Assembly: GCA_029379385.1 (NCBI GenBank)
Contig: CM055618.1
Span: 4,288,134 to 4,352,133, forward strand
Direction of reading: 5' to 3'
Length of the DNA: 64,000 nt
DNA from: Quillaja saponaria
Taxonomy: Eukaryota; Streptophyta; Magnoliopsida; Fabales; Quillajaceae
The notes below the pieces were generated by a model, which had not been told where the DNA came from, ran no database searches, and saw nothing but the letters and a program-made list of their open reading frames with translations. Shown piece after piece: positions 1 to 64,000 of this stretch. The number at the start of each line of letters is the position of its first letter. Position 1 is the first letter of the stretch. Made by a program: the position numbers and the translations under genes.

Positions 1-464
1 GCTTGCTTAGTTTAGTAAGTTTCTACCAAAAATTGTTTTTTACATTTAGAATTTAATTCTCTTGTTTTTCTTTCTTGCTTAGCTATTTTAATTTAGTTTA
101 GGTCAAATATCAACACCCCATTTATTGACTTTGCTGTTTTGAGTGCATATTAGTTAGTTTGCAAATTTATAGCATATTATCATCACAACCTATGTTATAA
201 GTCCATTCATTTTTTTACATTTGTTTTGTTTTATATTTTCTTGCATTAGTTTGATTTACTTTTATTGCTCATTATAGTATTCAGCTTAGGTAGATATACT
301 TGAACTTCTTGTGCTCTTTTGCTTTGGTTCAATTTAATTAAATAAGAACTACTTGCTTGAATTAAATTTGATTAACTTGTTTCTCTGTGGGATCGATACC
401 CTAGTTACAATAGTACAAATCTAGTTAGTTAGGTTTTGATTTGGTGAACATCAATGACTCATCA
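1..464 (+). mobile_element. 3' part of an Athila/Tat-type LTR (5' LTR, cut by the window edge)
   Basis: This AT-rich noncoding stretch ends in CA five bases before a tRNA-Asp primer-binding site, which places it as the downstream part of a 5' LTR. The tract ctctgtgggatcgataccct near 381-402 resembles the 'tgtggg-atcgac' tract found shortly before the LTR end in plant Athila/Tat elements. The LTR start lies outside the window, so its length and age cannot be judged. The internal region that follows encodes an Athila-like Gag, which supports the assignment. Confidence 0.7.
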
Positions 465-469
465 AATTT

Positions 470-487
470 TGGCACCGTTGCCGAGGA
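470..487 (+). promoter_or_regulatory. Primer-binding site complementary to tRNA-Asp
   Basis: The sequence tggcaccgttgccgagga differs at two positions from TGGCGCCGTTGCCGGGGA, the complement of the plant tRNA-Asp 3' end used by Athila-type retrotransposons to prime minus-strand synthesis. Both differences are G-to-A, consistent with deamination of methylated cytosines on the other strand. Confidence 0.75.
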
Positions 488-796
488 AACTAATCTTTTA
501 ATTTGATTCAAGCTTGTGTTTTTGTTTAGTTTAGATCATTTATGTAGGTTATATGTTCGATTTCAAAGAAGACTGTACCCTCCACAGTGCAACTTAAACA
601 ATTTTACGAAGAGTAAGCTGAGGTAATCAATTGAACTCCACCACAAAGCCCAATTGAAGAGGTCAATCCTAAAATACGTGTAGTGAGAGATTACATCAAA
701 TCAGTCACACAAGTAGAGTTTGCATCACAAATAGCACATCCTTTGGCTTTCAAATTGAAGGAAGAAATTGCACCAATACATTAACAGGTTGAAAAC

Positions 797-1600
797 ATGG
801 CCACTCAACAACCTCGCACTCTTAAGGAGCTCGCCACTCCTAATCTTGACCATCAACTTCTTTGCATTAATTTTCCTCATATTGATGTCCCATTTGAGCT
901 TAAATCTGGTCTTATTCACATACTTCCTACTTTTTGCTGTCTTTCAGGTGAAGATCCACAAAAACATCTCAAGGAATTCCGTTTAGTGTGCTCGAGCATG
1001 AATCCAATGGTGTGACCGAGGAGCAATCAAACTTCGAGCATTCCCATTCTCCTTAGGTGATGCAGCTAAGAAGTCACTATATAACATTCCCTCTAGCTCA
1101 ATCACTACATGGAATGAGATGAAGTTGCTTTTCTTGGAGAAGTACTTTCCTGCATCACATGCTGCAAATATAAGAATTGGAATAAGGCAATACAATGGTC
1201 AAACCTTATATGAGTATTGGGAAAGATTTAAGAAGTTGTGTGCTAGTTGCCCCCATCAAATCTCTTATCAACTCCTCATCCAATACTTCTACGAGGGTTA
1301 CAAGAAAAGAACATATTGATGCCTCAAGTGGAGGGGCATTAGTTGACAAAACACCTGACGCTGCAAAGTAATTAATATCCAACATAGCTGCCAATTCACA
1401 ACAATTTGGAACTCGCATGGATGCACTCTCCAAAAAGTAAATGAAGTATCTCTAACATTGAATGAAAAGTTGGCAATCTTATTTCTCTTGTGCGTTCTTT
1501 GGCTGTTGGAAATGTGTTGCAAATGAAAGCATGTGCCATTTGCTCTAACCAAGGGCATCCAACCGATATGTGTCCTACAATGCTAGATGATCATGTGGAA
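797..1600 (+). pseudogene. gag: Athila-type Gag, broken
   Basis: The reading begins at the ATG at 797 (start MATQQPRTLKEL). It carries the N-terminal Gag block with FELKSGLIHILPTF and GEDPQKHLKEF up to about 1015. A frameshift follows, and the retrotransposon-Gag core continues in another frame (1119-1319: FLEKYFPA, then GQTLYEYWERFKKLC). A degenerate zinc knuckle of pattern C-x2-C-x4-H-x4-C is readable near 1532-1575. Gag would form the virus-like particle and bind RNA. Several frameshifts and stops make this copy non-functional. The family call rests on the Gag motifs together with the tRNA-Asp primer site. Confidence 0.75.
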
Positions 1601-1991
1601 ACAAGTTAATGCCATTGGTGGCGCTTTTCTTGGACAACCACAACGTAAGTATGATCCATATTCTAACACATACAATCCTGGCTAGAGAGTTCACTCTAAC
1701 TTGCATGATGGGAATTAACCATAATATCAATCCAGACAACCCCTACAACCAATGAATTCATCCAATTCTGGTTCGTCTATCGAAGATATGATGAAAGCAA
1801 TGGCATCCAATACGCCTTCCAACAAAGCATGATGCAAAGTAGGACAATTTGCTACTAGTATGGGTAAATTGGAAACACAAGGGTCTGATAAGCTGCTTTC
1901 TCAAGTTAAGAAATGGAAAAGAGCTTGGAGAAAATAAACCAAGAAATAATGCATTGAAGAGATTGAAGTCGAGTCCAAAACTTCTTCAAAG

Positions 1992-2728
1992 TTGTCCGAG
2001 ACTTCTGCCCCTTATCAAATGAATCCCAAGCCTAATTTGGGTGTTCCCAAGGTAAATTCTCAACCTATGAATTCCAATTTTAAGCTTACTCCACCTTTTC
2101 CTTTGAGTTCTTATAGGTCTAAGAAAGAAGATAAGGAGAAGGAGATCTTAGAGATGTTTAGAAAGGTTGAAATCAGTATTCCTCTCTTGGATGCAATCAA
2201 GCAAATCCCTCGATATGCAAAGTTTCCAAAGGAGTTGTTCACTAAAAAAAAGAAAACTCAACAGTAATGAAACAGTAAGTGTGGGAGAGAAAGATTCTTC
2301 TGTCATTCAAAAGAAACTCCCACATAAGGAAAAAGATTCTGGTTCGTTTTCTATTCCTTGTAAGATTGGTAATACTTGCTTTGAAAAGGCCATGTGTGAC
2401 TTAAAAGCTTCAATTAGTGTAATGTCAAAATCTTTATATGACTCTTTGTCTTGGCCCTTTAAAAGAAATAGATGTTATTATCCAACTTGTTGATCGTACA
2501 TTTGTCTATCCTTTGGGTGTGTTTGAAGATGTCTTAGTTTCAGTTCATGGTTTGATTTTTCCTGCTGATCACTCACACACATCTACTCCACTTTTATTAG
2601 GAAGACCATTTCTTAAAACTGCTAGAACTAAGATTGATGTTTTTTCTGGTACATTGTCTATGGAATTTGATGGTAATGTTGTTCAATTCAATATCCTTGA
2701 TGCCATGAAGTTTCAAGATGATAAATAA
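1992..2728 (+). pseudogene. Athila-type Gag tail and aspartic protease, broken
   Basis: Frame 1992-2267 contains the linker typical of Athila polyproteins (EILEMFRKVEISIPLLDAIK). Overlapping frames 2167-2493 and 2438-2728 carry the retropepsin-like domain. The expected active-site D-L-G-A-S reads D-L-K-A-S near 2400-2415, so the catalytic glycine is lost. The C-terminal flap and core follow (LLLGRPFLKTARTKIDV, then GTLSMEFDG). At least one frameshift near 2440 separates the two halves. The protease would have cut the Gag-Pol polyprotein. It is dead by both mutation and frameshift. Confidence 0.75.
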
Positions 2729-2734
2729 TCTGTT

Positions 2735-4050
2735 ATGTGTTTGGATGTTATTGTCATTAATTTGCAACAAGTTTTTGACTTAAGTGGTAGTGATAATTTG
2801 AATGTGGCTATAAGCCAAAGTTTTGATTCCACTTGCACAAAAGGTGAAGTTGCCATAGATGATGCTTTGGTTGATGCGGTCATGGCCTTGCAAGCTTTGC
2901 AAGTTGTGCCATACAAATATGGTGAGGTTTTTCATGATTTACCTATTTCTCACAAGAAACTTTTACCCTCTGTTTTGCATGCACCCAAGCTTGAATTAAA
3001 ACCTTTGCTTGACCATTTAAAGTAAGTGTTTTTGGGTGAAAATAATACATTACCTATGATCATTGCAAAGAACTTAACAGATGTGCAACGGGAAAGGCTT
3101 GTGCGCATGCTTTGTGACCATAAAACTTCTATTGGATGGATGTTGGCTAAGATCAAGGGAATTAGTCCTCCCATGTGTATGTATCGTATACTTTTGGAAG
3201 AAAATTCGAAGCCAACAAAGGAGATGCAAAGGCACCTACCTATGATGGAGGAAGTCAAGGACGAAATATTGAAGTTGCTTGATGCCACAGTTATCTACCT
3301 TATTTTGGATAGCAAGTGGGTAAGTCCTATACATATGGTTCCTAAGAAAACTAGAATTACTATTGTGCAAAATAAAGTGGGTGGAGAATGTGTGTTGATT
3401 ATCCCAAGCTGAATCAAGCATCAAGTAAGGATCACTTTCCTTTACCTTTCATGGACCAAATGCTTGAGAGGTTGGCTGGTAAGTCTTTCTATTGCTTTCT
3501 TGATGGGTAAAGTGTATATAATCAGATTGTTATTGCATGCCCCTTTGGTACTTATGCATATAGAAGAATGCCTTTTGGTTTGTGTAATGCACAAGCCACT
3601 TTTCATGGATGATTTTACTGTTTATGATGATTCTTTTGATGCATGTTTGGAAAATCTTTCTCTTATTTTGAAAAGATGATTGGAAACTAACCTTGTTTTG
3701 AATTATGAGAAGTGTCACTTTATGGTTGAACAAGGGATTGTTTTAGGGCATGTAGTTTCTGTTCTTGGTTTAGAAGTTGATAAAGCTAAGATAGATATTG
3801 TTTTGTCCTTACTTTATTTCACATGTGTACAAGAAGTTCATTCTTTTCTTGGACATTCAGGTTTCTATCGAAGATCTATCAATGATTTCTCTAAAATTGC
3901 ATTGCTCATATGCAAGTTGCTAGCTAAAGAAGTGGATTTTGTATTTAATGATACTTGCAAACAAGCGTTCGATAAGCTTAAAAGGAGATTAACTTCAGCC
4001 CCCATTGTTCAACCTCCAAATTGGGATTTACATTTCGAGACCATGTGTAC
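2735..4050 (+). pseudogene. Athila-type reverse transcriptase, broken
   Basis: Frame 2735-3025 is the Pro-RT linker. Frame 3026-3412 holds the RT N-terminus (MLAKIKGISPPMCMYRILLE, then DSKWVSPIHMVPKK). The palm is readable only across several frames near 3430-3680 (DHFPLPFMDQMLERLAG; RRMPFGLCN; MDDF near 3606). Frame 3680-4147 has the thumb/connection (NLVLNYEKCHFMVEQGIVLG, FLGHSGFYRRSINDFS). Multiple stops interrupt it. Most of RNase H is absent because the frame jumps into integrase sequence at about 4047. Confidence 0.75.
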
Positions 4051-4156
4051 AATCCTCAAACAAGTGACCAAGCTGAAATTTCTAACCGAGAAATCAAATC
4101 CATCCTTGAAAAGACCGTGCAACCTAATAGAAAACATTGGAGCTTAAGGTTAAATT
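4045..4156 (+). pseudogene. Short remnant of Athila-type integrase fused after an internal deletion
   Basis: Directly after RT sequence ending FETMC, another frame reads [16 protein letters not shown], a block found near the catalytic glutamate of Athila-type integrases. RNase H and most of the integrase are therefore missing, and two distant parts of pol are joined near 4047. The segment is cut at 4157 by the 5' LTR of the next element. Its downstream half is not seen beyond that element. Confidence 0.65.
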
Positions 4157-6327
4157 TGTTATAACCTGATGATCCAACTTACGTGTTAGGAGGTTTTATA
4201 GAAATTTTTGTGATTATAATAATAGTTCTTTTCGAATTACATTTAAGTAAGAAATTTTTTATATTATATTTATATATATGTATGTTTAAGTAAATTAAGG
4301 TGCATGTGTACATAACAAGTGCAAATTAAGGGTTGATATAGCTATCTATCTATATATATTGAAATATAAGCAAAAAGGGGAATAGATATTTGAGCCACTA
4401 ATTTATTTTTACTTAAAACCAACACCACTCAATGTTATTATTTTAATTCACTGCCTTTATTTTTCACCAACAGGTTGACCAACTCAAGTATTGCTACATT
4501 TTGCCTTGCTTTATTTTCTTTCTGTTAGTGAGCAAATGGTTGTGGCTAGTTGAGAAGGTTTCTTGTTGGCACCATGTTCCTTTCTTTGGTGAATTTCCTT
4601 GCTCTTTTCTTTTGGTAGTCTGTGAAATTGGAAGTAGGAGGTAGTTTGAGAGCTAAAATTCAACTCAGTCGCCTGCAGTACCAGCTGGGAGGGGGGGGGG
4701 GGGGGGGGGGGGGGAGGGGGGTTTGGCTCTCTTATTGGGTTTGTGGTACACTTATCCTTCCTTCTTTTGTTGCTGCGGGTGTGTGTGGTTTGAGGGAGCA
4801 GATTGTTGTTGGAGATTTCACCAACGGGCTAAGAAAAGCCACACTTAGTTGGCTGGAAATTTTCCTTGCTCTGCTGTGAGTTATCATCCTCGTAGCTTAG
4901 TTGATTTTCTTAGTTTCCAGCTGCTTGTTCATGTTTTCTTTTTTTGTGTGTGATTGCCATGAGAAAGGAAGCCTGGAGGAAGATTTAATTTGAGCAGATG
5001 CTTATACTTTATGGAGTGCCCTGTTTCGGTAATTTGTGGATGAAATATTGAAGGGGACAACAAATCTATTTCTAGTTGCTGTTGCTGTTGGTACCTTTGA
5101 GTGGCTAAAAGATGTTATTTGGTTGATTGAAGTAGTGATGGGGTTCACCTTTAAAAGAAGTTAAATGGCTGGTTGTGGAAAATAGGGAGCTTAACTTGGT
5201 TGCCAATTTTCCTTGTATGATCAAATTGAGAATGATCTCATTACAAGATGAATTAGGAATATAAATAAGTGAAAAGTTAAATGCAAGTATCAAAAGTTGG
5301 AATTGAAAACATGTTAATATTTAAAAGTTTGATTTAAGTTTAATAACAAGGTAAATTAAAATTAATAATTGGCATAAGACAAATTGTAAAAGTTAAAGAA
5401 ATTTGTTAGCATACGTATGCTTAAATATAGATATGAATAAGGAAAGTAAGTAAATATATATATATATATACCTATAGTAGGTTGTTATATAAAATTTAAT
5501 AGAATTGAGTTTTCAAAGATTATATTAAGTTGTTTATATTAATTCAGGAATCGTAGGATTACCTTTGAAAGAAATAGCGTTAATAACTTATGAATTGGTG
5601 ATTTTCAACTTCGGATCCTGTCGAGGGCATTCCGACACCTTCGCAAACTAGACGGATGAACGAACCATGTCCTTAAACTTGTGAGTGAATTATGTGCTTT
5701 ATGGTTACCATATTATTGTGTGCAATTATGTGTATATTTTAATTGATGCGATATAATAAAATTAAGCAAATGAGTTATTTCAATGATTTAATTGAATGAT
5801 ATGTTTGATATTGAATGTGATTGATAAGGGCCAACAACGTGAAATTTTTCTGAGAAATGGTTTTCATTTTTGAAATTAAATTCTCGGTGCACCTAGGATA
5901 TTTGAATTTGATAGTTGATATGAGTTATTCTCACTCTTTCCTTTGTGGTTGTTTTCTTTAGTTTGTAGGAAAACTACCATTGGTCGAGACAAACATTTGC
6001 TACTTGCTGACTTTACTGCGACAAGGTATATCTCGAAGATCTCACACTTGGAGTGTATGGTCCGATATTTGCAATTGCTTTAGGTGTTAAGTATTAGTAT
6101 TGAACATACATCGCAATCACTATGGTGATTACATGTTTTGTTAGGAGCAGAGCTACTCTGTATATTTTGAAATTATATTTACTGTTGATGTTGTAAACAG
6201 GTTGTTTGTATATATTATTGGTATGTTCCACCGTACGGGTAACCCCTGCCAGTATTTTCGGTAACTTGAGTATTCAGGGTTACAGGGGTATGGACACCCA
6301 TTCCCCCGGTCATTTGAGGGTGTGACA
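4157..6327 (+). mobile_element. 5' LTR (2,171 bp) of a nested Ty3/gypsy element
   Basis: It starts TGTTATAACCTGATGATCC and ends GGGTGTGACA, giving canonical TG...CA ends, and is followed by a tRNA-Met-like primer site. The same start recurs at 10789 after a purine tract, so the two are paired LTRs. It interrupts Athila integrase sequence; the five bases before it are AAATT. It contains a long G homopolymer (about 4691-4721), (AT)n near 5457-5472, and no convincing gene. Related but diverged LTRs of this superfamily recur throughout the window. Confidence 0.85.
4688..4721 (+). repeat. Poly-G tract in the 5' LTR
   Basis: The tract is about 30 G residues with one A interruption. The homologous site in the 3' LTR (11955-11971) is also a G run but shorter. 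Such tracts can form G-quadruplexes and are prone to length change and sequencing error. Confidence 0.85.
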
Positions 6328-6330
6328 AGT

Positions 6331-6343
6331 TGGTATTAGAGTC
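6331..6343 (+). promoter_or_regulatory. Primer-binding site resembling initiator tRNA-Met
   Basis: The sequence tggtattagagtc, three bases after the LTR end, differs by C-to-T changes from TGGTATCAGAGCC, the complement of the plant initiator tRNA-Met 3' end used by many Ty3/gypsy and Ty1/copia elements. Confidence 0.7.
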
Positions 6344-6534
6344 AAGTTAGAGGTCTGTGACTGCAAGTATGGAATGTTATTGCTTAGTTTGCGTATGTTA
6401 CCCGAGGCGTATGTGGACTTAGTGATGTGTTCTAATTCGTCCTGAAACTCCAAGTTACAATTATTTAAAGGCACCGTCTTTTATTTTATCTTATAAATGT
6501 ATATTAAAGTCTTATGTATTCGTTTTAGATAAAA

Positions 6535-7555
6535 TGCAAAGAAGTGATTAACAGATCAAGAGAGGCAGTGGGAGGCTGGCTCCGATCAGGGATCCACTGG
6601 TCCCCAGACACTGGCAATTAGAGGCAAGGGTCAATGAGGACACGATAGGGGCAGAGGTCGAGGTAGGGCTACTGAACTAGTTCAGGCAGCAGCTCCTGGT
6701 CTTGACATGGAGCATTTTGTGTAGGGATTAGATTGTGTTCAAAGGACTGTAGGTGACTTAGTTGGGATTTTAGCCCAACAGCAGCAACCACCAGTAGCTC
6801 CCCTTATTTAGCCTCAGCAGGAGGCAAATGCTCCAGCTCCAGTTCAGCAGGATAGGGGAGTATTTGTGACACTACATGACTTTAGAAAGATGAAGCCACT
6901 GCTATTTTCGGAGGTTGACCCAACTTAGGATCCTTATGCTTTCCCAAAGGAGTCAGAAAGATTGTGAATAGCTTTGGTGTGCCCAGAGTTCAGCAAAGAT
7001 TTTCTAGATCGCTTTCTACCTGAGAGTGTATGAGACAAGCATGCTCGTGATTTTGAGCAATTGGTGCAGATTGAGGGTATGTCATTAGCAGAATATGATA
7101 CTCGATTTACTCGACTGTCTTGTTTTTCCCTGCATTTGGTAGCTATGGAGCAAATGAGAATGAAGAGATTCATGCATGGTTTTGAAGGATTATTTATTCA
7201 GATTAGTGTTCATGTCAAACACTACGACTTATACATAGGCTGTTGATGCAGCTTATCGACTGGAGACCAGGGCAGTGGAGAGCCAGGCAAAATGTGAGAG
7301 TCATAAGAAGGCAAGGCAGGAGGGTCCGTCGACCTTTAGAGCTGGCAGTTCACGTAGGCCTGGGGGTGAATCTACCTCTGGGGGTTCATTCAAAGGATGC
7401 TTGCAGCTAGGTAGAAGTCAGATGAGGCAGGGTTCAGAAACTCAGTTTCAAGGAGGACCGTCTAGCGGATCCCAATCATGAGTTTCCTACATGCTCTACT
7501 TATGGCAATAGGCATACTGAGTAGTGTAGACTGGGGATAGGTGCGGGTTTTAAAT
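6535..7555 (+). pseudogene. gag: Ty3/gypsy Gag, broken
   Basis: A proline/glutamine-rich N-terminal part with stops covers about 6535-6900. The retrotransposon-Gag core is best seen at 7061-7246 (QIEGMSLAEYDTRFTRLSC). A basic, glycine/serine-rich segment lies at 7275-7481, and a decayed zinc knuckle (C-S-T-Y-G-x-x-x-H pattern, last part hit by a stop) near 7490-7530. The order Gag core, basic linker, knuckle is normal for the family. The copy is inactivated by stops and frameshifts. Confidence 0.7.
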
Positions 7556-7560
7556 GAGGA

Positions 7561-8033
7561 GTGATGGATGGTATTAGAGATTGTCCACTATTAAGAGGTC
7601 ATGTCCGCTTCAATCGGAACCTCTTCATCAGTTCAGGTATACCTTTACTTCCTGCAACACCTACGAGGCCTCCAAGGGTGCGTGGTGGTTTCTCTAAAGG
7701 TTTTTCATCAGTCGGTAGAGGTGATGCTCGAGTCTATGCTCTGATGACTCAAGACAAACAAGCTTCTAATGCAGTGGTATGAGGTAATTTGTTTGTTTGT
7801 TCTATTAGTGCTAAAGTATTGTTTGATCCAGAACTACCCATTCTTTCAGCCATATTTTGTTTCCCGTGTGGGTAGAGTTGCAAAGCCTCTTGATACCCCT
7901 CTAGTAGTATTAATTCTATTGGGGGAAATTATTTTAGCAAATCAGCATATATCTTCGTGTGAAGTTCTTGGGGGGGATGATAATTATCTAACAGACTCAA
8001 TCATACTGAATGAGTCAAGGGGATCGGAGTGAA
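7561..8033 (+). pseudogene. Ty3/gypsy protease region, broken
   Basis: Frame 7561-7782 includes the linker ending ARVYALMTQDKQAS, which normally precedes the retropepsin of this lineage. In the next frame, where an aspartic D-T-G-A motif is expected after V-L-F, the sequence reads DPELP, so the catalytic triad is lost. Frame 7769-8032 overlaps the rest of the domain but is out of phase. Confidence 0.55.
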
Positions 8034-8164
8034 GTTCCTGACAACTTAATTTTAGCCATTCAAACAAGACGACTTATCAAGAAATAGCATCAAGCTTATC
8101 TAGCTTTTGTCAAGGATACTTAGTTAGAGTGTCCTTCTTTAGATCATAGTCCTGTGGTGAGGGA

Positions 8165-8906
8165 GTTTTCTAATGTTTTTCCTAAAGGGTTGCACCCGAT
8201 CGGGAGATTGAGTTATGCATTGAGTTGTTACCCGGTACTCAACTAATTTCTATTCCCCTTATAGAATTGTTCCTAGTGAGCTAGTGGAACTTAAGGTGCA
8301 ATACAATATTTACTAGATAAGGGATTCATTCGTCCCAGTTGATCTCCTTGGACTGCTTCTATTTTATTTGTTAAAAAAAAGGATGGCTCGTTTAGACTGT
8401 GTATCAATTACCGGCAGTTGAATAAGGTCACAGTTAAAAACAAGTATCCTCTTCCCAGAATTGATGACTTATTTGATTAGTTGTAGGGAGCTCAATGCTT
8501 TTCAAAAATTGATCTTTGTTTAGGGTATCACTAGCTTTGAATTAAAAAGGAAGATATTTCAAATACTGCTTTTCGTACTCGATATGGACACTATGAATTT
8601 TTGGTTATGTCTTTCGGGCTTACTAATGCTCCTACAATGTTCATGGATCTGATGAATCGGGTGTTTAAGTCTTTCTTGGATCAATTCATTATTGTTTTCA
8701 TTGACGACATTCTGGTATACTCTCTAAGTGAGGAGGAGCATGAGCAATATCTTTGTATTGTATTGCAAACACTTAGGGAAAATAAGCTTTATGCTAAATT
8801 CTGTAAGTGTCAATTTTGGTTAAATTGGGTGACTTTTCTTAGACATATGATTTCTAAGGAAGGAATTTGTGTAGACCCTAGAAAAATAGAAGCAGTTCAG
8901 AATTGA
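8165..8906 (+). pseudogene. Ty3/gypsy reverse transcriptase, broken
   Basis: The fingers and palm are readable from about 8330 with stops ([22 protein letters not shown] split by frames; KIDL near 8505). Frame 8601-8906 holds [19 protein letters not shown] and the catalytic box FIDD (residues 33-36 of that frame, near 8697-8708), followed by the thumb. At least three in-frame stops occur between 8330 and 8600, so the element cannot make an active enzyme. Confidence 0.8.
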
Positions 8907-9049
8907 CCTCGACCTACACATGTTTCTGAAATTTGAAGTTTTCTGTGCTTAGCCAAGTACTACGGGAAATTTGTGGAGATTTTTTCTCGTATCGCTACTC
9001 CTTTGACTCGACTAACTCAGAAAGAAGATAAGTTTTCACGGTTCAAGAC

Positions 9050-9480
9050 TTGTGAAAAAAGCTTTCAAAAATTGAAAACTTGTTTGACTTCAGCTCTTGT
9101 TCTTGCACTTCCCTAAACTACGAGTAAGTATATGGTGTTTTGTGATGCTTCTTGTATTTTAATGCAAGATGGGAAGACAGCATATGCTTCCAGACAGCTG
9201 AAAAAGCATGAGGTGAACTACCCTACTCATGATCTTAAGATGGTAGCAGTAATTTTTGCATTAAAAATATGGAGACATTACTTGTATGGTGGGACTTTTG
9301 AGATTTTCATGGATCACAAAAGTCTTAAATATATCTTTAATTAGAAGGAGTTGAATTTGAGGCAGCACAGATGGATTAAGTTACTGGAAGATTATGATTG
9401 TTCGATTTCTTATCATCCAGGTAAACTAAATGTGGTTGCCAATGCTCTGAGTAGGAAGTCTATGGGTAGTTTATCATACT
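9050..9480 (+). pseudogene. Ty3/gypsy RNase H, broken
   Basis: Frame 9132-9344 starts in the first catalytic region (FCDAS) and includes the [20 protein letters not shown] block with the second acidic position substituted, then [14 protein letters not shown] with its aspartate. After a stop, frame 9351-9599 continues (LRQHRWIKLLEDYDCSISYH, NVVANALSRK). The domain removes the RNA template during cDNA synthesis. Here it is split by stops. Confidence 0.75.
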
Positions 9481-10265
9481 TGTCAGGTGTGCATACTCAG
9501 GTGCCACAAGATTTGGAATTGAAAAGGAAGATTCTTGAAGTAGCACATTGTTCATCATATGTCATGCATCCTGGTTCTTCTAAATGTATAAGGATTTAAA
9601 AAAAATTTACTGGTGGAAGGGTATCAAGAAAGATGTTGCTGATTTTTTTTCTAAGTGCTTGGTATGTCAACAGGTGAAAGCTGAACATCAGAGGTCGGCA
9701 AGGATGTTACAAAAGCTGGATTTTCCAGAGTGGAAGTGGGAAAAGGTTACTATGGACCTCGTATCAGGACTTCCTAAGACTTTTAGGGGTTTTGATTCTA
9801 TTTGGGTGATTGTCGATCGTTTGACAAAGTCCACACATTTTCTTCTAGTAAAGAATACTTACTCAGCACACCAGTATGTGAAGTTGTATTTGGAGGAGAT
9901 TGTTTCATTACATGGAGTACCAATCTCTATTATTTCTAATCGAGTTGATCAATTCACTGCTAAGTTCTGGAAATCTTTTCAGGAGGCTCTTGGTACTCAA
10001 TTGCTATTTAATACAGCTTTTCACCCTCAAACGAATAGGCAATCCAAGAGAACAATACAAACTTTGGAGGATATGTTGTGAGCTTGTGTGATGGATTTTG
10101 AAGGTAGTTGGGATCAGCATCTTCCATTAATGGAGTTTGCTTATAATATCATAGTAGCATTCGGATGGCGCCATTTGAAGCATTGTATGGTAGAAAGTGT
10201 CAATCTCCTGTTGATTGGTTTGAGATAGGTGACCATCAGTTGTTGGGCCAGAACTGATTCAAGAT
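9480..10265 (+). pseudogene. Ty3/gypsy integrase, catalytic residues lost
   Basis: The zinc-binding part is split between the end of frame 9351-9599 and the start of frame 9584-10081 ([12 protein letters not shown]). The catalytic core has the first aspartate ([10 protein letters not shown]). The second, expected in S-D-R-D, reads [12 protein letters not shown], and the glutamate expected in Q-S-E-R-T reads [13 protein letters not shown]. Two of the three DDE residues are therefore substituted, and a stop follows at 10079. The element could not integrate with its own enzyme. Confidence 0.8.
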
Positions 10266-10268
10266 GCT

Positions 10269-10720
10269 GTGGAGAAGGTTCAGGTGATTCATGATAAATT
10301 ACGGATAGCTCAAAGTCAACAGAAATCGTATGCTGATAAGTGTAGGAGACAGTTAGAATTTGAAGTAGGGGATCAAGTGTTCCTAAAGATTTCTCCTTTT
10401 TGGGGCACTATGAGATTTGGTAAGAAAAGTAAGCTAAGCTCAAAATTCATTAATCCTTTTCAAATCCTGGTATCTCATGTGTCGATGCTTCGTAAATATT
10501 TGCCAGATGAATCTCATATTTTAAGAATTCAAGAGGTGCAAGTTGACAAGGACTTGACGTGCGAGAAGCAACCAATGGAAATTATAAACAAGTCTGTAAA
10601 CTTTGATCGAAGGTTATTCCTTCGGTAAAAGTTTTATGGTAGCATCATGGAGAGCAAGAAACCACTTGGGAATCCTAGAGTGAAATGAAACGATGTTATC
10701 CATAATTATTTGAATAATCC
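10269..10720 (+). pseudogene. Integrase C-terminus and chromodomain-like tail with internal deletion
   Basis: Frame 10269-10628 reads QKSYADKCRRQLEFEVGDQV, then GKKSKLSSKFINPFQIL, the C-terminal module of chromovirus integrases. It then jumps to VSHVSMLRKYLPDESHILRI. The related fragment at 40354-40539 retains roughly two dozen residues at that point, so this copy has a small in-frame deletion. The chromodomain-like end (W-HHGEQETTWES) near 10640-10680 is interrupted by stops. Chromodomains steer insertion to heterochromatin. This tail suggests a chromovirus such as the Tekay/Del group, but I cannot fix the lineage. Confidence 0.65.
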
Positions 10721-10771
10721 AGGTAACGATATACTCCTATAACTCTTCAATTGAAATTTGGGATAAATTTC

Positions 10772-10788
10772 TTTTGAGGGGGGAAGAC
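10772..10788 (+). promoter_or_regulatory. Polypurine tract
   Basis: The tract ttttgaggggggaagac directly precedes the TG of the 3' LTR at 10789. It is the expected plus-strand primer of an LTR retrotransposon. Confidence 0.8.
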
Positions 10789-11096
10789 TGTTATAACCTG
10801 ATGATCCAACGTACATGTTTGGAGGTTTTATAGAAATTTTCACAATTATATAAGTAATAGTTCTTTTCAAATTAGATTCAAATTATATATATATATATAT
10901 ATATATTTATGAAAGTGGGATGAAATACAAGCAAAAAGGGGAATAGATATTTGAGCCACTAATTTATTTATACTTAAAACCAACACCACTCAATGAAATT
11001 ATTTTAATTCATTGCCTTTTATTCTTCACCAACAGCTTGACCGACCCAAGTATTGTTCCATTTTGCCATGCTTTCTTTTCTTTCTGTTAGTGAGTG

Positions 11097-11213
11097 AATG
11101 GTTGTGGCTGGTTGAGAAGGTTACTTGTTGGCACCATCATGTTCCTTTCTTTGGTGAATGGTTGTGGCTGGTTGAGAAGGTTTCTTGTTGGCACCATGTT
11201 CCTTTCTTTGGTG
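11097..11213 (+). repeat. 60-bp tandem duplication in the 3' LTR
   Basis: Two units starting gaatggttgtggctggttga (11097 and 11157) differ by a few bases. The 5' LTR has one unit near 4531-4590, so the duplication arose after insertion. Confidence 0.85.
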
Positions 11214-11500
11214 AATTTTCTTGCTCTTTTCTTTTGGTAGTTTGTGAAATTGGAAGTAGGAGGAAGTTTGAAAGATGAAATTCAGCTCAATCAAGGCAGT
11301 ACTATGTCACGGTCTTGGAAATTCCAACTCTCCCGTGCGGCACTTAGTCACTCAAGCCCCGTGCAAGAATGCTAAGTCAGCCTAACTCGAACTCAAGTGA
11401 GAAGGAAAGCACACAAGAGAATCGTAAGAAAAGAACTTCTTTATTGAATGCTTGAATTGCTTACAATTTCTGGATGCCTTCCAAATGAAGTTCCTAGGCC

Positions 11501-11508
11501 TATTTATA
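11501..11508 (-). promoter_or_regulatory. TATA box of the solo LTR
   Basis: The minus strand reads TATAAATAGG. An AATAAA poly(A) signal lies 56 bp downstream and the HSE-like array upstream, giving a coherent U3-R layout. Confidence 0.6.
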
Positions 11509-11676
11509 CTATTCCACCTCCTCAACCGACGGTGGAGATTGATTACATCCAACGGCTTATAATAGCCATCTAGAACTCTCCTACAAAATATCTAGATATT
11601 TATTCAATTCCAAGAAGTATCTAGACCTCCTAGAATTATGTACATTATTCTAGAGCATTCCACACCTTTTTGAACC

Positions 11677-11849
11677 TTCCAGGATCTTCTAGGATGTTCT
11701 ACAACCTTGTAGAACCTTCTAGAATGTTCTAGAGTCTTCCACATCCTTCTGGACCCTTCCAGAACCTTCTTGAATCTTCTAGAACCTTCTAGACCCTTCT
11801 AGAACCTTCTAGTACCTTCTGGAACCTTCTAGAACCTCCTGGATTCTTC
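11677..11849 (-). promoter_or_regulatory. Heat-shock-element-like array, 10-bp period
   Basis: TTC recurs at exact 10-bp steps from 11677 to 11847. Sixteen of eighteen steps are TTC, the exceptions being 11707 and 11837, and the twelve from 11717 to 11827 are unbroken. Between them GAA lies at the alternating 5-bp phase, giving perfect TTCnnGAA dyads at 11717, 11757, 11767, 11777, 11797, 11817 and 11827. This is the alternating nGAAnnTTCn arrangement bound by heat-shock factor trimers. On the minus strand the array lies about 170 bp upstream of the TATA box. Function is inferred; a simple minisatellite is the alternative. Confidence 0.65.
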
Positions 11850-13499
11850 TAGGATGCTCCACGAACTTGTACGAATGCACCACACAAACCTCCCAATCAT
11901 TGCCTAAGTGGCGCCATGTAGGCAACGATTCAGCGGGATATGACAACTAGCTCTGGGGGGGGGGGGGGGGGTTTGGCTCTCTTATTGGGTTTGTAGTACA
12001 CTCATCCTTCCTTCTTTTGTTGCTGCGGGTGTGTGTGATTTGAGGGAGCAGATTGTTGCTGGAGATTTTAGCAATGGGCTGAGAAAAGCCAGACTTATTT
12101 GGCTGGAAATTTTCCTTGCTCTGCAGTGAGTTATCATCCTCGTAGCTTAGTTGATTTTCTTAGTTTCCAGCTGCTTGTTCTAGTTTTCTTTTTGTGTGTG
12201 ATTGCCATGAGAAAGGAAGCCTGGAGGAAGATTTAATTTGAGAAGATGCTTATACTTTATGGAGTGCCCTGTTTCGGTCATTTGTGGATGAAATATTGAA
12301 GGGGACAACAAATCTATTTCTGGTTGCTTTTGCTGTCAATACCTTTGAGTGGCTAAAAGATGTGATTTGGTTGGTTGAAGTAGTGATGGGGTTCACCTTA
12401 AAAGAAGTTAAATGGCTGGTTGTGGAAATAGGGAGCTTAACTTGGTTGCCAAATTTCCTTGTGTGTGGTGATACATCATGGTCACGACTGTAAAAGGACA
12501 AGCCGTGAACTGCACATGACAAATTTCAACAATTATATTAAGTTGTTTATATTAATTTAGGAATCGTAGGATTAACTTTGAAAGAAATAGCATTAATAAC
12601 TTAGTTTCGGATCAGGTCGAGGATATTCCTACACCTTCCCAGACTAGATGGACAGACGAAGCACGTCCTTAAACTTGTGAGTGAATTATGTGTTTTATGG
12701 TTACCAAATTATTGTGTGCAATTATGTCTATATTTGAATTGATACGTCATAATAAAAATTATACAAATGAGTTATTTTAGTGATTTAATTGAATTATGTG
12801 TTTGATATTGAATGTGATTGATAAAGGCCAACAACATGAAATTTTTCTGAGAAATAGTTTTCATTTTTGAAATTAAAGTCCAGGTGCACCTAGGATATTT
12901 GAATTTGATAGTTGATATGAGTTACTTTGATTCTGACAATTATTTTGAAAATAATTAGGAGTGCTCAGCCCCAATGGAATGGAATTGTGTACGGAGATTT
13001 ACTTGTGCGGGCGAGTGAATGCCCAATGGGGGAGATATTGTTGTGCAGGGTTGAGTTACTCATTGGCCCTTTGTTAAATTGGCTATTAATTGTTTGGTTG
13101 TTTGAATGGTTTGATTGATACGTTGAAATTCGTGATCGAAGTGAATTGTGATTGTATGAGAATTGTAACTACATATGTGCATAAGTAATTTAAATATGAA
13201 TTAAAACTATGATATTTGTGTTGTGTGATGTTGGTACCCTTAGGGTACATAATTTGCTCACTGAATCTTTGTGGCTCACTCTTTCCTTTGTGGTTATTTT
13301 CTTTAGTTTCCAGGAAAACTACCATTGGTCATGACAAACATTTGTTACTTGCCGACTCTACTATGGCAAGGTATATCTCGGAGATCGCACACTTGGAGAG
13401 TATGGGGCGATACTTTGATCACTATAAAAAATCTTTATTAGTCTCCTCAGTATTAGGAGTGGAGAAATTTCTTTTTGCAGGAGTATTAGTTTGAGAGGT

Positions 13500-13900
13500 C
13501 ATAACGCATTTTCCTTTAGGATCCCTGCAAAAATTCTCTAGTTAGAAAGTCAGGCAAAGAATTAGATTCTCCTTTAATAAATTCTATATCAAATTCAAAA
13601 ACAGAAAAGGATTCCTTGCCATCTAGCAAATATCTGTTTAGATGCTATTTTTTTTAACATCTTTAAGAAGGATATCCTTAGCAGACTTGCAATCTATTCT
13701 TAATAAGAACTTTTTATTTAAAAGGTCAGATTCAAACTTAGCAATGCACATATCTATAGATAATATTTTCTTTTTTATAGTAGAATAATTTTATTGTGCA
13801 CCCTTCCAAGTTCCTGAAGTAAATCTAACCAATTGCTCTTTATTAGCAATTTTTTGTTTAAGAATTCCTCCATATCCTATTTCAGAAGCATCTGTTTCGA
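13500..13900 (-). pseudogene. EPRV-A RNase H
   Basis: The broken minus-strand frames match the better-preserved homologue at 52628-52843 (motifs FTSGTWKGAQ and LLRIDCKSAKDIL), a caulimovirid RNase H following RT. Stops near 13640-13800 interrupt it. A short local duplication near 13900-13935 (repeat of 'ctattttaaaagc') adds a frame change relative to copy D. Confidence 0.65.
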
Positions 13901-14864
13901 CTATTTTAAAAGCTCTGTTCCGACTATTTTAAAAGCATATGGTTGAGGAATACAAAGACATGGGAGTTCTTGAACTCTTTGTTTTATCCTCTTAACTGCT
14001 TCTATAAAGTCATTGTTCAATTCTGGAGGATTCTTTTTTAAACGTGCAAATAATAATTTGCAATCTAAGGCTAAATCTTTGTAAAATTCACCTACATAAT
14101 TCAGACTTCCTAAGAATCTCTGCAGTTGTTGTTTTTCTCTTATTTCATTAGGGAATTTATCAGCAAATTGTATGGCTTTATCAATAGGTATAATAGAACC
14201 TTTATGAATATTGTGTCCTAAAAAACAAATAGCAGTTTGAAATATTTTTACCTTTTTTGCAGAAACTGCTAACCCCGCCTTCATGACAGTATTCAAGAAT
14301 ATATTGAGATGTTTAAAATGTTTCTCAATTTGAAGGGAAAAAAACTAAAACATCATCAATATAAACAATTATAAATTCATGATAAGAATTAAAAATATCA
14401 TTCATAATATTTTGAAATTCAGATTGAGCATTTTTTTAATCTAAATGGCATAACATTCCATTCATAATGCCCAAAAGGTACAGTAAAGACAGTTTTGTAC
14501 CTATCCTGCTCAGCTATTTGAATTTGCCAATATCTAGATTTCATATCAAATTTGGAAAAGATTTTGGCATCATAAAGTCTATTAAGTAAGTCCTTTTTAT
14601 TAGGGATAGGATATCTAATTCATCTTAAAGTTTTATTCAAGGGTTTGTAAGTAATTACTAACTTTGGGACTCCTCTTTCTAGTTTAGTTGCATTTTCAAC
14701 ATAAAATGCAGGCAGCTCCAAGGACTGTAACTTTTTCTAATTAATCCCTTTTTTAGTAATTCTTCAATTTCTTCCTTACAGATTTCTAGGTGTTTAGGAC
14801 CCATAGCTATTGGTCTAGCCTTAGTGGGTATTTGTTTTTCTAAGAAATCGGGTTCATAAGGCAA
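13901..14864 (-). pseudogene. EPRV-A reverse transcriptase
   Basis: Frame 14864-14679 holds the RT N-terminal segment (PIAMGPKHLEICKEEIEELL). The catalytic YIDD is encoded at 14352-14363 within a FIIVYIDDVLVF context. Frame 14296-13901 carries the connection region (QRFLGSLNYVGEFYKDL). Frameshifts at about 14330, 14430 and 14690 separate the parts. The enzyme would copy pregenomic RNA into DNA. This copy cannot. Confidence 0.8.
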
Positions 14865-14866
14865 TT

Positions 14867-15560
14867 CTATAATATGCTATTTTCTATTCCAAAAGGCATT
14901 AGGAATCTCAGCACATATAGTTTGTTCAATTTTATATTAAAATTTATTAATTTCATCTTGAAGCTTAGAGATTTTAATTGTTGCTCAATTCTCTTATATT
15001 CTATCTCTTCCTTTAGAGACATAAGAAAATTTTCTTTTCTTTTAATGGTATCTTTCATAAGATTAATTTCATGCATTTGTGGTTCTTCAACAAATTCAAA
15101 TTTAATTTGTCTACCCTTTATTACAGTTTCCACTCCTGATTCGTCAATTGTAGAAATAAGGAATAACATGTGTAGAAAATGGTTTCCTAGAATTACTCCC
15201 TGGGCTAATCCTTTAACTAAAACAAAGGGTACAGGAAAACAAATCTTGTTGTTACAGACTGCCGCATTAGACAATTTGTAGTCTATAATTAGATGATTTC
15301 CATCCACAGCATGGAGTATTTGTGTAGTTTTCTGAAAATACTTGGATGGAACTAATCTTTCATTAATGCAATTTAAATCTGCTCCTAAATCTATTAAGGC
15401 AACAGAGAGAAAGTTGAATTCATTATTTACCACTATAGGTATTTTAGTAAACCTTTTTTGTGCTATGACTAAATCTACAGCACAAATCCATCATTCTGGA
15501 TCATTAAGGATATTTACAGTTCCTTCCTTGGGTTCTTGAATCATTATACTTGTTCCTCTG
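14867..15560 (-). pseudogene. EPRV-A aspartic protease and PR-RT linker
   Basis: Frame 15433-14867 opens with the protease. DLGAD at residues 15-19 (15391-15377) is the active-site region, and the flap-side motif GVILGNHFL follows. The C-terminal 80 residues form a lysine/glutamate-rich linker with heptad character leading into RT. Copy D has DSGA at the same place, so D-x-G-A is conserved between copies. The upstream part lies in another frame up to about 15560. Confidence 0.7.
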
Positions 15561-16195
15561 TTTTTAGGTTCTGGATTTTTTGTTTCTTTTGATGATTCCC
15601 ATAGAAGATCTTGGAACTGGTCTTCATCTGACTCTTCTAGAATAGAAACTCTCTGTTTTAGAGTTTTTACTTCTTCCTTAATTTCATTAATTTCTAATTT
15701 TAAATCAATAATAGTTGGTTCTTTTAATGAAGAGTTAATAGCTTTTACTCTTTCAATTTTATTCTTAAAGGAATAAGAATCATCTTTTATGCTTCCTTTT
15801 ATTATTGAACTTTTACCCTTGTTACATTTGAATATACTTTTCTAACTGTATTCTTCTTTCTTCAGGATCTGCAATTTTATCAATTAAGTCTAAAATTAGA
15901 CTTTCTTCTTTTGACAAAACATTTATACTAAGGTTGTTTAATCATATAATTTTTAGGATACATTTGTCACAGTCATTATCATAACAACATTTTGATTTTT
16001 CAATTTTTTTTGACTCAGAGTTATATTCATTTTCTGACTCTTCTATACTCGAATCTGAATTATACTACTCTATTATAAAAGCATTCAATTGTTCCTTTTC
16101 CTCATCAGAGTCTTCTAATAAGATTTGACATAAGGATTTCTTTAAACCTTCATCAATTTGAAGAACATTTATTTTCTTTTTAACCTTGCATTTAT
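15560..16195 (-). pseudogene. EPRV-A acidic/coiled-coil linker between zinc finger and protease
   Basis: Minus-strand frames between the zinc finger and the protease are acidic and low in complexity (serine/glutamate-rich near 16020-16130). They include a heptad-like stretch near 15650-15735 (EINEIKEEVKTLKQRVSILE). A coiled coil in this place could aid capsid or polyprotein assembly. The frame is broken by several stops. Copies B and D have the same segment. Confidence 0.55.
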
Positions 16196-17330
16196 TTGGA
16201 AGTGACCTAGTTTTCCACACTTCTAACATATAGGAACCTTTTTATAATTAGTTTCCTTGAATAAGGGTTTCTTGTTGAATTCATAATAACCAGTTTTTGA
16301 CTTTTCATTCTTTTTATATTGTTTTCTCTTGTAAGGTTTATTAGAGAATTTCTTTTGAAACTTATGAGTCTTTCTAGACTGCTTAAATTGACCGCTTGTG
16401 GGGATCCAAATTGTTCACTAAAATTTCCTAAAGCTCTTTTCCCACTTAATTTCTCTTTGTCAATTTGTGTTTTTAGCCTAATATCATTACATAATGATAT
16501 TCCTTTTGACACGACCTCTGAAGCTAGTTCTCCATAGGCATAGCTATCGTATGGTATATTACCACCATGTTTATCTTTTAATTTGTTTATGATTTTATCA
16601 GCAAATAGAGTTGGGAGACCTGCTAAGAACTTTTCTTTCTAAAAGTCAGCTAGGCTATCTAGTCTCTGATAAACTCTAGATAAAAACACATCTTTATACC
16701 ACTGGAAGTGAGATCGATCTGGACACCTAAGATTAATCAGTTGTTCATGTGATCTATCTAATCTAAGCATATTAGCTCCTACAAAGTGGTTTATAATAGT
16801 ATAGATCAGAGTATTAACTATGTCAGTTATTAAATTTCCATTTTCTTGTTTTACAGAATTTAAGATCTATTGTGTTGGTGGAAATCCCACCATCCTAAAA
16901 GTTGCCCTGTAAACCCACTGATTATGGCTAAGGCTATTTCCCTGTTAGTGTTACCATTGGACCTACATGCTACAGCATACATTAGCATGTGTTTAGTTGT
17001 TTGGAGGATTTGGTATTCTATCAATCCATCAATATTCCATTCTACTATGGACTTACCGTTAAACTGAACCTTATCTTGAATAGCATTATCTTCATATTGA
17101 AGATCTAACGGTGAGGGTCTTGGGTAGTACATTTTAGATTGGGCAGTTAGAGTTGTTTTATTCCAATGAAGTTTATTAACTTCTAAATGTGAGACTTTTC
17201 TTGACTTTTCTTGATTTTGACTTAGCATGTTGACACTTTTCTTTTCAGATATGTTCAAGTTTTGTAACCTGTTGACTAATTCATCCACAAAGTTTTTATC
17301 ATTGATTTTTAGAATCTTTTCTGAATTTCA
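16196..17330 (-). pseudogene. EPRV-A coat protein with broken zinc finger
   Basis: Frame 17288-16860 contains the coat N-terminal and core part (EVNKLHWNKTT; NIDGLIEYQILQTTKHMLMY; IALAIISGFTGQLLGWWDFH). Further coat sequence follows in shifted frames to 16512-16207, ending in a basic region. The C-x2-C-x4-H-x4-C finger expected near 16190-16235 is damaged: a stop follows the first Cys and one base is missing before the last. The homologous finger in copy D is intact. The protein would package the genome. Confidence 0.75.
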
Positions 17331-17465
17331 GATTGATTTCTGAGGGAGGCTTCATCATGATAGGATAGAATCTTAGCATATTCTTTACTAGAAGATCCCT
17401 GATACTTGAGGAATTATTTGTTGGGAAGACTTTTCCTGAATAAGAAAATTTTCTATCCTTGAGGA

Positions 17466-18937
17466 CTATTTTCCTAAGGATTGAAGAAATAAGTTTGTAT
17501 AATTATTTTGGTTGGATATTTCAACCATGGAACATGTCGTGGATGCTTCTTTTGGTATACCTGAATAAGGATTATCTATTATTTCACCGTTAGATTTTTT
17601 GATTGAAAGCGTTGACTCTGGAGGATGAACTGCTACTATATTCTTTCCTTCCCTGGTGAAAAAGTTTTGATAAGTAGTTTCTAGAACATTAACGAACTTA
17701 GGGTCTTCAAAATTAGGCCAATCTTTTTTGTGGAATCTAAAGGCTCGTTCAAGCCACTTAAAGAATGCTGACTTTTTATGATATTTTTCCATGTACTGCT
17801 TATGCGTAGAGATCAAGTAATCTCTTTCTTTTTTAATAAAAGTTGTATAAAACCATTTATGTTTAATGGTAAATGGGTGTAACGACTCTGTAGAGGATAA
17901 CATGCATACGATGTATCCCATTTTAGAGGGTGTTGGTAAATTATCTTTTGAGGGTGATTTTAACCCTAATTTTGAAGGTGTTTCAACTTGGTACTGAGGG
18001 TGACTAACTTGATCTTTGGATTTTATAATTCCCTTAATTACCTGTCTCCTGTCAATTTTAGTGGTAGGAATTGAAGACGTAGACCTCCTTCTAGAAGACT
18101 CTCTTAAATTAAGTTTAATCTTTCTGTTTGTAGAGAATTTTATCTCCACATCTCCATCAGTGTATTCAATTACCGATTCTAGGTCTCTAGACTCTATTTT
18201 CATAGAGGGAATTCCTTGGTCTATTTTCCAAGTTTCAGGAAGATTTATTTGATCCCAAGTGATTGTCTTAGGCACCACCATATTTGTTTTAGCTAGATTG
18301 GCTATAAAAAGTGTGGTCTCACCTCTTTTTGACTTAATCTTAGCATTAGGAGCTATAGTGTTCATTACCTTGTAATAAATCCTATATATTAGGACTACAT
18401 TTTCAGATCTTTGTAACATATCAAAACCACGAGACTGAATATTTAGAGTTAATACATTCATTATGTTTTGATCAGTTAAGGATATTGAAAAATTAAGATA
18501 ATAGCTAAATAAGATAGGACCATCACAAAGACTCAATTCTATACGTCCTAATAAGGAATCTGAAAACTTATTATGTCTTGTATCCCTAACACTTTATGAG
18601 CAGAGGTATTTAGTCCAAATCTGGTCAAAGGTTTTAACGCCATTTGAACCATTCTTATATGGAGATATTTAAATTTCTTTTTATGTTCTTCTATTAATTT
18701 AGAAGAGAAGAGTTTAAATGTATCTTGACTCTTCCATAGTTTTAATTATATAGGTTTTAGACTAAAACTACCTTTCCTATAAATTTGTCTATCAAAAGTT
18801 TGAGGAAGATTCCAGTTTTGAAGTTCTTTTTCTATATTTTCTACTAGAATAACTTCTTTATTATTTCTAGACAAGTTATCAGAACTAGAACCAGAAGAAT
18901 TAACAGAGTTTGAAAATCTTCTTAAAATACCAGCCAT
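17466..18937 (-). pseudogene. EPRV-A movement protein and MP-CP linker
   Basis: The start codon is at 18937 (MAGILRRFSNSVNSSG). The first 63 codons (18937-18746) end at a stop. The remainder is open from 18536 to 17466 (356 codons), with sequence homologous to copy E between. The block ending near 17960 is the caulimovirid movement protein, which makes plasmodesmata passable. It is followed by a charged helical region (FFKWLERAFRFHKKDW) that links to the coat protein. The assignment rests on position after the primer site and on overall resemblance to 30K-type movement proteins of this family. Confidence 0.7.
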
Positions 18938-19126
18938 TTTCTCTTTGAGTCAAAGGGGCAAACTGTCAAAGGACTTACTCAACCCTCAACGTCCTTCACT
19001 CAACTGGACTACACAGGTTATCAGATGCCTCGATTTCGTTTCCTGGGTTTAACTCCTCGACTTTGAAGATTAATGAACAGATAGTTTAAGATTATTATCA
19101 CACTCTACCAACCTTTAAGGTTACTA

Positions 19127-19138
19127 GCTCTGATACCA
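19127..19138 (-). promoter_or_regulatory. EPRV-A tRNA-Met primer-binding site
   Basis: The minus strand reads TGGTATCAGAGC, an exact match to the Caulimoviridae minus-strand primer site, about 190 bases before the movement-protein start. The same site is seen at 60724-60736 in copy E and at 28486-28497 in the duplicated contig end. Confidence 0.9.
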
Positions 19139-19249
19139 TAAGGGGAAGCTAGCGCACACAGATAAGAAACAAAATACATAGAGCATATGCAAAAAGTTGC
19201 AATAAGATTCAGCAGCCTGGAAACTCAAATACTATATATCCATGACTCT

Positions 19250-20388
19250 TTAACACATTACAAGTATGACAATTAAAATATTGTTGATTCAAAAATAAAA
19301 CCCAGACTCAACTATTAAACATCAAATGATCACTGAAAATATCAATAGTGGTTCCCTGTACGATGGAATATGCCGTAATATGTGTAACAACCTGTTTATA
19401 AAATTGACAGTATCTCATAGTATCATAGTATACATATGAGCTCTGCTCCAAACAAAACATGAAAATCACTATGGTAAATTCAATATATTTGACAACAATG
19501 CATAACACCCTAAGTGACTGCAGGTATCGTCCTTTACACTCCAAGTGTGCAATTTCCAAGATATACCTTGTTGTAGCAGAATCGGCAGGTACCAATTTCG
19601 TTCATGACCAACAGTGATTTCCTAGAAACTAAAAAAAATTCAACCACAAAGGAAAGAACGAGTCACAAGAACTCAGTGAGCAAATAATGTACCCTAAGGA
19701 TACCGGCATCACACAACACATATATTATAGCTTAAATTCATATTTGAATTACTTACGCACTTACGTAATTACAATTCTCATATGATCTCAGTTCACGAAT
19801 GTCAACATATCATTCAAACAACCAAACAAACAACAAACAATTTAACAAACAAAGGGCCAACAAGTAATTAACCCTACACAATAATATCTCCCCCACTAGG
19901 CCTTTATGCCCATGCACAACAAATTAATTCTCTGTACACAATCTATCCCACTGGGGCTAAGCACTCCATTTGTTTTTAAAATAATTGTCATAATTAGAAT
20001 AACTCATATCAAATGTCAAATGTCAAATATCCAAGGTGCACCTGGATTTTTAATTTCGAACATAAAATCATTTCTCAGAAAATTTCACTTTGTTGGCCCT
20101 TATCAAACACATATAATTCATTTAAATCACTAAAATAACTTATTTGCTTATTTCTCATTATAACGCATCGATTCAAATGTACAAATAATTGTACACAATA
20201 ATCTGGTAACTATAAAGCACATAATTCACTCACAAGTTTAAGGACGTGGTTCGTCAGTCCGTCTAGTCTGTGAAGGTGTCGAAATGTCCTCAGCACGATC
20301 CAAAACTGAAAATTATAAATTCATACATTACTCTTAGTAATCATTGCATTATTAATTCTAGGATTCCTAAATCTTTTGTATATATTCC
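19250..20388 (-). mobile_element. LTR fragment C, minus strand
   Basis: The reverse complement matches the 3' half of the gypsy LTR at about 5525-6280, for example the blocks around 'ccttaaacttgtgagtgaat', 'aggtgcac' and the 'acaaggtatatc' tract. Both ends are missing: the low-coordinate end merges into the viral leader, and the high-coordinate end stops where another LTR starts at 20389. No gene is present; the short frame at 19308-19595 has no recognisable content. Confidence 0.7.
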
Positions 20389-21892
20389 TGTGATAACCTG
20401 ATAACGAAAAATCGAGTTTAGATGCAATGGTTAAATTTATGTTATCAAATAAACAATTTAATTAAATAAAAGTATAGTTAAATATGTTATATTTTGATAC
20501 CTTAGTGTAACCCGAGTATACGTTTTGGGATTTTTTTGGTTTCGCAAAGTAAATAACATTTTTACCAAATATATCCAAGTGAGTGACTAATTAATGTATA
20601 TGTAAAAATACATTAAGATTTAATCTCTACCACAAGCCAATTTAAACAGGTGAACAATACAATTAAAACATATGTGGGTATATAACTAGATAAATACATA
20701 TATATATAACATGTTTTAAGACATGTGACTTTGACTTGGATTTTCTTTCTTTCTTTATGTTAGTCTTTCTCCTCTCTTTGACAAAGCCTTGCTTCCTTCT
20801 TCCTCCCATTGCCATAGCTTTAATTCTTGAAGATTCTTCATCCCTCTCGGCCACTTCAGCTTCCATCCAATAGCTTCACCTCCCTGTCTTGCTTTTGGTT
20901 GTGAATTTCCAACTCTTTACCACTGTCTGTTGGGAATTCCTCCTCCTTCTCTTTTGTTCAAGGACCTGATTACTTTTTGCTTTGCTTTTCCATGTTGAAT
21001 TGAGCACCATTGCTGCAAATTTTTTTTCCATTCATGCTAGCCGTTCATGAGCAGCCCCTCTAGCCATGAAAATTCCCTTGATCGTGAGCTGTTTCAGCCA
21101 TCCCCTGCTATATATCTTGTTTCCTTCTTCTTTTGCTAGCATATGTATGTGGTATAATCTAAAGGCAGCCATTGGTAGATAAGGCAGGAACCTTAACTGT
21201 ACCTTTCAAAAAAAAAATTTGTTGGTATTTGCTCATGCCTTGTTGAATTATGATAATGATATATTGATAAAATGTACAGTTATGTAAGTCTCATGGTGAG
21301 TATATATATAGATACTTGCTCATAAGCTAGAACAAAAATATGCATATAAGGTAGTTGATAAAATATTTACAAGAAAATAATTGTAACTTAATGAGTAAAA
21401 ATTTGTTGGATTGATATCGAAAAGTGACAACTTAAATTCTTGATTAATTCTAAATCACTAATACAATCTTGAATTAGGAGTAATGTTAGTGAATTAGTAT
21501 TGACATGAGGAGTATGAATTAGAGCTTGAAAGTGGTGGAAAATGAGAGTTAACTGGGTTTTGAAGTGGGTGCCAGGGCAGATTCATGGATGAAAGAAATC
21601 CTGGGTTTTAGGTGCTTTTGGAGCTGAATTAAATTAAGATTCCAAGAGAGAATGTGTAGCTTAGGGTCTTGGTTGGAATTAGCATAGGACCTCTAAGTAA
21701 AAGTTGTTCTTAGCATACTAAAGAGAAAATTTGGAGTTGTGCAGGTTTTAATTCCTTATTATGAATACATAGGAGGTGGTGAAAATTAGGATATGATTTT
21801 CGGGTATTAATTGAACCTGTTCTAGTGTAACTTGCTTTAGAGGGTCCTACAAGATGAATTAGGAGAAGAGTGCTGAAAATGAAATATTCCTA
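20389..21892 (+). mobile_element. LTR G, 5' half, plus strand
   Basis: It starts TGTGATAACCTGATAACG, the same LTR family as 25896 onward, and runs in parallel with that LTR to about 21892. There the sequence switches to the opposite strand of another member. Relative to the second reading of this locus it lacks about 85 bp at 21671. There is no gene; the basic 67-codon minus-strand frame at 20663-20866 is low-complexity LTR sequence. Confidence 0.7.
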
Positions 21893-23793
21893 ACATCTTG
21901 AAATACTAGTCAATTACACTAAAACAAGTTCAATCGATATCTGAAAATCATAACCTTGATTTCCACCACCTCCAAAGTATTAATAATAAAGAATTAAAAC
22001 CCTGAACATCTCCAGATTTTCTCTTTAGTATGCTAGGAACAACTTTTACTGAGAGGTTCTACTCTAATTTCTACTCTAATTTCTACCATAAACCCAACAA
22101 AGTCTCCCGAACTAACTAAAGTCACTAAAAATTCTGCATGGACCTAGCCTCAGTCCAGCAGTTCTAACAATCAATACACTTGGAATCAGATTACAAAATT
22201 TTGTAGACATCATCTCAAGATCCTAAGCTACATTTTATATTTTGAACTCTTAATTTAATTCAGTCCTGAAGACACTTGAAATACTACATTTCTTGCACCC
22301 ACGAAATCTGCCCCCTGCACCCTTCAAAACCACTTAACTCTCTTTAGCTTAACACATTAACCAACCCTTTTCTCCTGTTATGAACTTTTTATTCAAACTC
22401 CACAACAACCAACCAACAAGAAATTAAATCCACCAAGTTCTTCTACTCATTCCATTACAAGTTTCATTTAGGCATTTTAACAAACACCTTAAGAGCATAA
22501 TTAATTTCATTTTATGTGTATATGTATATATACATACACCAAGAAACCAATACAATTCCATCAATTTCCATGTTAACTATATTCCAAATATTAAATTCAA
22601 GTTGAACTAATTACTTATTCATCAAAAACTTGAAATATACAATTCTAACATTAACATATCCAAATTCCAAAACTTCCTCTTCTATTACCACCCTTTTTCG
22701 TTACTTTCAAATTCTAATTCATCTTCCTAACTTCTTTAAATTTTAACTCTCAGTCAATACAAAAAGGAAGTAACTTTAATTCTAAGAAATAAAATTCACT
22801 TAGTTGAAAAAGGGAACTTGAAAATACCAAAATCAGAGGATATCCACCATGGAAGGTGGTGGTTGTACTTGTTAATACTGTCATGAAAAGGTTTGTGGCT
22901 GCCAGCAGTTGGAGCTGCTGCCTCCCTCAATAACGACTACCTACTCAAGGCTAGAAATATACCACAGTTGGAGAAGGATGCATAGGAAGAAGCTGATGGC
23001 AGCACGGCTTGGATAGAGGTTGAACAAAGTCAAGTTAGCAGCAAAAGGAAAAGAACTCAGCTGCTGAAAATATCCAAAGAAAATTTGAATCTAAGTAAAT
23101 CAACAAAGTGAACTTTAAATTATCTATATATCCAATTATTTTCTTATTTTAATTTGTTTCATGGAATTTTATGATTTACATAATCATGATAATTTACGTA
23201 CAACATCCTAAAATGTAGGGCTGTGCACGGTTCGGTTCGGTTCGGGTAGTGGTAAATTTTTGAACCAAATCGAATATTTTAGATAATAAAATTTAAGAAC
23301 GGAGCCAAACTGAAAATAGACATAACCCAAAATTACCCAAACCAAAAAAATATGAGTAGTTTGGATCGGGTATTCGGTTACCTGAATTTATTAATATTCA
23401 CTAAAATTAATTTGAAAATTATATTTTTTTTGTTTTTGAATCTTATATTTTTTTAATTCATTAGTTATTATAAAATAAAATTACAAAAAACATAATATAT
23501 CAACATATTCAACACAAATAAAAATATAAAATTATAAATTAACACAACAATACATTAAAAAAAATTATATATTTTAATTTTCAGGTAACCACAAGTACCC
23601 ATGTGCACTCAACCTCACTACCCGTAACCGAACCGAAAATAATGGTATTAAATTTAACTACCCGAACCCAACTAAATGAGTAAAATACCTAAATTTAATC
23701 GAACCGAATTACCGGTTTTGTTCGGGTATTCAGTTTTTTCTGGGTTTCTTGCACTGCCCTACTAAAATGTACGCCAGACATTGAGTTATAATA
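21893..23793 (-). mobile_element. LTR H, minus strand, 5' part, carrying a MITE
   Basis: The reverse complement starts TATTATAACTCAATG at 23793 and matches the LTR start of this superfamily, including 'ttttaggatgttgtacg', which recurs at 40825. It continues to 21893, where it meets LTR G tail-to-tail. It contains the MITE at 23216-23761. With LTR G it makes a diverged inverted repeat (arms roughly 21480-21840 and 21910-22360). Confidence 0.65.
23216..23761. mobile_element. hAT-type MITE (546 bp)
   Basis: The ends are TAGGGCTGTGCA...TGCACTGCCCTA, near-perfect 12-bp inverted repeats. It is flanked by a perfect 8-bp duplication CTAAAATG (23208-23215 and 23762-23769). Subterminal ggttcggttcgg-type repeats appear on both sides. 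An 8-bp target duplication and TAGGG/CCCTA-type ends indicate hAT superfamily mobilisation. There is no coding capacity. The second reading is at 32682-33227. Confidence 0.9.
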
Positions 23794-24772
23794 GTCATAT
23801 CTCCCAGGTAATTGTGAAACTATCTAAAAGGGGTAAATTTTGAATAAGTTCATGAAATTTAATATTTATATACTTTTTGTAATTAAAAGGTTATAACCTA
23901 AAAAATTAACAAAGTACGTAATATTGGGGAAAATTTAATTGCAACTCCAGAAATATGATTGAGCCAATGACTCATATGAACGCAAGGAGTGACAAATGAA
24001 ATTGGTAAATGGTGAGTGGTTAATTACTACCCTTTGGTTACTAGATTGTTATGTGTATTTGAATTGATGTGTTACATAGAAAATAAGCATGGGTAGTGTT
24101 TCATTGAGTTATGTGAATTATATTTGATGGTTGAAATTATTTGTGCTTATTAAGGTCAACAAAAAAAAATTTTCTCCAAAATGATTTTTACTTTTGAAAT
24201 TGAAATCCAAGTGCACCTAACTGATTGGATATGAAATATTATGATTCTGACAATTGTTTTAAAAGAATTGAGTGCTCAGTCTTGGTCGGATGGATTGTGC
24301 ACGGAGAATTAACCTGTTGTGCAGGTGCGTAAATGCCTAGTAGGGGGAAATACTATTGTGCGGGGTTGATTTTTAGTAACAGGAGTTTAGTGTATGGTGT
24401 CGCTGAGCTCGTGATCTGTTGACAAAATACGGCAAGGTATTTTCCAAGATCTCAGACTCAGACCTAGTATTTGTCTTGTTTATAATATGGAAAGAGTGGA
24501 GCTCCTTACTTTGTTTGTGTTGTTGTTGTGTAAGAATAAGAGTTTATAGGTTTGTATTTTAAGGCATGTTCCATATTGTAGGAACCTCTGCCGAAATTTT
24601 CTGTAAATTGTTATTTATTTAGTGTTTAAAGTTAACTTATGTTTTATACCATTTACTTTTATTCTTTAGATTAGTCAAGAGTTTTATTTGTTTTAATTAT
24701 TTGAAGTTGAAGGTTACGGAAGTTTAATTATCTAATCTTCCAGTCAGTCATGTCTCCATGAGGGGTGTGATA
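23794..24772 (+). mobile_element. LTR 3' part, plus strand (probably LTR G continued)
   Basis: This matches the last third of the complete LTR at 35360-39175, with a shared course from 'ggtgagtggttaat' through 'gagtgctcag' and 'gcatgttccatatt'. It ends gaggggtgtgata, after which viral sequence begins at once. No coding content is seen. Confidence 0.7.
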
Positions 24773-25895
24773 GTTACCTTCAAAAGATTCTCTTCATCTT
24801 TTTACAAATAAGCATAAATGGTTTTACACTATTTTTAGTGAAAAGGAAAGAAATTATTGGATTTCTATGTATAAGCAGTATATGAAAAAAGTCCATAAAA
24901 AACCTGGATTCTTTAATTGGCTTGAAAGAGCATTTAGATATCACAAAAAGGAATGACCTAATTTTGATAATCCTCAATTCCTAAATGTTATAGAAGTTGC
25001 TTACCAAAATTTCTTTACAAAAGAAGAAAAACATAATTCCTCAATTTATCCCCCAGAATCCTCCTTTTCTGTTAAAAAATCTAGATGATAAATTTTGGCA
25101 AGTCCTTACTCTACTATGCCAAAAGAAGCATCTACTTCAAATGCTATGGTTGAAATATCCAACTAGAATAACTATACAAATTTGTTCCTATAATTTTTAG
25201 GAAAACAATCTTTTAGGATAAAAAATTTTCTTATATAAGAAAAATCTTCGCAGCAAATCTTTTCATAAGCTTCAGGATCCTCCTCGAAGGAAACACCAAA
25301 ATAGATCCACTGATAATGAAGCCTCCTCCTAAAGTAAATCTGAAATTTAGAAAAGCTACTAAAGTTAATGATAAAACTTTTATTGATGAATTAGTATCTA
25401 GATTACAAACTTTAAATCTGTCTAAAAAGAATAATAAAAGTGTTAATGTGTTGAGTCAAAACAAACCAGATTCATTTGAAAATAAAGAATTTTATCTGGA
25501 AGTTAATAAACTTCATTGGAATAAAAAATGCCTACTGCCCCATCAAAAATATATTACCCTAGACCATCACCTCTGGAACTTCAATATAAAAATAATGCCA
25601 TCCAGGATAGGGTACAATTTTATGGAAAGTCAATAGGTGAATAGAATATTGATAGTTTGGTAGAATATCAAATTCTTTAAACCACTAAACACATACTTAT
25701 GTATGCGGTAGCATGTAGATCAAATGGAAATCAAGACCATGAAATAGCTTTAGCTATTTTAAGTGGATTCACTGGTCAGTTACTTAGATGGTGGAATTTC
25801 CATTTGTTAGAAATCCCTAAACAAGAGATTTTAAACTCAATAAAACAAGAAAATGAAAATTTGGTTACTAATATAGCTAATACTCTAATCTATAC
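24773..25895 (+). pseudogene. EPRV-B, first part: MP-CP linker and coat protein core
   Basis: This plus-strand viral piece follows an LTR end directly. The broken frame at 24780-24960 reads HKWFYTIFSEKERNYW and FFNWLERAFRYHKK. Frames 25316-25636 and 25699-25920 hold the coat region (NLSKKNNKSVNVLSQNK; EVNKLHWNKK; MYAVACRSNGN; IALAILSGFTGQLLRWW). It is more diverged than copies A, D and E from one another. It is cut at 25895 by a solo LTR and resumes at 39181. The movement-protein part is absent. Confidence 0.75.
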
Positions 25896-28348
25896 TATTA
25901 TAACCCTCATAACCCGATAATGTAAAATCGAGTTTTATATGCAAGGTGTTAATTTAAGTTATAAAATAAATGAATTAATTAAATAACAGTATAGTTAAAC
26001 ATGTTATAATTTGATATCTTAGTATACAATTTTAAAATATTGTGTATTTATTATCGTAAAGTAAATAACACTATAACCAAGTCAATTCAAGTGAGTATTA
26101 TAATATATAGGTATATATTAAGATTTAATTCCCATCACAACCAAATTAAATAAATAAACAATACCATTAGATAAATATATAACAACAAGATTAAAAGGGA
26201 ACCACACATTTAAATATTGACCATAGCCTTAAATATCTTGTATTAGTTAATTTTATTTTTTTACTTGTTTTGTCCCCTTTTGTTTTCTTCCTCCTATGAC
26301 CGACTTTATTTTTGGAAGGTTCATGATTTCTCTTTATTCCTCTTCTCCACCACCTCTGTTTTCAGCTTGTTGGTCCCCTGTTTCAGCTTCAACGTGTTGG
26401 AGAGTTCAGCCGTTATTTCCCTTCCAAAAACTAGTGTGTGTGCACATGTTTGGTGCCTTGGTGTTCGTCCTATTTTTCCTATGTGTAGCCTTCCTTCTAC
26501 TGCTGCCAAGATGAAGTTTTGAGTTGTAATTTCCTCCAAACCAGCAGTTGCCTTCTCTTTTTAAACTTCAGCTACTGCTTTGTCTTTGGAGTAAAATTTA
26601 CTCTCAACCATAATAGCCACAAGGCCGCTGAAATCAAGGGTAGCAACCTCCTTGCTTGCGTGAATGGTGGTGGACAGTAGCAAGGTATTGCTACCCATGA
26701 GCTACTTGCACCATCCAGCAAGCTGTGTGGTAACTGTTTGCTAACTTAGGGTAGCTAGGCCGAGAAAGAGGATTCTTTCCTTCCTTTTCTCTTTTGTTCT
26801 TGCTCCGTTTTTGCATAGCTTGAAAGGGATAAGAGTAAATGTGGGTCATTAGCTCGGTTGAGAGTTTCAGCAGCCAAGAAATTCAAGCCTGCAACCTCTG
26901 CCGTCTTGCTTATCCTCCTTTGGGTGCTTTCCATGCGTGTGGAGGTGAAACTTAGCCATGGCAGCAATTGCAGGGGATGCTCTGCAATTCGTTTGATTAT
27001 GCCCTGCTCTGGTTTGGCAGCAACAATACTTGGCTGTAACCTTCTTGTGGGGGGTGTTGGTAAGGTAAATTCATGTCTTGGAAGGTTGTTTATGAAAAAG
27101 GCAGCTTGTTTTGGACTGAATTAGTTTGTATTTGGTACATACCTTCTTGGGATAAGCCATGCATGAGGTAGCAAAAGGTGAAAAAAAATTGTTCATAGAA
27201 TAGGTTGATTGTCAGTTATTATGGTTGTTAGCCAAATAAGGCATTAGAGGGTTGTTAATTAGTTTATGTGTTATATATATGAATGAAAATCTTGATAAGT
27301 AGTAAGTTAGGTTAGATTAATTATTGGGAATTTTCTTATGTAAGTCTAATGCTTGTTAAGCTAATAAAAGTTTGAGCATAAGGATTTAGGAGAGTTTAAA
27401 TCATAAACTAAAGTCTAATAACAGTAAATATACATCATGTCCTTGTATAAAATTATGAAAATAGGAAGATTAGAGGCATGATATAAGAATTGGAAATTGT
27501 TAACACTAGAATGGTATAGTTCAACTTTTGATGAAAGTTAGGTAATTAGTTTAAGTTAAATTCAAGTTGGTTGATTATTATTGGAATTTAAATAAAAAGT
27601 TCATAAATAAGAAGAATGGTTGATTAGTATGGTGAATTGAGGATTTGATGAAAGTGAGTAATGGGTATGAACAAAGGAGGGTTAGTAGTGAGTAGAGTGT
27701 TGAAAAATGAGAGTTAATAGGTTTTAAGGGGATGCAGGGCCAAATTTCTTAGGTTAAAGAAATATGGTGTTTCAAGTGCTTTCGAGGCTAAATTAAATTA
27801 AGGATTCAAAAGAGAAAGTGTAGTTAGGATCTTGAGATGTTGTCTACAAAATTTCTTAGCTTAGTTCCAAGTATATTGTTAGTTAGAGCTGTTAGATTGC
27901 GACTCGGTCATATAGGAATTTTAGTGAATCTCAGTCAATCTAGGAAACTTTATCATAGGTTGTGGTTTGAATTAGTCTAGGATCTCTGAATACAAGTGTT
28001 CTGGTCATACTAAAAGAAAATTTGGACTAGTGCAAGTTTAATTCTTTGTTGTGTATTTTGGAGAGGGTGGAACTCAAGGTGATGATTTTTGGATGCTAAT
28101 TGAACTTGTTGTAGTGTAACTAACTTTAGAGGGTTTTAAGGTTGAATTAGAAATAGAGTTATGCAGATGGAATGTTCCCAATACCTTGATAAGAAAGACT
28201 GGAAAGTTTCGAAATTTAATTCCCTAGTATGACGTTTTTATAAGCCTTAGAGTCCGATATTGACAACTAGGAATTTATGCAATGCCCTATTTTTGGTTCA
28301 TGTAAGGAATTAAGTGGGTTCAAGACTAATTTTAGGAAAAAAATTTAA
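25896..28348 (+). mobile_element. LTR F, truncated by the assembly gap
   Basis: It starts TATTATAACCCTCATAACCCG directly after the viral pentamer TATAC (25891-25895). It is the same LTR as 35360-39175, seen here only up to the 100-N gap. The 85-codon frame at 26265-26522 and its overlaps have no domain and are not taken as genes. Confidence 0.8.
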
Positions 28349-28448
28349 NNNNNNNNNNNNNNNNNNNNNNNNNNNNNNNNNNNNNNNNNNNNNNNNNNNN
28401 NNNNNNNNNNNNNNNNNNNNNNNNNNNNNNNNNNNNNNNNNNNNNNNN
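28349..28448. other. Assembly gap, exactly 100 N
   Basis: One hundred Ns are a common placeholder for a gap of unknown size. The sequence after the gap repeats the sequence from 19090. Confidence 0.99.
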
Positions 28449-31400
28449 GATTATTATCACACTCTACCAACCTTTAAGGTTACTAGCTCTGATACCATAA
28501 GGGGAAGCTAGCGCACACAGATAAGAAACAAAATACATAGAGCATATGCAAAAAGTTGCAATAAGATTCAGCAGCCTGGAAACTCAAATACTATATATCC
28601 ATGACTCTTTAACACATTACAAGTATGACAATTAAAATATTGTTGATTCAAAAATAAAACCCAGACTCAACTATTAAACATCAAATGATCACTGAAAATA
28701 TCAATAGTGGTTCCCTGTACGATGGAATATGCCGTAATATGTGTAACAACCTGTTTATAAAATTGACAGTATCTCATAGTATCATAGTATACATATGAGC
28801 TCGCTCCAAACAAAACATGAAAATCACTATGGTAAATTCAATATATTTGACAACAATGCATAACACCCTAAGTGACTGCAGGTATCGTCCTTTACACTCC
28901 AAGTGTGCAATTTCCAAGATATACCTTGTTGTAGCAGAATCGGCAGGTACCAATTTCGTTCATGACCAACAGTGATTTCCTAGAAACTAAAAAAAATTCA
29001 ACCACAAAGGAAAGAACGAGTCACAAGAACTCAGTGAGCAAATAATGTACCCTAAGGATACCGGCATCACACAACACATATATTATAGCTTAAATTCATA
29101 TTTGAATTACTTACAGCACTTACGTAATTACAATTCTCATATGATCTCAGTTCACAGAATGTCAACATATCATTCAAACAACCAAACAACAACCACAAAC
29201 AATTTAACAAACAAAGGGCCAAACAAGTAATTAACCCTATACACAATAATATCTCCCCCCACTAGGCCTTTATGCCCATGCACACAAATTAATTCTCTGT
29301 ACACAATCTATCCCACTGGGGCTAAGCACTCCATTTGTTTTAAAATAATTGTCATAATTAGAATAACTCATATCAAATGTCAAATGTCAAATATCCAAGG
29401 GTGCACCTGGATTTTTAATTTCGAACATAAAATCATTTCTCAGAAAATTTCACTTTGTTGGCCCTTATCAAACACATATAATTCATTTAAATCACTAAAT
29501 AACTTATTTGCTTATTTCTCATTATAACGCATCGATTCAAATGTACAAATAATTGTACACCAATAATCTGGTAACTATAAAGCACATAATTCACATCACA
29601 AGTTTAAGGACGTGGTTCGTCAGTCCGTCTAGTCTGTGAAGGTGTCGAAATGTCCTCAGCACGATCCAAAACTGAAAATTATAAATTCATACATTACTCT
29701 TAGTAATCATTGCAGTATTAATTCTAGGATTCCTAAATCTTTTGTATATATCCTGTGATAACCTGATAACGAAAAATCGAGTTTAGATGCAATGGTTAAA
29801 TTTATGTTATCAAATAAAACAATTTAATTAAATAAAAGTATAGTTAAATATGTTATATTTTGATACCTTAGTGTAAACCCGAGTATACGTTTTGGGATTT
29901 TTTTTGGTTTCGCAAAGTAAATAACATTTTTACCAATATAATTCCAAGTGAGTGACTAATTAATGTATATGGTAAAAATACATTAAGATTTAATCTCTAC
30001 CACAAGCCAATTTAAAACAGGTGAACAATACATTAAAACATATGTGGGTATATAACTAGATAAATACATATATATAACATGTTTAAGACATGTGACTTTG
30101 ACTTGGATTTTCTTTCTTTCTTTATGTAGTGCTTCTCCTCTCTTTGACAAAGCCTTGCTTCCTTCTCCTCCATGCCCATAGCTTTAATTCTTGAAGATCT
30201 TCATCCCTCTCGGCCACTCAGCTTCCATCCAATAGCTTCACCTCCCTGTCTTGCTTTTGGTTGTGAATTTCCAACTCTTTACCACGTCTGTTGGGGAATT
30301 CCTCCTCCTTCTCTTTTGTTCAAGGACCTCTGATTACTTTTTGCTTTGCTTTTCCATGTTGAATTGAGCACCATTGCTGCAAATTTTTTTTCCATTCATG
30401 ACTAGCCGTCATGAGCAGCCCCTCTAGCCATGAAAATTCCCTTGATCGTGAGCTGTTTCAGCTCATCCCCTGCTATATATCTTGTTTCCTTCTTCTTTTT
30501 GCTAGCATATGTATGTGGTATCATCTAAAGGCAGCCATTGGTAGATAAGGCCAGGGAACCTTTACTGGTACCTTTCAAAAAAAAAATTTGTTGTGTATTT
30601 GCCTCATGCCTTCGTCGAATTTATGATTAATGCTATATTGGAATCAAATGGTCACAGTTATGTAAGTCTCATGGTGAGATATATATATGATACTTGCTCA
30701 TAAGCTAGAACAAAATATGCATATAAGGTAGTTGATAAAATATTTACAAGAAAATACATTGTAACTTAATGAGTAAAAATTTGTGGATTGATATCGAAAG
30801 TGACAACTTAAATTCTTGATTAATTCTAAATCACTAATACAATCTTGAATTAGGAGTAATGTTAGTGAATTAGTATTGACATGAGGGTAGTATGAATTCA
30901 AAGCTATGACAGTGGTGGAAAATGAGAGTTAACTGGGTTTTGAAGTGGGTTGCCAGGGCAATATTCATGGATGAAAGAAATCCTGGGTTTTAGGTGCTTT
31001 TGGAGCTGAATTAAATTAAGATTCCAAGAGAGAATGTGTAGCTTAGGGTCTTGATTGTTAGAGCTGCTCGACTGAGGCTAGGTCATTGCAGGATTTTAGT
31101 GAACTTTAGTTAGGTTGGGAGGCTTTGTCGGGTTTTTGGTTGGAATTAGCATAGGACCTCTAAGTAAAAGTTGTTCTTAGCATACTAAAGAGAAAATTTG
31201 GAGTTGTGCAGGTTTTAATTCCTTATTATGAAACATAGGAGGTGGTGAAAATTAGGATATGATTTTTCGGGTATTAATTGAACCTGTTCTAGTGTAACTT
31301 GCTTTAGAGGGTCCTACAAGATGAATTAGGAGAAGAGTGCTGAAAATGAAATATTCCTAACATGTTGAAATACTAGTCAATTACACTAAAACAAGTTCAA

Positions 31401-32681
31401 TCGATATCTGAAAATCATAACCTTGATTTCCACCACCTCCAAAGTATTAATAATAAAGAATTAAAACCCTGAACATCTCCAGATTTTCTCTTTAGTATGC
31501 TAGGAACAACTTTTACTGAGAGGTTCTACTCTAATTTCTACTCTAATTTCTACCATAAACCCAACAAAGTCTCCCGAACTAACTAAAGTCACTAAAAATT
31601 CTGCATGGACCTAGCCTCAGTCCAGCAGTTCTAACAATCAATACACTTGGAATCAGATTACAAAATTTTGTAGACATCATCTCAAGATCCTAAGCTACAT
31701 TTTATATTTTGAACTCTTAATTTAATTCAGTCCTGAAGACACTTGAAATACTACATTTCTTGCACCCACGAAATCTGCCCCCTGCACCCTTCAAAACCAC
31801 TTAACTCTCTTTAGCTTAACACATTAACCAACCCTTTTCTCCTGTTATGAACTTTTATTCAAACTCCACAACAACCAACCAACAAGAAATTAAATCCACC
31901 AAGTTCTTCTACTCATTCCATTACAAGTTTCATTTAGGCATTTTAACAAACACCTTAAGAGCATAATTAATTTCATTTTATGTGTATATGTATATATACA
32001 TACACCAAGAAACCAATACAATTCCATCAATTTCCATGTTAACTATATTCCAAATATTAAATTCAAGTTGAACTAATTACTTATTCATCAAAAACTTGAA
32101 ATATACAATTCTAACATTAACATATCCAAATTCCAAAACTTCCTCTTCTATTACCACCCTTTTTCGTTACTTTCAAATTCTAATTCATCTTCCTAACTTC
32201 TTTAAATTTTAACTCTCAGTCAATACAAAAAGGAAGTAACTTTAATTCTAAGAAATAAAATTCACTTAGTTGAAAAAGGGAACTTGAAAATACCAAAATC
32301 AGAGGATATCCACCATGGAAGGTGGTGGTTGTACTTGTTAATACTGTCATGAAAAGGTTTGTGGCTGCCAGCAGTTGGAGCTGCTGCCTCCCTCAATAAC
32401 GACTACCTACTCAAGGCTAGAAATATACCACAGTTGGAGAAGGATGCATAGGAAGAAGCTGATGGCAGCACGGCTTGGATAGAGGTTGAACAAAGTCAAG
32501 TTAGCAGCAAAAGGAAAAGAACTCAGCTGCTGAAAATATCCAAAGAAAATTTGAATCTAAGTAAATCAACAAAGTGAACTTTAAATTATCTATATATCCA
32601 ATTATTTTCTTATTTTAATTTGTTTCATGGAATTTTATGATTTACATAATCATGATAATTTACGTACAACATCCTAAAATG

Positions 32682-33227
32682 TAGGGCTGTGCACGGTTCG
32701 GTTCGGTTCGGGTAGTGGTAAATTTTTGAACCAAATCGAATATTTTAGATAATAAAATTTAAGAACGGAGCCAAACTGAAAATAGACATAACCCAAAATT
32801 ACCCAAACCAAAAAAATATGAGTAGTTTGGATCGGGTATTCGGTTACCTGAATTTATTAATATTCACTAAAATTAATTTGAAAATTATATTTTTTTTTGT
32901 TTTTGAATCTTATATTTTTTTAATTCATTAGTTATTATAAAATAAAATTACAAAAAACATAATATATCAACATATTCAACACAAATAAAAATATAAAATT
33001 ATAAATTAACACAACAATACATTAAAAAAAATTATATATTTTAATTTTCAGGTAACCACAAGTACCCATGTGCACTCAACCTCACTACCCGTAACCGAAC
33101 CGAAAATAATGGTATTAAATTTAACTACCCGAACCCAACTAAATGAGTAAAATACCTAAATTTAATCGAACCGAATTACCGGTTTTGTTCGGGTATTCAG
33201 TTTTTCTGGGTTTCTTGCACTGCCCTA
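32682..33227. mobile_element. hAT-type MITE, second reading
   Basis: This is identical in structure to the MITE at 23216-23761: 546 bp, same ends, same CTAAAATG duplication at 32674-32681 and 33228-33235. It is part of the gap-flanking repeat, so probably not an independent insertion. Confidence 0.9.
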
Positions 33228-34237
33228 CTAAAATGTACGCCAGACATTGAGTTATAATAGTCATATCTCCCAGGTAATTGTGAAACTATCTAAAAGGGGT
33301 AAATTTTGAATAAGTTCATGAAATTTAATATTTATATACTTTTTGTAATTAAAAGGTTATAACCTAAAAAATTAACAAAGTACGTAATATTGGGGAAAAT
33401 TTAATTGCAACTCCAGAAATATGATTGAGCCAATGACTCATATGAACGCAAGGAGTGACAAATGAAATTGGTAAATGGTGAGTGGTTAATTACTACCCTT
33501 TGGTTACTAGATTGTTATGTGTATTTGAATTGATGTGTTACATAGAAAATAAGCATGGGTAGTGTTTCATTGAGTTATGTGAATTATATTTGATGGTTGA
33601 AATTATTTGTGCTTATTAAGGTCAACAAAAAAAAATTTCTCCAAAATGATTTTTACTTTTGAAATTGAAATCCAAGTGCACCTAACTGATTGGATATGAA
33701 ATATTATGATTCTGACAATTGTTTTAAAAGAATTGAGTGCTCAGTCTTGGTCGGATGGATTGTGCACGGAGAATTAACCTGTTGTGCAGGTGCGTAAATG
33801 CCTAGTAGGGGGAAATACTATTGTGCGGGGTTGATTTTTAGTAACAGGAGTTTAGTGTATGGTGTCGCTGAGCTCGTGATCTGTTGACAAAATACGGCAA
33901 GGTATTTTCCAAGATCTCAGACTCAGACCTAGTATTTGTCTTGTTTATAATATGGAAAGAGTGGAGCTCCTTACTTTGTTTGTGTTGTTGTTGTGTAAGA
34001 ATAAGAGTTTATAGGTTTGTATTTTAAGGCATGTTCCATATTGTAGGAACCTCTGCCGAAATTTTCTGTAAATTGTTATTTATTTAGTGTTTAAAGTTAA
34101 CTTATGTTTTATACCATTTACTTTTATTCTTTAGATTAGTCAAGAGTTTTATTTGTTTTAATTATTTGAAGTTGAAGGTTACGGAAGTTTAATTATCTAA
34201 TCTTCCAGTCAGTCATGTCTCCATGAGGGGTGTGATA

Positions 34238-35359
34238 GTTACCTTCAAAAGATTCTCTCATCTTTTTACAAATAAGCATAAATGGTTTTACACTATTTTT
34301 AGTGAAAAGGAAAGAAATTATTGGATTTCTATGTATAAGCAGTATATGAAAAAAGTCCATAAAAAACCTGGATTCTTTAATTGGCTTGAAAGAGCATTTA
34401 GATATCACAAAAAGGAATGACCTAATTTTGATAATCCTCAATTCCTAAATGTTATAGAAGTTGCTTACCAAAATTTCTTTACAAAAGAAGAAAAACATAA
34501 TTCCTCAATTTATCCCCCAGAATCCTCCTTTTCTGTTAAAAAATCTAGATGATAAATTTTGGCAAGTCCTTACTCTACTATGCCAAAAGAAGCATCTACT
34601 TCAAATGCTATGGTTGAAATATCCAACTAGAATAACTATACAAATTTGTTCCTATAATTTTTAGGAAAACAATCTTTTAGGATAAAAAATTTTCTTATAT
34701 AAGAAAAATCTTCGCAGCAAATCTTTTCATAAGCTTCAGGATCCTCCTCGAAGGAAACACCAAAATAGATCCACTGATAATGAAGCCTCCTCCTAAAGTA
34801 AATCTGAAATTTAGAAAAGCTACTAAAGTTAATGATAAAACTTTTATTGATGAATTAGTATGTAGATTACAAACTTTAAATCTGTCTAAAAAGAATAATA
34901 AAAGTGTTAATGTGTTGAGTCAAAACAAACCAGATTCATCTGAAAATAAAGAATTTTATCTGGAAGTTAATAAACTTCATTGGAATAAAAAATGCCTACT
35001 GCCCCATCAAAAATATATTACCCTAGACCATCACCTCTGGAACTTCAATATAAAAATAATGCCATCCAGGATAGGGTACAATTTTATGGAAAGTCAATAG
35101 GTGAATAGAATATTGATAGTTTGGTAGAATATCAAATTCTTTAAACCACTAAACACATACTTATGTATGCGGTAGCATGTAGATCAAATGGAAATCAAGA
35201 CCATGAAATAGCTTTAGCTATTTTAAGTGGATTCACTGGTCAGTTACTTAGATGGTGGAATTTCCATTTGTTAGAAATCCCTAAACAAGAGATTTTAAAC
35301 TCAATAAAACAAGAAAATGAAAATTTGGTTACTAATATAGCTAATACTCTAATCTATAC
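34238..35359 (+). pseudogene. EPRV-B first part, second reading
   Basis: This is the same viral fragment as 24773-25895 with a few substitutions (for example one Ser/Cys and one Phe/Ser codon difference in the 34780-35100 frame) and a one-base indel near 34256 that lengthens the first frame to 65 codons (34223-34420). It ends in TATAC (35355-35359), the target duplication of the following LTR. Confidence 0.8.
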
Positions 35360-38300
35360 TATTATAACCCTCATAACCCGATAATGTAAAATCGAGTTTT
35401 ATATGCAAGGTGTTAATTTAAGTTATAAAATAAATGAATTAATTAAATAACAGTATAGTTAAACATGTTATAATTTGATATCTTAGTATACAATTTTAAA
35501 TATTGTGTATTTATTATCGTAAAGTAAATAACACTATAACCAAGTCAATTCAAGTGAGTATTATAATATATAGGTATATATTAAGATTTAATTCCCATCA
35601 CAACCAAATTAAATAAATAAACAATACCATTAGATAAATATATAACAACAAGATTAAAAGGGAACCACACATTTAAATATTGACCATAGCCTTAAATATC
35701 TTGTATTAGTTAATTTTATTTTTTTACTTGTTTTGTCCCCTTTTGTTTTCTTCCTCCTATGACCGACTTTATTTTTGGAAGGTTCATGATTTCTCTTTAT
35801 TCCTCTTCTCCACCACCTCTGTTTTCAGCTTGTTGGTCCCCTGTTTCAGCTTCAACGTGTTGGAGAGTTCAGCCGTTATTTCCCTTCCAAAAACTAGTGT
35901 GTGTGCACATGTTTGGTGCCTTGGTGTTCGTCCTATTTTTCCTATGTGTAGCCTTCCTTCTACTGCTGCCAAGATGAAGTTTTGAGTTGTAATTTCCTCC
36001 AAACCAGCAGTTGCCTTCTCTTTTTAAACTTCAGCTACTGCTTTGTCTTTGGAGTAAAATTTACTCTCAACCATAATAGCCACAAGGCCGCTGAAATCAA
36101 GGGTAGCAACCTCCTTGCTTGCGTGAATGGTGGTGGACAGTAGCAAGGTATTGCTACCCATGAGCTACTTGCACCATCCAGCAAGCTGTGTGGTAACTGT
36201 TTGCTAACTTAGGGTAGCTAGGCCGAGAAAGAGGATTCTTTCCTTCCTTTTCTCTTTTGTTCTTGCTCCGTTTTTGCATAGCTTGAAAGGGATAAGAGTA
36301 AATGTGGGTCATTAGCTCGGTTGAGAGTTTCAGCAGCCAAGAAATTCAAGCCTGCAACCTCTGCCATCTTGCTTATCCTCCTTTGGGTGCTTTCCATGCG
36401 TGTGGAGGTGAAACTTAGCCATGGCAGCAACTTGCAGGGGATGCTCTGCAATTCGTTTGATTATGCCCTGCACTGGTTTGGCAGCAACAATACTTGGCTG
36501 TAACCTTCTTGTGGGGGGTGTTGGTAAGGTAAATTCATGTCTTGGAAGGTTGTTTATGAAAAAGGCAGCTTGTTTTGGACTGAATTAGTTTGTATTTGGT
36601 ACATACCTTCTTGGGATAGCCATGCATGAGGTAGCAAAAGGTGAAAAAAAATTGTTCATAGAATAGGTTGATTGTCAGTTATTATGGTTGTTAGCCAAAT
36701 AAGGCATTAGAGGGTTGTTAATTAGTTTATGTGTTATATATATGAATGAAAATCTTGATAAGTAGTAAGTTAGGTTAGATTAATTATTGGGAATTTTCTT
36801 ATGTAAGTCTAATGCTTGTTAAGCTAATAAAAGTTTGAGCATAAGGATTTAGGAGAGTTTAAATCATAAACTAAAGTCTAATAACAGTAAATATACATCA
36901 TGTCCTTGTATAAAATTATGAAAATAGGAAGATTAGAGGCATGATATAAGAATTGGAAATTGTTAACACTAGAATGGTATAGTTCAACTTTTGATGAAAG
37001 TTAGGTAATTAGTTTAAGTTAAATTCAAGTTGGTTGATTATTATTGGAATTTAAATAAAAAGTTCATAAATAAGAAGAATGGTTGATTAGTATGGTGAAT
37101 TGAGGATTTGATGAAAGTGAGTAATGGGTATGAACAAAGGAGGGTTAGTAGTGAGTAGAGTGTTGAAAAATGAGAGTTAATAGGTTTTAAGGGGATGCAG
37201 GGCCAAATTTCTTAGGTTAAAGAAATATGGTGTTTCAAGTGCTTTCGAGGCTAAATTAAATTAAGGATTCAAAAGAGAAAGTGTAGCTTAGGATCTTGAG
37301 ATGTTGTCTACAAAATTTCTTAGCTTAGTTCCAAGTATATTGTTAGTTAGAGCTGTTAGATTGCGACTCGGTCATATAGGAATTTTAGTGAATCTCAGTC
37401 AATCTAGGAAACTTTATCATAGGTTGTGGTTTGAATTAGTCTAGGATCTCTGAATACAAGTGTTCTGGTCATACTAAAAGAAAATTTGGACTAGTGCAAG
37501 TTTAATTCTTTGTTGTGTATTTTGGAGAGGGTGGAACTCAAGGTGATGATTTTTGGATGCTAATTGAACTTGTTGTAGTGTAACTAACTTTAGAGGGTTT
37601 TAAAGGTTGAATTAGAAATAGAGTTATGCAGATGGAATGTTCCCAATACCTTGATAAGAAAGACTGGAAAGTTTCGAAATTTAATTCCCTAGTATGACGT
37701 TTTTATAAGCCTTAGAGTCCGATATTGACAACTAGGAATTTATGCAATGCCCTATTTTTGGTTCATGTAAGGAATTAAGTGGGTTCAAGACTAATTTTAG
37801 GAAAAAAATTTAAAAATAAAGATAGATATACTTGTCTATTAATAAACTTGACAAACGGAATTAGATTTCCTTTTTCCTAGAGAAAGTTATGTTCAATTAA
37901 CTAAGGTAAGGTTAGAGCTGTCAAAATCCTGCGTTTTGCAGAATTTGATGCAACTTCAAAGAATAAACTGTATTAATATACAAATCTAAAAATTACAAAT
38001 GATATATCGTTATAAAAAGACATGTGTCTAGTATTTAATAAATTTTACAAAACTGGATTTGGAATTTTCTAGGAAAAGATATGACTACTAGAGTGAATAC
38101 TGGTCCAAACTCTATGTTTGGACAGTTTCAATATCTTTAACTCACTATTGTTTTTTTTTTTTTATCTTTTCTATTAGTTTCACTACTATATTTTCTAGGA
38201 AAAGATATGACCTAATATACACTTGATGAGATGCGTGAACGCCAGTGTAAGTGATGCACGAAATTGTTAAAGGTGAGTGGTTAATGGTTGACTTTAGGGG

Positions 38301-39175
38301 CTAGATTATTATGTGCCATTGTATGTGTATTTAAATAAATGTGCTAGTGTAATGTTTTAGTAAGTTATTTGAATCATACTTGTTTGAAATTGTCTGTGGT
38401 TGATAAGAGCTAACAAATCAAAATTTTTTCTGAGAAATTATTTTTATTTCTGAAACCAAGGGGTGCACCTAGGATATGTTGATTTGAAATTCTGATATAT
38501 TCTAATTTTGATAAATGTTTTTTCTTTTTTTAAGTTTAAGTGCTCAGCCTCAATGGGATATATTATGTATGGAGATTAATCAGTTGTGCAGGCATTTAAA
38601 TGCCCGGTAGGAGATGATACTATTATACGGGGTTGAGTTACTCATTGGCCCTTTGTTTGCTTTGTATTCTATGATTGTTCTAATTAATTTGTGATCCTAT
38701 GAATCATGCAAGTTGTGAATTTATGACAATTATAAATGTGTACGTGTATTTTGAATTAAGACATGAACATTTTCACATGATGTTAATTGATTATATATGT
38801 TATATACTTGTGTTGAGCGATGCTAATACATTTTGGGTACGATTTTCCACTCACGGAGTTCGTTGGACTTGTTTATGATATAGATGGAGCATAGCTCCTT
38901 GTTGTCTTTGTATTATTGTTATGTAAGACCACGAACATCTATGTTTGTATTTTGAGTTATGTTTCTATATTCCAAGGAACTTCTACCATAAATTTCAGTA
39001 AATTGTTGATTATTTTAGAAAATAAACTTTTGCAGTGAACTTCGGTTTTAGGAAAATTACTTTGATTATTTAGTTGGGTCAAGAGTCATGTATGTTACTT
39101 TATTTTGAAGTCAAGGTTACAGCGGTTTGGTTATCCAATCCTTCAGTTAGTCATGTCTTTGTGAAGGGTGTGATA
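35360..39175 (+). mobile_element. Complete solo LTR F (3,816 bp) inside EPRV-B
   Basis: It starts TATTATAACCC and ends GGTGTGATA. It is flanked by TATAC (35355-35359) and GATAC (39176-39180), a 5-bp target duplication with one mismatch. Viral coat sequence ends on the left and resumes in register on the right. The ends read TA...TA, one transition each from the family's TG...CA. No internal region, primer site or second LTR is present, so it is a solo LTR left by recombination. An internal 22-bp direct repeat lies at 38064-38085 and 38190-38211. Confidence 0.8.
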
Positions 39176-39180
39176 GATAC

Positions 39181-40255
39181 AATAATAAATCATTTTATGA
39201 TAACTAATATGCTTAGATTAGATAGATCTCATGAATAATTGATAAATTTAAGATACCCAAATTTATCTTATTTTTAATGGTATAAGAATATTTTTCTGTC
39301 TAGAGTTTTATCAAAGATGAAATAGCCAAGCTAATTTTTGGAAAAAAAAAAAAAAAAATTTAGCTGGTCTTTCAACTCCATATACTGATAAGATTAGAAA
39401 TAAATTAAAAGAAAAACATAGAGGTAATATACCTTATAATAGCTATACTTATGGAGAGTTAGCTTCAGAAGTAGTTTCTGTAGAATATCTTTATGTAATA
39501 AAATAAGGTTAAAATGCCAAATAGATAAAGAAAAATTAAGTGGAAAGAAGGCATTAGGGACCTTTTATGAACAATTTGGTTATCCTACAGGGAGCCATTA
39601 TAGTCTAAAAAGACTCAAAAATTTAATAAAAAAATTCTCTAATAAGCCCTTCAAGAGAAAACATTATAAAAAAGAGGATAAAATTAAAATAGGTTATCAC
39701 GAATTAAGTAAAAAACTTATAGCAAAGGAAACTAATTTTAGAAAAGTTCCTTTCTACTATAAATCTAGCAAGACAGGACATTATCAAAATAAATGTCAAA
39801 TTAAAAAGAAGATAAAATGCTTTTCAGATAGATGAAAGATTAAAAAGATTCTTATGTCAGATTCTTTTAGAAGACTCTAAAGAAGAAAAAGAAGATATTT
39901 TTGCTTTTATTTTAGAGCAACCCTTAGAAAAGTCAGAGTCAAACTCAGAAGAAGAAAAAACTTATTATGGGTCTGAAAATTCTCATTGCTGTCCTAATAA
40001 AGATTACGAGGAGTGTATTATCAAAAATTTAGGATTGAGTAATCTTGACATTAATGTACTTTTTAAAGAAGAAAGTCTAATTGTAGACTTAATAGATAAA
40101 ATACAAGACCCAGAAGAAAGACAAATACAATTAGAAAATTATATTCAAATGTCTTATAGGGGAAAGAATAATCCAGGAATCAAAGAAAGTATAAGAGGTG
40201 ATTCCTACTCTTTCAAAAATATAATTGAAAGAGTAAAAACCGCTAATATTTATTA
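39181..40255 (+). pseudogene. EPRV-B, second part: coat C-terminus, decayed zinc finger, linker
   Basis: Viral sequence resumes after the solo LTR (blocks equivalent to 16750-16810 of copy A on the other strand). The zinc-finger site near 39755-39805 has lost both leading cysteines but keeps GHYQNKC. An acidic linker follows. Frame 40035-40256 (IVDLIDKIQDPEERQIQLEN) is the segment upstream of the protease. The fragment ends at about 40255, where gypsy integrase sequence starts without a spacer. No protease or RT is present. Confidence 0.7.
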
Positions 40256-40778
40256 GAGACGACAGAAGTCGTATGCAGATAACTGTAGGTGGCAATTAGA
40301 ATTTGAAGTAGGTGATCACGTGTTTCTGAAAATGTCTCCTTTTAAAAGGCATTATGAGATTTGGTAAAAAAGGAAAACTGAGTCCGAAATTTATAGGGCC
40401 CTTCCAGATCCTAGATCATGTCAGAATAGTGGCATACATGCTAGCATTACCCTCAGATTTGGATAAAGTGCATCAAGTATTTCATGTATCAATGCTTCAT
40501 AAATATTTGCCAGATGAATCCTATATTTTACGAATTTAGGAGGTGCAAGTCGAGAATGACGTACGAGAAGCAACCAGTGCAAGTTATTGATAAACAAGTT
40601 CGTAAACTCCGATCGAAGATTATTCCTTTTGTAAAAGTTTTATGGCAACATCATGGGGAAGGTGAAGCCACTTGGGAATTTGAGAGTGAAATGAGATGAC
40701 GATATTCGTATTTATTTGAATAATTCAGGTAAACGATATACCCTTATAACTCTCCATCCGAAATTCAGGACTAATTTC
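40256..40778 (+). pseudogene. 5'-truncated Ty3/gypsy element: integrase C-terminus and chromodomain-like tail
   Basis: It begins inside pol (QKSYADN, then LEFEVGD). Frame 40354-40539 has GKKGKLSPKFIGPFQILDHV and VFHVSMLHKYLPDESY; frame 40484-40699 has KIIPFVKVLWQHHGEGEATW. The last motif is the chromodomain-like end of chromovirus integrases. It is a close relative of 10269-10720 and retains the segment deleted there. Frameshifts near 40350 and 40535 break it. The upstream part of the element is missing; viral DNA sits there instead. Confidence 0.75.
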
Positions 40779-40973
40779 TTTTAAGGGTGGAGATTGTTAG
40801 AACCCGATTACCTAACGTATATTTTAGGATGTTGTACGCAAATTATTATGATTATGTAAATCACGAAATTTCATGGGATAAGTTAGAGTGGCATAGTACT
40901 TATGTATTCAGGGTTATGCGGGTATAGTTACCCATTCCTCCGGCCAATCATATCTCTATTTGAGAATGTGACA
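40779..40973 (+). mobile_element. Polypurine tract and a 179-bp deletion-derivative LTR
   Basis: The purine tract ttttaagggtggagat (40779-40794) is followed by TGTTAGAACCCGATTACC at 40795. The next 100 bases match the LTR start. From about 40895 the sequence matches the LTR end (stattcagggtta-like block, final GAATGTGACA at 40973). Relatives are 2-4 kb long, so about 2 kb of the LTR middle has been lost while both termini remain. Confidence 0.65.
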
Positions 40974-41183
40974 ACAGTATAGTTATTTGTTATTGTGATG
41001 AAAATAGAAGTGGAGCTCCTTGTTGTCTTTATTGTTATGGTTGTTATTGTATAAAAATAGGAATGTGTGTTTATATGATATAGGCATGTTCCCTTTTTAC
41101 GGGGAACCTCTACTGCAATTTTTTATAAATCGTCATAAGTTTCAGTAAACAAATTTTTAGTTACCTCTGTGAGGGGTGTGACA
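40974..41183 (+). mobile_element. LTR 3'-end fragment
   Basis: This is a second LTR tail with the family's 'gagctcctt', 'gcatgttccc' and final gaggggtgtgaca. It follows the short LTR directly and suggests another deleted member. Confidence 0.6.
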
Positions 41184-41391
41184 ATAGTAACATCAACTTG
41201 TGTCTTTAAAGAGAAAAAAAAGAAATTGTTTTAACTTTTATATATATATATATAAATTTATCCACTCAGTGTAAATTTCTTTTTTTACTATCAATGAATC
41301 TGAATGCACCACATGCACTTCATGCTAATTAACTCATTCAATTTTGGCCATCACTCGTTGATTTTTATCAAATAAGATGAGTGTTATGATC
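41184..41391. other. Unassigned AT-rich spacer
   Basis: No frame or known repeat end is recognised. A short (TA)n lies near 41240. Confidence 0.5.
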
Positions 41392-42841
41392 CTCTGAACT
41401 GATAAGTGCAAAATCTTATCGTGATAGTAAATAAAATATTAGCTTCAATTATCAAATTAAATTGATATATTCACATAGTTGTAGGGATATTTTTATACCT
41501 AAAGTCTTCTAAGAAGGAATGAATGAATTACATAGCTTGATATGTGCAATTGAAATAAAGATAAATGCTAAAATTTGTGGGTCAATGATATGGTGAGTAA
41601 ATGATATGATGTGGGAGTTATTTGTGGATCAACAATTTTGGGGAGTAATGGTAGGATGGGAGACTGTGGGCAAAATATTATGTAGAATTTTTTTGTTCAT
41701 AAACATTTGAGAATTCTTTTTATATATGTAAAAATATTTTTAAGAAATCTAATGCTTATCTAATATAAAATAGGAGAAAGGAGAAAGGACTTTTGTGGTA
41801 TACACTACTTTTTTTGGATTCAAAAATTGTAATTCCAATGTTTCCTCTTAATGCCACGTGGGGACATTTTGGTACACACTACTTTTTTGGATTCAAAATA
41901 GGAGAAAGGACTTGAAATCAAATGTTTCTCCACACCTCATGTCAAAACCATGGTGGTTGGGCATAGTCTTTCAATCCTTCTTTTGCTATACTCCTTAAAT
42001 GAACGTCGCTTTGTTAGATATCTCTTTCATGGTTCAATTTTGATACAAAAATGACATAAAACTTCTATACAAATCAAATATTCTCACTTATTTAAATAAA
42101 TATTTATGTATACCTATATTAGTTAGAGAGCAGTATTGCTGAATATTAATCCAAATTATTTGTTAAAAATAATCTCTAGAATTAATCTCGTTATCATTTA
42201 GAATTATGTCAAAAATTATCATTATGATTATCTCTTAGAGTTTTGTTTCAATTAGTATTGCATTGCTTTAGGTTTTATCATTCAGGGGAGTTTAACTTTA
42301 TTTCTGATTACAATTTTAGTCCTGTAAATAAGGTTCTCATTCAGCTGTAAAGTGTGCTATTTTTTTAAAGAATAAATAAATTTCTCTATTCTCAATTCTC
42401 TCCTAATAGTAATATAGTTATGGTGGTTAAAGCTAATTAAATTATTCATTGAGTCACTAAGAAGTAAGTGTGGTGTGTGGGCATTGGATGTGGCTGTGTG
42501 CAGCAAGGGTGTTGTGGGTGTAATAAGCAGGAGCTGCCCTGTTTTAGCTGGTATTGGGTGCCATTTTTGTTGCCATCCAAGTGCACAATTTAAGTCATGA
42601 GAAAGAAAGGCTGGAAAAGCAGGTTGGATAACTTCCCTTCACTTTTATTTAGCCATTAAATTTAAGTGTATGGATTTACACCAACTCTAAGTTGTTCCCT
42701 ATTTTGGGCAGCAACTTAATTAAGGAATTCTTCCTCCTTTTCGGTCATTAAGGGCTGAATTGGAGGACAGTTTTAATTCTTGGGAAGACACGGCATGGAG
42801 CCTCCATCAAGATAGGAATTTTCCTTTGCCGTGTGACTTGA
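41392..42841 (+). mobile_element. LTR 5'-part fragment, plus strand
   Basis: It begins TGTTATGATCCTC, resembling the gypsy LTR start, and has later blocks like those of the other LTRs (for example catgagaaag...gctgg near 42597). It is cut at 42842 by the 3' end of a LINE. No coding content is seen. Confidence 0.5.
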
Positions 42842-43070
42842 TCCCAAACTTATGTAGGACCTGGGACAGCCCTTAACATTTTATTAATTTAAAAAGAAAG
42901 GCTAGAGGATAGTCTAAGCCATTACCAAAAAGCAAAGCAAGTAGTCAACTTGGGATACTATCCCACTACACAACCGAAATTTAAATAAAACTATGGCTAA
43001 GAACTAGAAACAGTCCTAATGTATGGAACTTGGACCTTGTCCAAAGTGAGTAGCACTCGAATCCATATCG

Positions 43071-43446
43071 TTAAGCTATTAAGCGAATACCAAGTAAAAC
43101 TTGTTTTCTTGTCACATGCTTCATTTGCAATACCATCATTGGAGTAATTAATTGGAGTAATTCACGGAAATTACCGTAAGGGCTTATCCAAAGAGGGCTT
43201 ATCCGTCTACTAATACAATACAAAAGCAATTGTGAATCTGTATAAACTTGCAATACCATCAGCTACTGCATTTATCTCTCTATAACAATAAGAAACCACC
43301 ACATTCAGATTACCAATTAATTGGAGTAATTCACGGAAATTACCATGAGGGCTTATCCATCTACTAATACAATACAAAAGCAATTGTGAATCTGTATAAA
43401 CTTGCAATACCATCAACTACTGCATTTATCTCTCTATAACAATAAG
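43071..43446 (-). pseudogene. LINE RNase H region with tandem duplication
   Basis: Minus-strand frames 43416-43210 and 43259-43071 both begin VLQVYTDSQLLLYCIS, so the RNase H segment occurs twice in tandem, offset by about 170 bp (43149 and 43320 both start ttggagtaattcacggaaat). TDS is the catalytic-aspartate context of the plant LINE RNase H. The duplication probably arose after insertion. Confidence 0.7.
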
Positions 43447-43458
43447 GAGGCTGCCATC

Positions 43459-43950
43459 TTAATATAAGGACCTCTTTAAAAACATCCTCTTAGGAAGTTG
43501 TAAAGGAAAGAAGCACAACTGATATGAATCCTTAAAAGTCAATTTCACCTCATTTAAAGAAGAGAGAATTAGTCCAAGAGTCTTCAAAACCTGTCTGATT
43601 ATATAAATGGAGCACATTGGTATATTATCAAACATCTTAGCATTTCGGGCCTTCCAAATCTCCCACACAATTAAACAAGGAGTAATAGATCTCAAATAGC
43701 CTGAAAAAGAATTTGAACCAGCTTGCCACCATAATCGAAACATATCATGAATGGAAACAAAGGAATAGCTTAAATCAAAGCAATGCAAAAAGAACCTCCA
43801 TACATTCCTTGCAACTTGGGAGTCTATGAGAAGGTGATGGCTGGTTTCTATGTCTGGGGCAGAGCAACATCGACAACAAGAAGCCAACACAAAATTAAAC
43901 CCAACCATAGTGCTATCTAATGCCAAAACGCCAAACCATAATTTCCACAT
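43459..43950 (-). pseudogene. LINE ORF2 zinc-ribbon region
   Basis: The frame of 163 codons contains FVLASCCRCCSAPDIETSHH, the zinc-binding region found after RT in plant LINEs, and LIVWEIWKARNAKMF, which commonly precedes the RNase H. It is open here but disconnected from RT upstream. The homologue in the other LINE is 49144-49413. Confidence 0.75.
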
Positions 43951-44253
43951 AAAAATTCAAATTTTAATTAGGAAAAGAGGTCGCCAAGAGTGATCAAGAC
44001 TAGGTATTAACTTGCTTGGCCCCTGAATCATATTCCAAGCAGCAGAAACAGTAAACAAGCCTGCTTTGTCTTTTTTCCATACTAAGGCATCATCAATATT
44101 ACTATCAAAATGAAATTCTCGTACCTTTTGACACACTTACGCCAGGCTCATGCATTTTTCCTCTTCATCAAGATGGCTAAATTCGCATAATTTCATTCTT
44201 ACTAACTGCCTTGGAATAGCATCAATCAACAAATAAATAAGCCCAAGGTCACA

Positions 44254-45311
44254 CTAATTATCATACCAGAATCTAACCAACCCCTTTCCCACAATCCAAC
44301 ATAAATCTGGTTTAATAAAACTTCTACAAGAAGCTAACCTTCTCCACATTGTAGAACAGCAAGATGGATTAGTAATAGCTGGATGCATTCTATTGATTCT
44401 TTGCAATAAAGAAGGCAGCCCAGTAGGACACTGGATGACTCCTATATAAGAATCTTGTTGCCTTCTTGACCGTATTTGTTGATGTGATGCCTTAAAGCAA
44501 GTTATGAAGCAACTCTTCTGCTTATTCACCAATTGGCCTGAGTTTGCCTCATATGCTTCAAGAAAGGACATAAGACCAACACAATATTTTTTGTTTCCAG
44601 TTAAAAAAAATTATTGTGTCATCAGCAAAAGAAAGATGGGAAATTTTAAGTGTGCCTATGTGATGATAATAGTAATCTACGGTACTTGAATCCATGCATT
44701 GTTTGAGACCTCGACTTAACACTTCAGAAGCAAGGATGAACCACAATGGAGATAAAGGATCCCCCTTCCGAAAGCCTCTTGAAGGCTTAAAGAAACCCAC
44801 TGAATTCCCATTCACCACTGCAAAATACCATGGGCTTTTGAAATCATGCGCCAAATCAAGTCTATCGTAAATTCACAAAAACCAAATCTTCTGAGTACTG
44901 AAATCAAGAAAAACCAGTTTACTCGGTCATATACCTTAGCTATATATCAAGTTTAAAAATAGTGTTCCCCCCAGGTATCTTTTTATGCAAATCATGTACC
45001 AATTCCTGTGCTAATGCCATGTTGTCAATTATGCTCCTCTGAAATAAGAGTTGGAAGGATGTGACATAATCAATTAACTAGAAGGCAATAATTAATCTTG
45101 GATGTGAAGTTGCAAAAGCTAATAGGTCTCAAATCCGAAAAAGATTGTGGTGACTCGATCTTAGGTAATAATACAATAACAGTCCTGCTAACAAATTTAG
45201 AAAGCTCCCCAGCAGAGAAAAAATAATGAATAGACCGAAGTAAGCCATCCAAAACAATGTCCCAACAAGTGATGAAAAATTGACCATTAAAACTGTCCGG
45301 GCCAGCCGCAC
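44254..45311 (-). pseudogene. LINE ORF2 reverse transcriptase
   Basis: Frame 45252-45070 has TVIVLLPKIESPQSFSDLRP (fingers). Frame 44854-44558 has GFRKGDPLSPLWFILASEVL and the catalytic SFADDTIIF. Frame 44571-44254 continues with LEAYEANSGQLVNKQKS. The parts are separated by frameshifts near 44575 and 44900-45060. It would prime on nicked target DNA. Inactive. Confidence 0.8.
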
Positions 45312-45376
45312 TATTCTTGTCTAATTAAATCACTGCCTCACGTATCTCATCAGCCCCAGGAAATTTACAAAGCAAA

Positions 45377-46585
45377 TCATTCTAATAAGAGGAGTTGTTC
45401 AAAGTGATTGACTATTGCCCTCTCAATTTCTGCCTTTTGAATCAAGCCAGCTACCAGAATCAAAGAAGAATCATCTTTGATTCTGTGAATTGCCAACTGA
45501 CTTCTTTTAGCTTTAATAGTAGCATGGAAAAACTTTGTGCATCTATCACCCTCTTTGAGCCACTTAATTAAAGGACTTTTGGTGCCAAAACTCTCTTCTA
45601 GTAATAATTCCTCTTCTAATTGTGTTTCAGATTTGGCAAGATCCTCTCTTGAAGCATTATCTCTATCACGCTTGTTTAGTGTGAGAAACAAGAGCTTCAG
45701 CAATCTTAACTCTGTCTTGAACCCGGCCAAAGCTATCACTGTTCTAACTGCACAAAGCTTTCTTAAATTGATTAGGTTTTGCACCTAACACATACATAGG
45801 ATTACCCACCAACATTCCCAAGATTGATGACTGTAGCAATAAATTGATTATGATGACTCCAAATGTTCAAGTATCTAAAAGGAGCATTGAAATTAAGTGG
45901 TTGTCTGTGAGCTTCAACTTTCAAAGGATTGTTGTGGTTAGAGTATTTCCTGTAAAGCTGAGTCACATGAAAAGTTACATTAGCCAGCAAGAATTAATTA
46001 AAAAACGATCTAACCTCTTTAGGATTCGAGCCAAGCCATCCTGCTTATTTGTCTATGTAAAACAATAACCTGTATAGGACACCTCATGCAATTCTCATGT
46101 AGCTAAGGTGCCCATAAAGTCACAAGCAGAGTCATAATCAATCTAGCCTGATGGCCATTGACTTCATCCTGATTTAAAATGCAATTGAAATCCCCTCTAA
46201 CCAGCCAACCATTGGAGCCAACCAAGCTACTGATATCCATTAACTCATTCCACAAATCCATTATGTCCACTCTATTTACATTTGGCATAGACCAAGGAAA
46301 GAAATAAAGAATTGCTTGATCTAGATGGAGTGAATTTTAGAAAAATTTACTGCACCGAGTTCAAGACCACCTCACAAGAAATGTCATCATTCCAAAACAA
46401 CCACAAGTTATTTTCCAAATTTGTGAAGGAAAAATGAAAGAGCTACATCAGTTAAGTCCTCCAAAGGACTCTTTGGTTCTGAAATGGCAATCAAAGAACA
46501 ACTATGAAACCTTTTACAAAGCCTATGGCTTGCCTGAACATTCTTAATTCCCCTAACATTCCAATAAATACAATTCAAAATTGAG
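45377..46585 (-). pseudogene. LINE ORF2 endonuclease and linker
   Basis: ORF2 appears to start near 46585 in the frame reading ISILNCIYWNVRGIKN, typical of the APE-type endonuclease N-terminus. Frame 46288-46103 holds GWLVRGDFNCIL, with the GDFN catalytic motif. Frame 45784-45377 is the linker with IKWLKEGDRCTKFFHATIKA. Frameshifts occur throughout. Confidence 0.75.
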
Positions 46586-46589
46586 ATGT

Positions 46590-47552
46590 AGGAGGAAGAG
46601 AGTGAGTGTACCTTAGAGGCCGATTTCCCCATGGAAGCCTTCAACGGGTTCACAACAACCAGTCCAAAGGCATACCAATATTTATGAAATTTCATCACAA
46701 CTTCAACAAGGTTTTCAAAAGTCTCATGCATGCAATAAGAATAGTGGGGAACGTTCTCGTAACCTACTTCTTGGAAGAATCCTTTATTTTCACCACATCC
46801 AGTCCATCCTCTGTCCACCAAAGGCTTCAAAAGATCTAACTTCACATAAATTCTTGCCATAATAGGCCTAGTTCTTGAAACTGAAGCACTATCAAGTTTC
46901 AAAGGTTTGCCAACCATGCTGGCAATGATAAAAAGGCTATCTTTTGAATTAAAAAAATAGAGGCAAATTTGGGAGAGTAATCCATACCAGGGCAATAGGC
47001 AATTCTTGATCCTGTCTGAAATCAATTGACCATTTAAAGACTCTTATTGGAAAACGCTGGATGTACTATTGGTCGGCCTTACACCACAATCTTTGAAAGT
47101 TTTCATCATTGTTCACTTCGACAATTATTTATGTGTTTATGGTCAAGAAGGCCTATAGAAACCAAGGTGCTCAATCTAATGGCAGAAAAAGCCTTTCTAA
47201 TTTCAGGCATGGAAGGCCTTCCATGGGAAAATTTCCCAACCAAGGTTTATTTGAAGGGGGCAGCAAGCTATTCAATTTCATGATCAGTAAAGTGCACCAA
47301 AGGCACTTCTCTATAGGTGGAAATTTACTTGGCCTGAATCAGTGGTGATTTATGGCATCCATTAGACACAACCGAGGAGAAGGATTTTTTGACAAACGAA
47401 TGATGGCTAGGGTTAGAGGAAGGAGTTGAAGGAATGGAGTGAGGGCTAATCATGGTTGCTTTGTGCTGGTTGTCTATCAAGGAGGCCAAGTTCAATAGGG
47501 GTTGCTGTGTAGGATAAGATGTGATGGATATGGGGGTTGAAGATGGAGGCAT
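46590..47552 (-). pseudogene. LINE ORF1 (DUF4283-type nucleic-acid-binding protein)
   Basis: The N-terminal frame 47552-47325 is Ser/Pro-rich and ends SFSSVVSNGCHKSPLIQ. The DUF4283-type part is spread over broken frames around 47300-47050 and frame 47025-46590 (LDSASVSRTRPIMARIYVKL; then GWTGCGENKGFFQEVGYENV). The last frame runs on into the ORF2 start, which in an intact element would be separate. ORF1 proteins coat LINE RNA. Confidence 0.65.
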
Positions 47553-47689
47553 TTAGTTCAAAGTAGGAGTCTTGGGTTGTACGTTTGGTGCAGCAGCTAG
47601 GAGGACCTGATTCAATGGAAGAAAAGATGAAAGAAATCCTAGCAGCTCTTGGGCTAGGTACAATTGGACAAGAACAATGCGGCTTATCC

Positions 47690-50078
47690 AGATGGGTTCA
47701 ACTGTCATTTTTTAATCACATACTGGGACATCATTTTAGAGGATGTAACGCAAGATATTCAATATTTTTTTTCTCAGGTGGGGATTTGACTAAATTTGTT
47801 AGTAGCACTGTCATTATACTGTTACCTAGGATTGAATCGCCACAATTATTTACTGGATTTGAGTATTCAACTTCACGTCGAAGATTATTTGTCGCCTCTT
47901 AGTTAATCACCTTTGGATCCTACCTTATCTTATTTCTGAAGAACCAAGTGGCTTCTTGAGGGGTAGAAGTATTATTGATAATTTGCATTGGCTCAAGAAT
48001 TGGTGCACAATTTGCAAAAGAAAATGCCCATGGCTAAGGCTTATGATCGAGTAAACTGGTTTTTCTTGATTTCAATACTCAAGAGATCAGGCTTTTGTGA
48101 TTGTTGGATAGAGCTAATTCCATCATACTGGTATGCCTAAAATTTCTCACCTATCTTTTGCTGATGACACTATTATTTTTTCAACTAGAAGAAACGTTCT
48201 TGTGTTGGTCTGATGTCTTTTCTTGAAGCTTATGAGACAAACTCAGGTCAATTGGTGAATAAGCAAAGGAGTTGCTTTATAACTTGCTCTAAGGCATCCC
48301 ATCAATGAATTCAGGAGATCAAGAAGACTACGAGGTTTACTCAGAAATCTCCCAGTGGTTTACTTAGGCTATCCTTTATTTGTTGGATGAAAGAAGATGT
48401 CCTTTTTCTCTAACATGCTTGCGAAAATTCATTTAAGAGTTACCTCCTGGTCTTCTAAGTTCCTTTCTCAACCTGGAAGGTTAATAAAGCCAGTGCTAAA
48501 TTCTATGCCTTTATATCTCGAGTGCTTTGGATCCTCCAAAAGGCATTGTGAATCAACTTGAGTGTGCTTTGGCGAATTTTTTTTGGGGTTCTAATGATGA
48601 TCATCAAAAGTTTCACTGGTGCTCTTGGAAATCTATTTGCCGTCCTTATAAAGAGGGAGGTCTTGGCATCCGCTCTCTAGTTGACATGTCCTTGGCCTTT
48701 TCAATGAAGCTATGGTTTAATTTTAGGAAAGGTCAATCTCTTTGGTCTGATCCAGCTATTGAAATTTATTGAATATGATTTGGTATTGGATTTTGGGAAA
48801 AGGGCTGATTAGTTTTTGGTATGATAAATGGTATGACCTTAGACCTTTTTATTTAATGATTGATGAAATCCCAAGTCAGCTAGTAAGTATGAAATTATGT
48901 AATTTTTTCCGTCTTTCGGAAGAGGAACAATGCTTGATCCTGGGGAATGTGTGCCAAAAGGTACGTGATTTACCTTTTGATGGTGCTCTTGATGATGTTT
49001 TAATATGGACAGTAGACAAAGCTAGATTATTTAATGTCTCTGATGCTTGGAATGTGATATGATGGTCTAGTGTGATGATGCCTTATTTGGATTACTCTTG
49101 GTGTCCCTACTCCTAATTAAAGATTTCAGTTTTCTTTTGGAAATTGTGGTTTGGCTCTTGGGTATTAGATACTGTGGCTAGATTTAATGTTTTGTTGGCT
49201 TCTTGTTGTCGTTGCTGCTCCTCTCCTGAAATAGAAACTAGCCATCATCTATTCATTGATTTCCAAGTTGCAAGGGATGTGTGGATGTTCTTTTTGCATT
49301 GGTTTGATTTGAGCTATTCTAGTGTGTCCATTCATGACATGTTTAGATTGTGTGAGAGATTTCGAAAGCCCAAAATGCCAAGGTGTTTGATAATAAACCA
49401 ATGTGCTCCATGAATGGTAAGGCGAAATTGACCTTCTAGGATTCCTATCAGCTGAGGTTGTTTCCTTTACAACTTCCTAAGCAGATGTTTCTAAAGAAGG
49501 TCCTTATATTAAGATGGTTGCCATAGGTGGCATAGTTCGTAACTCTTTTGGTGAGATGATTTTTGCCTTTGGCATTTATTTGGGTAATCATAATAATATG
49601 GTAGCCGAGTTTGAGGATTTATTTGAAGGATTGAAATTGTGTAGTGTTCAAGGCCTCGTTAATATCATTGTATTACTAGACGGCTAAGCCCTATTTGGAC
49701 AATTCATGGGAAGTTTAGTGAATTACTTCAGTTGCTCAATGACCTTAATGTAAAGGTTTCTCATTGTTATAACGAAACAAATGCAGTAGTTGATGAAATT
49801 GCAAATGAAGCATGTGATAGTATTCATGGCTTATTTTTATTGGACAGGAAACAAGTTCCATACATTAGGACTACTTCTAATACTTAGCTTTAGTTTTGAT
49901 TAAATTTAGCTTACTTGTATAATGGGATAGCATCCCAAGTTTACTACTTTTTATAAAGTTTGATTAGGTTCTTTGTATCGGCTTAGATTATACTCTGGCC
50001 GATTTTTTCAATTAATAAAATCTAAGAGCTGTCCCCGGTCCTAAATAAGTTTGGGAAAAAAATAAAAAAATAAAAAAT
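47690..50078 (+). mobile_element. L1-type LINE, plus strand, 5'-truncated, with A-rich tail
   Basis: It begins in the RT fingers (GGDLTKFVSSTVIILLPRIE, 47790-47850) and has SFADDTIIF with the ADD codons at 48160-48168. Then come ALANFFWGSNDDHQKFHWCS and KEGGLGIRSL (48527-48772), the zinc-ribbon (LLASCCRCCSSPEIETSHH, 49144-49413) and a decayed RNase H (about 49540-49860). It ends tttgggaaaaaaataaaaaa near 50055-50078. It is closely related to the minus-strand LINE beside it. Part of RT upstream of 48130 is deleted. The left boundary is approximate. Confidence 0.75.
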
Positions 50079-50099
50079 TCGGTATCACAACTAAGCATG

Positions 50100-50367
50100 C
50101 TAAAATAATAATAATAATCCAAGTGAGTGTTGAGAGATGTTGTAATTCTTGGTTTTCTCCATTACATTCTTACGTTTGCTTGCTTTAATTTTGTTTAGTC
50201 TAAAAAATATCAGTTTAAAGTTCCTTCAGTTGGATAAAATTAGGACTGGTTAATTTTAGTAGTTAACAATTGTTAGATATAATTACTTGTGGGAATGATC
50301 TTTACTTACTCTTTATTACTTTGTTCACGATACATGCACATGCATGGAAAATTCGACAACAAGTTTT
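50100..50367 (+). mobile_element. Athila/Tat-type LTR 3' end
   Basis: It ends with tacttgtgggaatgatcttt followed by 'tttgttcacgatacatgc', placed like the Athila LTR end at 381-464, and is followed by a primer-site-like tract. No gene. Confidence 0.5.
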
Positions 50368-50368
50368 T

Positions 50369-50388
50369 GGCATTGTTGTCGCAGATCA
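50369..50388 (+). promoter_or_regulatory. Degenerate tRNA-Asp-type primer site
   Basis: The tract tttggcattgttgtcgcaga resembles TGGCGCCGTTGCCGGGGA with several transitions. It sits between two LTR ends that face each other. Confidence 0.4.
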
Positions 50389-50399
50389 AACCGGGGTTA

Positions 50400-51780
50400 C
50401 CCACAAGTTGTCGAATTTACAATGCAAATGCACGTATCGTTAACAAGTATTGTTCCCATGACAAATTATCTAACAATGTTAAGTATTAAAATTGATCAAT
50501 CCTAACTTTATCCAAACAATGAACTTTGAATTGATTAAAGAAACCGTCAAAACAAATAAAATAGAAAATATGTATATTGAGATGAGCCTAGGATCACAAA
50601 TTCCCTCACACTTAACATGTATTTATCCTATCTTGCTTAGATTCATGGTATTAACCAATGATCAAATTAAATCATACTTTGCTTTGCCAATTCACTATAT
50701 GTCTATGAGAATTGAATTAAACAAGATTTATGAAGAGAAAATCTCATTTGGTTACACATGAGAATGAATTCAAACATGTATTATATCATTCAAGGCTAAT
50801 TTAGATTTTCTTTGTCAATGTTTCTTTAAATTATCACATCAATATAATTGGAGATCAATCAATTAGAAGAAATAAGCATAGAATTATACAACTAACATAA
50901 ATACCATACATCATAAGCAATTCATAAGTAAAATCAAATCAAGTTACATGTGAGTTCCATTGTAATCTTAGAACAAGGGAGTTAGTTCATTATACAGAAA
51001 TTGAGCATGGCTGGAGCTAAATAAATCATCAATACAACACAAGGAACAAAGAAGGAAGAAGGAAATGGATAAAACTCATATGAAGTTTGCTACTAATCTT
51101 CAAGCATCTTGCTCCTTTCATCCTCTAGCCTCCAAAGCCACTCTCAAGCTGTAGAAAAATGTCCCAAACTCGTCTCCCATATACTCCCTCTAAATTAGAG
51201 TTTTAGTGCATTTTAAGCAAAACAGGGCATCTTTTATCAGGTTGGCATTGTGGCTACACTTTTTTGGCTCCACAGCCCTCACTAAATTTGCCAGAGAAAC
51301 TTCAACCCAGTGGGGTTTGGCGCCTAGGCGCTAGATTTCTGGCACTGGGGTACCATACCCTCCTACACAATCTTCAATGTTGTAGCATGGATTTTCCATG
51401 GCCTAAACGCTTGGTGAACTGGAATTTCATCCCTTCTTCAAAATTGACATTCAAATTCATGTCAAACTCAAGAGCAAGCATCATTTTCAAATGGACTTCC
51501 AGTGTGTGTGTGTGCACGATCTCTTTGAATTGTATGTAATTTTGATAAGTTTATGACTATCAAATCTAGTCTAGTATTCAAACCTCATAATGTCTGCTTT
51601 TCAACTCTCTCTCCACTAATGTAGACTCAACTAAGTCAAGAATCAATAGTTCTTTATAAAGCTTGTAACATAGGCTTAGGGTAATGGTATGATAAAGAAA
51701 ATTTAAAGCCCAAATTACCCTAAGCATATAGATCACTCTAAACCCTTGATGAGCTCTTTTCACCACTCAAGCACCTCAAT
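50400..51780 (-). mobile_element. LTR family J, minus strand
   Basis: Its low-coordinate end is the inverted counterpart of 50290-50367 (shared, on opposite strands: gcatgca-like tract, aattcgacaac, cgtatcgttaac). The body matches 57147-58200 for about 1 kb (gagatgagcctaggatcaca; gtgagttccatt; acaaagaaggaagaaggaaa). The high-coordinate limit is uncertain. No coding content beyond meaningless short frames. Confidence 0.55.
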
Positions 51781-52594
51781 TTCGATTTGTTCTTTTCTTT
51801 TTCATCACTTAATGTATTTTCTTTCATTCTTTCTTTGGCCCAACTCTTGTCATACCCCAAACTAATTTTTTTTTTCATATGTAACTCCAACCTTCCCTCC
51901 ATTTCTTAAAATAGCTTAAAATATTCATAGAATGATCAATATGCCTAAGATTGGTAGTTTTGCCTAGGATTTGCCTCGAGAGAATCAAACAAATTCTAGG
52001 GCTTTAAACCAAACATGGACATGCTAAACATAAACCATCTCTAAATAAGCACCACAATCCTAATAAAAAAGATCAAGTGCTCAATGAATGTTGGAAATCA
52101 CATCCTACAATGTTACTAACTCAAGAATTGAAACATAAGTGTCAAGATTACATGATAACCAATTCTTATCATAAGAAGGGGGAATTTCATCAAACTATGA
52201 ACCACACTTAAACACAAAACCACATCCAATCCACATTGTAAAACATGAACCACATAAAGCACGCAAAATTTAAAACACAACAAACCATAAACATAAAATA
52301 TGTAAGACATACTCTGTTTTTGGTTGATGTGATGCATTTTGGGTTTTATTTTACACCTGAACATAGAAAATTAAATTACTCTAATTACGATTATAACAAC
52401 TTAAAAACTAAAAGAAAAAAGATTTTAGAAAGCTTGGGTTGCTCCTTAGAAGCGCTTGGCTTATAGTCCTCTGCTTGATTTTGCCATGCTCCTAAACAAG
52501 CAGCCTTCGCCAATAGAATGTGTCATATAACACAATATATGGGTCTTGATTTAAGATGCTCTCAAGCTTGGCAAGATTTAGAAGTAATTGAAAC
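51781..52594. other. Unassigned AT-rich noncoding stretch
   Basis: No gene is recognised. The tract agcttgggttgctccttaga near 52431 and 'agcgcttgg' next to it resemble a noncoding motif common in Athila/Tat 3' regions, so this may be old LTR-element sequence. Viral DNA starts at about 52595. Confidence 0.4.
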
Positions 52595-52900
52595 GTGCGC
52601 TCAAAATCCTTGCCATCTAGCAAATATCTATTTAGATGCTATATTTTTAACATCTTTAAGAAGGATATCCTTAGCAGACTTGCAATCTATTCTTAATAAG
52701 AATTTTTTGTTTAACAGGTCAGATTCAAACTTAGCGATGCACATAACTATAGATAATATTTCCTTCTTTCTACTAGAATAATTTTGTTGTGCACCTTTCC
52801 AAGTTCCTGAAGTAAATCTAACCAATTGCTCCTTATTAGCCATTCTTTGTTTAAGAATTCCTCCATATCCTATTTCAGAAGCATCTGTTTCAATTATTTT
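52595..52900 (-). pseudogene. EPRV-D RNase H
   Basis: The frame 52843-52628 of 71 codons contains FTSGTWKGAQQNYSSRKKEI and FLLRIDCKSAKDILLKDVKN, the caulimovirid RNase H core including the acidic residue of the K-E-I block and the aspartate of RIDCK. It is truncated at its C-terminus by the junction near 52595. It degrades the RNA strand after reverse transcription. Confidence 0.75.
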
Positions 52901-53860
52901 GAAAGCATCTAGATGAGGAATACAAAGACATGGAAGTTCTTTAACTCTTTCTTTTATCCTCTTAACTGCTTCTGTAAAATCATTATTCCATTATGGAGGA
53001 TTTTTTTTTAATTGTGCAAATAGTAATTTGCAATCTAAGGCTAAGTCTTTGTAAAATTCACCTACATAATTTAGGCTTCCTAAGAATCTCTGCAATTGTT
53101 GTTTTTCCCTTATTTCATTAGGAAATTTATTAGCAAATTGTACGGCTCTATCAATAGGTATAATAGAACCTTTATGAATATTGTGCCCTAAAAAATGAAA
53201 AGCAATTTGAAATACTTTTTCCTTTTTGAAGAAACTGTTAATCCTGCCTTCATGACAACATTAAAGAATATATTGAGATGTTTAAAATGTTTCTCAATAG
53301 AAGGAGAAAAAACTAAAACATCATCAATATAAACAAATTATAAATTCATGATAAGAATTAAAATATCATTCATAATATTTTGAAATTCAAATGGAGCATT
53401 TTTTAATCCAAATGGCATGACATTCCATTCATAATGCCCAAAAGGTACAGTAAAGGCAGTTTTGTACCTATCTTTTTCAGCTATTTGAATTTGCCAATAT
53501 CCTGATTTCATATCAAATTTTGAAAATATCTTGGCATCATAAAGTCTGTTTAACAAATCCTTTTTATTAGGAATTGAATACCTAATCCATCTTAAGGCTT
53601 TATTCAGAGGTCTGTAATTAATTGCTAGCCTTGGGACTCTTTTTCTAATTTGGCTGCATTTTCTACATAAAATGATGGGCAACTCTAGGGACTATAACTT
53701 TTTCTAATTAATCCCTTTTTTAGTAATTCTTCAATCTCTGCCTTACAAATTTCTAAGTGTCTAGGACCCATAGCTATTGGTCTAGCCTTAGTATGTATTT
53801 GTTTTTCTGAGAAATCTGGTTCATAAGGCAGCTCTATTATATGCTGTTTTCTATTCCAAA
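52901..53860 (-). pseudogene. EPRV-D reverse transcriptase
   Basis: The frame 53682-53338 holds RLAINYRPLNKAL, FSKFDMKSGYWQIQIAEKD (catalytic Asp at residue 57) and VMPFGLKNAPFEFQNIMND. The YIDD codons lie at 53320-53331, but an extra A beside them shifts the frame. The N-terminal segment is at the end of frame 54044-53685. The connection region (53250-52950) is in broken frames. This is the best-preserved RT palm of the viral copies here. Confidence 0.8.
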
Positions 53861-54480
53861 AGGCATTAGGAATTTCAGCACATATAGTTTTTTCAATTTT
53901 ATGTTGAAATTTATTAATTTCATCTTGAAGCTTAGAAGACTTCAATTGTTGCTCAATTTTCTTGTATTCTATCTCTTCCTTTAGAAACATAAGAAAATTT
54001 TCTTTTCTTTTAATGGTGGCTCTCATAAGATTGATTTCATGCATTCGGGGTTCTTCAACAAATTCAAATTTAATTTGTCTTCCCTTTATTATAGTTTCTA
54101 CTCCTAATTCGTCTATTTTAGAAATAGAGAAATAACATGTGTAAAAAATGGTTTCCTATTATTACTCCCTAGGCTAAGCCTTTAACTGAAACAAATGGTA
54201 CAGGAAAACAAACCTTGTTATTGCAGCACCGCATGAGACAATTTATAGTCTATAATAAGATGATTTCCATCTGCAGCATGGAGTATTTGTGTAGTTTTCT
54301 GAAAATACTTGGATGGGACTAGTCCTTCATTAATGCAATTTAAATTTGCTCCTGAATCTATTAAGGCAATAGACTAAAAACTAAATTCATTATTCACAAC
54401 TATAGTTATTTTAGTAAACCATTTTTGTGCTATAACTAAATCTATAGCACAAATCAATCCTTTTGGATCATTAAGGATGT
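53861..54480 (-). pseudogene. EPRV-D aspartic protease and PR-RT linker
   Basis: D-S-G-A is encoded at 54347-54358, preceded by hydrophobic residues as in retropepsins. The rest of the domain is in shifted frames. Frame 54044-53685 is the Lys/Glu-rich linker (KRKENFLMFLKEEIEYKKIE) that leads into RT. The same linker segment occurs alone, inverted, at 60619-60720. Confidence 0.65.
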
Positions 54481-55153
54481 TTACAGTTAAGGCTTCATGT
54501 TCCTATATCAGTATACCTTTTCCTCTTTTTCAGGTTCTGGATTTTTTGTTTCTTTTGATGATTCCCATAGAAGATCTTGGAACTGGTCTTCATCTGATTC
54601 TTCTAAAATAGAAACTCTTTACTTTAGAGTTTTTACTTATTCTTTGATTTCATTAATTTCTTATTTTTAATCAGCAATTGTTGGTTTTTTTGATGAAGAG
54701 TTAACAGTTTTTACTCTTTCAATGATATTCTCAAAGGAATAAGAATCATCTTTTATACTTCCTTTTATTATTGAACTTTTACCCTTGTTAGACATTTGAA
54801 TATAGTTTTCTAACTGTATTCTTCTTTCTTCAGGGTCTGAAATTTTATCAATTCAGTCTAGAATTAGACTTTCTTCTTTAGACAAGACGTTTGTACTAAG
54901 GTTGTTTAATCCTATAGTTTTTAGGATAGATTCATCATAGTCATTATCAGAACAACATTTTGATTTTTCAGACTGTTCTGACTCAGTCATATTTATTTTC
55001 TAACTTTTCTAGACTCGAGTCTAATTTATACTGCTCTATTATAAAAGCATTCATTTGTTCCTTTTCTTCATCAGAGTCTTCTAATAATATTTGACATAAG
55101 GATTTCTTTAACCCTTCATCAATCTGGAATGCATTTATTTTCTTTTTAACCCT

Positions 55154-55195
55154 GCATTTATTTTGGAAGTGACCTGGTTTTCCACATTTATAGCA
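55154..55195 (-). pseudogene. EPRV-D zinc finger of the coat protein (intact motif in a broken gene)
   Basis: The minus strand encodes CYKCGKPGHFQNKC, a complete C-x2-C-x4-H-x4-C nucleic-acid-binding finger, at the C-terminal end of the coat protein. Copies A and B have lost it. Confidence 0.85.
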
Positions 55196-56300
55196 TATAG
55201 GAACCTTTTTATAATGAGTTTCCTTGACTAAGGGTTTCTTGTTGGATTCATAATAACCAGTCTTTGACTTTTCATTCTTTTTATATTGTTTTCTCTTGTA
55301 AGGTTTATTAGAGAATTTCTTTTGAAATTTATGAGTCTTTTTAGACTGTTTAAATTGACTGCTTATGGGATATCCAAATTGTTCACAAAATTTTCCTAAA
55401 AGCTCTTTCCCACTTAATTTCTCTTTGTTAATTTGTTGTTTTAGCCGAATATCATTGCATAATGATATTACTTCTGAAGCTAACTCTCCATAAGTATAGC
55501 TGCTATATTATTACCACCATGCTTATCCTTAAGTTTATTTCTAATTTATCAGCAAACAGAGTTAGGAGACCTGCTAAAAACTTTTCTTTACAAAAGTTAG
55601 CTTGGCTCTGGTCTCTGATAAATTTACTCTAGATGAAAACACGTCTTTATACCACTGGAAGTGAGATAGATCTGGATACCTAAGATTAATCAGTTGTTCA
55701 TGTGATCTATCCAACCTAAGCATAGTAGCTCCTACAAAGTGGTTTATAATAGTATAGATTAGAGTATTAACTATGTCAGTTATTAAATTTCCATTTTCCT
55801 GTTTCCCAAAATTTAAGATCTCTTGTTTAGAGATATCAGAAAGGTGGAAATCCCACCATCCTAAAAGTTATCCTATAAACCCACTGATTATTGCTAAGGC
55901 TATTTCCCTATCAGTGTTACCATTGGACCTACATGCTACAACATACATTAGCATGTGTTTAGCTGTTTGGAGAATTTGGTATTCTGCCAGACCATCAATG
56001 TTCTATTCTACTATGGACTTACCATCAAACTGGACCCTATCTCTTTGTACTGAAGATCTAATGGTGAGGGCCCTGGGTAGTACATTTTAGATGGGGCAGT
56101 TGGAGTTGTCTTGTTCCAATGAAGTTTATTAACTTCTAAATGTGAGTCTTTTTTTGTTGATTTTTCTTGATTTTGACTCAGCATGTTAACACTTTTCTTC
56201 TTAGATATATTCAGATTTTGCAAACTACTGACTAATTCATCCACAAAGTTTTTATCATTAATTCTAGATTCTTTTCTGAAGTGAAGGCTTTATAATGATT
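55196..56300 (-). pseudogene. EPRV-D coat protein
   Basis: Frame 56244-56011 begins MDELVSSLQNLNISKKKSVN and runs to the proline-rich YYPGPSPLDLQY. The next part (NIDGLAEYQIL-like to WWDFH) is in another frame around 56010-55830, followed by broken frames to the finger at 55154. A small deletion near 56040 removes the acidic tract seen in copies A and E. Confidence 0.7.
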
Positions 56301-56399
56301 GGATCTATCTTAGCAGGTTCTTTACTAGAAGATCCTAAAGTCTGAGGAATTATTTGTTAGGATGACTTTTCCTTAATTAGAAAATTTTCTATCCTTGAG

Positions 56400-57146
56400 G
56401 ACTGTTTTCCTAAGGATTGAAGAAATAAATTTGTGTAATTATTTTGGTTGGATATTTCAACCAAGGCACTTGATGTGGATGCTTCTTTTGGTATAGCTGA
56501 GTAAGGACTATTATTTCACCTTTAGATTTTTTGACTGAAAGTGTTGACTCTGGGGGATGAACAACTACTATATTCTTTCCCTCCCTGGTAAAAAAGTTTT
56601 GATAAGCAGTTTCTAAAACATTAACGAACTTAGGATCTTCAAATTGAGGCCAATCTTTTTTGTGGAACCTAAAGGCTCGTTCAAGCTACTTAAAAAATGC
56701 TGGCTTCATATTATATTTTTCTATATACTGCTTATACATAGAGATCCAGTAATCTCTTTCTTTTTCACTAAAAGTTGTATAAAACTATTTTATGTTTAAT
56801 GGTAAATGGGTGTAAAGACTCTGTAGAGGATAACATACATACGTTGTATCCCATTTTAGAGGGTGTTGGAGAATTATCTTTTAAGGGTGATTTTAACCCT
56901 AATTCTTAAGGTGTTTCTACCTAGTACTGAGGGTGACTGACCTGATCTTTGGATTTTATAATTCCCTCAATGACTTGTCTTCTTTCTGCTTCAGTGGTAA
57001 GAATTGAGGACGTAGACCTCCTTCTAGAAGACTCTCCTAGATTAAGTTTAATCTTTATGTTTGCAGAGAATTTTATCTCTACATCTCCATCAGTATATTC
57101 AATTACTAATTCTAGGTCTCTAGACTCTATACGAAAAATGATTTGA
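56400..57146 (-). pseudogene. EPRV-D movement-protein C-terminal part and MP-CP linker
   Basis: Frame 57169-56921 carries SRDLELVIEYTDGDVEIKFS and LGESSRRRSTSSILTTEAER, matching the same stretch of copies A and E. The first codons of that frame lie in foreign sequence beyond 57146. The helical linker is readable in fragments at 56800-56600. The N-terminal two thirds of the movement protein are absent. Confidence 0.7.
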
Positions 57147-58200
57147 CAATGTTGTACTAAATTAATCAATCCTAACTTTATTGAGATGAGCCTAGGATCA
57201 CAATTTTCCTCACACTTGACTTAAATTGTCTTTATCCTATCTTGCTTAGATTCATGGTATCATGGTATTAACTAAGGATTCTAATTCAATCATAATTATC
57301 TTTCAAATAGCTTATTGATTATACTTTGCTTAACTAATTCACTATATGACTATGAGACTATAATTAAACAAGATTCATTAAGAGAAAACCTCATTTGGTT
57401 TATATATGGCATATGGGAATTGTCTTTCCTATATACAAATCAAATCCAACCATCTAAGTGAATGAATTCAAACATGTATTATATCATTCAAGGTTATTTT
57501 AGATTCCTCTAAATTACTGCATCAATCTAATTAGAGATTAATGAATTAGAAGCAATAAGCATAGAATGATACGACTAACATAAAATACCACACATCATAA
57601 GCAATTCATATGTAAAATGAAAGCAAGCTACATGTGAGTTCCATTCTAATCCTAGAATAAGGGAGTTAGTTCATGCTACAAAAATTAAGCATTGGCTGGA
57701 GCTAAATAATCATCAATACAACACAGGGAACAAAGAAGGAAGAAGGAAATTGATAAAACTTATGAAGGTTGCTGCCAATCTTCAAGTATCTTGCTCCTTT
57801 TCATCCTTTAGCCTCATTTGCCTCCAAAACCACTCTCAAGCTGCAGAAAAATATACCAAACTCGTCTCCCCTCTAACCCGAACTCATATCTCCTATATAA
57901 GCCCTCCAAATAAGAGTTTCAGTGTGTTTCGAGCAAAACAAGGCATCTTTTGTCGAGCTAGCACTGTTGCTGCACTTTTTTGGCGCCAACCAAATCTGCC
58001 AAAGAAACTTCAACCTGTGGGGTCTAGCGCTTAAGAGCCAGCTTTCTAGCATTGCTGCACCAGACAGGGCTCCTACATAATCTTCAGTGTTGCAGCATAG
58101 ATTTTCCATAGCCTAGGTGCCAAGCAAGTTGGAATTCTATCCCTTGTGTTTTTTGTCTACAAAATTGACTCCTTGAAGCCTTGAACCTTCAAAATATATA
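57147..58200 (-). mobile_element. LTR family J, second minus-strand fragment
   Basis: This parallels 50480-51540 (gagatgagcctaggatcaca; tatatcattcaagg; acaaagaaggaagaaggaaa). Its 3' end is missing where it joins viral copy D. Confidence 0.6.
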
Positions 58201-58429
58201 ACCAAAATCAATTAGGATTAAAACTCTTATTTGGAAGTTAAATCCTATGCAAAAACATGAAATCTTTATACAAAACACAATAAACTACAAACTAAGCTAA
58301 AACTAACCAAATTGTATTGCAAAGTTCAATGACGTAGCTAAAATGAATGCATAATGAGATGTAATATAAGTCCTTTTGAGAACTTATTAGTGACATGCAT
58401 AAATACTTACCACTAAGTAGCATAGAGTA

Positions 58430-58685
58430 GTTTCTTTTCTAGGATTGCAATGGAACTCAACATGTAGATTGGATTTATTTTGTTTATTGATTGCTTAGGG
58501 TTTGGGACATGAGTTATTTATCTTATTCTATGCTTTATGCTTCTAATTGATTGGCTATCTTTTAGATTGATGTGGTAACTAGAATAACCTTGATGAAGGA
58601 AATCTAAGTTTAGCCTTGAATAAGATAACACTTGTTTGAATTCATTCACATGCTTTCCCAGCAGATAGTTAAACCTCTCCCAGGC
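58430..58685 (+). mobile_element. LTR family J fragment, plus strand (inverted relative to the neighbour)
   Basis: This is the reverse-complement match of 57420-57645 (aatggaactcaacatgtaga; ttgatgtggtaac; cacttgtttgaattcattca). With the previous fragment it makes an inverted repeat with a spacer of roughly 0.8 kb. Bases 58598-58640 recur exactly at 60576-60618. Confidence 0.65.
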
Positions 58686-58689
58686 CTGT

Positions 58690-60378
58690 TGGAATATTAA
58701 AAATTTAGGCAGAGATTCTTGTAAAGTGGAATATGCCTATATAATATAAACAATATAACTCTTGTTTTTACACAACAACAGTAACAACAAGGAGCTCATC
58801 TCCGTTTCTCTCCACAAGTCACCATCATTTTGTGATACTCTAATTATATAAATTAATATAATTTATTTCCCGAGAAATTAATATAGGACTTTCAATTTAA
58901 AAAAAAAAAAAAAAACACTTTTAGGAATACTAGAAAGACCTACATGGAAAACAATATTTACCCATCATATACACCACCAATGCCAACAAATGCTCCTTGA
59001 TAGAGATGCAAAGTAGTCTCTTTCCCTTCATAAATTTGGCTAGGATAATAAAATAGAAGTTCATACATGCCCTCCTTGTAATCCTTACCTCTTTTCCTTC
59101 TACTAATATGGTAATCTGGGTCATACTTATAAGTTTCCTCCTCCAGTTTATCCTTATTTTCCTCCACCAACTTGTTATATTGCTTCAAGAACACCTTATA
59201 CCTTTCCATACACATATCATCAGTTTCATTCATAACCCTGTTCTCCATCTCCTCTAACTGAACTACAATTAGTCATCATAAGTCAAAACCAATAAAGGCT
59301 ATCAGCCTATCATATGTTAAGACTTAAGCCTCCATAATCATTTTGTTTTTCTTTTCTTCTATATACCACATAAATGGGTGAGAGTAACCTTTTCCACAAA
59401 TTAGAATACTTAAAGCCATAGTCTGTACCTTAAGTAATCCCCTCTGAGATAAAAGTTTACTTTCGTTCTTTAGCTGACATCTGTTTTTTACAACTAGGGA
59501 TTGTAATAATTCTATTTAACATGTATCAGATGGCTAAATCAACCTAGGGTCATATTCCAAGAAAGAATGTAGTTATTTATTTATGAAACCAGATGTTGGA
59601 ATGAAGGGATACTTAATTAGATGTGAAATATATCAAAAGGAAAAATTTTACTCACCTCAATCACAATCTGACTTTGTATATGTCAAGAGCAATCAAACAG
59701 ATCTAAGATAATGGACATCAAGAAGCTCACAGTTGCTGTAGACCAAGAACAAGGTTGCTGCAACTCAAAACAGAGAAGCTGGCTCTCGGCTGCTACCATC
59801 AAATTTAGGCCGAGCAAGAGCAAAATTAAAGCAAGGAAATAAAGGAGGAGTTTGAGTTCAAGAAAAAAAAAAAAAAAACTTCAATGGTTGGCTACACAAG
59901 GAGAGATTCACAGTAAAGCAGAGAAGGAAAAGAGAAAACTAGAATAACCTAGATACCGAGGAGGCTATAACCGGCCAAGTGAGAGAACTGCGTGCAGATA
60001 ATTAAAGGAAATAAAAATAAATAAAAAGAAAGAAAGAAAAGTTTTAGTCAAGGTCAACAAAGTAGAATATGTGGTGTGTTTTATTCTTTGCTTGTGTGTA
60101 TATATACATACATATATATGGATATATTTATGTATAATTTTATATTGTAGATAGATATTTTCTAATTTATCTACACACTTGTTGCACACTTCATTTAGTT
60201 TACACAAGTTGATTTCAAGATTCAGATCAACCACTAATGTGGTGAAAATTAATTATCTAATTACATGTGTATAAATGAATAAATGTAAATTTATACTTAT
60301 ATATACAAGTGTTTATTTGTGACAAAAATTTATACTTTACGTTTAGAACTCGACTTTACTATATTGGGTTATGATAGC
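58690..60378 (-). mobile_element. LTR I, minus strand
   Basis: The minus strand starts TATCATAACCCAATATAG near 60378, like the starts at 25896 and 20389 (shared 'aaagtcgagtt'). It ends with the 'aggcatattcc...aatctctgcc' tail block near 58690. It includes an A-rich run (58899-58915) and a 96-codon minus-strand frame. Boundaries are approximate. Confidence 0.55.
58958..59248 (-). CDS. Unrecognised 96-codon open frame inside LTR I
   Basis: It opens with MENRVMNETDDMCMERYKVF, is rich in Lys, Glu and Tyr, has a basic patch ISRRKRGKDYKE in the middle, and ends YQGAFVGIGGVYDG. No domain is recognised, and there is no signal peptide or membrane segment. It lies in the sense orientation of the surrounding LTR. 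It could be a captured host exon, a decayed regulatory frame of the element, or chance. No intron signals or promoter are evident, and nothing supports expression. Confidence 0.25.
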   Translation of the reverse strand: MENRVMNETDDMCMERYKVFLKQYNKLVEENKDKLEEETYKYDPDYHISRRKRGKDYKEGMYELLFYYPSQIYEGKETTLHLYQGAFVGIGGVYDG

Positions 60379-60722
60379 TATATTGCATGCACCCATCACA
60401 CCTAAGGACTCATGCTTGTTCTATGCCATCTGGTGCTTGATGCCTTAGCCTTATCTTCAACTTCAATTTGGCCCTTTCTTCCCTTCTTCCCAGGCTTACC
60501 AGTTGGTTAGACTTGTTAAGGTGGTCTGATTGTGTCAAAGATAAGCATGGTGGTAATATACCCTTTAAGCATGGTGGAAATCTAAGTTTAGCCTTGAATA
60601 AGATAACACTTGTTTGAAATTTATTAATTTCATTTTGAAGCTTTGGAGATTTCAATTGTTGCTCAATTCTCTTATACTCTATCTCTTCCTTTAGAGACAT
60701 AAGAAAATTTTCTTTTCCCTTT
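60379..60722. other. Patchwork junction: viral coat scrap, LTR-J filler, inverted viral linker
   Basis: From left to right there are four parts: unassigned sequence to about 60533; a short plus-strand viral coat piece (caaagataagcatggtggta, 60535-60562, compare copy A near 16560); an exact 43-bp copy of LTR J (60576-60618 = 58598-58640); and a minus-strand piece of the viral PR-RT linker (60619-60720; EEIEYKRIEQQLK). The plus-strand primer site follows at once. Confidence 0.7.
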
Positions 60723-60723
60723 A

Positions 60724-60736
60724 TGGTATCAGAGCC
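60724..60736 (+). promoter_or_regulatory. EPRV-E tRNA-Met primer-binding site
   Basis: TGGTATCAGAGCC matches the plant initiator tRNA-Met complement exactly, 188 bases before the movement-protein start. The upstream viral leader seen in copy A is absent here. Confidence 0.9.
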
Positions 60737-60923
60737 AGTAACCTTAAAGGTTGGTAGAGTGTGATAATAGTCTTAAACTATATGTTCATTAATCTTCAAA
60801 GTCGAGGAGTTAAACCCAGGAAATGAAGTCGAGGCATCTGATAATCCGTGTAGTCCGTTGAGTGAAGGACGTTGAGGGTTGAGTAAGTCCTTTGACAGTT
60901 TGTCCCTTTGACTCGAAGAAAAA

Positions 60924-61900
60924 ATGGCTAGTATTTTAAGGAGATTCTCAAACTCTGTTAATTCTTCTGGTTCTAGTTCTGATAACTTGTCTAGGAATAA
61001 TAAAGAAGTTATTCTTGTAGAAAATATAGGAAAAGAACTTCAAAACTGGAATCTTCCTCAAACTTCTGATAGACAAATTTATAGGAAAGGCAGTTTTAGT
61101 CTAAAACAAGACTATGTAATTAAAACCATGGAAGAGTCAATTCCCCTAAAGGAAGGACAAGATACATTCAAACTCTTATCTTCTAAATTAATAGAAGAAC
61201 ATAAGAAGAAATTTAAATATCTTCATATAGGAATGGTTCAGGTGGCGTTAAAACCTTTAACTAGATTTGGATTAAATACTTCTGCCCTTATATGTGTTAG
61301 GGACATGAGGCACAATAAGTTTTCAGACTCCTTATTAGGATCTATAGAATCAAGCCTTTGTGATGGTCCTATCTTCTTTAGTTGTTATCCTAATTTTTCA
61401 ATATCCTTAACTGATCAAAACATAATGAATGCGTTAACTTTAAATATTCAGTCTCATGGTTTTGATATGTTACCAGGATCTGAAAATGTAGTCCTAATAT
61501 ATAGGATATATTACAAAGTAATGAACACTATGTCCCCAAATGCTAAGATTGAGTCTAAAAGAGGAGAAACCACACTTTTTATAGCAAAATCCAGCTAAGA
61601 CAAATATGGTGGCACCTAAGACAATCACGTGGGATCAGGTAAATCTTCCTGAAACCTGGAAAATTAACCAATGAATTCCTCCTAAGAAAATAGAGTCTAG
61701 AGACTTAGAATCAGTAGTTGAATATACTGATGGAGATGTAGAGATAAAATTCTCTGCAAACAGAAAGATTAAACTGAATCTAGGAGAATCGTCTAGAAGG
61801 AGGTCTATGTCCTTAATTCCTACCACTGAAATTGACAGAAGATAAGTCATTGAGGGTATAATAAAATCTAAAGATCAGGTTAGTCACCCTTAGTACCAGG
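60924..61900 (+). pseudogene. EPRV-E movement protein
   Basis: The frame 60924-61598 is open for 224 codons from MASILRRFSNSVNSSGSSS, through KKFKYLHIGMVQVALKPLTR and VLIYRIYYKVMNT, to a one-base shift near 61594. The rest (about 61600-61900) lies in other frames with stops. The start is the first ATG after the leader, and copy A has the same start. The family role is cell-to-cell movement through plasmodesmata. The frameshift and stops make it non-functional as it stands. Confidence 0.75.
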
Positions 61901-61965
61901 TAGAAACACCTTCAGAGTTAGGGTTAAAATCACCCTCAAGAAATAATTCACCAACACCCACTGAG

Positions 61966-62469
61966 ATGGGATACAGCGTATGCTTGTTATCCTTTACAGA
62001 GTCGTTACCACCGTTTACCATCAAACATAAATGGTTTTATACAACTTTTAGTGAAAAAGAAAGAGATTACTGGATCTCTATGCACAAGCAGTATATGGAA
62101 AAATATAAAAAGAAGCCAGCATTCTTTAAGTGGCTTGAACGAGCCTTTAGGTTCCATAAAAAAGATTGGCCCAATTTTGAGGATCCTAAGTTCGTTAATG
62201 TTCTAGAAACTGCTTATCAAAACTTTTTCACTAGGGAGGGAAAGAATATAGTAGCAGTTCATCCCCCAGAGTCATCACTTTCAGTCAAAAAGTCTAAAGG
62301 AGAAATAATAGCTAATCCTTACTCAACTATACCAAAAGAAGCATCCACGTCAAGTGCCTTGGTTGAAATTTCCAACCAAAATAATTATACCAATTTATTC
62401 CTTCAATCTCTAGGAAAACAGTCTTCAAGGATAGAAAATTTTCTAATCCAAGAAAAGTCGTCCCAATAG
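61966..62469 (+). pseudogene. EPRV-E MP-CP linker region
   Basis: The open frame of 167 codons contains KHKWFYTTFSEKERDYW, FFKWLERAFRFHKKDWPNFE, FFTREGKNIVAVHPPESS and ends in a stop at 62467-62469. It is rich in aromatic and charged residues and predicted helical by eye. Copy A has the same segment joined to the movement protein in one frame. Its exact role in these viruses is not clear to me. Confidence 0.65.
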
Positions 62470-62523
62470 ATAATTCCTCAGACTTCAGGATCTTCTAATA
62501 ATTCTGCTAAGATAGATCCAATC

Positions 62524-63139
62524 ATGATGAAACCTCCACCAGAAGTCCATCTGAAATTCAAAAAAGAATCTAGAATTAATGATAAAAACTTTGTGGATGA
62601 ATTAGTCAACAGGTTACAGAATCTGAATATATCTGAAAAGAAAACTGTCAACATGCTGATTCAAAACCAGGAAAAGTCATCCAAAGAAGACTCACATTTA
62701 GAAGTTAATAAGCTTCATTGGAATAAGACAACTCCAACTGCTCCATCTAAAATGTATTACCCAAGACCTTCACCATTAGATCTTCAGTACGAAGATAATG
62801 TTATTCAAGATAGGGTCCAGTTTGATGGTAAGTCCATAGTTGAGTGGAATATTGATGGACTGGCAGAATACCAAATCCTTCAAACAACAAAACACATGCT
62901 AATGTATGTTGTAGCATGTAGCATGTAGGTCCAATGGTAACACTGACAGAGAAATAGCCTTAGCCATAATCAGTGGGTTTACAGGACAATTGTTAGGATG
63001 GTGGGATTTCCATATGTCAGATATCTCTAAACAAGAGATCTTAAATTCTGTGAAACAGGAATGAAAAGTCAAAGACTGGTTATTATGAATCCAGTAAGAA
63101 ACCTTTAGTCAAGGAAGCTAATTACAAAAAAGTTCCAAT
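62524..63139 (+). pseudogene. EPRV-E coat protein, truncated
   Basis: Frame 62524-62928 starts MMKPPPEVHLKFKKESRIND and includes EVNKLHWNKTTPTAPSKM and NIDGLAEYQILQTTKHMLMY. A 7-bp tandem duplication (gtagcat twice, 62911-62924) then shifts the frame. The following GFTGQLLGWWDFH block is in the new frame. The internal deletion near 63060 removes the C-terminal core, and the finger itself is not reached. Confidence 0.75.
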
Positions 63140-63265
63140 TAGTTAATCAATCAATTCATTGTATTTCTATGAGAATTGAATTAAGCAAGGTTCATTAAAA
63201 AAAAAAAAAAACCTAAATTGGCCACACAAGATATATAAGTATGTGTCATCCTATATACAAAACAA
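63140..63265 (-). mobile_element. LTR family J scrap
   Basis: The blocks ctatgagaattgaattaagc and 'aaggttcatt' match 50705-50740. It contains an A15 run. It adjoins viral copy E without spacer. Confidence 0.55.
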
Positions 63266-63272
63266 ACTCAAC

Positions 63273-64000
63273 TCTCACACCCCCAAATGGAAGTGTGACT
63301 AGCTAGCAGAATGGGTATCCATACCCCCGTAACCTTGAATATTCAAGTAATGTGCGTCACAACTTAGAAACACATTATAGTTAATACTACTAAATATTAT
63401 AGAGTTAAAATAAAATCCAGTATCGACAATTAAACATAAAACGATTATTGAAAATATTGGCAGAGTTTTCCCATACAGTGGAACATACCCATAACATAAA
63501 CAAACAATTTGGTTACAAAGTCAATAATGAATTATAATATCATAATATACAGAGGAGCTCCGCTCCTAACAAAACATGTAATCATCATGGTAAACTCAGT
63601 ATATATCTCTAACATTAATGCAGAACACCTAAAGTGACTGCAAGTGTCTTCCTTTACAATCCAAGTATGCGATATCCGAGATATACTTTGCCACAGCAAA
63701 GTCAACAGGTAGCAACTCTATAGCGATCAATAGCAGTTTCCTGGAAACTAAATAAAAAACACAAAGGAAAGAATGTGTCACAAGACTTAGTGAGCAAATC
63801 AAGTACCCTATGGGTAACAGCATAGTTTTAAAAATCATATTTAAATTTATTCATGCACATACGTAATTATCATGGTCATACAATCACAATTCGCTTAGTT
63901 CACAATTTCAAAATAGCAAACAAATCATACAAGCAAACCTACAATTAAACAACCAATTAAACAATCAAAGGGCGAACGAGTAATTCAGCCCTGCACAACA
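63273..64000 (-). mobile_element. Gypsy-type LTR 3' part, minus strand, cut by the window edge
   Basis: The minus strand ends GGGGGTGTGAGA at 63273. Upstream blocks match LTR C and the LTR at 4157-6327 (for example ttactttgccacagcaaagt-like tract, 'gtgactgcaagtg', 'ggaaagaatg', 'agtgagcaaat'). There is no gene; the 69-codon frame at 63629-63838 is LTR sequence. Confidence 0.65.

Follow-up and report, generated by a model that had tools for sequence, protein, structure and literature searches.

The window, a 64,000-nucleotide stretch of contig CM055618.1 of Quillaja saponaria, contains a solo long terminal repeat (LTR) whose U3 region carries a phased lattice of heat-shock elements (HSEs) of about 25 ten-bp units. 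As judged by its relatives in the genome, this LTR stems from a Ty3/gypsy chromovirus, in a subfamily that is mainly of the non-autonomous, gag-protease type. The family with such arrays looks built for activation in heat, which would amount to the strategy of ONSEN taken up by an unrelated lineage and with an unusually long array. The features of the LTR and its surroundings are compiled in Table 1.

Table 1. Coordinates of the solo LTR, its array, and its insertion site in the window.
Feature	Position	Strand	Basis
Solo LTR, HSE-array Ty3/gypsy chromovirus family	11305..11945	- (sense = minus)	TG...CA ends, empty site, genomic matches
ACTA target-site duplication, left copy	11301..11304		sequence; empty paralogous site reads ACCA
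ACTA target-site duplication, right copy	11946..11949		sequence
Outer gypsy repeat read as LTR, holds the solo LTR	10789..13415, ends approximate	+	window self-BLAST
Paralogous repeat, read as the outer element's partner LTR, empty site inside	4157..6259, ends approximate	+	self-BLAST
Empty (uninserted) paralogous target site GCAGTACCAGCT	4675..4686	+	comparison of paralogous repeats
TATAAATA, core promoter	11501..11508	-	sequence
AATAAA, poly(A)-signal-like, begins 63 bp past the first base of TATAAATA	11440..11445	-	sequence
U3 array, ~25 ten-bp units (sense GGTTCTAGAA), TTC/GAA alternating every 5 bp as an HSE lattice	11625..11871	-	phase HMM and statistics
The 18 units of the preliminary description; no CG, 10 CHG cytosines	11677..11856	-	sequence
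Autonomous-type part of the LTR (core promoter, R, U5)	11305..11582, switch approximate	-	identity to L036, mixed tree
Non-autonomous-type part of the LTR (including the array)	11583..11945	-	identity comparison with L036

The LTR has no coding capacity and features TG...CA ends, a target duplication, and an empty paralogous site, with no internal region between two LTRs. The TG...CA unit and the 4-bp duplication claimed in the preliminary description are both present, and its reading as a solo LTR is borne out by the empty site. The unit is an insertion because an uninserted paralogous site is present in the same window: the latter reads GCAGTACCAGCT, and the filled site reads GCAGTACTA–LTR–ACTAGCT. 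In the self-comparison of the window, the flanks of the solo LTR are 91–94% identical to the insertion-free copy; a second copy of the solo LTR was not found within the 64 kb, the empty site being found instead. ORFs for reverse transcriptase (RT) and integrase of the gypsy type lie between the two outer repeats (8541–10628), and the repeats are therefore interpreted as paired LTRs of a single outer element. The insertion of the solo LTR postdates the divergence of the two outer repeat copies, and in its position nested within the repeat of another retrotransposon it may be silenced. An IMG/VR scan with one stretch of the LTR returned 0 matches. One outer repeat copy bears a tandem duplication of ~57–60 bp that the other lacks (11094–11216 versus 4360–4670), and a 35-bp G-rich run (4687–4721) abuts the empty target site, with a G run also at the filled copy.

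The array sits in U3, upstream of TATAAATA and AATAAA, and these two motifs were located on the minus strand in the order given in the preliminary description. TTC at exact 10-bp steps was counted again in 16 of 18 positions (11677–11847); GAA does occupy the alternate 5-bp phase, at eight places within this span—nine with 11672—and not at seven. The 10-bp array as such stands, but its length of 18 units does not: a cyclic phase HMM extends it to ~25 units, and after this extension its distance from the TATA box is ~117 bp in place of ~170 bp. HSF trimers bind inverted repeats of nGAAn (PMC8379338), and the HSE format proposed for the array lies far above chance in shuffles, other windows, and column permutations. 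With a relaxed module defined by at least two of three matching bases, the key G/C included, the LTR features a run of 23 alternating modules and, in addition, 10 perfect three-module HSEs; the respective maxima are 7 and 2 in 500 dinucleotide shuffles, and 5 and 1 in 194 other 641-bp windows of the sequence. Upon permutation of the unit columns with the period kept, 3 of 3000 trials reached the perfect count, 5 the one-mismatch count, and 15 the run. Periodicity alone is insufficient to explain the HSE lattice because the permuted columns rarely reach the observed values. The perfect runs comprise 7, 4, 4, and 3 modules, and the LTR hence has in its U3, ahead of the promoter, the high-affinity HSE of at least four neighboring modules that is expected of a heat-responsive LTR.

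The promoter of ONSEN is free of CG and CHG methylation sites, a trait the window LTR lacks: the whole LTR contains 14 CG sites and 24 CHG cytosines. This difference from ONSEN may leave the window LTR more exposed to silencing. The CG count of the 18-unit part is 0, with 7.7 expected by composition and ~2.5 given the CG depletion of the window (observed/expected 0.33). This freedom from CG was considered as an ONSEN-like trait of the array and set aside as weak, the window being depleted of CG throughout.

The genome searched (351.8 Mb on 213 contigs) holds at least 41 matches to the window LTR, the best other copy being 99% identical. Copy numbers are lower bounds because the nucleotide searches score only the best 40 candidates—of 256 for the array-bearing LTR as query, of 202 for short-type matches, and of 48 for gag-protease. 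Five LTR pairs delimit full-length non-autonomous elements of 3.05–3.2 kb, with LTRs of 633–730 bp and an internal region of ~1.77 kb. This region contains a single ORF of 587 codons, open in three of the five copies, which in the only copy scanned against Pfam (L031) encodes gag and protease; relative to the autonomous element L036, the polymerase region is absent. The pairs L036 and L037 delimit elements of ~5.5 kb with 433-bp LTRs. The Pfam scan of L036 yielded gag, protease-RT, and RNaseH-integrase-chromodomain, and the frames of L037 are broken. In this one autonomous copy scanned, the order protease-RT-RNaseH-integrase with a chromodomain identifies a Ty3/gypsy chromovirus. It rules out membership in ONSEN/ATCOPIA78 or copia, in agreement with the earlier proposal of a family unrelated to ONSEN. 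Over query positions 211–641, the L036 LTR shares 87% identity with that of the window. The primer-binding stretch of the five non-autonomous elements is TGGTATCAGAGC, which we take to be of the initiator-methionine type; one base differs in L036 and L037. Exact 4-bp target duplications flank all seven full-length elements and an eighth pair on C11. The best 40 LTRs comprise 12 solo LTRs with exact 4-bp duplications, four truncated or diverged copies, and 24 in longer elements, to which an LTR was assigned if paired or beside a primer site or polypurine tract. The gag-protease region as query gave 48 matches in the genome. In protein comparisons, the highest identities at nearly complete coverage, within the 120 homologues listed for each, are 73% for integrase and 60% for gag-protease. 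Two gag-protease matches at C10:12401937-12406124 lie ~0.7 kb apart in the same orientation, and because this gap equals one LTR, they are perhaps tandem elements with a common LTR.

Full-length relatives lacking the array had been named beforehand as evidence that would speak against a heat-responsive family; all seven relatives taken whole carry it, the array-bearing query favoring such copies. Five are non-autonomous with long arrays, and two are autonomous with 7.5 units and five perfect modules. Overall, the long-array (non-autonomous) LTRs span 17–31 units and the autonomous ones 7.5–8.1 (five LTRs of three elements), most often with five perfect modules. A perfect three-module HSE is present in 40 of 40 LTRs, the best of the 256 candidates found with the array-bearing query. 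These LTRs are not independent, as both LTRs of several elements are included and L039 duplicates L030. L039 is excluded from later analyses, and L038 and the LTR read as L042 (L048 on rereading) are excluded from the tree. Autonomous-type LTRs, some of them only ~80% identical to the query, were inspected in 14 cases at nine loci. In 13 of them the modules form a perfect run of three or longer, and in 12 one of four or longer, located at position 28; L073 has none. An array-less autonomous parent was not found among the autonomous LTRs measured (three elements) and the 14 inspected, at least six further short-type matches being unread.

The 20.4 kb of LTR sequence contain 271 perfect three-module HSEs, compared with a single one across 90 kb of flanking DNA and two across the other 63.4 kb of the window. 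Genome-wide, there are 69 perfect six-module and 346 perfect four-module positions, compared with 0 and 87 in the reversed control, overlapping matches being counted apart. Fifty of the 69 six-module positions were listed, and no fewer than 47 of these are in or directly beside the HSE-array family, a count that leaves out C6:21824802, C6:21824889, and C12:2943803. Twenty-eight are in LTRs already found, and 15 more are in 12 newly checked loci, every one of which also matches the LTR outside the array, nine of them in both non-array parts and L076 over only 46 bp. Four adjoin the family gag by position, with the LTR sequence unread: C3:24082600, C3:24085094, C6:16989484, and C11:11755811.

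The long arrays undergo fast changes in unit number, and their HSE phase is maintained. Of 10 LTR pairs compared, six have a length difference of a single 10-bp unit within the array: all five non-autonomous pairs (L031–L035, long arrays) and one of five autonomous pairs (C11:2690991-2696514). Some pairs show other small gaps, such as two of 1 bp in the array of L035. The K2P distance between the LTRs of one element ranges from 0.005 to 0.035 in seven pairs, with ages depending on the rate. The one-unit difference within single elements might arise in reverse transcription itself.

The window LTR is, by the pattern of its identities, a mosaic that combines a non-autonomous array with an autonomous core promoter, R, and U5. 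Compared with autonomous L036, it is identical at 59 of 75 positions upstream of the switch at ~11582 and at 70 of 72 just downstream. The autonomous-like stretch past the switch occurs in 8 of 17 long-array LTRs (68–70 of 72 identical), and the other nine have lower identity (59–62 of 72); farther downstream, all 17 are similar. In a tree of the downstream half, 14 short-array and 33 long-array LTRs are intermixed, and the starred branches force at least three changes. A single origin of the long-array LTRs is unsupported by this tree, the mosaics explaining the mixing. The direction of array change—expansion or contraction—is therefore unproved. Template switching between co-packaged RNAs would account for such mosaics.

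The array probably acts as an HSF-responsive enhancer in U3. This link to HSF and heat is proposed because of the analogy to ONSEN, whose LTR is bound by HSFA2 in vitro and whose activation requires HSFA1 (PMC3907296), and because more adjacent modules go with a stronger response: in PMC5059998, the number of adjacent nGAAn modules accompanies response strength, and four or more form a high-affinity HSE. Upon heat, host HSF trimers would be recruited to the phased lattice through binding of HSFA1/HSFA2, and the bound array would drive minus-strand transcription from TATAAATA. Full-length family members would be transcribed in heat and packaged, and the gag-protease copies would be copied in trans by the enzymes of autonomous relatives with a shorter U3 HSE cluster. 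Unit number would shift in 10-bp steps by slippage or unequal exchange, which preserves the HSE phase. Solo LTRs would stem from LTR–LTR recombination, each leaving behind a potential heat-responsive promoter. In this scheme, HSF binding, heat induction, and mobilization in trans are inferred, as would be any effect on neighboring DNA.

An arms race over array length is conceivable as an extension of this mechanism, though on balance doubtful. A gag-protease derivative without polymerase would have expanded an inherited five-module HSE to 17–31 units and, in heat, out-transcribed the autonomous relatives in the competition for their enzymes. Slippage would have supplied variation and repeated recombination the mosaics, and the derivative would have become the host's main source of perfect long HSEs. 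The host genome would thereby have gained a stock of heat-responsive promoters or of HSF sinks.

Selection on the HSE cores finds mixed, at most suggestive, evidence in these sequences. Differences between elements were counted on 11 disjoint pairs, drawn from the 126 that were usable among 351. Between elements, changes affect 66 of 1639 core and 79 of 1105 spacer positions (p = 0.0005); changes within elements, which postdate insertion, affect the core and the spacer alike (18 of 818 and 8 of 549), and an MK-like test gives p = 0.033 at small counts. The A/T core is constrained between elements (27 of 1106 versus 34 of 551 in the spacer, p = 0.0003) and shows no constraint after insertion (6 of 549 versus 3 of 278). 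The G/C core (G in GAA, C in TTC) changes between elements much like the spacer G/C (39 of 533 versus 45 of 554, p = 0.65) and after insertion, if anything, more (12 of 269 versus 5 of 271, p = 0.09). The G of GAA is the base that HSF reads most strictly, according to PMC8379338. Purifying selection across all HSE bases is unsupported, the G/C core being unprotected. The true core columns rank 16 of 210 among six-column sets and 7 of 90 at equal A/T content. Perfect cores number 743 of 1347, with 612 expected from mismatches shuffled within arrays, and 12 of 28 LTRs individually beat this shuffle (<0.05). Departures in the TTC–GAA linker comprise 239 transitions and 60 transversions, compared with 327 and 192 in the other linker. 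A TTC–GAA linker held pyrimidine–purine in line with the preference of HSF was considered and dropped, the between-pair counts of 29:5 versus 33:12 being not decisive.

These counts bear on an unlikely but not negligible alternative: the array as an ordinary minisatellite, arisen by slippage of the TTCTAGAA palindrome in the LTR, homogenized by slippage and devoid of a regulatory role. The unit-step length differences in 6 of 10 LTR pairs speak for it. It also agrees with a G/C core no better conserved than spacer G/C, with the mere 12 of 28 LTRs beating the mismatch shuffles—copies that are related—and with the unclear unevenness of departures from the unit over its columns (p = 0.07 for heterogeneity; for the TTC columns, p = 0.001 before any correction for register choice). 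However, the column permutation, at 3 of 3000, points to a unit that is specifically HSE-shaped. Moreover, 13 of the 14 autonomous LTRs with a short array retain a run of three or more perfect modules at a fixed place, some being only ~80% identical to the query, and the A/T core is constrained between elements but not within.

An array that binds HSF chiefly as a sink or decoy, or that answers to HSF signals from, for example, development or oxidative stress and is no heat promoter, is improbable. A sink would fit the clustering of the listed six-module positions in or beside the family (47 or more of 50), some in solo LTRs that have ceased to propagate; yet the array is placed upstream of the TATA box in U3, full-length copies included, and decoy activity alone would give the element no advantage. 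An HSF-independent action through DNA shape (nucleosome positioning or curvature) is scarcely credible: the period near the helical repeat and the phase kept by unit-step changes would agree with it, but neither the TTC/GAA alternation nor the conservation of a five-module HSE in short-array LTRs is predicted by it.

Among known systems, as described in the accessible portions of the papers cited, ONSEN/ATCOPIA78 of Arabidopsis resembles the Quillaja family in having HSEs in the LTR promoter, and its dependence on HSFA1/HSFA2 is measured. ONSEN belongs to Ty1/copia and features a cluster of four nGAAn modules in a promoter without CG/CHG, whereas the Quillaja LTR belongs to a Ty3/gypsy chromovirus, features ~25 units, CG/CHG, and a 4-bp duplication, and its heat response is predicted. 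The strong ONSEN-type HSE arose through duplication of a proto-HSE (PMC3907296, PMC5059998). The Brassicaceae COPIA families TERESTRA, COPIA37, and ROMANIAT5 gained their LTR HSEs independently; their largest cluster is one of six nGAAn modules in TERESTRA of A. lyrata, not a long phased array as in the Quillaja LTR (PMC5059998). Helitrons of Caenorhabditis spread HSEs as well, with HSF-1-bound motifs consistent with tandem overlapping HSEs; they are nematode DNA transposons with measured binding, unlike the Quillaja LTR, for which binding is predicted (PMC6927752). TCN3 and TCN12 of Cryptococcus carry putative HSEs in their LTRs and mobilize at 37 °C, but they are fungal and have one or two HSEs (PMC12810828). 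The plant TR-GAG elements, whose LTRs flank a single gag ORF, rely on autonomous relatives and transpose in Arabidopsis ddm1; the Quillaja element differs by the protease in its ORF, as seen in L031, and by the expanded HSE array in its LTR (PMC8704663). The LTRs of Cryptomeria and PHRE1/2 of moso bamboo are likewise Ty3/gypsy and respond to heat; in the accessible text an HSE array is not described, and the PHRE LTRs are tied to TCP, DOF, and GATA factors (PMC9780303, PMC8656106).

Known from these sources, therefore, are the capture of HSEs by Brassicaceae copia LTRs, tandem-HSE-like motifs in nematode Helitrons, and HSEs in Cryptococcus LTRs. The literature search, which covered subscription journals thinly and leaves absence from print unproved, yielded no case of a long HSE array in a Ty3/gypsy chromovirus of plants. 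Apparently new, relative to the literature searched, are the ~25-unit phased array in such an element, its shorter form in autonomous relatives, and the share of 47 of 50 listed six-module positions. Within that literature, the best-documented cases of heat activation by HSEs in LTRs are Brassicaceae copia elements. The Quillaja family would represent the same solution in a Ty3/gypsy chromovirus, a lineage unrelated to them; its array exceeds theirs several times in length, is common to autonomous and non-autonomous partners, and changes by single phased units. The copies of the family naturally range from 7 to 31 units and thus offer a ready-made series for relating HSE number to heat output, and this series bears on whether a transposon outbids its helper through promoter strength. 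The family also raises the question whether one family supplies most long HSEs of a plant genome.

The window contains further repeats. A tandem duplication of ~9.4 kb spans 19090–37813 (19090–28348 and 28449–37813); its larger right part is 99.7% identical and its left part 96.9%, as if conversion or a second event had hit one part. Pararetrovirus-like endogenous blocks that repeat one another at ~88% identity are located at 13613–18593, 52607–57130, and 60715–63061, with coding split over several ORFs; a minus-strand ORF of one block (17466–18593) carries the movement-protein domain PF01107. Probable LINE remnants occupy the minus strand at 43459–47043, with zf-RVT at the Pfam cut-off and DUF4283 below it.
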